Of a DNA stretch of 64,000 nt, positions 1 to 64,000 are shown piece after piece. The first letter of the stretch is position 1. Each line of letters starts with the position of its first letter. The position numbers were made by a program, and so were the translations under genes. The notes beneath the pieces were generated by a model, which did not search any database, was not told where the DNA came from, and worked only from the letters and a program-made list of their open reading frames with translations. This DNA comes from Lantana camara. Lineage: Eukaryota > Streptophyta > Magnoliopsida > Lamiales > Verbenaceae. Where the stretch lies: contig CM074863.1 of NCBI GenBank assembly GCA_037501455.1, forward strand, positions 61,485,501 through 61,549,500, read 5' to 3'.

Positions 1-588
1 CACAAAACAACTGAAAACACTTCGGGTTCAGTCTATAGAAGACTGGTGGGTATAAAATGAGGCATAATATATAAATAATGCGAAATTTAAACATATTCAT
101 GCATGTTATAATCCCGAGAAAGGCTTTAGAATGGTTTCCCAAGTGGGTAAAACAAGAAGTCATCCATCGGGATTATAACTCTCATTTTCATATTCAATCA
201 ATAGGCTATACGTGAGCCCGGCGAGAAGGCTAAGTCTCCAACCTCCACCTTATGTAATCATTAAAGTATTAAGTAGGTGTTCATGCATACATTATTTTGT
301 GCTCAATCAATCGATCAATCATAACCTTTCGATCATTCATATAATTCCCTTTTTCCTCCGGACGGTGGACGGGTTTGCAAAGCCCGGCCACCTCAATCAT
401 TGGCCAGAGGGGTTTCATGAGTTCCCCAAAGGCACTCAACTTCCTTTCCTCGCTAATCACCTAGAGAGTTCCGGACTCTGTGGCCTGGTGAAACTAGTGT
501 ACGGGTTCACCGTCAGCCCGTGCTTCCCCGGTTAGCCACGTACACTAAGTCTTGGGCCCCAATCAGTGCAATCAATCAATACTCACCA
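1..588 (-). mobile_element. LTR 'I', downstream part (window-truncated)
   Basis: Minus-strand LTR fragment whose upstream part resumes at 4346 beyond solo LTR S. Read on the minus strand it matches the middle and 3' third of LTR J: the GGGCCC..GCTAACCG..GGGCTGACGG block (about 480-560), the CACCCGGAGG-like region, an 11-bp stem (107-117 with 167-177, TATAATCCCGA) and the CAGTCT/AGACTG hairpin (29-34, 40-45). Its 3' end and any internal region lie left of the window, so solo LTR or full element cannot be decided. The 107-aa frame at 212-535 is a chance opening in LTR sequence. Confidence 0.8.
584..588. repeat. Target site duplication of solo LTR S, left copy
   Basis: CACCA here is repeated at 4341-4345, directly outside the other end of LTR S. 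Five bases is the usual Ty3/gypsy duplication length. Confidence 0.9.
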
Positions 589-3500
589 TGTAACACCCCG
601 CACGTGAGGCGCCACATCCCCCGCACTATGACCCGACACGTGTACGAAATGGAGAGTCCGCACACGCACCAAGTCACAGCGAACGGGTGACAAACGAAAA
701 CGCACACACTAGCTAGGCGGTATCTAACCCTGTACAAAAGAAAATATGTGAAGCATGACTGCGAAAGTAGTACGAGATGCCAACTTACAAAAACTTTTAC
801 ACACCAAGCATACAACGCAGTACATACATTAGAATCAAATATATGGGTTCAACTAATTCAGCAAACCTGTCCTAACCTGTCCCGAATAATTACACATCAA
901 AACGGGTTCAACTAATCCGAGCACCTGTCCTAACCTGTCGCGAATTCCAAACATTCAAAACATAGATTCCCAACCTGCACAGAACATATCTTATACAGAA
1001 TTTACAAATCATAAATCAAAATAAAATACTTAACAAACTTAAACGAACAGACTCAGACTCGACAGACACGACACACCGCCGCTTAACACGAACTCCAACG
1101 ACCTGAACTTGTAACTAAAAACATAAATGGGGAGGGGTCAGTCCAAAGACTGAGCGAGGGGCTACCCACACACACCTATATATATATAGAGCACAGCACG
1201 CAGAAGAAGCAACGTTCGTGAACCCGGGGTTAGTTTTTGCACGCCAAAACATTTTCCCGTGATAATATTCATATAGGGAGACTTATCAAACAGACCAAAC
1301 AAATCTTAAATCAAAAGTTTCTTAAGGCACAACTCAGATTAATGCAGACTTAACACGCATATCGGAGCATATCTTATTAGCTTAAAAGTATATCAATTTT
1401 TATCTTAATTTAAGAATCTACCCCCGTTTCACGAACTTATGACAGACCAACAGACAGAACACACTTACTCATACCAAAACAAAAACTCATAAAACAATCC
1501 CACCTGCACACCATTGGGGAAGAGAGGTGCCCCTCTCAACCCACAACAGAACGAAACATGTGAACCGGAGGATCCCGCCCGATTCCTTCGACGGCCAGCC
1601 AAAATGCGCTCCGTCGGCATAGGAGAACTAAGTCTCCCGTTGGTGGAGAAGTGCACAGGGTTCGTAACCGGCGACCCCATGGTCGTCCCGGGTCTCCCTT
1701 ACCCACAATCTCCGGGGCCCATCACACAGATAAACAGACATATACCGGAAACTTAACTTGCCACAGACAGACAGACAAACATATCTCATGTATATCGCAC
1801 TTATCATATCGTACGTACATAACACACAGACTGACCTCGAAATCATAACAGAACTGAGACAAAGCCTACATAGGCTTATACATAGCGATTCGTACTTTTC
1901 AAATCAAATCATATGACAAAACCAGCAAAATACGTACTTCGCACATATCTACATATACATAAGGCTTATAAACCGCATGCATTCGAAAACGGGCACGTTG
2001 CAATAGGGTATAACTATATCCTAACCTCACCTGGCACCAAACACAGCCGAAGACACAACAGATGGTTCACCCCGGAACCTGCACGACTCACTTGTCACCA
2101 CCCCGGGTGCACCTGAACCAACTGAACACACAAAACAGACCACAAGGCTCAGACTCAGACAGACAACCACACAGGGACGCACGGCAAATGCAATCACATA
2201 AGCAGGATTCAAATTCATATTAATTTCAAGCAAAACAAAACATTAAGGCATGTCCATAAGCACAATTAATGCAATTAAGGGGACTCGAAAGGCAATGGAA
2301 TTCACATATAACATTTCATAAATTTATACGTATTACAAAGCCAAACAAATCATATAATAACATGCTACAAATTCTATTTAAAGATCACGAAGTTACATAT
2401 CAAATTCCAATTTACGTGATTAACATATTTATTTACCAAGTGACAATTAAAGTTCAATTAATTCAAATCGCGCAAGTTTAAATATCACATTTCATACAAA
2501 TTTGCACGTATTACAAACCTAAACAAATCGTAATAGCAAGCTTCGAATTTTATATAAATCTCACAAGGCTACATATCAAATTCCAATCGTACTAAGTTCA
2601 TATATTTCCTACGTGGCCTGCCCAATTCATATGTTACATAATGGATTCAATTATCAAGGTTGAACTGATCAAATCAAACAAATTCATCCTGTTTCAAAAT
2701 TACACAAACACCCCCTCTAATCTAATCAATTAGCATAAATTCAATAAATCGGGATTCAATTTACAAATTACAAAGTCCATACTTATCATATTTCATATCA
2801 TACATGATTTCATACACATAGGAGTACATTTTGATCGACAATTCAAACATATAGCAATTAATTCGCATTTAAACTATTAGTTCAAATATATCCCAAATAC
2901 ACAAATAAATACGTAGAAAATAAACCGAGTGTCCGATTAACGAACGGAAAGCGACAACAGACTCACCATAACGAGACGGACATTCTGTCCGAAGCCCGCC
3001 TGATCGCCGCCACCGGAGCCGCCGGAACAGTAGCGGGCCGCCGCTCGGCCGCCGCCGGAGCGTGCCGAAAAAATCCCGAAAAAATCACCCGTTCAAGGAT
3101 TCCTCGTGCTCAATCCAATTCCTCGATCAATTTCTGCAAATCCCAAGCCAATCATCTCCAATTTCAAAACCAAGAATACGAAAACCCTAGAATCTTCAAA
3201 CTTCAATTACTTTCAAACCGGTGAATCAAAATGAGATCCGAAAGAGGCATCGGCTTACCCGTAACGAGCTTTACGAAAGCCCTAAGCTTTCATACCGGAA
3301 AAATACCCGGAGGTGGCGCTGCCACTGCACCACCGCGATCCGCCGCCAATTGGCCGAATCAGAAGTCGTGTGATCAAAGGCCACTAGTTCTCGTCGTTCC
3401 GAACAACTTTCGTGAAGGGCCCGAGGCCAAAATTTCTGTCGCCGAAGTTTCTACCGCCGCACGCCTCCCCGGAACCACCACCTATGGCCAAAATTCGGTG

Positions 3501-4340
3501 AAAATGATGCCGGAAATGGACTCAGGGGGTCGGAAAAGGGTAGGAAACACCTTGAACCGTCGGAATGGGTCGCCGGAAAGCGGCGAAAAGCGCCGCTACA
3601 GTAACGCGCCGCTGCCGCGCGAACTTCAGGCGGCGCGTGCGGCGCCGTCGCGGCCCGGATGGCCGCGCCGCCAACGTCCCTCACTGCGTCGGGACGTCCC
3701 CTCACCGGGACTGGGGCGCGTGTCGCCGGAAAGCGATCGGAAGCCGCCGCGAACGGGCGGCGAAGTGGCGGCTCTGCCACCCCCGCCTGTACGTCTGAAA
3801 TCCAGCGGTTTCTCATCCGTCGATCGTCGGTTGGTTGAGTTCTTGGTACAGTTGTGACCGCGTCGTCGAGCTCATCGAAATGGACTATTGGATCGTCAAA
3901 ATCCATCTAGAAACGAGCAAGTTTGAGTAGTGTGTGAAAATACACCCTGAGTGTGTGTGAATAGTGTCAGCATCGCGGGAGAGGGAGAGAGAACGTTGAG
4001 ACTGAAATATGGCATGCGAAACGAGGACCCGGGTATTATATATCGGGTCCTCGTACACGAAAACAGTCGGAAGAAGGGGTTAACGACGTCAGAATAGGGC
4101 AAACTTAGAGTCTACGGACTGGTTTCGATGCCCCGAACCCGTCGAAGGTGTCAAAATGGTCAAAATCTCGTTCGAACGATAAATGACCGAAAAACTCCTA
4201 AAAAGAGAAAATTACAAAAAGGCCCCTAAACTCCTAACGAGTTCAAACTAGGGCCAAGCAAAACACAAAATCATCTAATTAAACACATAAAAAGGTTGAG
4301 ATGAGGCGTACCTTATAAGTCGGACGATCGGGATGTTACA
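589..4340 (-). mobile_element. Solo LTR 'S' (3752 bp)
   Basis: Minus-strand LTR starting TGTAACATCCC at 4340 and ending ..TGTTACA at 589, flanked by CACCA on both sides. The intact duplication with only one LTR between marks a solo LTR left by LTR-LTR recombination. It sits inside LTR I. The 3' third matches LTR fragment L (20397-22276), for example the stretch around 1210-1450. It contains a GC-rich block at about 2990-3900 and a TATA box at about 4033-4042. The 208-aa plus and 151-aa minus frames in the GC-rich block overlap on opposite strands and look like composition artefacts. Confidence 0.93.
4021..4054 (-). promoter_or_regulatory. Likely TATA box of LTR S inside an 11-bp inverted repeat
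   Basis: ACGAGGACCCG (4021-4031) and CGGGTCCTCGT (4044-4054) are perfect reverse complements around a 12-base loop. Read on the minus strand the loop contains TATATAATA, a good plant TATA box. Transcription would run towards lower coordinates, starting near 4000. The promoter role is inferred from the TATA match and its position about 290 bp inside the LTR start. Confidence 0.6.
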
Positions 4341-4345
4341 CACCA
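4341..4345. repeat. Target site duplication of solo LTR S, right copy
   Basis: CACCA, matching 584-588. Confidence 0.9.
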
Positions 4346-4416
4346 AAACATTAGGTAGGGTGTTCAATAAAGAAAAGGGCTTAACAGTAAAATCATAGAC
4401 TCTTTAAAAGACTCGG

Positions 4417-4417
<1 letters not shown>

Positions 4418-4453
<36 letters not shown>

Positions 4454-4460
4454 ATATATT
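4418..4460. repeat. TA microsatellite
   Basis: An almost pure TATATA run broken by one extra T pair, inside LTR I. The matching position in LTR J (about 37974-37988) also carries a short TATATATA run, so expansion happened inside an already AT-rich spot. Confidence 0.9.
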
Positions 4461-4931
4461 AATTTGGCTTAAAACGTTTCACATTGGGAAATATTAGGTT
4501 GTTTAACTAATTAGTAGAGAAACCCACCTTGAAAGACAAAAGAAATAGTAAGAAGAGCCTCACTGCTCGTCCTCGTCTCCAACTAGACCCGGATCTGTGT
4601 AAAGAAAGCGAAGTGTAACTTAAATGACCATATAAGATGCACGGCAACGCTATGTACATGATATGAAATGCATAAGAAGTAAAATAATATCATGAAGTCA
4701 CATAATCACGTAATTTATTCACTACGTTCAATACTCGGAGGTTACACGTTCCAACGTATCATAACTTTCATAGTTCATATCAAAACAAGCCATGAATTCC
4801 ATACGATACTCATAACACTTAATAATACATGTTAGCATAGCATAGAAGTTATAAAAGAGGTGGAGGAAGATCAAACAATCAAAGAAAAACAAGAAAAACG
4901 GAACCGGAGTAACGAAAAACCCGCAGGATAG

Positions 4932-5056
4932 AATCCACCCCCATGGATTTTTTCAGAGTAAAAAATCCACCCCCATGGATTCTGGTCAGAAACACTACTG
5001 ACCCAAATCCACCCCCGCGGATTTTTCATAGGAGAAAAATCCACCCCCGCAGATTT
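4932..5056 (-). repeat. Array of four palindromes in LTR I
   Basis: Four inverted-arm units: 4932-4949 and 4964-4981 (AATCCACCCCCATGGATT), 5005-5024 and 5037-5056 (AAATCC.. ..GATTT with an ACCCCCGC-like centre). On the LTR-sense (minus) strand the cores read ATGGGGGT and GCGGGGGT. The array occupies the same relative place as the palindrome arrays of LTRs A, B, F, G, H and J. Confidence 0.85.
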
Positions 5057-6363
5057 GAGTCAAGAGCAAAAAAAAAAAAAAAACGTAGCAAAACAGGGCA
5101 AATGCACGAGAGGAAGCAAAAGTGCAAGAAATCAACTTAAACCTCAATCAAATGCATTCATATACAAGATATAAACTCACACATACTTGCTATATCATTT
5201 TTAAACATCAAAAGTTCAAGGAATGAATTAAGAGCTCATCATCAAATCTATCTTCTCAACTTCATTAATGGCAATTCATTCAAAACCCAACCACCTTGCA
5301 ATTTAGGTCCATAGAATCATAAATACATGTCTTGGGATCAATTATCACTCATAAAATTCAAAGAAAACCAAAGGAAACAAGAATCAATCACAAACCCATC
5401 AAAACCTAACTATTCATTACATATATCCAATCATGCTCAAGAGGTGATGAAATTATACAAAATACATCTTAAATGTACCACAAAGGGATGAAGATTACAA
5501 AAAAAGGTTTACCTTGAAGAAATGGTGGAGAAGGTGGTGAGATGAGCTCAATTCTCACAAATGGAATGTGGGTTTCTTACTTCCTTCTACTTTCTCCTTC
5601 TCTTCTTGATACCTGATAGTTTTTGTTGGTAAAATGGGGTGGGGGACGTGGGTTTTGGCTGAGGGAAGAGAGAGAGAGTGAGGTCTCAAGTGGCTAGCTA
5701 TGTCTTAGGGTGTAGGTACGTTAGAGTAGTTCCGTGAATGTAAAATAGCCATTAGTTGTCGTTTAAAGCGCAAGGTGCTCGTTTCGGTTGTATTTTCGGA
5801 ATTCATAAGGTCTTACAAAAATATAAGGCTAGTCCCATTGAATCCGAATCATCGATTCAAGTTCAACGGAGGTGACAAAACTCGAATCGGAGTTTCCGAG
5901 CTCCAGTTATCACATACGAAACCAAGGGTGCGCTAGTTGCTCGTTAGCCCCCGTTTTGGATTCCAAGATCGAAATAAATTCAAAATTCTTGCAAAAAAAT
6001 TCAAAAACATAAATCGAGTATATATACACGTTCATAACACATAAATCTCCAACATATTAAATTTCCACGAAATTTCGATATCAAATCATATAAGAACGAA
6101 GCTCGTTAACAACACTCATACGCAGTGCATTTACAAATTCAAAGAATTCCATATTAAATAACAAAATTAAATTTCATATTTAAATAAAAACAAGGTCAAC
6201 GAATTACATATAATTAATATCAATAAAATTAAAGATATAAATATTTAACATTTTATCATTTAATTATAAAATTAAATATATGAAACACTTATAAACAATT
6301 AATTCGCGCAATTTGGTGAACACATTCGTCATACCCGTACGGACGAAATATCGGGGTGTCACA

Positions 6364-7292
6364 CTGGGCCCTGGAGACGTGGGTAAGGACGCTCGGAACG
6401 GCAAGGGCCATCGGGTTAAGCCTGTGCACGATCTCCATTTGGAGTACTTACGCGCGACTCTTGGAGGTTGAGGAGGCGTGGTGCTTCAAGCACATTGTTG
6501 GTTAGCTACCCCATGTCGATCGGTGATTAGATGGACAGGGTTTGACTCCCGAAACACTGTTGTTGTTGGGGATGGATACGTTTTATGTATTTATATTTTC
6601 TTGGTTTTCTTACATTTTAGAGGAGTAAGGGTTCGGTGCTCGTACTCGTCGAGCTTTTGTATGATTAATTGATTATGAAATGGGATAGGAGCTTCTATTA
6701 AACTTCAGTACGTTTTGTTTTGATTATGAAATGTATAAGTTTGTCCCGAAAATGGGTTGGTGTGCAAAACCCTACCCAGGTTCATAATCTTTTATTTAAT
6801 ATATGCTATGCTCTATATTTATATAGCGTGTGGGTGTGCATTAGCCCCCTCACTCAGTCGAGTTGTGACTGACCCCTCTCCTTTTCCCTCTTTTAGTTGC
6901 AGGTCTGCTCGAGCTAAGCGGGGAGTACGTGATCGTGTTGTATTAGCTAGTTGGGGACGTGTCAGCATTTCATACTTGCATCTTTGAATACTTGTGACTT
7001 GAATATGTATTAGTTTGTATTTTGGTGAAGTTTTATCACTCGATGTAAATATTGGATTTCATCTATATGTCCGTTGTATATGTCTTCGGCTAAATTTTAG
7101 TGGATTAATTCGTTGCTTCTGCACTTTGTATATCTGTTTTGCGCGCTCTGACAGTGTTTAGCCCCGCTTAGCCTAGGAGGTGTGTGTAGGTCCCCATTTG
7201 CTAAGGATTGGGCTCATGTATGGACTTCCATTTCATATGTGGGTTCGGGTCTGGGTGCGGGGATGTGGTGGTTCGCCTCTCCGAGCGTCACA
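6364..7292 (+). mobile_element. 3' part of plus-strand LTR 'G2'
   Basis: Begins in mid-LTR at CTGGGCCCTGGAGACG, which lines up with 59775 onward in LTR G (GGGCCCCGGGAATTATGG, then GGTAAGGA). It runs through CAGTC/GACTG (6855-6871), a GCTAAGCGGGG / CCCCGCTTAGC stem (6913-6923, 7162-7172) and the conserved U5 end (ATGGACTTCCATTTCATAT). It ends GAGCGTCACA at 7292 with no primer site following, so it is a solo or truncated LTR. Its upstream part was displaced by LTR I and lies outside the window. Confidence 0.78.
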
Positions 7293-7891
7293 CCGATTCT
7301 AGCACTATTTATCATCTTCACAAAAGCAAGAATTTAAGCGCGAAAAACAAGATTCAATCGGGGGAAAATGAAGCATTCAAAGAGATAAATACAATGCTTA
7401 CCTCCGATCGTTGATTGGACGAGCAAGGAAGTCGGAACTTGAGCTCAAAGTTCGGGATGAATACTGGCTAATTTCCCTCCTCTTCTCTCTTCTCTCCTGG
7501 ATCGTGTGAAATGGGGAAGAATGAAAGGGGCTTGGCCAAGAAATGGGTCAGGCAAAACGGGTAGGGTCAAACGGTATGCGGTCCACTCGGATCAGATTTT
7601 AAAACTGTAGGGCGATCAAATGACTTAGAAATAAAAGGTTAATTTCATCGAATCCCAATCATCGAAGCAAATTCAATGACAATGTTGGAATTCAAATTTG
7701 AATTCCCGAGCTCAAGATAGCCACGAGGGCTCAAACACTCTAATTACAATTAGGCCCCTAATTTGCAAATATTGGACGATTGAGTCCAAGTATAATTAAT
7801 TAAATTCTAAAGTGCAATTAATTAAAATAAATACAAGTTGACATGTAAGACATGCAAATAACACATAATTCACAAAATTACTGAATTAAAC
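7293..7891 (-). mobile_element. LTR 'K', middle of U3
   Basis: Minus-strand LTR sequence with the shared U3 block (GAATTCCCGAGCTCAAG at about 7700-7717 on the plus strand) and an upstream donor-like region. It is directly continuous with 20345-20396 once element B is removed: TAAAC at 7887-7891 is B's target duplication, repeated at 20345-20349. No coding potential is visible. Confidence 0.75.
7887..7891. repeat. Target site duplication of element B, left copy
   Basis: TAAAC, repeated at 20345-20349 just outside the other end of B. Confidence 0.88.
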
Positions 7892-8371
7892 TGTAAAACC
7901 CAGGAGCGAATGCCGCCACATCCCCCGCACCAGAGCCCAACCCGTGAAACGAAATGGGAACTCCGTCCACGCATCAAGACATGGCGAACGAGTAACAAAC
8001 AAAAATCCAACCTAAGCTAGGCGGTCTAGACCCTAAGCTCAAGCTACGCGCGGTAAAACGAGTTAAGAACCGTATCAAACGAACTCTAAAACAAGATACG
8101 CTCTTGCAAACATATTCAAAACTCACATATTACAAGCATACCAAGATTTCACAAAAATCGGAATCAAATTCCGGCACATAACGAGCAAATTACGGTTATG
8201 CAAGCTTAAACGTTAAAATTCAAAGTTAGAATATAAACAATTAATTTCATATAAATTCAAATAATCATATAGCAATTAAATTAGCATAAAAGTACATAAT
8301 TAAAGAATTAAAAGCATAAAGAACACTCTCGTTAAGGCGTACCTGTACGGCCAGACGAGCGAGAAGTTACA
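7892..8371 (-). mobile_element. 3' LTR of B, internally deleted (480 bp)
   Basis: The sense start TGTAACTTCTCGCTCG (8371) matches 20344, and about 320 bases match 20030-20344. It then jumps near 8049 to the final 157 bases of the LTR, ending ..TTTTACA at 7892. Both ends are present, so about 3 kb of LTR middle is missing. The AGCTAGGCGGT sequence at 8015-8025 is the 3' arm of the conserved long-range stem. Confidence 0.82.
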
Positions 8372-8391
8372 AACTCCCCTCCTTCAAAAGG
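8372..8391 (-). other. Polypurine tract of B
   Basis: On the minus strand AAGGAGGGGAGTT lies immediately before the 3' LTR start, the position where plus-strand DNA synthesis is primed. Confidence 0.75.
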
Positions 8392-10612
8392 ACCTGTCCT
8401 CAGGTCCTAAGCAGAATCTTGAACGGCTCCGAAGACAACCCAAGTCCACACTTCCGCTGCACCACTCTGATCTCATACTTCTCGAGACTCTATCTCCTTG
8501 AATGGCGAACCGGACACAAAGTCCTAGTCGTTTGCCCCCACTTCCCAAATAAAGATTCAAAAATGGTTGGAGAATCCTCAACCGTTGGCACATAGACATT
8601 ACTACACAAAGTCCATAACATCTTTCTTATGCCATAACAGCTGGTCTCCCCCAGATCTTCAAACAACTTCAAACCAAGAGTGGGATAAACTCGTGACCTT
8701 GCACTCCTTAAGGCGTAGGCTACCGTTCTTCTACAAGAAACACACAACAAAGGCCTTCCTTTATGCCTCGGTTGGAAACAAGGTAGCCTTTTGTACCTCC
8801 AGTTAGGCAAGAGCGAATACCGAGGGCAACTCTCTTCAACTGCCTCTTCCCACTCAAAAGCGTACCTCTTACTTTGAGGTAATCCTCGATTCTCTTACGA
8901 GAAATATTATTGGGTTAGCCTTTAACCTAATACTCGAAAATATCGTTGAGTTCTGGACGGGCCTCCTAGAAGCAACCACCACGCTCAACGGAACCAAAAC
9001 TCCTCCTCCAAACAACTCACCGAAAGCAGCTCAGCCCTCACAACTCACCAAACCCTCTCGAGCACTCAACTCACCAAACTCTCGACAAGAAGAGAGTTCA
9101 CATAACAAAACAACAAGAACAACAACAACAAGCAACAAGCAATAAGAAGCAATTAAGGTAGACAATTCAATCAAGCAAGTGGGTTTCCCCGAAATAGAAT
9201 ATGCATGTATGATATGCCATGGATGCTTTATGTACCTTTCACCATGGTGGTAGGGTTGAACTTGACATCCACTTCTTTTCTTTCCAAGATGGTACCTTGT
9301 ACTTGAACTGGGATCTTGAAGTTACGACACCTTGAAAATCTCTAGTTCTTGTTCCTCGGTAGTTATCTTCAAATATTCTAATTCTTTCAAATCTCACCCC
9401 TTGAAACAATCCCAAAGTTTCTTTTAAAATTTTCTCCATCTTCGGTGTTGAAATCTTCCTTTACTCAGTGTTAATGGCACTTTGAAGTTCTTGAGACTTC
9501 TCTTATATTCTTGTACCTCTTTCTCGGACTAGAATTCGAACCGAGTTCTTATCCCACATAAAGAATGGGAGATTCGGGCCCTTGGTTATCCATCTTTACT
9601 TGAATTACTTCGTTACTCCCTTGGAATCAATTATACTTCGTAGATCTTGAGTTATTGGTCACACTCCTCCTCTAGGCTCATGTAGAAAATATTGGATTTT
9701 AAAGAAATTTTCCTCCATTCCCAATCTCTTGGACTCCATCACAAAATCGATCATCTTCTTCAATTCCTGTTTAAGGTTTGAGAATTTTCCAAGTTTTCTT
9801 ACCATTGCCCTCGGAGGGATGAGCACGTAGTAAAACCCTCGAATGAAACCTTCAAAGTGGACTTTCTTGAACTCTTCGAATTCTAAGTTCATTTTCTTGA
9901 ATTTCCTTGAAACTCGATCTTGAATTAAACCGGGTCATGTGCTTTACCTTCCCATGGAATACCCCAAACAATTCTTGGTCGTCTCCGGATTGCTCAAGTT
10001 TCTAATATAGAATCATCCGTCTTTTCCATTCCTTGTAGAAAGTTTTGGATTATTAGGGTAACCCCTCGAATCCCAATCTCTCAAGCTCCATCCTAACGTC
10101 GACCATAATCTTCAATTCTCATCCAAGGTTTAAGAATTCGTGGAATTCTTCTTACCATTGTTCTTAAAGAGGTAAACTTGTAGAAAATCTCCGAGTAAGA
10201 TTTCCAATGTGAACTCCTCCCGGACTCCTCAAACTCCCACTCCACTTCTTGAACCTCTTGAATCTTGGCCTCGACCAATCATCATTCAACTTGGACATCT
10301 TCCATACCAAATCGCGTCGAGGAATCAGAATCTCCAAACTTCTAGGTATACCACAAGTTCTTGTTTCATTCATCCCTTTCCCAGTAATACTCATCGATAT
10401 TGAGAAAATTTCCTGAAATACAACACAATTTCTAGAAAATACAGATACATACGGGGTTTCGGTGCATGTTCATGCGCACGATTAATACAAATAATGCACA
10501 TAATTCAAATAGTTCACATATTTGATGAAAGTGAATGCAAACAAGTACATAATCCTAAGCCGAAAGACCTAGACAGACCCGACACGACGCCAGAGCTCCG
10601 GTTTTGTAACCT
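8392..10612 (-). other. Non-coding interior of B (large retrotransposon derivative)
   Basis: About 2.2 kb between polypurine tract and primer site. Only short frames exist (at most 106 codons) and none resembles gag or pol. The sense strand is purine-rich. A stretch on the minus strand at about 9185-9245 (ACCATGGTGAAAGGTACAT, then CCATGGCATAT) matches F's interior at about 28910-28960 (ACCATGGTGAACGGTACAT, then TCATGGCATAT). The interior ends at 10612 beside the primer site. Confidence 0.7.
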
Positions 10613-10627
10613 GGAGCTCTGATACCA
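10593..10627 (-). other. Primer binding site and adjoining hairpin of B
   Basis: The minus strand reads TGGTATCAGAGCTCC from 10627, complementary to the 3' end of plant initiator tRNA-Met. It runs into a perfect hairpin: GAGCTCC with GGAGCTC (10613-10619 with 10593-10599), then GGTT-ACAA-AACC at the tip. The LTR ends 8 bases away at 10636. Confidence 0.88.
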
Positions 10628-10635
10628 CTTAAGGA

Positions 10636-11528
10636 TGTAACACCCCGGAGCGAAGGGCGCCACATCCCCCGCACCATAGCCCAACACGTGCAATGAATTG
10701 GGAACTCTGCCCACGCATCAAGCCATGGCGAACGGGTAACAAACAAAAATCCAACCGAAGGTAGGCGACCTAGACCCTACTCAGAGCGTGCAAGTAACAT
10801 AAGGAACGAATGCGGAAGCACCAGAATACCAAAGGTAAACATGCATACTCAAGACATATCTAATAAAGCAAGTCAAGATGTACAAACCCTTACAATTCGG
10901 AATTTAAAGCCATAACATATACAAATTTCAAAGCTAATAAAACGCGTAAAATAAACAAAATACAATGCATGAGACTCAAGTTATACATAACCACGACTCA
11001 AAGACAACCGCCTAGCTCTAACTCCCACAAAACGGGTACCTGCAAACTCAGAACAAAAGGGGAAAAAGAGAGAAACAATGAGGGTCAGTCCTAGAGACTT
11101 GGGGGGTGGGGGGGGGGGGGGGGGGGGCTAACACACGCACCCATACATATACATAAGAGCAAAGCATATACAAAGCTGAAAGGGGGTTAATGAACGGGGC
11201 GTGGTTGTTGCAATCTAAAACATTTTAACCCATGGTATTAGATATTTATAGAAAGAAGTTTGAGGCCGAAGGCCAAAATCCGTCAAGTTTTAGAGTTTAG
11301 AAATCCGCCCCCGTTTCACAACCATAAACAAAAGCATAACGTACCAAACCGAAAGCTTAAATTCCAACCCACTTACTCCAAAGCAAAGGTGAAGCGAAAA
11401 CAAAATGAAACATAAATCAATCCCGCCCCACACCATTTGGGGAAGAGAGGTACCCCTCTGAACCCCCACACTTAAAACTTATTGAGTCGGGGGATCCCTC
11501 CCGCTCCTTCGACGAACCATAACACATG
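10636..11528 (-). mobile_element. 5' LTR of B, downstream (R/U5) part
   Basis: Ends at 10636 with ..GGTGTTACA beside the primer site. It contains the conserved U5 block (CGTTCGCCATGG on the sense strand), the 5' arm AGCTAGGCGGT of the long-range stem (11007-11017) and a run of about 25 G (11101-11127). It is cut at 11528 by insertion of A; ACATG at 11524-11528 would be A's target duplication, whose partner has been deleted. Confidence 0.82.
11101..11127. repeat. Poly-G run
   Basis: GGGGGG, one T, then about 20 G. It lies in B's LTR just after the CAGTC/GACTG-like region. Its length is unreliable because homopolymers are error-prone in sequencing. Confidence 0.85.
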
Positions 11529-14138
11529 TGTAACGCCCCGGGTTCCGGATGAACAGGTAAGCACGCCACGTGTGCGTTTTGAGCGTAGGATTAATTTTAA
11601 TTCTTTAATTTCATAATATATTCTTACGTGGCATTCATATTTTTATAAAATTCATGAAATGTAAATTATTTGAATTCATATCATTGAAAATATTATTTTA
11701 TGACACGAAAAATATTTATTGCATGAAACAATTACCGAGAGTGTTTCAAATTACCAAATTGTCCCTAGTTGAATATTCTTTAAAACTTTAGGGACTTAAT
11801 TGCATGAATTTCAAGGGCTTGATTGTGCCTAATTCAAATGGTTGCCTACTTGATTGTATAAATTCACAAATTAAGGGATTAATTAGCAATTAGCATATTT
11901 CACATAAATCAAGGATGACGAATCACGTAATATCATCTTCAAGCTTCCATAATCTCATTTCATCAAAATTCATCAACACATTTGCTTCCTCATTCTCGAT
12001 ATTAAGAAGAAAAGGGAAAACGAAGAATTTTACACTTTTCATCAAGGATTTGAAGAAATCATCCAGGTTTTGGAGAGTGATCATCTTCTTCATCCATCTT
12101 CATCATTTCTTAGTCTTTAAAGGTTGGTCTTGGATGAGTTCACGATTCTTGATCATAATTGAGATGGCTAGGGTTTGAGAATTATATGTTAGATGGATTA
12201 ATTGTAGATGGAAGCATGATTAGATGATCATATCTTGAATTATGGCATGATTTGGAGCAAGAATTCTTGAATATTTGACATAAATGACCAATTTTTCATG
12301 ATTTGAGTGTTAAAATGAAGTGTTATTGTTTCTTGAGTATATATGCATGTGTATTGCCAGAATTCATGCTTCTAAATGATCAAAACTTGAATTTTTGTGA
12401 GTTTTTATTCCTTCCCGTAGCCATGCTCTGTTCTGCTCTGTTCTTCAAATTTGCAGAAACTGGGAACGACCGTTCCCAGCCTCAAGGCATTGTGGGAACG
12501 GGCGTTCCCACCCTTTCAAATGAAATAGGCGGCCGAGCATGGGAACGGTCGTTCCCATTTTGGCCTTGGCGCCGGAAGGGCCGTTCCCAGCTTCAGCGCG
12601 TTTTAAATTGGAAAACGTTGGCGCGATTTTGGGGGCTTACGGGAACGACCGTTCCTATTTTTCAAAGGGGTCCGGAACGGCCGTTCCCACCTGACTTGCA
12701 GAACAAAATTCTCTGCATAAAATTACGAAAATAGCCCCTCGATCCGACGACTTCTTTGACCCCGAATTGCTATTATATGTGCTAATATGTACTGAAACAA
12801 CATGTTATCATGCCACATTGCATTTTCCTCGTCATCTCGATACATTTCCGCCGTTCGTCATATTTGGTCCATTTTAACTCATGTCTCACGTATACACGTC
12901 GTGTTTGCACAGGTCACGAGGTTGTGGACGAGGAGCAGGCTCAGTAGAGTATATCCTTGTCATATTTTGTAAGAAAAGGTGAGGTTTTACTTTAGGTATA
13001 TAGAACCCTACCCCCGTTATGTGTTCTTTCGGCCCAAAACGTATTATAAATATAAATGTTTTCCAAAATATAAATGTTCAAGCATGCAAGCAATGATTGT
13101 CATGATTTTCAAGCAAGTTTGGCGAGTACATGATTGCACGTGGGCCCGAGGGAAATTCTTGAGCCAACCGGGAAAGCAAGGGCTGACGGGTGACTCCTGA
13201 ATTATCCTCACATTCTTGGGATCACCCCCGAAGCCACTAGGAGATTAGTGGTGGAAGGAGTTCCGTGTCTAGGGGGTCATGTCCCCTACACACAACATGT
13301 CGTGGATAGTTGAGCCTTGCAAACTCACTATCACCCGGAGGAAGAAGGAGACTGGGGATTAATCCGGCATGTCGGGTTATCCTCGGGTTATTGTATGATT
13401 TCAAGCATGAAACTGTCTATGTGAGCACTAAATGGAATTGTATGATCATGTGTTGAATTGATAAAGCAAGCACGTATTGTCACGTTTGGTGTATAGGTTG
13501 GAGAATCGCCCCTGCTCGCCGGGGTCACACGTTCATGAAATGATTAAGTTAAATTGTTAAAATTGATCAGTTGTAATCTCGGGCAAAGGACAAGTTTCTT
13601 GAACGATATAATTATATTGATTCCAAAGTCTTCACCCGAGGCTACAACTTGCATGTGATGTGTGTTATATATATTTATTGCCCTCACTCAGTCTTCGGTA
13701 GACTGATACTTCACTTTTCAGGTACTTGAGCGCTCGGTCGTGCTAGGCGGGAGTCCGGTCAAGTCTTGCATTGCACGGGTCTAGCATTGTACCTTTCATG
13801 TATAGACTTTTGATAGATGTCATGTTATGATCATGATTGCTACCTTTTTAATACTCTAGCATGTATATATTATTAAGAGATGATAATGTATTGATAGTTA
13901 AGTTGGTACCTATACGCATCTATTCGATAAATATGGTACCTATATGTATAATTGAGTTATTGCTTCCGCTTTTGAATTCGTGTTAGATTTATTTATGTTG
14001 GGGAGTGTCCCGCCTAGCTCGTCATTTTTATTGTCACCCGTTCGCTATAGTTTTGGTTTATATATGGATTTTCCATTTCATACGTGGATCGAGGCTATAG
14101 TGCGGGGGATGTAGTGCCCTGGGGGTTAGGGTGTTACA
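11529..14138 (+). mobile_element. 5' LTR of A (2610 bp)
   Basis: TGTAACGCC..GTGTTACA, starting at the junction with B and ending 8 bases before the primer site. It contains the palindrome array (12460-12688), a putative small exon (12913-12978) bounded by CAG and GTGAGG, the GGGCCC..AAGGGCTGACGGG block (13142-13190), stem 1 arms CTCGGG/CCCGAG (13578-13583, 13635-13640), the CAGTCT/AGACTG hairpin (13689-13705) and the long stem GCTAGGCGGGA / TCCCGCCTAGC (13742-13752, 14008-14018). The frame at 12303-12734 runs through the palindromes and is not a credible gene. Confidence 0.92.
12460..12688 (+). repeat. Six-unit palindrome array in LTR A
   Basis: Units: 12460-12479 CTGGGAACGACCGTTCCCAG, 12492-12511 GTGGGAACGGGCGTTCCCAC, 12539-12558 ATGGGAACGGTCGTTCCCAT, a half-decayed one at 12573-12590, 12640-12656 and 12672-12688. 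The first three have 9-bp arms around two variable bases, and the outermost pair changes from C-G to G-C to A-T while staying paired. Units are roughly 30-50 bases apart. Confidence 0.93.
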
Positions 14139-14146
14139 TCTACAGG

Positions 14147-14158
14147 TGGTATCAGAGC
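14147..14158 (+). other. Primer binding site of A
   Basis: TGGTATCAGAGC, complementary to the 3' end of plant initiator tRNA-Met. It is followed by the leader hairpin GGTT-ACAA-AATC (14161-14172). Confidence 0.92.
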
Positions 14159-14392
14159 CCGGTTACAAAATCGAGGTTCTCGAGTCGTGTCAAGTCAGTC
14201 TAGGTCGCACGACATAGGATTACTTGCTATTTGAGAGTCTGCATTTCGTTGAATTACTTGGTTTACTTGAATCTTTGCATTACTTTAGCTATGTGACCAT
14301 TCTTGAATGTGTGTTTATTGCTATCATTGAATTATATGCACACATTTGCATGTATTAATCAGACCACTTATGTGTAGTGATTTGATTTCAGG

Positions 14393-15229
14393 ATGGATCG
14401 TGATAGACACTCTCGTGACCGATCCCCGAGGAATAGGCATCATCATCATCGCCATCATCGCCGTGAGAGATCACCTCCTCCTCCACCTGCTCAGGCACAG
14501 CCTCAGGACTTTATGAACGCGGTAGTGGGGCTAATTGATCAGAGGTTGCAGGAACCGGTACCTCCACCACCTCCAGCACCAGTAGCACCTCAGGAGAACC
14601 CCATTTCTGCTATTTTACGAGAGTTTCAGAATCAGCGTCCCCCGAAGTTCTATAAGGGTGACGATATTCAGGCAGAGATGTGGCTGAAGGAGATCGAGAG
14701 GATCTGGCAGCTTATCCCTTGTGATACCCAGGAGAAGGCTCGCTGTACACTCACTTTGATCCAGGGCGAGGCCTATTCGTGGTGGGAGAGCGCACAGATT
14801 GTTTTAGAGGCAGCCGGGACAGATATTACTTGGGAGGTTTTTGTACGGGAGTTCAGAAACAAGTATATTCCTCCAGCTTTCCGTACTCGCAGGTTGAGGG
14901 AATTCACCGAGTTGAAACAGGGAGGAAGATCTGTGGGGCAGTTTATCACCGAGTTCGAGAGACTTTCTCGCTATGCACCCAACATAGCGAATGATGACTT
15001 TCATAAGGCGATGCAGTTTGTTCAGGGATTGAGACCAGATATCCAGGAGGCCTTAAAAGCAGCTAATACGAGCACCTGGGCAAAAGCTACTGCAAAGGCT
15101 CTAAAGGTTGAGGATTCTGACATTGCTAGGAGAGCTACTCAGCATACTGGACAGGCTTCAGGCTCGAGAGTGGGTCAGGGATCGAGCTCAGGAAAGAGGC
15201 CGATGATTTATCCTTCACCTCCCGCGTAG
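14393..15229 (+). CDS. gag: Gag of element A (capsid part, ends at a premature TAG)
   Basis: 278 codons. The N-terminus is basic, His- and Arg-rich, then proline-rich (residues 1-75). The retrotransposon gag fold follows: PPKFYKGDD near 83, a WLKEIERIW segment, GEAYSWWES near 128, and EFRNKYIPPAFRTRRLREF. It forms the particle that packages element RNA. The ATG is chosen because it opens the long frame about 235 bases after the primer site. The TAG at 15227-15229 sits before the zinc knuckles; the frame continues beyond it without a shift, so this is a point mutation in a gag-pol polyprotein rather than the natural gag end. C-to-T of a CAG codon is the simplest cause. Confidence 0.88.
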   Translation: MDRDRHSRDRSPRNRHHHHRHHRRERSPPPPPAQAQPQDFMNAVVGLIDQRLQEPVPPPPPAPVAPQENPISAILREFQNQRPPKFYKGDDIQAEMWLKEIERIWQLIPCDTQEKARCTLTLIQGEAYSWWESAQIVLEAAGTDITWEVFVREFRNKYIPPAFRTRRLREFTELKQGGRSVGQFITEFERLSRYAPNIANDDFHKAMQFVQGLRPDIQEALKAANTSTWAKATAKALKVEDSDIARRATQHTGQASGSRVGQGSSSGKRPMIYPSPPA

Positions 15230-17662
15230 AAGGACTCCGGGAAGAAGCTTAAGGCGACAGGGCCATTACCGAGGAGTCCAAGAGCTCCAGCACCACCACA
15301 GCCACCTCAGAAACCGGGCTGCAGATTCTGTGGGCTTCCTACACATAACTATGATAATTGCAGACGGAGGTTAGGCTTATGTTTGATCTGCGGGAGTGAC
15401 GAGCACATGGTTGATGGTTGTCCGGATCGTCGGGATCCGCCACCTGCAGGACCGAGGCCACTTGTGAGAGCTCGGGCTTACGCACTTGCTGGAGAGGAGC
15501 AGGATGCTGAGATAGACCCCGCCGCAGTAGTTGAAGGTATTATTTGCATCCATGGCACGAACATCCATACATTATTTGATCCAGGAGCTACACACTCCTT
15601 TCTTGCGCACTCTACTGCTATTACTCTACCTTTGCCTGCTATGTGTACTTCTGTGCGCTATCTAGTTAGTACTCCTTTCGGTAGTAGGCGAGAGACGGAT
15701 CAGGTTTACAGGGATGTTCCAGTGGTGATTGAAGGCCGGGAATTTCTGACAGATTTCATTGTTATGCCAATGGAGAGATACGGGTCTATTTTGGGGATGG
15801 ATTGGTTATACAGGCATTGTGCTACCGTGGATTGTCGGGCAAAGAAAGTGCAGTTGGGTTTAGAGGTTACCACGGGTTGTACTTCGAAGACTGTACCCCT
15901 ACTTTCATTTTCAGAAGCTCAGAAATTAGTCAGAGACGGGGCTACAGGGTTCATTGCTTATATTCTGAACAAGCCCAAAGATCAGGTGAAATTAGAGGAC
16001 ACCGAAGTGGTAAAGGAATTTCCCGAGGTATTTCCAGAAAAGTTGGATTCTTTGCCTCCTCAGCGAGAGATCGAGTTTGTGATTGATCTTTTTCCAAATG
16101 CCGAGCCGTATTCAAAGACTCCCTACCGGATGGCTCCAGCGGAATTAAAGGAATTAAAAGTTCAGCTCGAGGCATTATTGGAAGTTGGGTACATTCGGCC
16201 GAGTTTTTCACCTTGGGGAGCACCAGTTTTATTTATAAAGAAGAAGGACGGAACTTTAAGAATGTGCATCGATTATAGAGAGTTGAACAGGATGACTATT
16301 AAGAACAAGTATCCCCTCCCACATATCGAGGAGTTATTCGATATACTTCTGGGTTCCAAAGTCTATTCAAAATTGGATTTGAGACAGGGATACTATCAGC
16401 TGCGAATCCGAGCAGAGGATATTCCTAAGACAGGATTCAATACTCGGTACGGGCACTACGAGTTCGTGGTTATGCCGTTTGGATTAACTAATGCCCTTGC
16501 AGCTTTCATGGACATGATGCACCGGATTTTCTGGCCTTTCCTCGACAAGTTTGTGGTGATATTTATTGATGATATTCTGGTTTTCTCAAAATCAGCCGAG
16601 GAGCACGCTAGGCATCTTAAGCTCGTTCTCCAGACCTTAAAAGAGCATCAGTTATTTGCTAAGTTTAGCAAGTGCGAATTTTGGATCGATCGGGTTTCTT
16701 TCTTGGGACATGTAATTTCAGGAAAAGGGTTGGAAGTCGATCCCTCGAAAATCGAGGCCGTACTCAAGTGGGAGAAACCAAAGAATGCCTCGGAAATTAG
16801 AAGCTTCTTGGGATTGGCCGGATATTACAGAAGGTTCGTTCAAGACTTCTCTAAGATTGTTGCACCGTTGACCCGATTGACCAAGAAAGATGTCAAGTTT
16901 GTCTGGGACGAGAAGTGTGATCAAAGCTTTAACTTTTTGAAAGAAAAGTTGGTCTCAGCTCTGGTGTTAGCACTTCTTGAGGGTTCAGAGGAATATGCAG
17001 TGTATACAGATGCTTCTAAAGAAGGCTTAGGTTGTGTTTTGACTCAGAAAGGAAAAGTGATCGCCTATGCTTCCCGAAAGCTAAAAGATTATGAAAGGAA
17101 CTATCCAACACACGACCTAGAGCTTGCAGCCGTGATTTTTGCTCTCGGGAAATGGAGACATTATCTATACGGGACTTCCTTTGAGATTTTCACCGACCAC
17201 AAAAGCCTCCAGTATTTATTCACACAGAAGGACTTGAATATCAGGCAACGGCGTTGGATGGAAAAGTTAGAAGATTATGATTGTACAATCAAGTACCATC
17301 CAGGAAAAGCGAACGTGGTCGCCGATGCACTTAGCAGAAAGGCGAGTGTATCGAGTTTGGAAATAAAGGAAATTGATGAAGTTGCTCCAATTGTGTTAAA
17401 AGCTCGGGTTTCTAATATCACAATTCAGCCGGAATTGAAGTATCAGTTATTTGAGGCTCAGAATAAGGATCCGGAAGTTCAGAAGCTTGTAAGAAAAGCT
17501 AAGGATGACCCTGAGAGTCCGTTTGGGTTTGATGAGACCGGGTTACTTCGATTTAAAAACAGAGTAGTAGTACCTGAAGAATTGAAACGGGTTCTACTTG
17601 AAGAAGCTCACAAGTCAGCTTATTCGATCCACCCAGGAGGAAACAAAATGTATAAGGACTAG
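15230..17662 (+). pseudogene. pol: Element A: gag zinc knuckles, protease, RT, RNase H, start of integrase
   Basis: Continues the gag frame after TAG. Two CCHC knuckles ([28 protein letters not shown]) lie at about 15320-15425. The protease active site is DPGATHSF (Asp codon about 15578). RT has IDYRELNRM, the catalytic FIDDIL (Asp pair 16568-16573), and TNALAAF where relatives have TNAPAAF. RNase H is marked by YTDASKEG and TDHKSLQYL (about 17000-17330). The integrase zinc-binding histidines begin near 17610. The frame stops at TAG 17660-17662 within the HHCC region (D and E have an L codon there), then continues in frame. Copying and integration would need all these parts fused, so this copy is inactive. 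Confidence 0.9.
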
Positions 17663-17872
17663 AAGCAATACTATTGGTGGAACGGGATGAAGAGAGACGT
17701 GGCAGAGTATGTGAAACATTGCCTGACTTGTCAAAAGGTGAAAGCTGAGCACCAAAAACCCGCAGGACTTCTACAACCGTTACCTATGCTCGAGTGGAAG
17801 TGGGAACAAGTAACGATGGACTTTGTTTCCGGATTACCGAAGGTTAAAGGCGGGTTTCATGGAATTGGGTAA
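17663..17872 (+). pseudogene. Element A: integrase HHCC and first catalytic Asp, ending in a frameshift
   Basis: In frame with the preceding part. It encodes [15 protein letters not shown], the CLTC pair of the zinc-binding domain, then the first acidic residue in MDFVSGLP. Near 17866 one base is missing compared with D and E: the GGAATTGGGTAATAG stretch lacks a T, so the frame runs into TAA at 17870. The remainder resumes in another frame at 17875. Confidence 0.88.
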
Positions 17873-17874
17873 TA

Positions 17875-18897
17875 GTGGATAGATTTACAAAGTCTGCTCA
17901 CTTTCTACCGGTCCGGATGTCTTATAAGATCCCAAAGTTGGCTGAAATTTATAACAGAGAGATTATCCGACTTCATGGCATTCCGGTAAGCATAGTTTCA
18001 GATCGAGACCCGAGGTTTACATCTAAGTTGTGGCAAGAACTACAGGCCGTTTTGGGAACGAAACTCAAGTTCAGTACAGAATTTCACCCGCAAACAGACG
18101 GCCAAACAGAAATATTAATCAGGTATTTGGAAGATCTTCTTCGGGCGTGCGCGATTGATTTTCAGAATTCCTGGACAGAACAGCTTCCTTTGATTAAGTT
18201 TACTTATAATAACAGCTTTCAAGCTTCAATCGGGATGGCTCCTTATGAACTTCTTTATGGAAGAAAGTGTCGATCTCCGTTGTTCTTCGACTTGGAAGAA
18301 TGGAAATGGTCGAAACAGGAAGGGGTAAAGAAAGGTGAAAGGTTCGAAAGGCCTTCCAAAGTCGTTCAGGCTATGATTGAGAAAGTTCAAATTATTCAAC
18401 AAAGGATGAAAGTCGCGCAAGATAGACAAAAGAGCTATGCCGATAAGCGCCGAAGAGATCTAGAATTTGAAGTTGGTGACCGGGTATTCTTGAAGGTGTC
18501 ACCAAGAAAAGGTTTCACTAGGATCAGGAAAGGAGGGAAACTTAACCCTCGCTACTTAGGTCCTTTCGAGATTCTTGAAAGAATAGGCGAGGTAGCCTAT
18601 CGACTGGATCTACCACCGAGTCTTATGGGGATTCACAATGTGTTTCATGTTTCTCAGTTAAGGAAATATTACCCCGATGAGACTACGATTCTCCCCGTGG
18701 AAGAAGTTGAGCTGGAACCGAATTTGACATTCGTTCAAAAGCCGGTTAAAATCATGGATCGGAAATTTCAAGAGTTGAGAAACCGGAGGATTCCCATGGT
18801 TAAAGTTTTATGGAGAAGTGACAAAACCGAGGAAGCTACATGGGAAACGGAAGATAAGATGAAACGGTTCCACCCGGAATTATTCACTCAAGACTAA
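17875..18897 (+). pseudogene. Element A: integrase core, GPY/F module and chromodomain-like tail
   Basis: 340 codons, one frame off from the upstream part. The second catalytic Asp is in VSDRDPRF (18001) and the Glu is in QTDGQTE (18109). [16 protein letters not shown] is the GPY/F module, and HNVFHVSQL follows. The C-terminal 60 residues (RKFQELRNRRIP, VKVLW, ATWETE) match the chromodomain-like end of Tekay/Del chromoviruses, thought to steer insertion towards heterochromatin. The natural stop TAA at 18895 is followed closely by the polypurine tract. The ATG is not a real start; it is an internal codon. Confidence 0.9.
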
Positions 18898-18920
18898 GAG
18901 AATCTTGGGACCAGATTCTT

Positions 18921-18936
18921 TTAACGGGGGGAGAGT
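18921..18936 (+). other. Polypurine tract of A
   Basis: AACGGGGGGAGAG immediately before the 3' LTR start at 18937. Confidence 0.85.
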
Positions 18937-19143
18937 TGTAACGCCCCGGGTTCCGGATGAACAGGTAAGCACGCCACGTGTGCGTTTTGAGCGTAGGATT
19001 AATTTTAATTCTTTAATTTCATAATATATTCTTACGTGGCATTCATATTTTTATAAAATTCATGAAACATCATTTATGTAAATTATTTGAATTCATATCA
19101 TTGAAAACATTATTTTATGACACGGAAAATATTTATTGCATGA
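18937..19143 (+). mobile_element. 3' LTR of A, truncated after 207 bases
   Basis: Matches 11529 onward nearly base for base, apart from a 9-base insertion (ACATCATTT near 19067) and a few substitutions, then stops at TTATTGCATGA where the 5' copy continues into AACAATTACC. Sequence from 19144 is LTR B. The last bases (TGATC) overlap B's first palindrome, so the deletion joint is within a base or two of 19143. Confidence 0.88.
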
Positions 19144-20344
19144 TCCCTGAGGATCCACGGCCGTGGAGCCAAAATCCATGGCCAGGGATCATGTCCAGGC
19201 CTTAAAAAAACACAGAAAGAGCAAGGGACTCGTGGGAGAAGGAAACAAAGCACAAAACTCAACCAAAAATCAACCAAAACACATCAAATTCAAGACATAA
19301 GTTCACATATGCATGCTCTAACACATATATCAATTATAAGGCATGAAAACAAGGATTAAAAAAGTTGGTCTTTTTAAGCTTTTAAGCTCCAAAATGGTGG
19401 AACACTCATGCTTCCTCCAACAACTCAAAATCTAACAAATATGTATCTTATTAGCTCCAAAGAACATCATATTTCAAGTCTAGATCAAATGACTCAAGAA
19501 AGGAGGCATGTAATCAAATTTTCATTCAATCATACAATTCATCATCTTCCTCATGCTTCATATATACAAAGATTCAAGAGAAAATAATCGGATAGAAAGA
19601 AAGTTCACGTTGCAAGGAGTAATAATCTTACCTTGTATTGTCGAAGAGGTAAAGAACAAAGTCGAAGTTGAGCTCTTGAAGGTTAGGGGTTGGAGCTTCT
19701 CTTCTTCTCTCTCTCTCTCTCTCTCTTGTTTCACGTAACAAATAGGCATAAATGGGGCTGATTTCAGTCCCATAAAGGGACTAAAACGGGTAGGGTCAAG
19801 TGAAACGGGCCGAGTTAAAAAGATCCGGTCCAAACGGATCGGATTGAAGCCCAAGGGGGTCCAAACAGCTTCAGAAAAATACAAGGCTAGTTCATTGAAT
19901 CCGAATTGCCAAAATGAGTTCAATGGTGGTTTCGAAATTCGAATCCGAATTCCCGAGCTCAAGCTACATGGATCAGAACCCAAGGCACGCTAAAACGAGT
20001 TAGGCCCTCGAGTCCCTTAACAAATAAAACGGCTTAAGAACCGTATCAAACAAACTCTAAAACTAGAAACGCGCTTGCAAACACATTCAAAACTCACATA
20101 TAACAAGCATACCAAGATTTCACAAAAATCGAAATTGAATTCCGGCACATAACGAGCAAATTACGGTCATGCAACCTTAAACGTTAAAATTCAAAGTTCA
20201 AGAATATAAACAATTAATTTCATATAAATTCAAATAATCATATAGGAATTAAATTAGCATAAAAGTACATAATTAAAGAATTAAAAGCACAAATAACACT
20301 CTCATTAAGGCCTACCTGTACGGCCGGACGAGCGGGATGTTACA
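19144..20344 (-). mobile_element. 5' LTR of B, upstream (U3) part
   Basis: Minus-strand LTR starting TGTAACATCCCGCTCG at 20344 and followed to 19144. About 320 bases match B's 3' LTR (8049-8371). It includes the shared U3 block (GAATTCCCGAGCTCAAG on the plus strand, about 19949) and B's remaining palindromes at 19142-19189, including TCCACGGCCGTGGA (19154-19167). Roughly 1 kb of B's LTR between here and 11528 has been lost with A's 3' LTR. The 141-aa frame at 19558-19983 is not supported as a gene. Confidence 0.82.
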
Positions 20345-20396
20345 TAAACTCTCTCGTAATGTCGTACCTGGATTGCCGAGAAGACGGGGTGTCACA
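20345..20396 (-). mobile_element. Start of LTR 'K' (first 52 bases)
   Basis: On the minus strand it starts TGTGACACCCCGTCTTCTCG at 20396, then GTACGACATTACG, in line with the other LTR starts. The first five bases beside B (20345-20349, TAAAC) are the duplicated target. K continues at 7891 leftwards. Confidence 0.8.
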
Positions 20397-22276
20397 TTTT
20401 GTGCCTTTTCATGGGGTGTGGGTTCGATTTTGGGGAGGTTGGAACCTCCCCCATGCGTATCAGCCACCATGGTTGTGCTGCTATGAGTCCGGTGCGCCCG
20501 TGACCGAATTCTGTGTAAAAATGGTCGCGGGGGGGGGGGGCGGGTTTCGAGATTTGTCTTCGCCGGCCGAGATTGGTTTTCAGTGCGATTTTGTCGCGGC
20601 CGCTACAAACTCATGTGTGCTCGGATTTAGCTGAAATTCAAAATGTAGAAACCTTTTTGAGTGTAGAATATTCTCCAATTCGAATCACCTCAAAATTCAT
20701 TGTGGAGTTTGAGATATAACCGTTTTATTTTTGTGTCGCCACTTCGCCAAAAAATGGTTCTGTTCAATTTCAAACCTACTTCATTTTCGTCTCGTTTTGA
20801 ACCAAGATTTGAGCTATATACCATTGGAAAGATATATATGTCGAGTTTCATTTCCAAGAAACAAAAATAAATTCCTATTTCTCAAACTCAGGTTATGATC
20901 GTTTTCCTACAGCTTGTCCGTTTTAGAAAATTTCCAGCTTTTACCCGTTTTAGTCGGAACCATTTCTTTTGTTTTTCTTCCACTTTTCTTGCACCTTTAT
21001 ACCTCCAATATTGTTCCTAACTTGTTATATCATGTTTATCTGTATGTATTTGTTCTTATATGCAGTTTTTGTTGCTTTAGGAATGCGATATGTGTTCATA
21101 AATGAATAAATGCTTCCATGTCCTTTTCGTTTACCTTTGATGCATTAATTGTGCACATGAACTTGTTCTTAACATGTTATATGATATTAAATGAGTATGT
21201 TGAGTGTGGTATGACTTCTCTTGCATGAAATTTATACGCATATGAGCCTTGCTTGCGTGTTTGCATCTTTTCAGTGCTTATGCATACTCCGTGCATCTGT
21301 GTGGTTCATTCTCGAGTCTAAGTCTTGTGTTTTATCTTCAGTTTGTTCAGGTACACCCGAGGTGGCGTTATATCGGCCAAGTTGATTCCGGTGTGGATCA
21401 TTCATCGTGTTTTGGCTCTTTCGGTGTAAGGTGAGGTTAGGATAAAGTTAAACCCTAATGAAATATGCCTATTTTTGAACGCTTGCGACTTATAAGCCTT
21501 ATGTATATGTAAATATGTGCGAGGTATGCATTTCGATGGTTTTATCATACGTTTGAAAGTATGAACGTTATGTATGCTTAGTCTCGGTTTTGATATCATT
21601 TTGAGGTAAGTATATGTGTGGTATGTACGTACGATATGATAAGTACGATATCCAAGAGTTATGTTTGTCTGTCTGATTTAAATTTGAATTTGAATTTGAA
21701 TTTGACTCTGAACTTGGGCCCTGGAGGTTTGTACAAAGGAGCCCGGGACGGTGTTGGGCCATCGGCTCAACTACTAAGTACGGCCTCCATCTGTTTGAAA
21801 GGATGTACCGGAACCCACCAGGAGGTTTGGTTGGGGGAAGGAGTCCTGAGGGTTGGAGAAGCATTGAGCACTCCCCTCACCTGTTTGGATGATTAGGGTA
21901 GGATCAACCCTTCCATCACTCGGAGAAGAGGTAGGTTTGTTTAATTTTGATTTCGTCTGAATATAAATATGAACTGAGGAGTTGGTTGGAGTTTGAGCTT
22001 GTATCGGCCGAGCATTCTGTCATAAGTTCGTGAAACGGGGGTAGATTCATAAATTAAGAAAAAAGTTAGTATATTTTAACGTAATAAAACGTTCTCTGAT
22101 ACGTCTGCTAAGTTTGCATTGATATGAAAGTACGTTATAGATATGTGTATTAACTAAGCTTCGTTTTGTTCTGTTTTGATAAGCCACCCTATATAAATAT
22201 ATTATCACGGGTAAATGTTTTGGCATGCAAAAACTAATCCTGGATTCATGAACATTTAATTTTGAATGTGTTGTGC
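20397..22276 (+). mobile_element. Plus-strand LTR fragment 'L'
   Basis: No LTR start is seen; the upstream part was displaced by K and lies outside the window. From about 21660 it matches solo LTR S read on its sense strand: TTTGTCTGTCTG, the GGGCCCTGG block (21717), GTCATAAGTTCGTGAAACGG (about 22019), TATTATCACGGGTAAATGTT. A CAG..GTGAGG small-exon pattern lies at about 21350-21430. It is cut at 22276 by LTR M, at a place where S continues GTGCTCTATATA. A TTTGAA hexamer repeat lies at 21678-21705 and a G-run at 20529-20540. No gene is supported. Confidence 0.75.
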
Positions 22277-23166
22277 TGTAACAGCCCGATTTTTTGGCCG
22301 TACAGGTATGACGTCCCGAGTGAGCTAAGTGCATTTTTAAATTATTTATTTAGGCAATTATGTGTTTATTATATTGTTTATATGATAAACTTGAATTTAT
22401 ATGAATTATTTGTTAAGTGTTATATATGAATGTTGAACGTTTATGCTCGTGTGCTCTTGAATTTGATCCGTATGTGTACGATTTCGATTTCGATTTTTGT
22501 GATAATTTGCCATACATGAAATATGTGACTTCTGAACGTGTTTATATGCTCGTTTATTATTTTAGAGTTCGTTTTGTTACTGTTTTAAAACTATTTTGTT
22601 TGTTAAGGGAGTTGAGGGCCTAACTCGTTTTAGCGCACCTTGTGTTCAGGAAGGCATAACTTGAGCTCGGGAATTCGGATTCAAATTCCAGAAGTAACAA
22701 TGGTATCGTATCAAAAATTGGGAGCTATTTAACTATTCTTGTATTTTTCTAAGTCTGTTGGACCTCCGAATTTTTCCCGAACCGAGAGCCTAGCTCGTGA
22801 TTGCCACCTTTTACGGTTTTGGCCACAAGTCAATTATTTCTTAACAAAATTAACTCATTTTTGGACTCACTTAAACCTAACTTAAGCCCCTATCCACCCA
22901 TTAACCCCTCATTTCATTCAACAAGAGAGAGAAAAGCAAGAATAGCTGCAAAACCGAGAGAGATGAAGAAGGAATTTTTACACTATTCACTCCTTGCGTT
23001 CTTGAGCTCATTTCTTGACCAATTCAAGAGTATGGTTATGTTCTTCTCCTCCTTGTGCTTCTTTTAAGCTATGGTTTATGATTTTTCATCTAGGTTTGAG
23101 CATGAATAGTTAGGTTAAAACTCCATTTTTGAATCCATGGATTTAGGTTTGGACTTTTTGAGTTTT
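22277..23166 (+). mobile_element. First 890 bp of plus-strand LTR 'M'
   Basis: Starts TGTAACAGCCCGATTTTTTG and carries GTACAGGTATGACG, the U3 block ACTTGAGCTCGGGAATTCGG (about 22660) and a leader-like stretch (about 22920-23060). It is cut at 23166 by element F. The presumed target duplication of M is TGTGC (22272-22276) and that of F is GTTTT (23162-23166); both partners fall outside the window. Confidence 0.78.
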
Positions 23167-24369
23167 TGTAACGCCCCGATTTTTCAGCTGTATAAGTATG
23201 ACGTATGTGTTTACGTAATTGCCCATTTAAATTATCTAATTATGTAATTAATTATTAATTATAATTATTTTTAATTATTTCATTTTAATTCGTTATAAAA
23301 TTATATTTTTTTAATATTTTAAAATGAATTTATTTTTATTATCGAAATTATGAATGAAATGTTTCTATGATTATAATTGCGCGCCGTTCTTATTCGAATT
23401 CAATTCCGATTTTTGTGAAAACTTGGTATGAATGAATTATGTGATTTATGATTATTCTCGTATGCTCGGCGCTTGATGTCGGACTTGTTTGACTTGGTTT
23501 CGGATTTATTTTTTTTTAACGGAACCAAAAAGGGGGTTAAAGAGTATTTAGAGCACCTAGGGTTCCGGGCATCATACCTCGAGCTCGGGAACTCGGATTC
23601 GAGTTTCGTCACCTATGTTATAATTGTATCAAAGATTTGGATTCAATGAAACAAGCCTTATATTTTTCTAAGTCCGTTTGAACCTCCGAAATCCAATCGA
23701 AATAGGCTACGTCCGCAAAATTACCACCCTTAGCCATTTTAATCATAACATAACCTATACCTAACCAAATTAACCATGGTCTGGCTCTACTTAACCCCAA
23801 CTCAATACTCTATCACGTATATACTCCCATTTTTGTACTACACAAGGAGAGGAAGAGAAATTTGCAGCTCTTTGGAGATTTCATCACTATTCTCACCACT
23901 ATTCACTTTGAGAGATTTTGAGCTCAAATCTCAACCAAACTCCATCATATTCAAGAGGTAAGTTCATTTAATTGTGGTCACTTTAATCTATCGATTTCAA
24001 ATTTTGAGCATGATATGAATTTATACGTGAATAGTAAGGGTTTATGTATATATTTGAGCTTCCTTGTGTTTTCGTTGAATTAATGCTTGAAACTTGATCC
24101 CATGGGCTTCATTTAAGGTTATATGAACTTGATTTTGTTGGTTGATGGATGGAGGTTGAGATACCATTAATGCTTGAAGGTTGTCATATACGTACATGAT
24201 CATACTTCTTTTTTCTCCTTGCGAAATGCTGCTGCTGCGTGTTAGTTTTGGGATGAGATTTACCTTTGTTTTTCCTGCTGTTTTGCATGTGTATTGGCTG
24301 CTACGTTTGTGCCCTGTTTTCCTCTGTTATTACCTGCTGCTGCTGCTATTTTTTTCCTGAAAGGATAGG

Positions 24370-24476
24370 GCGCGCGGCCGCATGGTTTGCAGGCAAGAAC
24401 CGTGCGCGGCCGCGTACTGGTGTCTGAATTGTTTGGGGCCGCGCAGCTTTTGAACTAAAATTACGCATGGCCGTGC
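24370..24476 (+). repeat. GC-rich palindromes in LTR F
   Basis: GCGCGCGGCCGCATG (24370-24384), GTGCGCGGCCGCGTAC (24402-24417), GGGGCCGCGCAGC (about 24435-24447) and GCATGGCCGTGC (24465-24476), centred on GCGGCCGC or ATGGCCGT. They follow a CTGCTGCTG-rich stretch, as in LTRs G and H. Confidence 0.75.
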
Positions 24477-24744
24477 AGCATACCTCGACTTTGCAGTAGT
24501 TCATAGGTTATTAATGCTTGGTTTTGTGGTTCAACTAATTGCTACACTTGTGTATGATATATTTAATTGCTGCATGAAGTGTACATATATATATATATAT
24601 ATATTATGTAATATGCATGTAGTGTATGTTTATATATATTAAATATTACATATATATGTGTATGTTAAATGTTTAATTGTGTATTTTAATTTATATAAAT
24701 ATATATGCATGCATGAATATGTATATTAGGTACGTGTATGCATG

Positions 24745-24758
<14 letters not shown>

Positions 24759-24823
<65 letters not shown>
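24759..24823. repeat. Compound AC/AT microsatellite
   Basis: About 14 CA units followed by about 18 TA units, inside LTR F. The aligned region of F's other LTR is not in the window. Confidence 0.95.
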
Positions 24824-24827
<4 letters not shown>

Positions 24828-26502
24828 GCATGCATGATCTTCTTTTGTGTACGTATATATGTATATTAAATGTTTAAATTGTTTAATTCTAATTTTTAAA
24901 TATGATATATTATGTGTATGATTTTGTATGAAGTTTGTGGATTGAATTGTTGTAATGTATACATGATATGATCAAGAACGAATATGAATGAATACGAACT
25001 CCTCATATATTAAATGAATTACTTGATTATGTGGCTTTATGACATCATATTACTTCTTATACACTTCATATCATGACTATTGCATCGCCGTGCGTCGAAT
25101 ATGGTCATTTTGAGCCTCACTTCATCTCTTTTGCACAGATTATTGGTCCAAACGGAGTGGAGGTCGATCAGTGAGGCTCTTACACCGTTCCTTTGGTTTT
25201 CTAAGGTTGGTTTCTCTTCTGTAGATATGAATCAACCCCATATACCCAACGTGAAAGTTTTAGGCCAAAGTATTTATATATATATATAGAGAGAGAGAGA
25301 GTCCTTTCAAAGGAGTCAACGATTTTCAACGTAAAGCCCTTCTTTTATGTATCCCTACCTTATGATTTTGGCGAGAGCATGATTATGAATGGACGGGACC
25401 AGGGACTTGATGCATGTGGCTATCCGGGGAGGCAAGGACTGACAGTGATCCCGTGAGCTAATCCCACCATGAACTACGGTGAAACCGACCTCGTCAGGAG
25501 TTGGCGAGGAAGGGGAACCGGGCTTTTGGGGCTTCATGGACCCCTACTAGCCGTATTAATTGGGAGACACGTTCTCCTGGATGGGTCCCCCGCGGCACCG
25601 GTTACACCACCGGGAGGAAAAAAACCTGTTAGTGGCATGGGTTTGCCCATGGTCCACTCGGATAATATCTTCTGTTGCGCATGGTAGACGCGTTTCTAAC
25701 CGAAGGAAATGTGTAAATATTATGAATGAATGAATGATAATGATTGAATGACCGAATGAACGAACGAATGATTATGAAAGAATGATTATGATCGAATGAA
25801 TGATTATGAATGCATGTTGTGTGATCACTTACAATTATGAACGAATGGATAATGTACACAAGAGGTGAAGGTTGGAGAATTCACCGACTTGCCGGGCTCA
25901 CGTATTGGCCTAATGAATGAAATGAAAGAATTGATTGTTGTAATCCCATGCGTTGTTTTCTTTTTTTTCACCCGCTTGGGAAATTGTTCCAAAACCTCGC
26001 AAGGGATTATAACCTGCATGTGTATGTGTTTAATTTCGATATTATTATTGTATTAAACCCCTGTTTTATACTCACCAGTCTCTAAAAGATTGAACCCGGT
26101 GTGTTTTCAGTTTTCTTGCAGGTTTTGAAGCGCTAGGCGGGGTTTCGAGTCTTTCTAAGTCCTGCATTAGAGTTTAGTTGTATCTTTACGCTTGCACTCA
26201 TTCTCGAGTTGTTATTTATGATTATTAACGCTTGTGAGTGCCATGAATGTTATTTAATTTGAGCCTGTAAGCTCTTTAATTATGCTAGTGAAAGTAAATG
26301 CTTCCGCACATGTATTAATCCTCTGTTATTGTTTTTGCATTTTGCCTACACGGTTTCGAAAGTTAGTTCCCGCCTAGCATAGTGAGTGAGTGAGTCCCCG
26401 TTCGCTCTGATCTGGCATGTGTATGGACTATCCATTTCATATGTGGGTCGGGTCTTAGTGCAGGGGATATGGCGTCACGCGCTTGGGCACTACATCATTA
26501 AG

Positions 26503-26530
26503 TGGTATCAGTGCCTAGGGTTGCAAAACC
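26503..26530 (+). other. Primer binding site (mutated) and hairpin of F
   Basis: TGGTATCAGTGCC; the other elements have CAGAGC, so one A-to-T change. The hairpin GGTT-GCAA-AACC (26519-26530) follows, and then the same leader words as in A (GGTTCTCG, GTCGTGT, AGGTCG, ACGACATAGGA). Confidence 0.85.
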
Positions 26531-29208
26531 AGGGTTCTCGTGTCGTGTTGAGTCAGTTTAGGTCGAACGACATAGGAACAAATTGTCAACGTGTGCATTG
26601 CATTGAATGTTCATTGTTAATTGTTACAAGTTGATAGAATTACTTGTTAAATGTGGTTTACTTTCAGTTTCGTTGCTTTTGTGTTTTATTTTGCATATAA
26701 TATGCGTTTATTAGTTTAATTATGTGCCATAAGAATATACTAATCCACATGCATTTATACTTGAGTTGAGTTCTTGATTGTAGATCGTTACCCCGCTATA
26801 AAGGCGATTATTAACCTCAACTACAAGTTTCTTCTATCAAACCAACGAAGAGATTATGGAGTTATGGGGATTTGAAAGTCGGGTGTTGAATTTTCATGGC
26901 TTACAAAGTAGAACGACCTCTCGTTGCTCAACATCATGATAGAGGACTTGGATCACGGATGAGTTCATCAATTCCATTCACCCTATAAATGTTGATGATT
27001 ATCAACATAAGGCAAAGTGGGGAAGTTCAAGAATAACCTTCGGTTCGGATCTAGATTCGGGATGTATCCAAAGTCTTCTAACTAAGATGCATGGAATGGA
27101 GAGTGTTAATCATGTGGATTCACAACGGTGTCAAGAAAAGAAGCTAAATTGATATGACTACAAGCATGGATCAATGAATGGAAGTAAAGCAAAGATAGCA
27201 AGGAGGATTGAAGAATTTTGATTTGTGTCATCTTCTTGGGACTTCGGGATATGCGGTGATACAAAGGAGCGAGCAAGGACTTGGAAGCACCATCAGTTAC
27301 TGAATAATGTTCAACCTTACAATGATGCTCACCACATCGAGATTAAAGGACAGGATGTCGTGCTGACCCACTATATTGGTGGCAGGTTCACAGCATTCAT
27401 AGCACATGCATCATACACTGCATTGTTATATTTTAATTTATTTTATGAACTTTAATATTGTGATTGTTATCCGTGTTGCATGTTTGCTGTGAAATACGTG
27501 CTTCACAACATTAGCATTTTAACTCGACATGCATTATTTTCGTGTTTACTTGTTAGGATGCTTCAAATACTATTGCAATCAAAGCCCTATTGAATCGAGT
27601 TGAAGAGAAACCTTTTGTGATAAGGTTAAGACATAGATGAGAATGGAATTCCAGAACTTAGGACTTGGAGTTGACTTTGGGTTGTTCAGATCTGGGTGAG
27701 AATAGAAGTTGTGGTCTCAGATTTTAGGAGAACTTGGAAAGCAAAGGATTTGGGATGTTCTTCTAATTTATCACTTTAAGTGAAGGTGAGTAACACACAG
27801 AACACCATCCCTAACAAGGATTGCTCATTTCAAGTGGGACAAGAATTTCGATTATAAGATGATGGATAAAGCTCGACCTATGAAGGTGGAAACTTTTAAG
27901 GGGGAGAGCACAACCAAAAGACAAACTTGAAATGCAAGGTTGTGCTCAAATAAGTGTTTTAGTAGGAACAATGGAAATGCAAACTGTGGAAGATATGAAT
28001 GTTCTAATGATGATGATAGGAAAAGGAATGAAACGGCCTTATTAGTTAAACCTTCAAAGTGGAAGTTAAGCTACCAAACTTGGGTCGAAGATCGCTATGG
28101 GGTAATAATGAAGAGATTAACTCGATCGACATTTATGGGAACGAGATTCGGATCTTGAAGATGATGGAATTATAAGGAAGCATCTATTGAACTTTTAGGT
28201 CAGTTCTGGAAAAAGAAAACCAGATCAAAGTATTATATTTCGAGATGGTGACAATGAAGGTAAATTCAACCAAGTATTAAAAGGGTTCGGATGACATAAC
28301 AAAATAAAATCCTTAATAAGTCATCAGTCATCTCTCCATGATGACTTGGAAAGCTTTAAGATGAGAAGAATCGAAAAAGGGTCATTATTGAAGGACTTGG
28401 ATCAAACCTTAAGAATCATCAAGGAGGTCTTATTTTCGGTTAAAGAATTGAATGGGTTGGAACTGAAGGTACGCTTAAAAGCTTCAAATGGATGAATGCT
28501 CCACGAAAAGATCGATTTAAAATTTGGGGAACCGATGGTCTCAACTTGATTTGGAAGGAGTTCGTGAGGAAGACTGAGACCGTTATTCTGAAGGTTTATT
28601 TGAATTCTGAGAACTTCACTAAATTAAAGAAGTAGACATGATTAAGAAGACCGACTTCAAATTTGGAGATGTAAGGTAAGAATCATTTTGGAAATGCAAA
28701 TCGATTGGGTTAAGGCCAAACGCATAATCAAAAACTAAAGAAGGTAATAGGGAGTAAGAGTCAGAACAGAATCAGGAATAAAATCAACTAAGGACTATCT
28801 TCTTCTCAATCGGACACACACCAAAGATATTAAAAACAAGTCATGAACCGAGCTAACTTTTGAGTCAGGCCATGCATGAGGCAATAAAGTTACCAACTTC
28901 GAGTTTCTTTACCATGGTGAACGGTACATGAAACATTCATGGCATATGCATACATCCAAATTTAGTTCAAATAAATTTTGATACTATATACTTTGATTCT
29001 CGACTGTATTACTTACTTTTGCATGAGTGATGAACGATGTGATTGATATTTATTCCTTGCTCCTTGTGTAATTTGTGCTTGACTCATTGCTGCTTCCTGC
29101 CTGTGTTTATTATGTGTTGTACCGTGTTGCTTAGGAGTCTTGGAGACACCCTTGCCTTGTTGTTTATGAGAGATGGGGTTCTCTCATTGTTATTCGAGCG
29201 ACGGGGTT
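26531..29208 (+). other. Non-coding interior of F, upstream of E's insertion
   Basis: About 2.7 kb with no gag or pol similarity; the longest frame is under 80 codons. The sense strand is purine-rich. Part (about 28910-28960) matches B's interior. It ends in a repeat array (GAGAGATGGGGTTCTCTC at 29168-29185) that E interrupted; the array resumes at 55831. GGGTT at 29204-29208 is E's target duplication. Together with its LTRs this makes F a large non-autonomous element. Confidence 0.72.
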
Positions 29209-31921
29209 TGTGACGCCCCGTCTTTCTGGTTGTCAGGTACAACGTCACGTGTGTGTTAGTTTGAGTGCTACGTGTACTTTAATTTTATCTTCTATTTGTT
29301 GGATATATAATCACTGATACTTTAATTGTTTATTAATCAACTAAGTGTGAAGTGATTGCTAATTTTATTATTAAATGTAAAATAATAAAACTAACTGTTG
29401 GTTATAATATTAATTATAAATTATGAAATTGATACTATCTAATATCTTTAAATGTGAATTCATATCATTTGTTAATAATCTAAAGTGAAGTCATTTAGTT
29501 TACAAGTTATCATTAGTTCAAAATTAATGCATTCTATTATATATATACGTATTCACGTTTGGGCATTAAAAATATACATGCATATTTTTATAAAAATAAA
29601 ATAGAAATCTCATCCGGTCATGTAAAACAATACTCGTGTCAACTTCATTCCATCTAATTAAATTATCCTAGCCAATTAGCAATTAGACTCACGTGTATGG
29701 AAAATACATTAAAAACTATAGAAATAGCTTTGTCATTCTAAACAGGTATTTGCACGGATTCCATTTGTCCTAAAATAATAAAAAGTAATTTTAACAAGTA
29801 GACAAATAAAAAGGGTAATAGATATATTAAATAAAATATATTTAGTGTTAAGTTGTTGCTAAAAAATTTTAAGATAAATCAGGAGATCGGCGGACTCCAA
29901 ACCAAAAATAATCTAAATTTGAATTTTATTTTGTGTACATTAATTAAGTCATGAAATATCAGGACTTCAGGCCGACATACATTGAATAACCATCAGCTTA
30001 GTATCTTCTATAGGAAATAACAAAAGAAAAACAAAACAAGAAAAGGGTAAACACAGGAGCTCTTCACTCCTACACAACAAAGAACAGGTAATGAAGATCT
30101 TTAAGTGTTACACCTTTTTTTTTTGCGAATTGAAGTGGTCAAGACTTAATATTAAATTCCATCTTATGCTTTCATATGTTGTGGTTCGTAATTCGGTAGA
30201 CATATTTGATAAATGGTTCTTGATTAACTCTTAAATATAACAAATTGTTCATATATAAACATTTACTCTTAATTCATGATTCCCGTGATTAATCGGAAAA
30301 TGATATACATATATGTGAATCCGTAAGGAATTGAATATATATGTCTACTGTTCTTGGTTATGATATCATTATATGGTTCATACAAATTCAGCTGTACCAG
30401 AGGTGATTGTTATATTACAAAAAAAAATTACAGATTTAATAGCTTATTATATTATTATAATTAGGACAGCTTGTGAACAATCATTTTGACCCCGTGCAAC
30501 GAACTCTGCATGTATAATATTTAAATTAATATGTGATTTATTCTTTAGAAATATATTGATTATGAATTCCTAACTTGTTTACTTACTTTATTTGGTCATG
30601 TGTGCATTCACTGAACATGTTTATTTTATAATATGGTCTCATTGCACGCCAAATCATCCATATCATTGAATTTAGTTGCCGTGCATCATTACTTGGTTCA
30701 TTTTGAGTCGAGTCTTAACCGAAAAGTATTCGGTTTGTACAGATAATCTCCAGGGCAGAGAGGGCCAGGTCGAGTAGGCATTCTTGTTGCCTCTTTTGTC
30801 GTTTACTCCATTCAGGTGAGGTTTTTCTTTATATCTATCGACCTAGAACCGTGCATGTGATAGAAGAGCCAAAATATTTTACTAAAAGCAACCCTTTTAT
30901 TATTATATGTTAATGAAAATGTTTTAATCAATAACCGAACCAATTGGCGAGATGTGTGTGTGTGTTATGTTGTGGGGCCCAGGGGTCGTGCTTTGGGTGA
31001 ACCGGGGAGGCAAGGGCCGACGGCTAGCCCATTGTACGGTCTCATATCGAAGGGGATGAACCCGGAATCCATTAGGAGGTTAGTGGAGGATGGAGTCCCG
31101 AGGGCGAGGGAGTCATGCACCCTTGTTTCTCATGTGTTTGTGGATGGGGAGGGTTGGCCGCCCGAACCATCAACCCGGAGGAAAAAGGATGTTTAGGTAA
31201 TGATATGATTGTGTGTGTGAACGACCGCAATGATTGAAAATGAGGAGTAAAGGTTGGAGACCGCTCGTTCTCGCCGAGCAACCTACAGTAATTATTTAAT
31301 GAATTGAATGTCCGTAATCCCATTGTGCGAGTTTTGAATTTTCCAAAATTAATATGTTTTGATGAAGAACGTATAATGGGAGTAGGGAATTGTGTGCTTG
31401 CATGTATATTTATATATACGGGTGCGTGTGTAGCCCCTCACCAGTCCTTTGACTGACCCCTCCATGTTTTTTTTTTCCTTTGCAGTTGCAGGTACACGTG
31501 GTCGTAGCTAGGCGGGAAAGTTAGTATAGTCTTTTACTTTTGTACCTAGCTAGATCTTTATTCTCTTGTTGGAGTTATGCATTAGATACAGCATACAATT
31601 AAGTGGTAATACTGAGGCCTTGTTGACCTCCTACACTTTTGGATACTTGTTACTGTTTTGTTAGCCTTGGTGGCTAATGTACATATATTTTGCTTTCGTA
31701 GATTACATAGTTTGAACTCGTTTGCATATTCGTTCTAATTACGCTTCCGCATATTCGTTCTTGTTGCGCACTTGAATGATAGGGTCTAGTCCCGCCTAGC
31801 CAGGAGTGTTTTTGGGTTGTCACCCGTTCGCTATGACTTGGTGCGTATACGGATGTCCGTTTCGTACATGTACTGGGGCATAGTGCGGGGGTTGTGGCGT
31901 ACCGACGCTCCGGGCGCTACA
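29209..31921 (+). mobile_element. 5' LTR of E (2713 bp)
   Basis: TGTGACGCCCCGTCTTTCTGG to ..GGGCGCTACA. It contains a small-exon pattern (30743-30815, TGTACAG before and CAG-GTGAGG after), the GGGCCCAGG..AAGGGCCGACGG block (30975-31025), stem 1 TCCCATT/AATGGGA (31318, 31375), CAGTC/GACTG (31442-31455) and the long stem GCTAGGCGGGA / TCCCGCCTAGC (31507-31517, 31790-31800). The 80-codon frame in the GGGCCC block also occurs in the other LTR but is not kept in other LTR families. Confidence 0.95.
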
Positions 31922-31929
31922 TCCTTAAG

Positions 31930-31957
31930 TGGTATCAGAGCTCTAGGTTGCAAAACC
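31930..31957 (+). other. Primer binding site and hairpin of E
   Basis: TGGTATCAGAGC (31930-31941), then GGTT-GCAA-AACC (31946-31957). GCAA fits the GNRA loop type. Confidence 0.92.
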
Positions 31958-32158
31958 GGAGTTCTAGTGTCAAGTCGTGTCTGTCTAGGTTGTACGACTT
32001 AAGAACTATGTGTTTATGTGCTTAATTGAATTGCATTGTTTTGAAATTTGATGAAAATTTCTTTAACTACTTGATTTAGTTGTTTGTTTCAATTAATTGC
32101 AATACATAGGCATATTTTTAACCAATCATGCATCTATTTCAGTTTCTTATATTTCAGG

Positions 32159-33020
32159 ATGCCTCGTGGACGACCTCCACGTGACCATGGACAGTCCCGT
32201 TATGACCCTCCTCAACCACCACAAATGAATATGGAAAACTTCATGGATGCTGAATATAACTATGTTGAACAGCGGCGTACAGAAGCTCCACCTCCACCTC
32301 CTGTGGTACAACAACCTCCACTACCACCTCCTCGGAATGCACATGCGGTATTTCTCAGCTATAACCCTCCTAAATTCATGGGGACTACGGATGATATTGT
32401 AGCAGAAACTTGGCTTACTCGTATTAGCCGTATCTATGAGGTATGCCCCTGCACCCCCGAAGAGCAAGGCCGATTTGCTGTGTTTCAATTAGAAGGGGAT
32501 GCTTATGAATGGTGGAAAGGAGTTCGAGAGAAATTAGAGGTAAATGACGAAGAACTTAATTGGGATGTCTTCATTCGAGAGTTTCGTGATGCTTATGTAC
32601 CCGACGTTGTACGGGAGAAGCGTGAGCAGGAGTTTATGGACCTCAAGCAAGGGACTCGGACTGTGGCACAATATCTCGCTATCTTCAATAGATTGGCCAA
32701 GTATGCATCTCATATTACACGAGATGAAAAGAGAAAGGCCAAGCGATTCATTGCCGGTTTGAGAGAAGACTTGAGGCATGGGAGTGCCGGACATAAATTT
32801 GAGTCCTTTTCGGACACGGTTCAGAGGGCTATGGTTCAAGAAGAAGAGTATCGAAAGAAAGATCCAGTTTCAAAAGGCTGTACAGGGCAGAGTTCGGGAT
32901 CGGGCCCCAAGAGGCCCGCACATCAGATTGCTCAGCCCCCGCGGGCCCATGACAAGAAACCCCGACCAGCGGGGCTAGCTCAGAAAGCACCAGCAGCTCT
33001 TCCTCCACCGGGACCAAAGC
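32159..33020 (+). CDS. gag: Gag of element E, interrupted by element D
   Basis: 287 codons before D's insertion point. The start is the ATG at 32159, which begins MPRGRPPRDHGQSRYD; the frame is open 25 codons upstream but that part is leader. A proline-rich region (near 40-60) is followed by a gag capsid fold: PPKFMGTTDD, AETWLTRI, GDAYEWWKGV, EFRDAYVPDVVREKREQEF. The frame then enters D's LTR and stops at TGA 33023-33025. The zinc knuckles and pol are found in the same frame beyond D, from 49491, once one AAAGC copy is discounted. No stop is seen in the gag half, so D's insertion is what broke this protein. Confidence 0.9.
33016..33020. repeat. Target site duplication of element D, left copy
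   Basis: AAAGC, repeated at 49486-49490. Both lie in E's gag frame. Confidence 0.95.
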
Positions 33021-33777
33021 TGTGACAGCCCGGTTCGGGATCGGATCAAAAAAGGTAAACTAAGAGCGACGTAAGGGCGTTTATAGAACTTGATCCGTAT
33101 TTTAAATAAATCAGATCATGCATCCCTACATGAATTGAGTGCTCATATGTGATATTAGGTGACCAAAGGGAGGGAAACTACCTTTAAACCCTATAAGCAC
33201 TACTTATTTCCGAACCAGCACTATACCGTTTTATTCAAGAGACCTCAAAGAACCTATACCTACTTTCTTGGAATTTTTCAACTCTCTTTTCATTGCTTTG
33301 AGGTTTCGTTTTTGTGTCCAGAGCAATTTAAGAATTTATTTTCAAATAAGAATTCCTGTCGGTAAAAAATATTTCCTTCGTTAGAATGATTTAGCCCTTG
33401 AGATCATCACCATAAAGTTCCTCGAATTTTTCTATATTTTTGGAAAGCCTTTCGGATCTTCAAATCTTATCCTAGTATTTATTTCATAATTTAATTAATT
33501 TTCGAAATTCAAGAAAATCAAATCTTCCGAAGCTTATAACTTTTAAACCGTACGTCCGATTTCGACCCGTGAGTAACTGTTTCGAAGCTAATTTTATTTC
33601 CTAGCTCTTGGACACTTTTCCAACTTCAAAAATACGCAGGAGAAAGGTGAAATTACCAGAATACCCCTGCTGTGACAATTATGTAAAGAAGGAAACCTAT
33701 TTTTGGAAATTTCATAAAGTACCCCACGTTAAGTCCCTAAAATAAATATTATTTGCACTTTGGTCCTTCCCAACAAC

Positions 33778-33785
33778 TATAAATA
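33778..33785 (+). promoter_or_regulatory. TATA box of D's 5' LTR
   Basis: TATAAATA, also present in the 3' LTR at 46908-46915. It is followed about 30 bases later by a pyrimidine-rich start region (CATTCTCTTCCTCTCCCCC). The start site is inferred. Confidence 0.7.
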
Positions 33786-34324
33786 AGTGTGTTGGGGTCT
33801 CATTTTGTGCTCATTCCATTCTCTTCCTCTCCCCCTAGTGGCCGAACTCCTCCCCCCTTTTAAGGTTAGTTTTCTTATTTTTTTTATGTTTTAATTAGTT
33901 TAATTTATGTTTTAATTTGTGTTTTATTTTATGTTTTAACTATGCTAGGTTTAGGATTTAATTTATGTTTTATTTTGTGCATGAATTATGTGATTTAATT
34001 TATGCTTTAATTTTTCATGAATTATGAATTATATTTCTTATAGTATAGTTTATTATGAAATGTGTTACATAATTTAATTTTGTGACAAATTAATTATGTG
34101 ACAATTATGCTAGCATGTTATATGTTACATTTTAATTATTTTATGATCATACTTAAGTAATTTAATTTATTTCATGATTTAATTAAATGTTATATGTTAT
34201 TTAATGTTACATAATTAAGGTATAACCTATAGTTTTAAATGTTACATGTTTAATTAATTGTTACATATAATTACTTGACCAATTGATATATGTTATGGTA
34301 TACATGTATAATATACGTATACGT

Positions 34325-34618
34325 ATTTGATTCCAATACGTATAAATACGTGTATACTTTCGTATAAATACTATGTGTATTTCCCTAATAAATACGTATG
34401 TACTTTTGTATAAATACCGTATGTATTCTAGTATAAATACCGCATGTATTCTTGTATAAATACAGTATGTACCTTGTATAAATACTATATAAATACGGTA
34501 GGTATCCCCGTATAAATACCGTATACATACAGTATAAATACCATATACATACTATATAAATACACGTATATATACAGTATAAGTACAATATACATACAGT
34601 ATATTTACCGTATACTTG
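34325..34618 (+). repeat. TATAAATAC repeat array in LTR D
   Basis: About ten exact TATAAATAC words plus variants, spaced roughly 15-30 bases and often inside GTAT..ATAC inverted contexts. The 3' LTR copy (about 47470-47690) has fewer units because of a deletion of about 47 bases. Frames here (for example minus 34385-34588) are translations of the repeat, not genes. Confidence 0.9.
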
Positions 34619-34623
34619 AATAG

Positions 34624-34685
34624 TGACCTTTGACCTTTGACCCTTGACCTTTGACTTTGACTTTGACTTTGACTTTGATCTTGAC
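34624..34685 (+). promoter_or_regulatory. Array of eight TTGAC[CT] words (W-box-like)
   Basis: TTGACC or TTGACT repeated eight times at about 6-base spacing, in both LTRs of D (3' copy about 47709-47766). TTGAC[CT] is the core recognised by plant WRKY factors. The array lies about 850 bases downstream of the TATA box, so a transcriptional role is inference. Confidence 0.6.
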
Positions 34686-35276
34686 CAAGAATTTTGAATT
34701 TTAACCTAATTGATCATTTCAAAGAGACGAATTCAACGGTCAAAGCCTTTTTCGAAAATTCTCAAAAACAAGGGATCAAAGTAGATTTCAAAGTTCACAT
34801 TGGGATTGTTCTAAGACCCTAAGAACATACCCCTAAGCTTTTGATACGAGCTTTCTAATGAGACTAATCGTTTGCCCGAATTCTTTCTTCGGGAAAGATT
34901 ATCCCTTGTTTAAATGTGTCGTATTCTTTTCAATCTTACACTTCAATACTTGACTACCCGCACTCAATCATGCATCATTAATCATGTGTGGGACTCAGAC
35001 CCTTAAGCTCATAGTAGTCTGTCACTTACAGGAGATAATACCAAGTTCTGGGATCCGCAGGGTACTGTGTGAACCCTGTCTTCTACCAACTATCAGCTTA
35101 TCTAAATAAATAGGTGAGGTTTAAACTATTTCAACTGGAACCATGAATATTCCTTCGTTTTCAAATGGTTTCAAAATCAACGCCTTCGGGTGCAAAGATT
35201 CCTATCATTCAAGTTAACGTTTTCCCGTTTGGGACAATGCTTCGAGTTTAAAGTCAATGATCTCTGATATACGTTC

Positions 35277-35281
35277 TGTTC
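35277..35281. repeat. Target site duplication of solo LTR J, left copy
   Basis: TGTTC, repeated at 39060-39064. D's 3' LTR has a single TTGTTCACTG at this place (about 48356), which shows the pre-insertion state. Confidence 0.96.
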
Positions 35282-36996
35282 TGTAACGCCCCGATTTCTC
35301 GGACGTAAAGGTACGATGTATGTGTTTACCAAATTGCGCGAATTAATTGTTTTTATGTGTTTTTATATTTAATTTTATTATAATTGTTATTATTTTATTA
35401 TATTATATTATAATATTTTATTCTAATATTATTAATTATATATATATTTCGTATTATTTATATATATGTATATATGTTTAATTATTATATTATTAATTTA
35501 ATGATTATACTAATTATATGTTATATTAATTAATCATGTATTAACTAATTATTTATATATATATATATTTATACGTGAGATTATATTTATGCATGAAATC
35601 ATATATTTTTGCATGGAAAATCATATTCATGCATGAGATTATAAAATTTTGCATGGGAATTATTTTGCATGGATTTTATAGAATTTTGCATGGAAATTTA
35701 TTTATATTGCATGAATTGCATGGGAAATTTATAGGTTATGCATGAATTGTATGATTGAGCTTTGATATTAATTTTGTGCTTCGTTCTTATATGATATGAT
35801 ATCAAATTGCCACGATTTTGTAATATGTTGTACATATATGTGTTATGGACATGAATATATGCTCAATTTATGTTTTCGAATTCATTTGATAGGTTAACGG
35901 ATTTAATTTCTATTGAGGAACCAAAACGGGAGCTAACGAGCACTTAGCGTACCCTTGGTTCCGAATTTAATATCTTGAGCTCGGGAACTCGGATTCGAGT
36001 TTCGTCAACTTCGCTGAACTCGTAACGAAAATACGAGTTTAGTAAACTTAGCCTTATATTTTTCCCAATTCATTTGAAACTCCGAAATCCAACCGAAAAA
36101 CGAAACGGAGACCAACTTGACCTTGTTACACTAAATCAGCCATATCTTGGCCAAACCATAACCAAATTAACCATGGTTAGATTCTTTGAAACCCTAACTC
36201 AACCCTCTATCATGCTATAATCAGCCTTGACCGAGATAATCCTCACACAAGCCCCAAAACTCAGCCAAAGCTACTGTTTTCTCTCCAGTCCCGTAACCCT
36301 TCACCAATTGGAGATTTTGGAGCTCAAATCTCATCCAAACCTCAACCAATCATCAAGGTAAGTTAAGAGTTGTATTGTATGATTAATTCTGGTCATTTTC
36401 ATCTTTTTATTCATAATTTTGAGCATGGTTTCATCCATTTCTGGGCTTATTACCGAAAGTATGAGTTTTTGAGCAATATGTTGATCTTCTTCATTTCTCA
36501 ACGATTTAAACTGATTCCAAGCTTGAGATTGTTTGTTTTGACTTCCTCATATCATTTATGAACATTAATTTCGTGGTTGTTGAAGAATTTATGACATATC
36601 ATTTATGAAAATTTTCATAAATCTCACGTATAGGTCACGTATGGTTGTTGTCTTGATTGATCACGTTTGGAACTCATTTACTTGTTGGATATATGTTAAT
36701 TTGCTGCTTCTTGGTTGGCCTTAACTGAGTTGAATGAATGGAGAAGGAGTGAATTGATCATGCCCTGTTTTCTGCGAAAAAATTGCTCTGTTTCTGGACT
36801 GCTTTTGCTGTCATTTTTGCTGCGTTCCTTCTTCATGTTTTGCTGCCGTTTTTCATGGCTCTTGGGTATGTAATCTTGTTGAATTCTTGCAGCAATTTGT
36901 GCCTTAGTTTGTTGCTTGTTTTGCTCGCTTTTCTCGTGCCTTGAGTTTGCCCTGTTTCTGCATTTTTCTGTCCGAAACTGGGTTGTTTCTGCAGGA

Positions 36997-37121
36997 CGAC
37001 ACGGGGGTGTCGTTTGTGCCCGTTCCGGCGTGGCACGGGGGTGCTGCATAGCCTGGAACTTCTGTACCGAGACACGGGCGTGTCTCGGTCCAGGCTAGGT
37101 GGGTGACACGGGGGTGTCACC
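36997..37121 (+). repeat. Four-unit palindrome array in LTR J
   Basis: CGACACGGGGGTGTCG (36997-37012), GCACGGGGGTGC (37033-37044), a 24-base unit with 10-bp arms ACCGAGACAC (37066-37089), and GGTGACACGGGGGTGTCACC (37102-37121). The CACGGG[GC]GTG centre is constant; outer arms differ from unit to unit but each is self-complementary. Confidence 0.93.
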
Positions 37122-38486
37122 CTGTTTTGCTCAATTCTTCTCCTGCGTCTTCTTCTTCCTTGCTTGTGTATTTCTGGAGATGTATGCTGCTGTGTATATA
37201 TTCATTTTGATGCTTTGGGTGGTACGTGCTTGCATGGCCTTTATAATATTAGTGCATGCATGTATATTTATACTATATATATATATATATTAGGTTAAAC
37301 ATGCATGTAGTATATATGATTTTGTGCATGCATGTTTATGTGTGTGTGTACGTGCATATATATGTATATATTATATATATTGTATATTATTATATAGTAT
37401 TAATAATATATATTATATTATATATATTTATTATATATTTTAATTATTATTTGATTTAATTTAATTATTGAAATTAATTGATTTCTATTTCGCGTATTTA
37501 TCCGACTGACTTTTGATTGAACGTTTTATTTATTTCATTCCTAAATGTGAATATGAATAATATATGTGTTATGCTTATTAATTGAATGTTAGATTAATTG
37601 ATATGAATTATGAATTATGAATGTATGAATTTATGTAATTTATGTGAATTTATGAACTTATGAAATTGAATGAAATAAATTAACGAATGAATGAATATAT
37701 GTTTTAAATTTCTTAATCGTGCACATGAACATTTTATTGATATAATATGATCATTTATGCATTCATGTCATATGCACTTCATTGCCGAGCGTCATATGTG
37801 GTCATTGAGTCTCATACCTTTCCTTTTCCACAGATTCGGGTTTGGTCGGAGACGAGGGCGAGCCTTGAGACGTGTGTGCCCTTATTTCTGTCTTGGTAAA
37901 GGTGGGTTTTCTCTTCTATTAGTTAAAACAACCTTACATATTCCTTATGTGCAAAGTTTTAAGCCAAAACCGTATATTTATATATATCGAGTCATTTCGG
38001 GTAAATCATTTCAAACGTATGACCCCTTTCTTTTATTTATGAATCCTACCTTATGTTTGGCGAGATATTTATGATTTATGATTGCACGGGCCCCGGGACT
38101 TAGTATATGTGGCTAACCGAGGAAGCAAGGGCTGACGGGGATCCCATATACTAGTTCCAACCAAACTACGGTGATACCGGCCCTCGCTAGGAGTTTTAGC
38201 GGGGAATGGGAGCTGAGTGCCTTTGGGGGATTCATGTACCCCCATTGGTCCATGTATGAACCGGTGGTCGAGCCTTGCAAACTCGTCCACCACCCGGAGG
38301 AAAAAGGAGTATATGAATGATTATGATCATGTATTTATGAGCACAAAAGATTTATGTATGATAATGAATTATTGAATAATTAATTATGAATACACGAGGA
38401 GTAGGTTGGAGATTGTGCACGCCCACTCGCCGGGCCATAAACCCTTATGAACATTTATGAACATTTATGAATGAATATGACCGTCG

Positions 38487-38940
38487 TAATCCCGTTGATG
38501 TTTCCTTTTTGTTTTAACCACTTGGTAAAATCTTACTAAACTTCATACGGGATTAGGGCTTGCATGTATGTGTTTAAATTATGCGATATTATATAATTAT
38601 GCCCCGTTTTTATACCCACCAGTCTCTTTTAGACTGAACCCGGTTGTTTTCAGTTGTTTTGTGCAGGAATAGGAGTGTTAGGCGGGAATACAAGTCGTCT
38701 AGGTCTTGCATTTGTGTTTAGCACTTCCTTTTGTCTCATACTCATACTATTGTTGCTACTTTACTTATGATTTTTGTAGGCCGTGAGTGCCGTTGAATAT
38801 TTGGATACTCTTGTATATCTGATTTTGGAGCTTGGTGGCTCGCTGTATATATATGTTTGTTTATTCTTGCTTCCGCGAATTTTATTTAGCTCTGATTTTA
38901 TGATTCTTGCACTGATTGGTTTAAGGGTTAGTCCCGCCTA
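38487..38940 (+). ncRNA. Conserved three-stem RNA region in LTR J
   Basis: Stem 1: TAATCCCGT (38487-38495) with ACGGGATTA (38547-38555). Stem 2: AGTCT (38621) with AGACT (38631-38635). Stem 3: TAGGCGGGA (38679-38687) with TCCCGCCTA (38932-38940). Equivalent stems with changed but still complementary bases occur in LTRs A, E, F, G2, H, I and B. It would be folded in the element transcript; no folding was computed. Confidence 0.55.
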
Positions 38941-39064
38941 GCATAGCGTGTGTGTTGTGTCCCCGTTCGCCGTGGATTTGGCACGTGTATGGACTTCCAT
39001 TTCATATACGGGTCGGGTCCCGGTGCGGGGGATGTGGTACCTAACGCTCGGGTGCTACATGTTC

Positions 39065-40187
39065 ACTATTATACTGCTTTGATTAAAGGTTCAGTCATCT
39101 GAACTCTGTGTGCTTATGCACCTTTGTTATTCTGAAAGCAAGCTTTGGAAACTTTGTTATGTTGGGCCCTGGCGGTATGGTTAGTAGTAGACCGGGAGGC
39201 GTGCGCCAATGGCTACTATGATACTGGCCGCCGTAATGACCTTGATGATGGTTTAATCGGAGGTTGGTTACTCACATCGAAGGTCGGGAGAGGTGGTAAA
39301 TTCCTCCCGTTTTGCACGTCACCGCGTGGTAGCTCCCTGGGCGCGACAATAAGGGGAGAAGGGGTGGTGCATGTGATTATGGGTGTCGGGGTCCTAATGG
39401 ATCTCGATACCAACTTTGTAAATGTTTTGAGGAGTAAAGGATGGATATGGCCTAGCTTGCGGGCAAACTTTGGTTTTAAAGTCTGGTTCATACTTTTGGA
39501 AAATATCCCGTATCCTGTTCCCCGTTTTAAAGTATATATAAACCAGAACCTCTGATGTGTGTGCTTGTGTGTGCTTGTAAAAAATCCCGTTTTAAGATAA
39601 AAGAGTTTCTTTCCGGTTTGAGGAAAGTCGCTAAGAAAGTCTTTCAAAACCCTTCCAGTCCAATTACTCTTTCTTACTGCAAATTACCTCACTTAGTCCC
39701 TTTGACTAATACCTCTACCCTGTTTTCTGACCTCATGGTTTCAGGTAGGCAGCCCGGCGCTTCCTAGAGGTATCTTGAAGCTGTAGGAGGTCTTTTGTTA
39801 AGTCAGGATTGCTAGTTACTTTTCCTTTGTCCTGTATAGTCGTGGTTACCTCTACCTTTACGTTGCATGTTTTACTATGAGAACTTGTTCAGGCTACGAC
39901 CTGAATTACTTGGACTCCGTTTTTATTATGTTCCTTTGTTTTCCTATTGGACTAATGTTTTATGTTAATATTATGGCTACTTGTTTCTGTGGTTATGCAT
40001 ATACTACTGTGTTGCATTCATGTTTTCAAACGTTTAAAATTATTCTGAAATTCCGCTGCGTTGGCAACACTGGTTACTCTGATCTTTGTTATGTTCTGTC
40101 CGTTCGCCGAAGTATCTCTCGAGTAATAAAGCTTCCTAGTTACTTGGGTGATATAACGGTGCGGGGTTGTGGCATTGGGGCGCTACA
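39065..40187 (+). mobile_element. 5' LTR of D, second part
   Basis: Resumes after the second TGTTC (39060-39064) and ends ..GGGGCGCTACA at 40187. It matches 48363-49485 in the 3' LTR with about seven substitutions and one indel. The 136-aa and 143-aa opposite-strand frames here are shared by both LTRs but have no recognisable domain. Confidence 0.94.
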
Positions 40188-40194
40188 GCTAAGG

Positions 40195-40236
40195 TGGTAT
40201 CAGAGCCTCAGGTTGAGTAAGAAGAGACTTAACCTG
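40195..40236 (+). other. Primer binding site and hairpin of D
   Basis: TGGTATCAGAGC (40195-40206), then CAGGTT (40209-40214) paired with AACCTG (40231-40236) and AGT with ACT inside. Confidence 0.92.
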
Positions 40237-40314
40237 GGAGCTCGAAGCATAGAGGATGTTTTGAGTTTACTTACTCTACATTTTGGTATTCATATCTGTG
40301 CTTACTCTGTAGTT

Positions 40315-41025
40315 ATGGACAGTGCGAGTCTGCGTGCTTTCACTATAGTTATGGACAGCCTGAGTCAGCGAGAGCAGGATGAGGCATATTTTGAGGAGCT
40401 TGAGCCCCCTCGTACAGTAGCAGTAGTTCGCCGGGGTAGGGCCCGTTACTATACATGGCAGCGAGCTCAGGAGAGGGGACACCCGGGGTATTCGTACCCC
40501 AATAGGGTCGTTCATCAACTGGAAACTGAACGAGATGAATACCTACAGGATAGCTTGAGATTGAGAGAGGTTCGGCTGGAGGCTATTCGTTACCATGATT
40601 TGGCAGCACAGCACCGGACTGATCGGGATATTGCCCGGGAGCATGCCAGAGAGATGGAGGCTCGATTGACAGAGGAACGCCAGGCCAGAGCCCAGCAGGC
40701 ATCCCGTATTGCACAGTTAGAGGCAGACTTGGCATATATAACTACTGATAGGGATTTTGATATGGAGATGCACCATCGTTATCAGAGCCGGATTAGGGCC
40801 CGACTTTGTGAGACTTTCTACCTCACCGATGAGCAGGCGGCTTTGGAGTACGAGGGACCAGTACACAGTGAGCCAGCTGCTCCAGGGGACCCTATGGACA
40901 CACATGCAGGAGAGGATCAGGAGACAGAGGGATCATCTGAGGAGGAGAGCCCATCTCCAGCACGACAGGGAGATTTCGTTGTTGTATCTGATGATAGCGA
41001 TGGAGCCAGTCATAGCCAGCAGTAG
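40315..41025 (+). CDS. Extra coiled-coil ORF upstream of gag in element D
   Basis: 236 codons, ATG at 40315, stop TAG at 41023-41025, with no internal stop although D's gag-pol is broken. The N-terminus (1-60) is mixed, with a basic VVRRGRARYY segment. Residues about 65-147 are rich in E, R, L, A and Q with heptad-like spacing (LETERDEYLQ, AREMEARLTEERQARAQQ, RIAQLEADL), a probable coiled coil. Residues 183-236 are acidic and Ser/Pro-rich, with FVVVSDDSDG at 221-230, which fits a SUMO-interaction motif (three hydrophobic residues, then acidic ones). A and E have no comparable frame. I recognise no family; function unknown. Extra ORFs before gag are known in other plant Ty3/gypsy groups such as Ogre, but no relationship is claimed. 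Confidence 0.7.
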   Translation: MDSASLRAFTIVMDSLSQREQDEAYFEELEPPRTVAVVRRGRARYYTWQRAQERGHPGYSYPNRVVHQLETERDEYLQDSLRLREVRLEAIRYHDLAAQHRTDRDIAREHAREMEARLTEERQARAQQASRIAQLEADLAYITTDRDFDMEMHHRYQSRIRARLCETFYLTDEQAALEYEGPVHSEPAAPGDPMDTHAGEDQETEGSSEEESPSPARQGDFVVVSDDSDGASHSQQ

Positions 41026-41659
41026 AGGAGCTGAGTCCGGACCGTTGGGGCTTGTATATAGAGGCAGGTAGCAGTAGCATATATATACTCAACAGGTATG
41101 CAGCATATTATGACAGATAGGGTGACTTCCGACAGGTGCAGAGGGGATTATATATACCCCCAGAGATCCCCGCTTTTGGCAGATTATGAAAGTTGACAGA
41201 TGATGTTTTGGAGAGCTTAGGCTGTACGGGAGCAACTCGACTTAGCATCGGGTCCTCCCCCTCTTTGTCTTTTTGGTCAGATATAGCCTTTGTATAAAAG
41301 CTTTTCCAAATTTTGCATATATGACATCATCTTTTGCGGCTTTACTCATATCATTGCATGTTACCGTTTTCTATATCTCTCATGTCATGAGTTTTAGAAA
41401 TGCTTCAAGATACCATTAGGGCCGTGCATGGATCATACCATTTCATTTTGTGCATCTATATATATGACTGTTTTCTGTTACTTGTGAATAATGATTGCTT
41501 AATGGATTAAATTGGGACACTTTGAATTGATGACTACGTGCCTAATTGCAACTTTGATGATTGATTGTTATTTACTGATGTGGAACATTGAGTACATGGA
41601 CCATTCTTATCGCCATGCATTATATCTGTTTGGGGTGATATTATGAATACAGTGACAAT
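41026..41659 (+). other. Untranslated spacer between the extra ORF and gag of D
   Basis: About 630 bases with no frame or repeat that I can identify. The sequence is T-rich in its second half. It ends at the gag ATG (41660). Confidence 0.6.
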
Positions 41660-44600
41660 ATGCCCCCGAGAAGAGCTTTACGTGAACGCATTCCACCACC
41701 ACCGCCACCACCTGAGGAATTTCCCCGTCCTCCACCGATACCACAAGAACAACCAGAAATTGGGGAGACTTTGAGGTAATTTGCTCGGGCTTACAACTCA
41801 GTTAATGAAAAGACACTTGAAAAGTTTCTCCGAATGAACCCCCAGAAGTTCTTCGGAGAGCCCAATGATCTTAAAGCTGAAAACTGGATTGCAAGCTTAG
41901 TGAAGATCTTCGAAGCCATGAACATCTTTCCGAAGGATAGAGAGCGAGTTCAATTTGCGACCTTCCTCTTGGAAGGAGCAGCGCTGAATTGGTGGAATCA
42001 TACGAAGAATGTGTGGATTGAAAATGGGATAAGGTACGGCTGGACTGAGTTTGTAAGAGCATTTGAGGACAAGTTTATTCCGCAAGTCGCTCGGGATGCC
42101 CGGGAATCCGAGTTTATGAATCTTACCCAAGGAATACTATCTGGGGCAGAGTACGAGGCCAAGTTTGTGAGACTGATACAATATGCACCGCATATTCTGT
42201 ACGATGAGCGTAGGAAGACCAAACGCTTCATCAATGGACTCAAGTCAGAATTACGATGGGCTTTGGCACCTCTGAATCTTGAAGGATACACTCAGGCAGT
42301 TGAAACTGCTCTGAGTACTGAAGCAGCCCATAGAGAGATCAGGATGACCGCCAACCATGCGAAGCCATATCAGTCGAAACCACCACAGGGATTCAAACGC
42401 TCAGCCAATCAGTTAAATTTTAGATCAGGAAAGAGACCAATGATGGCACCCCCGCAAGCACCACTTGCCCCTCAGAACGAGATTGAATGTGAATTCTGCC
42501 ATAGGCCAGGGCATACCGAAGCAACCTGTAGAAAGAAAACTGGCCAGTGCTTCTATTATGGAAGTCCTGACCACAAGCTCGGGAATTGTCCAAAAGCAAA
42601 CGGTAGGCCAGAACGGCAAGGGTATCAAGGCAAAGGTAAGGCGGTGGCGGGAAATGCAAACAAGCCAATGGTCAGAGGAAGGGCTTATGCTCTGGATGGA
42701 TGCGACGAGCCAGATCCTACGGCTGTTGTGGAAGGTACGGTAAATGTTCTTGACACGCCAGTTAAGGTCCTATACGACCCTGGTGCCACGCATTCATTCA
42801 TTGCATCCAAATTATGTGCACGTTTACAATTTCCACTTGAGCAATTGCCATATCTTTTCGAAGTAAGTTCTCCTTTAGGAACTTGCCTTAAAACAGATCA
42901 AGTATATAAATGCTGCCCTATTAGAATCAATGGTCAGTTTTATCCCTTGGATCTTGTTGCACTACCAATGACAAAGTATGGGATTATTTTGGGAATGAAT
43001 TGGCTTCATAAGTACCGAGTCAAGCTGGATTGTTTTAAGAAGAAAGTTATCTTAGGGAAGGATGAAGATCAGACATCAGATGGACAAGGAAGACAAACAC
43101 CAATGATTTCGGCAATGGAAGCAAAAAGAATGATTCAAAAGGGAGCTACAGGATTCGTTGCTTACCTCTTAAATAGACCAAAGGATCAGAGTAAAATAGA
43201 AGAAGTGGAGGTTGTCAACGAGTTCCCAGAAGTGTTTCCTAAACACCTAAACACCTTACCACCAGACAGTGAACTAGAGTTTGTGATTGAGACAGTTCCA
43301 GGAGCCGAGCCATACTCTAAGGCACCCTACCGGATGGCACCGGCTGAACTTCAGGAGTTGAGGAAACAACTTGATGAATTACTAGAGGCAGGATATATCC
43401 GCCCTAGTACTTCTCCTTGGGGAGCACCTGTGTTATTTATTAAGAAGAAAGATAGGTCGTTACGACTTTGCATCGACTATCGAGAACTTAACAGGATGAC
43501 GGTGAAGAATAAGTACCCTCTTCCTCACATCGAGGAGTTATTTGATGTACTTCAAGGATCTCAAATATACTCCAAGCTAGATTTGAGGCAAGGGTACTAT
43601 CAATTGAAAATTAGAAATGAGGATATTCCCAAGACAGCTTTCAATAGTCGTTACGGGCATTTTGAGTTCGTAGTAATGCCCTTTGGGCTAACAAATGCCC
43701 CAGCTGCATTTATGGATATGATGCATCGGATTTTTCGGCAGTTTCTTGATAAGTTCGTGGTGATCTTTATTGATGACATTTTGGTCTTTTCCAAGACACC
43801 AGAAGATCATGCCAAACATCTTCGGTTAGTGTTGAGCACTTTGCTGGATCACAAACTTTATGCAAAATTCAGCAAATGTGAGTTTTGGTTGGAAAAGATC
43901 TCATTTTTAGGACATATCATATCTGGTTCAGGAGTCGAAGTGGATCCCTCGAAAATTGAAACGATTTTGGACTGGAAACAACCAAGGAATCCTTCTGAGG
44001 TAAGAAGCTTTTTGGGACTCGCAGGATACTATCGAAGATTCGTACAGGATTTTTCAAAGATAGCAGCACCACTTACTCAGTTAACCAAGAATGAAGGAAA
44101 GTTCGTATGGACAGAGAAATGCGAACAGAGTTTTCAGGAATTAAAGAAAAGATTAACTACCACACCTGTACTAACATTACCAGAAGGGAAGGAAGGTTAC
44201 ACCGTTTATACCGATGCTTCGAAAGAAGGGTTAGGATGCGTTCTGATGCAGCATGGAAAGGTGATAGCATATGCATCAAGAAAGCTTAAACCACATGAAG
44301 CCAACTACCCCACCCATGATTTGGAGCTAGCAGCGATCGTCTTTGCCCTCGCAAAATGGAGACATTACTTGTATGGGGTAACCTTTGAAGTGTTCACGGA
44401 CCATAAAAGTTTGCGGTACTTGTTCACTCAAAAGGAGCTAAACATGAGACAGAGAAGGTGGATGGAATTTCCGGAAGACTATGATTGTACAATTCAATAC
44501 CATCCTGGAAAGGCTAACGTGGTGGCTGATGCATTGAGTCGAAAGGCTAGTATAGCGCATGTCGAAGGACACCCATTAGAGTGTGAAAGAAGACCAGCTC

Positions 44601-44716
44601 AAGTGATTCCTAGAGCTAAGTTGGCAAATCTAATAATTTCATCACCACTGAAGGATCGGTTGATAAAGACACAAGCTATAGACGGATGGATTAAGAAGTG
44701 TCTCAATTCCAAGTAG
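41660..44716 (+). pseudogene. gag-pol: Element D gag-protease-RT-RNase H with two stops
   Basis: The natural start is the ATG at 41660 (MPPRRALRER, then a proline run). TAA at 41777-41779 interrupts after 39 codons; the frame reopens and runs to TAG 44714-44716. Gag capsid: [35 protein letters not shown]. Zinc knuckles: [14 protein letters not shown] is intact; [14 protein letters not shown] has Y for the second Cys. Protease: DPGATHSF (about 42776). [16 protein letters not shown] and FIDDIL (about 43770). RNase H: YTDASKEG and TDHKSLRYL. Both stops fit C-to-T changes of CAA and CAG codons. Domain content is otherwise complete. Confidence 0.92.
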
Positions 44717-45040
44717 AAGGATGACGAGACAAAATTCAGTAAAGGTGAAGATGGAATCTTGAGATATAAGAGCAGAGTTTGTGTGCCTTCAGCTATCCGA
44801 AAGGAAATACTTGATGAAGCACATAAGACACGTTATACAGTACACCCTGGAGGAACAAAGATGTACCAAGATCTCAAGAAGCAGTTTTGGTGGAACGGAA
44901 TGAAGAGAGACATTGCTGAATATGTCAAGAAATGCTTAACTTGCCAAAAGGTTAAAGTCGAACACCAAAAGCCGAACACCAAAAGCCAGCAGGAAAGTTA
45001 CAACCACTACCAATTCCTACGTGGAAGTGGGAGCAAATAA
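44717..45040 (+). pseudogene. Element D integrase N-terminus, ending at a 14-bp duplication frameshift
   Basis: Continues the frame after TAG: HKTRYTVHPGGTKMY and CLTC form the HHCC zinc-binding region. GAACACCAAAAGCC is present twice in tandem (44960-44973, 44974-44987). Fourteen bases shift the frame by two, so the next catalytic part is read in another frame from about 45000. Confidence 0.9.
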
Positions 45041-45042
45041 CC

Positions 45043-46137
45043 ATGGATTTTGTTACCGGGTTACCTAAAGTTAAGGGAGGACAAGATAGTATATGGGTCA
45101 TAGTTGACAGATTGACAAAATCAGCACACTTCCTACCGGTCAAGACTACGGATAAAGTTAAATCCTTAGCAAAACTGTATCAAGAAGAAATTGTGAGATT
45201 ACATGGAGTGCCGGTGAGTATAGTGTCTGACAGAGACCCAAAGTTTACGTCCCAACTTTGGCAAAATGTTCAAAGCTTGATGGGAACCAAGTTGCATTTC
45301 AGCACAGCGGCGCACCCGCAGACAGACGGACAATCAGAAAGATTGATTAAATATCTGGAGGATATGTTAAGAGCGTGTGCTTTGGATTTTTCAGACAATT
45401 GGAAAGATTATTTACCCCTCGTGGAGTTTGCATACAATAACAGTTATCAGGCTTCAATTCAAGCAGCTCCATATGAAGCCTTGTATGGGAGAAAATGCAG
45501 ATCTCCATTATATTGGGATATGGATGAGACAAGGGATACCACTAAGGGAACTCCCAGGGCCAAAGTACTCGAATGGATTGAAAGGGCTACAGAAAAGATT
45601 AAGATAATCAGGCAAAGAATGAAAGCCGCCCAGGACAGACAAAAGAGCTATGCCGACAAAAGAAGAAGGGATTTAGAGTTCGATGTGGGTGAGAAAGTGT
45701 TTCTGAAAGCATCGCCAAGGAAAGGGTTCACAAGGATTGGAAAAGGTGGAAAATTGAACCCTAGATACATAGGACCTTTTGAGATACTAGAACGTGTGGG
45801 TCCAACAGCGTATCGCCTAGATCTACCAGCAAGCTTAACAGGAATCCATAATGTATTTCATGTATCCCAACTTCGCAAATACTTTGCCGATGACACACAG
45901 GTGGTGCCAGTAGAGGAAGTTCCGTTAGAACCTAATCTAACCTACGAGTTGAAAGCGGTTAAGATCCTGGATAAGAAATTCCAAGAATTAAGAAATAAAA
46001 AGATTCCATTGGTTAAGGTCTTATGGAAAAGGAACGGTACTGAGGAGGTTACTTGGGAAACTGAGGAAAAGATGCAAAAGCACTATCCCAAATTGTTTAG
46101 AGATCACGAAGAGAATCTGAGGACAGATTCTTCTTAA
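45043..46137 (+). pseudogene. Element D integrase core and chromodomain-like tail
   Basis: 364 codons. The three acidic residues are present in MDFVTGLP, VSDRDPKF and [23 protein letters not shown] is the GPY/F module, followed by [13 protein letters not shown]. The tail (KKFQELRNKKIPLVKVLW, VTWETEEKMQ) matches the chromodomain-like region. It ends with the natural TAA at 46135-46137, partly overlapping the polypurine tract. It would be joined to upstream pol in an intact element. Confidence 0.9.
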
Positions 46138-46148
46138 GGAGGGGAGAT
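46136..46148 (+). other. Polypurine tract of D
   Basis: AAGGAGGGGAGAT just before the LTR start TGTGACAGCC at 46149. Confidence 0.85.
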
Positions 46149-49100
46149 TGTGACAGCCCGGTTCGGGATCGGATCAATAAAGGTAAACTAAGGGCGACGT
46201 AAGGGCGTTTATAGAACTTGATCCGTATTTTAAATAAATCATATCATGCATCCCTACATGAATTGAGTGCTCATATGTGATATTAGGTGACCAAAGGGGG
46301 GGGAAACTACCTTTAAACCCTATAAGCACTACTTATTTCCGAACCAGCACTATACCGTTCTATTCAAGAGACCTCAAAGAACCTATACCTACTTTCTTGG
46401 AATTTTTCAACTCTCTTTTCAATGCTTTGAGGTTTCGTTTTTGTGTCCAGAGCAATTTAAGAATTTATTTTCAAATAAGAATTCCCGTCGGTAAGAAATA
46501 TTTCCTTCGTTAGAATGATTTAGCCCTTGAGATCATCACCATAACGTTCCTCGAATTTTTCTATATTTTTGGAAAGCCTTTCGGATCTTCAAATCTTATC
46601 CTAGTATTTATTTCATAATTTAATTAATTTTCGAAATTCAAGAAAATCAAATCTTCCGAAGCTTATAACTTTTAAACCGTACGTCCGATTTCGACCCGTG
46701 AGTAACCGTTTCGAAGCTAATTTTATTTCCTAGCTCTTGGACACTTTTCCAACTTCAAAAAATACGCAGGAGAAAGGTGAAATTACCAGAATACCCCTGC
46801 TGTGACAATTATGTAAAGAAGGAAACCTATTTTTGGAAATTTCATAAAGTACCCCACCTTAAGTCCCTAAAATAAATATTATTTGCACTTTGGTCCTTCC
46901 CAACAACTATAAATAAGTGTGTTGGGGTCTCATTTTGTGCTCACTCCATTCTCTTCCTCTCCCCCTTGTGGCCGAACTCCTCCCCCCTTTTAAGGTTAGT
47001 TTTCTTTTTTTTTTTTATGTTTTGATTAGTTTAATTTATGTTTTAATTTGTGTTTTATTTTATGTTTTAACTATGCTAGGTTTAGGATTTAATTTATGTT
47101 TTATTTTGTGCATGAATTATGTGATTTAATTTATGCTTTAATTATTCATGAATTATGAATTATATTTCTTATAGTATAGTTTATTATGAAATGTGTTACA
47201 TAATTTAATTTTGTGACAAATTAATTATGTGACAATTACGCTAGCATGTTATATGTTACATTTTATTTATTTTATGATCATACTTAAGTAATTTAATTTA
47301 GTTCATGATTTAATTAAATGTTACATGTTATTTAATGTTACATAATTAAGGTATAACCTATAGTTTTAAATGTTACATGTTTAATTAATTGTTACATATA
47401 ATTACTTGACCAATTGATATATGTTATGGTATACATGTATAATATACGTATACTTATTTGATTGCAATACGTATAAATACGTGTATACTTTCGTATAAAT
47501 ACTATGTGTATTTCCCTAATAAATACGTATGTACTTTTATATAAATACCGTATGTATTCTAGTATAAATACCGCATGTATTCTTGTATAAATACTGTATG
47601 TACCTTGTATAAATACAGTATAAATACCATATACATACTATATAAATACACGTATACATACAGTATAAGTACAATATACATACAGTATATATACCGTATA
47701 CTTGAATAGTGACCTTTGACCTTTGACCCTTGACCTTTGACTTTGACTTTGACTTTGACCTTGACCAAGAATTTTGAATTTTAACCTAATTGATCATTTC
47801 AAAGAGACGGATTCAACGGTCAAAGCCTTTTTCGAAAATTCTCAAAAACAAGGGATCAAAGTAGATTTCAAAGTTCACATTGGGATTGTTCTAAGACCCT
47901 AAGAACATACCCCTAAGCTTTTGATACGAGCTTTCTAATGAGACTAATCGTTTGCCCGAATTCTTTCTTCGGGAAAGATTATCCCTTGTTTAAATGTGTC
48001 GTATTCTTTTCAATCTTACACTTCAATACTTGACTACCCGCACTCAATCATGCATCATTAATCATGTGTGGGACTCAGACCCTTAAGCTCATAGTAGTCT
48101 GTCACTTACAGGAGATAATACCGAGTTCTGGGATCCGCAGGGTACTGTGTGAACCCTGTCTTCTACCAACTATCAGCTTATATAAATAAATAGGTGAGGT
48201 TTAAACTATTTCAACTGGAACCATGAATATTCCTTCGTTTTCAAATGGTTTCAAAATCAACGCCTTCGGGTGCAAAGATTCCTATCATTCAAGTTAACGT
48301 TTTCCAGTTTTGGACAATGCTTCGAGTTTAAAGTCAATGATCTCTGATATACGTTTTGTTCACTGTTATACTGCTTTGATTAAAGGTTCAGTCATCTGAA
48401 CTCTGTGTGCTTATGCACCTTTGTTATTCTGAAAGCAAGCTTTGGAAACTTTGTTATGTTGGGCCCTGGCGGTATGGTTAGTAGTAGACCGGGAGGCGTG
48501 CGCCAATGGCTACTATGATACTGGCCGCCGTAATGACCTTGATGATGGTTTAATCGGAGGTTGGTTACTCCACATCGAAGGTCGGGAGAGGTGGTAAATT
48601 CCTCCCGTTTTGCACGTCACCGCGGGGTAGCTCCCTGGGCGCGACAATAAGGGGAGAAGGGGTGGTGCATGTGATTATGGGTGTCGGGGTCCTAACGGAT
48701 CTCGATACCAACTTTGTAAATGTTTTGAGGAGTAAAGGATGGATATGGCCTAGCTTGCGGGCAAACTTTGGTTTTAAAGTCTGGTTCATACTTTTGGAAA
48801 ATATCCCGTATCCTGTTCCCCGTTTTAAAGTATATATAAACCAGAACCTCTGATGTGTGTGCTTGTGTGTGCTTGTAAAAAATCCCGTTTTAAGATAAAA
48901 GAGTTTCTTTCCGGTTTGAGGAAAGTCGCTAAGAAAGTCTTTCAAAACCCTTCCAGTCCAATTACTCTTTCTTACTGCAAATTACCTCACTTAGTCCCTT
49001 TGACTAATACCTCTACCCTGTTTTCTGACCTCATGGTTTCAGGTAGGCAGCCCGGCGCTTCCTAGAGGTATCTTGAAGCTGTAGGAGGTCTTTTGTTAAG

Positions 49101-49485
49101 TCAGGATTGCTAGTTACTTTTCCTTTGTCCTGTATAGTCGTGGTTACCTCTACCTTTACGTTGCATGTTTTACTATGAGAACTTGTTCAGGCTACGACCT
49201 GAATTACTTGGACTCCGTTTTTATTATGTTCCTTTGTTTTCCTATTGGACTAATGTTTTATGTTAATATTATGGCTACTTGTTTCTGTGGTTATTCATAT
49301 ACTACTGTGTTGCATTCATGTTTTCAAAAGTTTAAAATTATTCTGAAATTCTGCTGCGTTGGCAACACTGGTTACTCTGATCTTTGTTATGTTCTGTCCG
49401 TTCGCCGAAGTATCTCTCGAGTAATAAAGCTTCCTAGTTACTTGGGTGATATAACGGTGCGGGGTTGTGGCGTTGGGGCGCTACA
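46149..49485 (+). mobile_element. 3' LTR of D (3337 bp)
   Basis: Uninterrupted copy matching the two parts of the 5' LTR, with TATA box (46908), TATAAATAC array (about 47470-47690, shortened), TTGAC array and small-exon pattern. It ends ..GGGGCGCTACA, followed by AAAGC (49486-49490). The frame opening at 49175 reads through the end of this LTR into E's pol, giving 103 or so LTR-derived residues that are not part of any real protein. Confidence 0.96.
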
Positions 49486-52400
49486 AAAGCCATGCACTCA
49501 TTGTGGGGGTCCCAATCACAACTATGATAATTGTTGGAAGAGGGTCGGGCGATGCTTGATTTGTGGGTCTCCGGAACATAAGGCCTATGCTTGTGATCAA
49601 GCTAGAGATCGAGGACAACAGGGTGGAAATCAGAAACAAGTTGTGAGAGCCCGTGTTTATGCCCTTGAGGGCGAGGATCAGGATGCTCAGGTTGATGCTG
49701 CTGCCGTCATCGAAGGTACAATTTGCATTCATGGCACTTGCATCCATACATTATTTGACCCGGGTGCAACACACTCGTTTCTTGCTCGAGACTTGGTCTC
49801 TTCTTTGTACTTGCCTGCTCCTTGTTTGGATGCCTGTTTTGTGGTTAGTTCACCTCTAGGAGGTAGTCTTAAGACGAATCGTGTGTTTAAGGATTGCCCG
49901 GTGAGCATTGAGGGTCGTGATTATCCAGCCGATTTTGTGGAAATGCCGATGAAGAAGTATGGAGCCATTCTTGGGATGGATTGGTTGTTCGTACACCGAG
50001 CCGTTATAGACTGTCACGCCAAGAAGATCCATTTGGGTGCCGAAGTTTTTGTGGGCGAGAAAGGGAAGCCTAATCCTATAATCTCTTTCATGGAAGCTCA
50101 CAAACTTGTGAAGGATGGATCCACTGGCTACATAGCCTATCTTCTCAATAAACCTAAAGATCAAGCTAAGTTGGAGGAAACCGAGGTCGTTAAGGACTTT
50201 CTTGATGTATTTCCGGAGAATTTGGGTTCTCTTCCACCAAAGCGGGAAATTGAGTTTGTGATAGACCTCTATCCAGAAGCAGAGGCTTTCTCGAAGACAC
50301 CTTATCGCATGGCTCCAGCCGAGTTAAAGGAATTAAAGACACAGCTTGACGAGCTTTTGGCTGGCGGATACATTAGACCGAGTACCTCACCTTGGGGTGC
50401 TCCCGTTCTATTTGTAAAGAAAAAGGATGGGACGTTGAGAATGTGTATCGACTACCGTGAGCTTAATAGGATGACGGTGAAGAACAAGTACCCCCTTCCA
50501 CACATCGAGGAGTTATTCGATCTACTTCAGGGTTCGAAGGTTTATTCCAAACTTGATTTGAGACAAGGGTATTATCAGTTGAAGGTCCGGCAAGAGGATA
50601 TTCCAAAGACAGGATTCAACACCCGGTATGGGCACTACGAGTTTGTAGTCATGCCTTTTGGCTTGACAAACGCTCCAGCGGCTTTTATGGACATGATGCA
50701 TAGGATATTTCGACCGTTACTTGACAAGTTTGTGGTGATCTTCATCGATGATATCCTAGTGTATTCGAAATCTGAAGAAGAACATGGCCAGCATTTGAGG
50801 ATTGTACTCGAGACTCTCAGGGAACATCAACTTTTTGCAAAGTTTAGCAAATGCGAGTTCTGGATCGACAGAGTCACCTTTCTAGGCCATATTATATCAG
50901 GCAACGGGATTGAAGTTGATCCTTCAAAGATAGAGACTGTGATGCACTGGAAGCAACCGAAGAATGCCTCTGAAGTAAGAAGTTTTCTTGGCTTAGTAGG
51001 CTATTACAGAAGATTCGTGAAAGACTTCTCAAAGATAGCCGCACCTTTGACCCGATTGACCAAGAAGGAGATAAAGTTTATGTGGGACGATACTTGTGAG
51101 GTAAGCTTTCAACAGTTGAAGGAGAAGTTAACTACCGCACCGGTGTTAACCCTACCCAATGGCACCGAGGGCTATGCCATATACACTGATGCTTGTAAGG
51201 AAGGGCTTGGATGTGTGTTGATGCAAAATGGCAAAGTAGTTGCTTACGCCTCGAGGAAGTTGAAAGAGCATGAGAAGAATTACCCCACTCACGATCTCGA
51301 GCTAGCAGCTATTATCTTTGCTCTAGCAAAATGGAGGCACTATCTTTATGGTGTCAAGTTCGAGATTTTCTCTGACCATAAGAGCCTGAAATACTTGTTT
51401 ACTCAGAAGGAGCTCAATATGAGACAGAGGCGCTGGATGGAGTTCTTGGAAGATTATGAGTGTACAATCCACTATCATCCAGGCAAAGCTAATGTGGTCG
51501 CTGATGCTTTGAGTCGGAAATCAAGCATATCGAGTTTCGAGGCTAGCACGAGTGATGGAATCGAGAGCATTATAGTGAAAGCTCGACTTGCTAACATCAC
51601 CATACAACCAGATTTGAAACAGAGAATTCTAGATGGTCAAGCCACTGATCCTTGGATTCAAAACCGGATAGAGAAAGTTCGAGATGATCCGAAGTCACCG
51701 TTTGGGTTCGATGAATTTGGAGTCTTTAGATTTAAGACTCGAGTTTGTGTGCCACAAGAGCTACAACGTATGATCTTTGAAGAGGCACATAAGACAGCTT
51801 ATTCAGTGCATTCCGGTGGTAACAAGATGTACCGAGACTTGAAACAGTATTATTGGTGGAATGGTATGAAGAAAAGTGTAGCCAATTACGTAAGGCATTG
51901 CAGAACGTGTCAACAAGTCAAAGCAGAACATCAGAAACCAGGAGGTTTGTTACAACCTTTGCCTATTCCAGAATGGAAGTGGGAACAAGTGACGATGGAT
52001 TTCGTTTCTGGTTTACCGAAAGCTAAAGGTGGCGTTGATGGGATTTGGGTGATAGTCGACCGCTTAACCAAGTCTGCCCACTTTCTTGCAGTGAGAATGT
52101 CCGATAAAGTAAGCAAGCTAGCGGAGAAGTACAATAACGAGATTGTCAGGCTTCATGGAATCCCGGTTAGCATTGTGTCAGATAGGGATCCGAGGTTCAC
52201 TTCAAAATTGTGGCAGGATCTTCAGAAGCATTTGGGTTCGAAACTTAACTTCAGCACAGCGTCACACCCTCAGACGGACGGACAGTCAGAGAGGTTGATC
52301 AAATACCTCGAAGACATGCTTCGAGCTTGTGCTTTGGACTTTCAAAACACTTGGGACAAACAGTTGCCCTTGATTGAGTTTGCTTACAATAATAGCTATC

Positions 52401-52843
52401 AAGCCTCGATTGAGATGACACCGTATGAAGCTCTCTACGGTAGGAAGTGTCGATCACCGTTGTTTTTCGATCTAGAGGATTGGAAGTGGACGAAGGAAGA
52501 AGGGGTGAAAAAGAAAGAGAAAAGGGGAGTCCTTCCTAAAGCAGTTCAAGATGCTATCGATAGTGTTAAAATCATCCAACAACGGATGAAAGCTGCTCAA
52601 GATCGTCAGAAGAGCTATGCCGACCGAAGAAGGCGGAACCTCGAGTTTGAGGTAGGGGATAAAGTCTTCTTGAAAGCATCCCCACGTAAAGGATTCACCC
52701 GTATTGGAAGAGGCGGGAAGCTAAATCCTCGTTACATTGGTCCATTTGAGATACTTGAGCGCATTGGCGAAACGCCGTATCGGTTGGACCTTCCGCCAAG
52801 CTTGACTGGAATACACAACGTTTTTCATGTGTCCCAACTCTGA
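49486..52843 (+). pseudogene. pol: Element E zinc knuckles, protease, RT, RNase H, integrase (ends at TGA)
   Basis: Continues E's gag frame beyond D. Two intact CCHC knuckles ([28 protein letters not shown]); protease DPGATHSF (about 49758); RT with [16 protein letters not shown] and FIDDIL (about 50745); RNase H with [10 protein letters not shown] (C where A and D have S) and SDHKSLKYL; integrase HHCC and acidic residues in [16 protein letters not shown] and [26 protein letters not shown] at 52841-52843 replaces the Arg codon of HVSQLRKYY, consistent with CGA to TGA. Apart from this stop and D's insertion the enzyme region reads intact, in line with E's young LTRs. Confidence 0.93.
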
Positions 52844-53113
52844 AAGTACTACCCCGATGAATCAGAGATTCTTCCCGTGGAAGATGTACAACTAGAACCG
52901 GATTTGATGATTGTGAGAAAGCCAGTAAGAGTTCTTGATCAGAAATTTCAAGAATTAAGAAACCGGAAAATTCCTCTAGTCAAAGTCTTATGGCAAGATC
53001 AGAAGTCTGAAGAAGCCACTTGGGAAACCGAGGAAAAGATGAGAAAAATCTATCCGGAGTTGTTCGAAGCCGAAACAGAATCTGGGGACCAGATTCTTTT
53101 AAGGGGGGAAGGT
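52844..53113 (+). pseudogene. Element E chromodomain-like tail after the TGA
   Basis: In frame with pol: KYYPDES, then KFQELRNRKIPLVKVLW and EATWETEEKMRKIYPELF. No stop occurs before the LTR; the frame runs through the polypurine tract into the 3' LTR and ends at 53162-53164. It would be lost from any protein made from this copy unless the TGA were read through. Confidence 0.85.
53097..53113 (+). other. Polypurine tract of E
   Basis: TTTTAAGGGGGGAAGG adjoining the LTR start at 53114. Confidence 0.88.
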
Positions 53114-55825
53114 TGTGACGCCCCGTCTTTCTGGTTGTCAGGTACAACGTCACGTGTGTGTTAGTTTGAGTGCTACGTGTACTTTAATTTTATCTTCTAT
53201 TTGTTGGATATATAATCACTGATACTTTAATTGTTTATTAATCAACTAAGTGTGAAGTGATTGCTAATTTTATTATTAAATGTAAAATAATAAAACTAAC
53301 TGTTGGTTATAATATTAATTATAAATTATGAAATTGATATTATCTAATATCTTTAAATGTGAATTCATATCATTTGTTAATAATCTAAAGTGAAGTCATT
53401 TAGTTTACAAGTTATCATTAGTTCAAAATTAATGCATTCTATTATATATATACGTATTCACGTTTGGGCATTAAAAATATACATGCATATTTTTATAAAA
53501 ATAAAATAGAAATCTCATCCGGTCATGTAAAACAATGCTCGTGTCAACTTCATTCCATCTAATTAAAATTATCCTAGCCAATTAGCAATTAGACTCACGT
53601 GTATGGAAAATACATTAAAAACTATAGAAATAGCTTTGTCATTCTAAACAGGTATTTGCATGGATTCCATTTGTCCTAAAATAATAAAAAGTAATTTTAA
53701 CAAGTAGACAAATAAAAAGGGTAATAGATATATTAAATAAAATATATTTAGTGTTAAGTTATTGCTAAAAAATTTTAAGATAAATCAGGAGATCGGCGGA
53801 CTCCAAACCAAAAATAATCTAAATTTGAATTTTATTTTGTGTACATTAATTAAGTCATGAAATATCAGGACTTCAGGCCGACATACATTGAATAACCATC
53901 AGCTTAGTATCTTCTATAGGAAATAACAAAAGAAAAACAAAACAAGAAAAGGGTAAACACAGGAGCTCTTCACTCCTACACAACAAAGAACAGGTAATGA
54001 AGATCTTTAAGTGTTACACCTTTTTTTTTGCGAATTGAAGTGGTCAAGACTTAATATTAAATTCCATCTTATGCTTTCATATGTTGTGGTTCGTAATTCG
54101 GTAGACATATTTGATAAATGGTTCTTGATTAACTCTTAAATATAACAAATTGTTCATATATAAACATTTACTCTTAATTCATGATTCCCGTGATTAATCG
54201 GAAAATGATATACATATATGTGAATCCGTAAGGAATTGAATATATATGTCTACTGTTCTTGGTTATGATATCATTATATGGTTCATACAAATTCAGCTGT
54301 ACCAGAGGTGATTGTTATATTACAAAAAGAAATTACAGATTTAATAGCTTATTATATTATTATAATTAGGACAGCTTGTGAACAATCATTTTGACCCCGT
54401 GCAACGAACTCTGCATGTATAATATTTAAATTAATATGTGATTTATTCTTTAAAAATATATTGATTATGAATTCCTAACTTGTTTACTTACTTTATTTGG
54501 TCATGTGTGCATTCACTGAACATGTTTATTTTATAATATGGTCTCATTGCACGCCAAATCATCCATATCATTGAATTTAGTTGCCGTGCGTCATTACTTG
54601 GTTCATTTTGAGTCGAGTCTTAACCGAAAAGTATTCGGTTTGTACAGATAATCTCCAGGGCAGAGAGGACCAGGTCGAGTAGGCATTCTTGTTGCCTCTT
54701 TTGTCGTTTACTCCACTCAGGTGAGGTTTTTCTTTATATCTATCGACCTAGAACCGTGCATGTGATAGAAGAGCCAAAATATTTTACTAAAAGCAACCCT
54801 TTTATTATTATATGTTAATGAAAATGTTTTAATCAATAACCGAACCAATTGGCGAGATGTGTGTGTGTGTTATGTTGTGGGGCCCAGGGGTCGTGCTTTG
54901 GGTGAACCGGGGAGGCAAGGGCCGACGGCTAGCCCATTGTACGGTCTCATATCGAAGGGGATGAACCCGGAATCCATTAGGAGGTTAGTGGAGGATGGAG
55001 TCCCGAGGGCGAGGGAGTCATGCACCCTTGTTTCTCATGTGTTTGTGGATGGGGAGGGTTGGCCGCCCGAACCATCAACCCGGAGGAAAAAGGATGTTTA
55101 GGTAATGATATGATTGTGTGTGTGAACGACCGCAATGATTGAAAATGAGGAGTAAAGGTTGGAGACCGCTCGTTCTCGCCGAGCAACCTACAGTAATTAT
55201 TTAATGAATTGAATGTCCGTAATCCCATTGTGCGAGTTTTGAATTTTCCAAAATTAATATGTTTTGATGAAGAACGTATAATGGGAGTAGGGAATTGTGT
55301 GCTTGCATGTATATTTATATATACGGGTGCGTGTGTAGCCCCTCACTAGTCCTTTGACTGACCCCTCCATGTTTTTTTTTCCTTTGCAGTTGCAGGTACA
55401 CGTGGTCATAGCTAGGCGGGAAAGTTAGTATAGTCTTTTACTTTTGTACCTAGCTAGATCTTTATTCTCTTGTTGGAGTTATGCATTAGATACAGCATAC
55501 AATTAAGTGGTAATACTGAGGCCTTGTTGACCTCCTACACTTTTGGATACTTGTTACTGTTTTGTTAGCCTTGGTGGCTAATGTACATATATTTTGCTTT
55601 CGTAGATTACATAGTTTGAACTCGTTTGGATATTCGTTCTAATTACGCTTCCGCATATTCGTTCTTGTTGCGCACTTGAATGATAGGGTCTAGTCCCACC
55701 TAGCCAGGAGTGTTTTTGGGTTGTCACCCGTTCGCTATGACTTGGTGCGTATACGGATGTCCGTTTCGTACATGTACTGGGGCATAGTGTGGGGGTTGTG
55801 GCGTACCGACGCTCCGGGCGCTACA
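53114..55825 (+). mobile_element. 3' LTR of E (2712 bp)
   Basis: Near-identical to 29209-31921. One of the differences (CCCGCC to CCCACC near 55697) hits the 3' arm of the long stem. It is followed by the duplication GGGTT. Confidence 0.96.
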
Positions 55826-55830
55826 GGGTT

Positions 55831-56038
55831 CACTCCTTGTTGTTTGCGAGAGACGGGGTTCTCTCATTGTTGTTCGAGAGACGGGGTTCTCTCCTTACTG
55901 TTTGCGAGAGACGAGGTTCTCTCATTGTTGTTTGGGAGACAAGGCTCTCTCCTTGTCGCTTGTGGGAGACGGGATTCTCTTATTGTTTGCTCGGGGGACA
56001 GTGGACCTGAGGACAGATCCCTCTTAAGGGGGAGAGGT
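55831..56038 (+). other. End of F's interior: tandem repeat and polypurine tract
   Basis: Continues F after E. Inverted-arm units at 55848-55865 and 55876-55893 (both GAGAGACGGGGTTCTCTC), 55906-55923, about 55935-55952 and 55964-55980 repeat with a period near 29 bases; earlier units lie at 29168-29208. The polypurine tract AAGGGGGAGAGG (about 56026-56037) precedes the 3' LTR. The text ACCTGAGGACAGATCC before it resembles the end of D (CTGAGGACAGATTC), a hint of shared 3' sequence between F and autonomous elements. Confidence 0.8.
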
Positions 56039-56903
56039 TGTAACTCCCCGATTTTTCAGTTGTATAAGTATGACGTATGTATTTACGTAATTGCACATTT
56101 AAATTATCTAATTATGTAATTAATTATTTATTATAATTAATTTTAATTATTTCATTTTAATTCATTATAAAATTATATTTTATGAATATTTTAAAATGAA
56201 TTTATTTTTATTATCGAAATTATGAATGAAATGTTTCTATGATTATAAATGCGTGTCGTTCTTAATCGAATTCAATTCCGATTTTCGTGAAAACTTGGTA
56301 TGCATGAATTATGTAATTTAAGATTATGCCTGTATGCTCAAAGCTTGATTTCGGACTTCTTTGACTTGGTTTCGGATTTATTTTGTTTAACGGAACCAAA
56401 AAGGGGTCTAAAGAGCATTTAGCGCACCTTCGGTTCTGGGCGTCATGCCTCGACCTCGGGAACTCAGATTCAAGTTCCGTCTCTCCGTTGAACTCGTATC
56501 GAAGATTTGGATTCAATGGAACAAGTCTTATATTTTTCTAAACCCGTTTGAACCTACGAAATCCAACTGAAATAGGTTGCGTCAGTAGAATTGCCACCCT
56601 TAGCCATTTTAATCATAACTTAACCTATACCTAACCAAATTAACCATGGTTTGGCTCTACTTAACCCCAGCTCAATACTCTATCACCCTATACACACCCA
56701 TTTTCGGCCTGCACAAGGAAAGGAAGAGAAATTTGCAGCTCTTTGGAGATTTCATCACTATTCCTGCCACTATTCATTTTGAGAGATTTTGAGCTCAAAT
56801 CTCAACCAAACTCCATCATATTCAAGAGTTAAGTTTATGATTGTTTTTTCCATTCAATTTTGGTCATTTTAATCCATGGATTTCAGAATTTGAGCATGAT
56901 TTG
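56039..56903 (+). mobile_element. 3' LTR of F, first 865 bases
   Basis: TGTAACTCCCCGATTTTTCAG; matches 23167 onward (CAACCAAACTCCATCATATTC near 56801), then is cut at 56903 by LTR G. The rest of this LTR, and F's right duplication, are beyond the window. Confidence 0.9.
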
Positions 56904-59900
56904 TGTGACACCCAGACTCCGTGACAGTACAGGTATGACGTATGTGTGCAATTTAAATTATTTTAATTTCATATTTAATTGATGCATTTAATTGAATTAT
57001 ATTTTATTATTTGAAATTCTTATATGAATTATTTGAATTTATATGAAATATTTGAATTATATGTCAAAATTTGCCTCAAGTGATTTATGATATGAACTTC
57101 TATGAATTTATGATATGTGAATTTCATTACCGAGCAAGCTAATTTCTTAAATTATGTCATTTATATGAGTTAAGGGCTTAATTATACGATTTTATTTAAT
57201 TTTGGACTTAATTGAAAATTTGAACTTGGACTTATTTGACACTTTCTGAATGTTTTTTACCAAATTGAAAAATAATCTTTTTAATAAAATTTTATTTATT
57301 TTAATTCGTTTAATTGTTTTATTTATTTATTTATTTATTATTTCTTGGAAATTTAAATTTTATTATTTGAATAATATGCTTATTTGTTGAAATGAGTTGC
57401 GTTCGCGTTCGATTTGAGATCGAAATTTCGTGTCATTTTAATATGTTGGAGTTTTATGAGTCGTGAACTTGAATACGTGCTCGTTATGTGTTTTCGGGTT
57501 TATATGCCGGGCTTTCGAGAGTTGTTTTCGTTGGGTGACCTAAAGGGGGCTAAAGTGTACTTAGCGCACCTTGGGCTCTGGGTAGCATATCTTGAGCTCG
57601 GGAATTCAGATTCAAATTTCGTCATCTCCATTGGACTCTTTTCGACGATTCAAGTGCAATGGAATAGGCCTTATAATTTTTCGACCTCGTTTGGTACCCC
57701 GGAATCAGCCCGTAACTTTGTCTTGGGCCAATAAGACCTTATTTCACTAATTTTCACATAAGTGCCTCAATTTTGAAGCTTTTCACATGAAACCTGGACC
57801 CACATGACCCCAACTTGATCCTTTATGATCAATCTCTCCCTCACATCGATCAACACAAGGCAAGGAGGAGAAATTCAGCCATTTTTGGAGAAATAAAGTG
57901 GAATCCCGTAACTATTCACCCAAGTAAGATTATGAGCTCCAATCTCCATTTTCCTCCATCTTCATCAAGGGGTAAGTTCATATTTGATATCTACATACAT
58001 ATGTGATCATTCTCATCCATAATTTTCTGATTTTAATCCATGAATGATATGGTTTTGGGTATTTGAATGAATAGTTAGGGCATAATTGAATTTTTGCTAT
58101 TTCTTGAGTTTCTTTGGATGAAATTTGGATATGAAGCTATATATGTTATCCTTGTTGCCTCATTTATGAGTATATGAACCTAATTTTGTTGGTAGTTGGT
58201 TGTATTATACGTATCCATTAATGCACTTGAGTTTTATTTCACAAAAATAAGGATTTTGCTTGATTTTTTTGGACTGCTGCTACGTGTGAGTGAGGGTTAG
58301 TTTGCTGCGTTTTCTTGCATTTTCATGGTGTATTTTGTTATCATAATTGCTTGCTTTGCTGCTGAACCTTACGCTGCATCTCCCCTGCATTTAAAAACTG
58401 TTGTTGCTGCGTTAAATAGGTTGTCACGAGCATAATTTGAGAGAAAATGTTTTTGGAGTCACGGTCGTGACTCCGGATGAACTGTTTATCTTCATGGCCA
58501 CGACTCACACCTCGTAGCTGCTTGAAATTGAGGTCGCAACTGCAACTTTCTTTTGGAGAAATTTGCTCGCGCCCGTGACCTTGCTCTGCATGCATTTCGT
58601 AGTTGTTTATGTTCTCTTTTCTTTTCCATGCATATAATTGTTGATTTGCAATTCCTAATACTACATGTAGGTCATTAATATATTATATATGGTTGTGGTA
58701 TGGATTTACATGCGTGCTACGTTGCCTTTTTCCAATTTTTTTGTCTATGCATTTGGTTCTAATTATGTCAACTTATATTATCCATGTACGTGCATATATA
58801 TATGTATTATCATGCAGCCATATGTGTGTATATATGCAACATATTATATATTATATATTAATTTTATGAATTTATTTGATATGAGTTTTACGTGATTTGA
58901 ACGCTTTAGGTCGTACTTTCTTGCACTTCATATGCATACATTGCATTCATGAGCATTGTCGGGCGTCTATTTTGTTTATATTCGAGTCTAAGTCTCGGGT
59001 ATTATCTTCTTTTGTTTCAGAGCCGCTTCCGGACGTTGTTAAGCCCGAGGTTTAGGTGCTTCTATACCCTTTTTGGCCCCGGTTCTTCTCCACTTTTGTT
59101 ATAAGGTGAGGTTTAGGAACTTTTGTATTAGTTATTGACCTATGGCCTATTATTTGTTGTTTTCTCACCCTGTATGCGAATATATACTTCATCTTACTCT
59201 ATTATTAAGCGCGAGACCCAAGTGTGGTCTCTTGGATTGGTCTCTAATTTCTTTTTTTATTTAATTAATTAATTATTTTCATCCCATACGTAACGTGTTT
59301 CAAATCCACTTTTCTCTCAATTTACTTTTATTCTCTTCTTTTATATTCTTTATTTTTTTTAAAATATATTTTAATTTATATTTTAATTATTTTTAAGAGA
59401 CTAACCGCTTTAATCTATTATATATTTTTATTTTTTCTCATATTTTCTAATTTCTATTTTGTATTAGTTTTTAAACTTTAGTCATATTAAAAACAAATAT
59501 AAAATAAATATGAACATAAAAATTTTAATTTAATATATATTTAAATAATTATAATTTTGTTATTTGCACACGCATAGAGTGTGCCAGAATTGCTAGTATA
59601 TATTTAAGTACGAGTGCTTAAGTTATGTTTATGACTTTATGGAAGAGTTTGAATCTTATGAAAACGGTATACGTAATAGCATATGTAAGCTTCTCTTTTG
59701 AATATTTTTATACGTTTATGTTATGTTTTAGCGAGTTGTGCCCTGAAAGATAGGATTATGGTTCGATTTGGTATGTTGGGCCCCGGGAATTATGGGTAAG
59801 GAATGCCCAGGACGCCAAGGGCCGTCGGGTTTGGCCTGTGCATAGTTTCCTTTGAGATATTCACTTGCGACTCATGGAGGTTGGGAAGGCGTGGTATCTT

Positions 59901-60208
59901 GAGCCCTCGGCGAATAACCGGGGAAGGCATATCGTGGGTTAGCCACCCTGTATGTTTTTGTATTGTAGGTGGAGAGGGTTTGATTCCCGAAACACTAAGG
60001 ATGTGGGGTTGGATTTGTGTTTATGACTTCGGTTTTTAAGTTATGTTTTGAGGAGTTAGTGGAAGTCCGTTCTCGTCGGACGTTTGTTTATGTTATGTAT
60101 TGATGATTACGGATCGAGATAGGATTTCGTTTATATTATACGTTATTTTTTACAAATGATTTGGTAACCCTAGCCTCGATTCATGACCATCCCTGTATTT
60201 ATATGCTC
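56904..60208 (+). mobile_element. LTR 'G' (interrupted by H)
   Basis: Starts TGTGACACCCAGACTCCGTG, then GTACAGGTATGACGTATGTG. U3 block at about 57592; donor-like GGGGTAAGTTCA (57969); perfect palindrome GGAGTCACGGTCGTGACTCC (58455-58474); small-exon pattern (59021-59105); a Helitron-like insert (59192-59596); GGGCCCCGGG block (59779). Its 3' end lies beyond H and outside the window. The preceding bases ATTTG (56899-56903) would be its target duplication. LTR G2 (6364-7292) belongs to the same family. Confidence 0.82.
59192..59596 (+). mobile_element. Small Helitron-like element (405 bp)
   Basis: Starts TCTTACTCTATTATTAAG after a host A and ends ..GCTAG before a host T, as Helitrons do (insertion between A and T, CTRR end). 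A 6-bp hairpin GCACAC / GTGTGC with a 7-base loop (59566-59584) lies 8 bases before the terminal CTAG (59593-59596). No target duplication is seen, as expected. It is AT-rich and has no coding frame, hence non-autonomous. Confidence 0.65.
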
Positions 60209-63200
60209 TGTAACGCCCCGACTTTTCGGACGTAAAGGTAGGACGTATGTGTTTACCTATTTGCGCGAATTAATTGTTTTACGTGGTATATATTTAATTT
60301 TTTATAATTGTTATTATTATATTACATTATATTATATTAATTTATTTTAATATTATTAATTTTATATATATATATGTTTCGTATTATATATATATGCTAA
60401 TTACTTTATTATTAATTTAATGATTATACTAATTATATGTTATATTAATTAACCATGTATTAATTAATTAATTGATTATTTATGTATATATATATATTTT
60501 ATACGTACAATATATTTTGCATGGAGAATTTAATTATGCATGCAACCTAATATATTTATGCATGAATTTCAATTTTTGCATGGGTTTAATATAATTATGC
60601 ATGGGAGTTATAATATATGCATGGAATTATGTTGAATTGCATATATGAGGTTGCTCGTTTATTTTGTGCTCCGTTCTCTTATGAAATGATATCAAATTGC
60701 CACGAATTTGTAATATGTTGTACATATATGTGTTATGGACATGATTTTATGCTCAAATTATGTTTTTGAATTCATTTGTTGTGTTAACGAATTTAATTTC
60801 ATTTGAGGAACCAAAACGGGAGCTAACGAGCACTTAGCGTACCCTTGGTTCCGAATTTTAAATCTTGAGCTCGGGAACTCGGATTCGAGTTCCGTCAACT
60901 CCGCTGAACTCGTAACGAAAATTCGAGTTTAGTGAACTTAGCCTTATAATTTTCCCAATTCATTTGAAACTCCGAAATCCAACCGAAAAACGAAACGGAG
61001 ACCAACTTGACCTTGTTACACTAATTCATCCATAACTTGGCCAAACCACAACCAAATTAACCATGGTTTGATTCCTTTAAACCCTAACTCAACCATCTAT
61101 CTAGATATTTCAAGCCTTGACCGAGATTATCATCACTCCATCCCCAAACATCAGCCAAAGCTACTGTTTTCTCTCCAGATCCGTAACCCTTCATCCCTTG
61201 GAGATTTTGGAGCTCAAATCTCCTCCAAACTTCAACCAATCATCAAGGTAAGTTAAGGGTTGTAAAATATGATTAATTCTGATCATTTTCATCATACCAT
61301 TCGTGATTTTTGAGCTTGGTTTCACCATTTCTGGACTGGTTACCGAAAACTTAGGATTTTGGGCAATATCTTGATCTCCTTTGATTCTCTATGATTTAAA
61401 CTGATTCCAAGCCTGAGATTAATTGTTTTAACATCCTCATATCAATTATGATCTTTGCTTTCATGTTTGTTGAGATATATATGAGATATCACTTATGAAA
61501 TTTTCAGAACTTCCACGGGAAGGTCACGTATGCTTCCATGCTTTGATTGATCACTTTTGGAACTGATTTCCTTGTTGATTATATGATGTTTTGTTGCTTA
61601 TTGTTGGCCTTAACTGAGTTGATTGGATGGAGAAGGATTGAATGCGAGCTTGCCCTGTTTTTTTTCTTCGAACTTTGCCCTGTTTTGGACTGGAAAGTTG
61701 CTGTCAAAACTGCCGATTTCCTTCTTCCTTTTTGCTGTCTCTTTCATGGCTATTTGGTGTGGGATTAGCTGAGTTTCTTGCAGCATTTTATGCCTTGCTT
61801 TGTAGTCTTTCCTGCCTGTTTTTATCGTTTTCAAGGATGCCCTGTTTCTGCGTCAGTTTTGGTATAACAGAGACTGCTGCTGCTGCGTGTAACGGGCGTG
61901 TCTCCTCCCTCTCTTCTGGCGAGACACGGGGGTGCAGTTGGGTCTGGGATTTCTGTACCGAGACACGGGCGTGTCTCGGTCTAGTTTTGGAGGGTGACAC
62001 GGGGGTGTCACCCCGTTTTGCTTAATCTATTCCTGCGTTTTCTTCTTCTTCTTTGCGTGATTTATGCTGCTGTTCTGCTGCTGTTTTGCTGCTGTTTGGG
62101 TGCAGTGTATGTGTTACATGCATGGTTGTGTTGTGTGTGTTTTGATTGTGTATTGTGTATTAGTGTGCATGCATGAGAGTGTTGTAGTGTGAGTTTTTGC
62201 ATGTGTATTATAAATAAAAATGCATGCATGGCTGTGTATATTTATATATATGTATTTGTGTGTGTATGTTACTTAGTTTGCATGCATGGGTTTATATATA
62301 TGTAATAGTTATATAGTATAAATATATTGCATGCATGTGTAGGTGTGTGTACGTGTTTATATATGTATATATATGTATATTATATATTATTATATATATA
62401 TGATTATATGTTATATTATATTATATATTATGTATATTTATTATATATTTTAAATATTATTTGATTTAATTTGATTATTGAAATTAACTGATTTCAATTT
62501 CGCATATTTATTCTACTGACTATTAATTGAACGTTCTATTTATTTTATTCCTAAATGTGAAATTGAATAATATGTGTTATGCTTCTTAAATGAATTTTAG
62601 ATTAATTGATATGCATTATAAATGTTTTGAATGTTATGAATATATGAATTTATGAATTTATGAAATTATGGAATTGAATGAGATATATGAACGAATGAAT
62701 GATTATATGTTTTAAATTTATTAATCGTGCACATGAACATTTTTATGATATAACATGATCAATTATGCATTCATGTCATATGCACTTCATTGCCGAGCGT
62801 CATATGTGGTCATGAGTCTCATACCTTTTCTTTTACACAGATTCGGGTTTGGTCAGAGACGCGGGCGAGCCCTGAGACGCTTGTCCCTTATTTTGCTTTG
62901 GAAAAAGGTGGGTTTTTCTTCTACTAGTTAAAACAACCCTATAAATCCCTTATGTGCAAAGTTTTAAGCCGAAATAGTATATTTATATAAATCGAGTCAT
63001 TTTGGGTAAATGATTTCAAACGTATGACTCCTTTTATTTATGAAACCCTACCTTATGTTTTGGCGAGATTGTATGTATGTTATGTTCACGGGCCCCGGGA
63101 CTTAGTATATGTGGCTAACCGAGGAAGCAAGGGCTGACGGGGATCCCATATACTAGTTCCAACCAATTTACGACGATACGGACATCGTTAGGAGTTTTGA

Positions 63201-64000
63201 CGAGGAAACGCAAGTCGGGCTTTTGAGGATTCATGTACCTCACTAGCCATTATGTATGATTCGGTGGTCAGGTCTAGCTAACTTGTCCACCACCCGGAGG
63301 AAGAAGGTGTATATGTATGATTATGATCATTTATGTATGTGCACAAAAGATATGTATGATAACCAATAATTATGATATGACTACACGAGGAGAAGGTTGG
63401 AGATTGTGCACGCTCACTCGCCGAGCTTAAACCCTTATGAACAATTATGAATGAATATGAACGTCGTAATCCCGTTGATGTTTTTCGTTGTTTTAACCAC
63501 TTGGTAAATTCTTATCAAACTTCACACGGGATTAGGGCTTGCATGTATGTGTTTCATTTATGCGATATTATATATCTTATGCCCCGTTTTTATACCCACC
63601 AGTCTCTTTTAGACTGAACCCGGTTGTTTTCAGCTGTTTTGTGCAGGTATAGGAGTGCTAGGCGGGAATACAAGTCGTCTAGGTCTTGCATTTATGTTTA
63701 GCACTTCTTTTCAGTATCATATTCATACTCTTGTTGATACTTTTGTATATGATTATAGTTTTAGTTTTGGAGCGTTATGATTTTTGTAGGCCGTGAGTGC
63801 CGTTGAATATTTGGATGATCTTGTATATCTATTTTTGGAGCTTGTTAGCTCATTGTGTATATGCTATGTATTTCTTGCTTCCGCGAATTTTATGTAACTC
63901 TGATTTTATGATTCCTGTGTTGATTGGTTCAAGGGTTAGTCCCGCCTAGCATAGCGTGTGTGTTGTGTCCCCGTTCGCCGTGGATTTGACACGTGTATGG
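60209..64000 (+). mobile_element. LTR 'H' (continues past the window)
   Basis: Starts TGTAACGCCCCGACTTTTCGG and is homologous to LTR J throughout. It ends at the window edge about 80 bases short of the expected LTR end (J continues from the same GTGTATGG at 38984-38991 to 39059). Palindromes 61957-61980 and 61993-62012 equal J's third and fourth units; two others are decayed. Small-exon pattern 62841-62907; long stem GCTAGGCGGGA / TCCCGCCTAGC (63657, 63940). Whether it is solo or part of a full element is unknown. Confidence 0.88.

Follow-up and report, generated by a model that had tools for sequence, protein, structure and literature searches.

Seven of the nine long terminal repeats (LTRs) that we examined in the window (the whole stretch of DNA analysed, 64 kb long) carry arrays of short palindromes, namely A, B, F, G, H, I and J. 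The earlier note had placed such palindromes in most LTR families, and the observation is larger than was claimed. Our favoured reading, to which we give a probability of about 0.42, is that the units are symmetric DNA sites, with strand switching driven by the palindromes as the likely source of new arms. Each unit would be a dyad-symmetric site in which two inverted half-sites (the arms) flank a short GC-rich centre, and the arrays, usually of two to six units, would lie in the first intron of the leader in LTRs of Tekay/Del-like chromoviruses. There they would probably act in cis, as an intronic enhancer or a chromatin element, and be bound by a protein in the form of a symmetric dimer. Each family would have half-sites of its own, maintained by selection. 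New arms and flipped centres would probably come from a reverse transcriptase or repair polymerase switching strands at the palindrome, which would keep both arms matched.

Palindrome arrays in nested chromoviral elements

The window consists of Ty3/gypsy chromoviral plant elements nested one in another. Their pol pieces match RVP_2, RVT_1, RNaseH, SH3_Tf2-1 and Chromo in the Ty3/gypsy order, and the two Chromo hits score 25.1 and 24.0, at and just below the Pfam cut-off of 25.1. The host elements have the trait of Tekay/Del chromoviruses, a Ty3-type pol with a C-terminal chromodomain together with long LTRs, and we take Tekay/Del to be the name of their clade. LTRs in the window start with TGTAAC or TGTGAC, and a PBS-like word, TGGTATCAGAG, occurs four times. 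The Gag of A and that of E2 each have two tandem CCHC zinc knuckles (15320-15420 and 49493-49595), and the Gag of E1 has one canonical CCHC knuckle and one degenerate one.

Self-comparison gave the nesting. E2 (about 29208-31921 and 53113-55825) holds E1 (33021-35281 plus 39060-40187, and 46149-49485), and the 5' LTR of E1 holds J, a solo LTR at 35282-39059 on the plus strand with 5-bp TGTTC flanks. LTR H, a close relative of J, starts at 60209 on the plus strand and extends to the window end at 64000. LTR A is a 5' LTR at 11529-14138 on the plus strand, running from TGTAACGCCCC to GGTGTTACA, with a PBS-like TGGTATCAGAGC then at 14147. The LTR of B lies on the minus strand. We examined one copy each of A, B, F, G, H, I, J, E1 and E2, and left truncated pieces (A 3', F 3' and two further B-like pieces) unscored. 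Palindrome arrays were also looked for in the E1 and E2 LTRs, and none was found there.

The words that the earlier note listed were recovered by strand-symmetric palindrome scans and by hairpin scans. Array A (12460-12688, plus strand) has the six units that had been described, at 12460-12479, 12492-12511, 12539-12558, 12573-12588, 12641-12656 and 12673-12688, with centres GACC, GGGC, GGTC, GGCC, GACC and GGCC in that order. However, only three of them, the first three, contain the exact form GGGAACG-NN-CGTTCCC. A fourth good unit is a perfect 14-mer at 12674-12687; the unit at 12641-12656 has a G.T end pair, and in the unit at 12573-12588 the closing pair is broken.

Array J (36994-37122, plus strand) has units at 36994-37015, 37030-37047, 37066-37089 and 37101-37122, with centres GGGG, GGGG, GGGC and GGGG. 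Array H (61957-62013, plus strand) has intact units at 61957-61980 and 61992-62013 and two decayed units upstream, and array G (58452-58477, plus strand) is one intact unit, GGAGTCAC-GGTC-GTGACTCC. On the minus strand, array B (19154-19189) has units at 19174-19189 and 19154-19167, and array I (4932-5056) has four units of the form AATC(TGC/CGC/CAT/CAT)-GGGG-GTGGATT, in two nested pairs. Neighbouring units of array I (5056-4932) also pair mutually, giving longer nested hairpins. These five arrays match their earlier description, including G at 58455-58474 and B at 19154-19167. The centred units described for array F (24370-24480, plus strand) are present too, but only the one at 24402-24417 is good and the others have decayed. 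GC content of the arrays is 0.47-0.67, and observed over expected CpG is 0.38-1.31.

A centre shared between families does exist, as had been claimed, but the proposed ACGG-N-CGT is better written C-GNNC-G, mostly with A-T next to it. The centres GGGG, GAGG, CCCC and CGGG depart from it.

For a chance test we used a strict rule, perfect 7-bp arms with a 4-nt centre, against 200 shuffles per LTR. It finds three units each in A, J and H and one in G, with shuffle means of 0.05-0.09; one of the three in H is a separate palindrome at 60874, outside the array. None of the 200 shuffles reaches the count of A, J or H, and 9 of 200 reach that of G. No perfect 7-bp unit exists in F, I or B, which do not exceed chance by this strict test; what speaks for these three is their weaker units and their relatives in other parts of the genome.

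Position in the predicted leader intron

The arrays had been said to lie after a leader-like donor and before a small exon, and by consensus splice sites only, this placement is right. On such sites, intron 1 is predicted at 12123-12912 in A (plus strand, with a weak donor AAAG/GTTGGT and the acceptor GCACAG/GTCACG), at 36358-37833 in J (plus strand, ATCAAG/GTAAGT to CCACAG/ATTCGG), at 61248-62840 in H, 57972-59020 in G and 23958-25138 in F (all plus strand), and at 4595-5512 in I (minus strand). The predicted introns of the 3' copy of E1 (46995-48111) and the 5' copy of E2 (30088-30742), both on the plus strand, are without an array. LTR B has a donor at 19631 but is truncated immediately below the array, so no acceptor is visible.

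J, H, I, F, G and B share block D1 (35917-36107, plus strand), the most widely shared LTR block, and all six have a donor with GTAAG or GTAAA. All of these LTRs other than B also have an acceptor and a small exon, which ends in a donor like AAG/GTGGG, GTTGG or GTGAGG. A, E1 and E2 are laid out in the same way, with donors that differ (GTTGGT, GTTAGT and GTAATG). From the predicted donor to the array downstream of it the distance is 337-638 bases. Judging from these consensus sites, the array-bearing part of the LTR is probably spliced out as an intron.

Two further motifs were seen in these LTRs. The word GCYCTGTTYY, a companion motif of the arrays, occurs 10 times in the window against 0.8 expected; it is found in A, F, H, I and J, always on the LTR sense strand and ahead of the array (12425, 12435, 24311, 36762, 36785, 36949, 61652, 61677 and 61839 on the plus strand, 5090 on the minus strand). 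Block D1 of J, H, F, I and B also retains another palindrome, resembling GGAACTCG-GATT-CGAGTTCC, about 320-390 bases upstream of the leader donor (23588, 35984 and 60874 on the plus strand; 19953 and about 5900 on the minus strand). The one at 60874 is the unit that the strict rule counted in H.

The position would also suit units that act as RNA hairpins in unspliced genomic RNA. The intron would then stay only in the full-length transcript, where the zinc knuckles of Gag, or else a factor for splicing or export, would recognise the stem-loops. The arrays follow the predicted donor as retroviral packaging signals follow the major splice donor, and the paired knuckles in the Gag of A and E2 would suit such binding. 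In HIV-1 Psi and SL2, GGAG and GGUG loops are bound by two knuckles, according to the part of PMC7599994 that we draw on. Most loops in the window fit G-R-N-S, and hairpins with this centre, a class picked after the window had been seen, make up 18 of 31 inside intron 1 vs 4 of 66 elsewhere in LTRs (Fisher 4.5e-8). Mismatches in the inner six pairs of window units were G.U nine times and C.A never (7:0 without two register-shifted duplicates; 8 and 2 with the seventh pair), and the sense folds are stable, with z-scores of -0.9 to -7.1. From the window, a packaging hairpin with a G-R-N-S loop was our favourite.

Arrays across the host genome

The 16-mer GGGAACGNNCGTTCCC of LTR A has 37,901 matches in the host genome (1.27 Gb, 378 contigs), with 0 for the reversed control. 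The word of block D1 has 7299 plus 7378 matches, or 14,677 genome copies, and GGTGACACGGGNGTGTCACC has 4758 plus 4840; the control was 0 for both. Using only the D1 word, we then picked 30 further LTR places (20, then 10), all in the first 18 Mb of one contig. We counted an array when at least two units fell within 200 nt, with at least 5 of the inner six pairs Watson-Crick and at least 3 G/C in the centre. Arrays were found by this rule in 19 of the first 20 LTRs and 6 of the next 10, thus 25 of 30, with shuffle means of 0.57 per 20 and 0.28 per 10. The rule is not very specific, as 27 of 160 random genome pieces also passed, and two of the 19 (L121 and L129) resemble chance hits outside an LTR array. 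With a stricter rule, 20 random 10-kb stretches gave 36 hairpins, five of them with the centre class of the window or its complement, and four of these five sit in two arrays (L104 and L110).

There are usually 2-6 units per LTR; the rule lists 8, 8 and 10 in L077, L080 and L086, some of which are not array units. New arm types were CCCCACTAAC (L112), CCCAAAC (L114, one unit), TCGGACAC (L115), GGTCAC (L130 and L137), and CTCTCCCC with GAGTACCC (L118, L120 and L127; L133). A CGGCCG core is seen in A (in part), B, F, L112, L115, L118 and L130 and is absent from J, I and L117. GGGAAC and AATCC units adjoin within one LTR in four cases (L077, L079, L080 and L086), and LTRs that look dissimilar have GGGAAC arms in common. 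From the two arm types found side by side, arrays seem to have been exchanged between LTR families.

The larger sample weakens the case for hairpins in genomic RNA. Its sense-strand loops include CCCC, GCCC and CGGG, so a loop with an exposed G is not conserved, and we dropped the G-R-N-S packaging hairpin as a universal explanation. G.U is not clearly above C.A, at 8:5 in 49 distinct units and 8:2 in 30 more, which still leans to G.U; this tally omitted L121, L129, L079 (no orientation), L104 and L110. The BLAST orientation of L082 conflicts with its flank word. For pairs 5-10 the G.U and C.A fractions are 0.09 and 0.09. In 6 of 8 stretches the antisense fold has a z-score at least as good as that of the sense fold, so the z-scores do not favour the sense strand and we rejected sense-strand folding as a discriminator. 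In HIV-1 itself, a change of the GGAG loop had no large effect on packaging, as stated in the same part of PMC7599994. We consider the RNA hairpins unlikely.

Scans of other databases were also run. Rfam at an E-value limit of 1 gave 12 hits, of which 11 resembled miRNAs and one was a snoRNA; none reached its gathering score or overlapped an array. In IMG/VR, the A word gave 68 raw matching stretches, the E2 pol protein and the D1 word matched 0, and a pol alignment matched 44 stretches, none of which was confirmed. GTDB gave four Ty3-type pol pieces (L069-L072) in assemblies labelled as bacteria; these are perhaps eukaryote contamination. A peptide reading through array A had 4 candidates, none of which scored.

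Arm matching and conservation

For arm matching, we selected units on the inner four pairs only and then scored pairs 5-10. The set was 50 units in 16 arrays; the window supplied three of the arrays and the first 20 LTRs picked by D1 supplied 13, with L121, L129 and the GGGAAC loci L077-L091 omitted. The Watson-Crick fraction was 0.60 within a unit, 0.44 between units of one LTR and 0.33 between LTRs. Within units there were 181 Watson-Crick pairs vs 146.2 (sd 8.5) when the 3' arms were dealt out within each LTR, a value reached in 1 of 5000 permutations, although near-copies (L117, L124 and L131) and the dubious L114 are among the 16 arrays, so the figure overstates independence. Arms thus differ among families yet stay complementary, as the earlier note had it, some of the LTRs being close relatives.

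Conservation could be followed most closely in the J family. Between J and H, unit 3 is identical at 26 of 26 positions and unit 4 at 22 of 22, and the 100-bp bins from 36882 to 37181 that contain them are 66-77% identical. In six J-type LTRs picked independently of the palindromes (J, H, L113, L123, L126 and L128), unit 3 has identities of 1.00 and 0.97 in its arms and 0.87 in its centre, vs 0.50 in the next spacer, 0.57 in the upstream flank and 0.49 in the downstream flank. Unit 4 has arms at 0.96 and 0.76 and a centre at 0.83; L126 and L128 show a one-sided arm change there, and L123 has lost the 3' arm. When seven more sequences were added, all picked by the unit 4 word and with L145 and L117 omitted, the arms of unit 3 stood at 0.98 and 0.96, units 1 and 2 at 0.71-0.79, and the centre of unit 4 at 0.56. 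This last value is low because CCCC replaces GGGG in L142-L145, with the arms unchanged.

At +1086 to +1127 from D1, the GGTGACAC unit has a sense-strand GGGG in 16 LTRs and CCCC in 5, and one further sense GGGG unit at +1055 brings that total to 17; several of these are LTR pairs of single elements, and the pattern fixed GGG on one strand and is hence blind to other centres. These counts cover C1 up to 29.88 Mb, where 5 units more have GGGC or GGGT, all sense. The arms are unchanged in all four flipped-centre units that were aligned. The orientation of the centre seems free, and the five flipped units, in closely similar LTRs, may go back to one event. Because GGGC, GGCC and GCCC centres exist, stepwise change of the centre is an alternative to flipping. 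By eye, four LTRs of the CTCTCCCC type keep the arms of the first unit around the centres GGCC, GGGC, GGGC and GGGA. The idea of a constant core with variable arms therefore holds between families, but within the J family it is the arms of unit 3 that are most conserved and the centre that changes.

Functionless copying could produce much of this. Strand switching at imperfect palindromes would remake perfect arms and invert centres, and the arrays would renew themselves at an ancestral site. This would give arm matching unit by unit, mismatches with no clear strand bias, flipped centres, and cases such as L117, in which unit 2 is nearly an inverted copy of unit 1 by eye; a part of PMC7202029 describes template-switch mutation at quasipalindromes in E. 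coli. However, the arms should then drift, and those of J unit 3 stay constant across LTRs whose flanks are at 0.49-0.57. The C-GNNC-G centre common to most arm types also speaks against copying as the whole explanation, which we think unlikely.

Another possibility is descent only, in which old arrays have been passed down and have moved from one LTR family to another through recombination, with no present constraint. The adjoining arm types and the GGGAAC arms common to different-looking LTRs would follow from this. It was already weakened by the contrast between the arms of unit 3 and their flanks, the excess of matching within units counts against it as well, and we regard it as improbable.

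The conserved letters in both arms, together with a centre that has possibly flipped, lead us to favour the symmetric DNA site. The sequence of an RNA stem is hard to read, so conservation of the arm letters suits a DNA site, for which Sirevirus palindromes are a precedent, and the stems of unit 3 are conserved by letter beyond what pairing alone would ask. Among the options that the earlier note had offered (a structure, a dimer-bound site or a copying process), structure in the sense-strand RNA is thus disfavoured, and the other two do not separate cleanly.

There are points against the DNA site too. One host factor cannot explain many arm types, so several factors or one coded by the element are needed, and half-sites are not usually as long as these arms, which measure 8-10 bp or more. 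The arrays lie downstream of the predicted donor, apparently unlike the boxes of Sireviruses, which lie upstream of TATA. E1 and E2 manage without arrays, and in J, conservation is lower in the first two units and an arm of unit 4 changes. Still, from the abundance and, in the family examined closely, the conservation against decaying flanks, something seems to hold the motif.

Comparison with known systems

Cotton elements carry ACACGGCCGTGT words. We looked for reports of such palindrome arrays in chromoviruses among open-licence PMC papers by title and abstract and found none, and a search of papers for six palindrome strings gave no retrotransposon paper by title among those listed. The earlier note knew of no named element of this type, but there is a published precedent. 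LTRs of Sireviruses (Ty1/copia) carry palindromic RM boxes with a CGG-CCG core and element-specific arms, as described in the part of Bousios et al. 2010 (PMC2829016) that we draw on. There the boxes number at least 8 per element, precede both the TATA box and the CpG islands, and are called absent from the classic Ty1/copia elements compared.

In both systems, going by that part of the paper, dyad-symmetric palindromes cluster in the LTR, with a GC centre in common, element-specific arms and high identity between units of one element. The differences are that RM boxes belong to Ty1/copia and our arrays to Ty3/gypsy chromoviruses, that there are at least 8 copies per element vs usually two to six per array, that the boxes are upstream of TATA and the arrays downstream of a predicted leader donor, and that the core is CGG-CCG there and C-GNNC-G here, with CGGCCG only in part. 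The arrays are apparently a chromoviral, intronic variant of the RM-box feature.

Palindrome clusters are also found in LTRs of maize Sireviruses, with strong predicted secondary structure and a link to small RNAs (Bousios et al. 2016, as cited in a passage of PMC10760457), and the same passage describes Ty3 elements as generally without an obvious structure peak. HIV-1 Psi and SL2 likewise have stem-loops near a splice donor and a Gag with paired CCHC knuckles (from the part of PMC7599994 used above), but in our larger sample loop identity was not kept and a G.U preference was no longer clear. BARE, an LTR element of plants, has both a spliced and an unspliced pool of RNA, although its intron is within gag, as far as the relevant part of PMC3735527 goes, and ours would be in an LTR leader with palindromes.

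We can imagine, as a rather speculative extension, that chromoviral LTRs carry fast-renewing dyad sites with family-specific half-sites, in which reverse transcription at the palindrome creates new arms that match and inverts centres. Selection by a dimeric factor, perhaps encoded by the element or supplied by the host separately for each family, would then fix the arm letters, and Sireviruses and chromoviruses would have reached this independently. The many variants with matched arms are a natural set for testing whether LTR palindromes are a binding site, an RNA signal or a by-product of copying. Our comparison extends the idea of the Sirevirus RM box to Ty3/gypsy elements and to a predicted intron.
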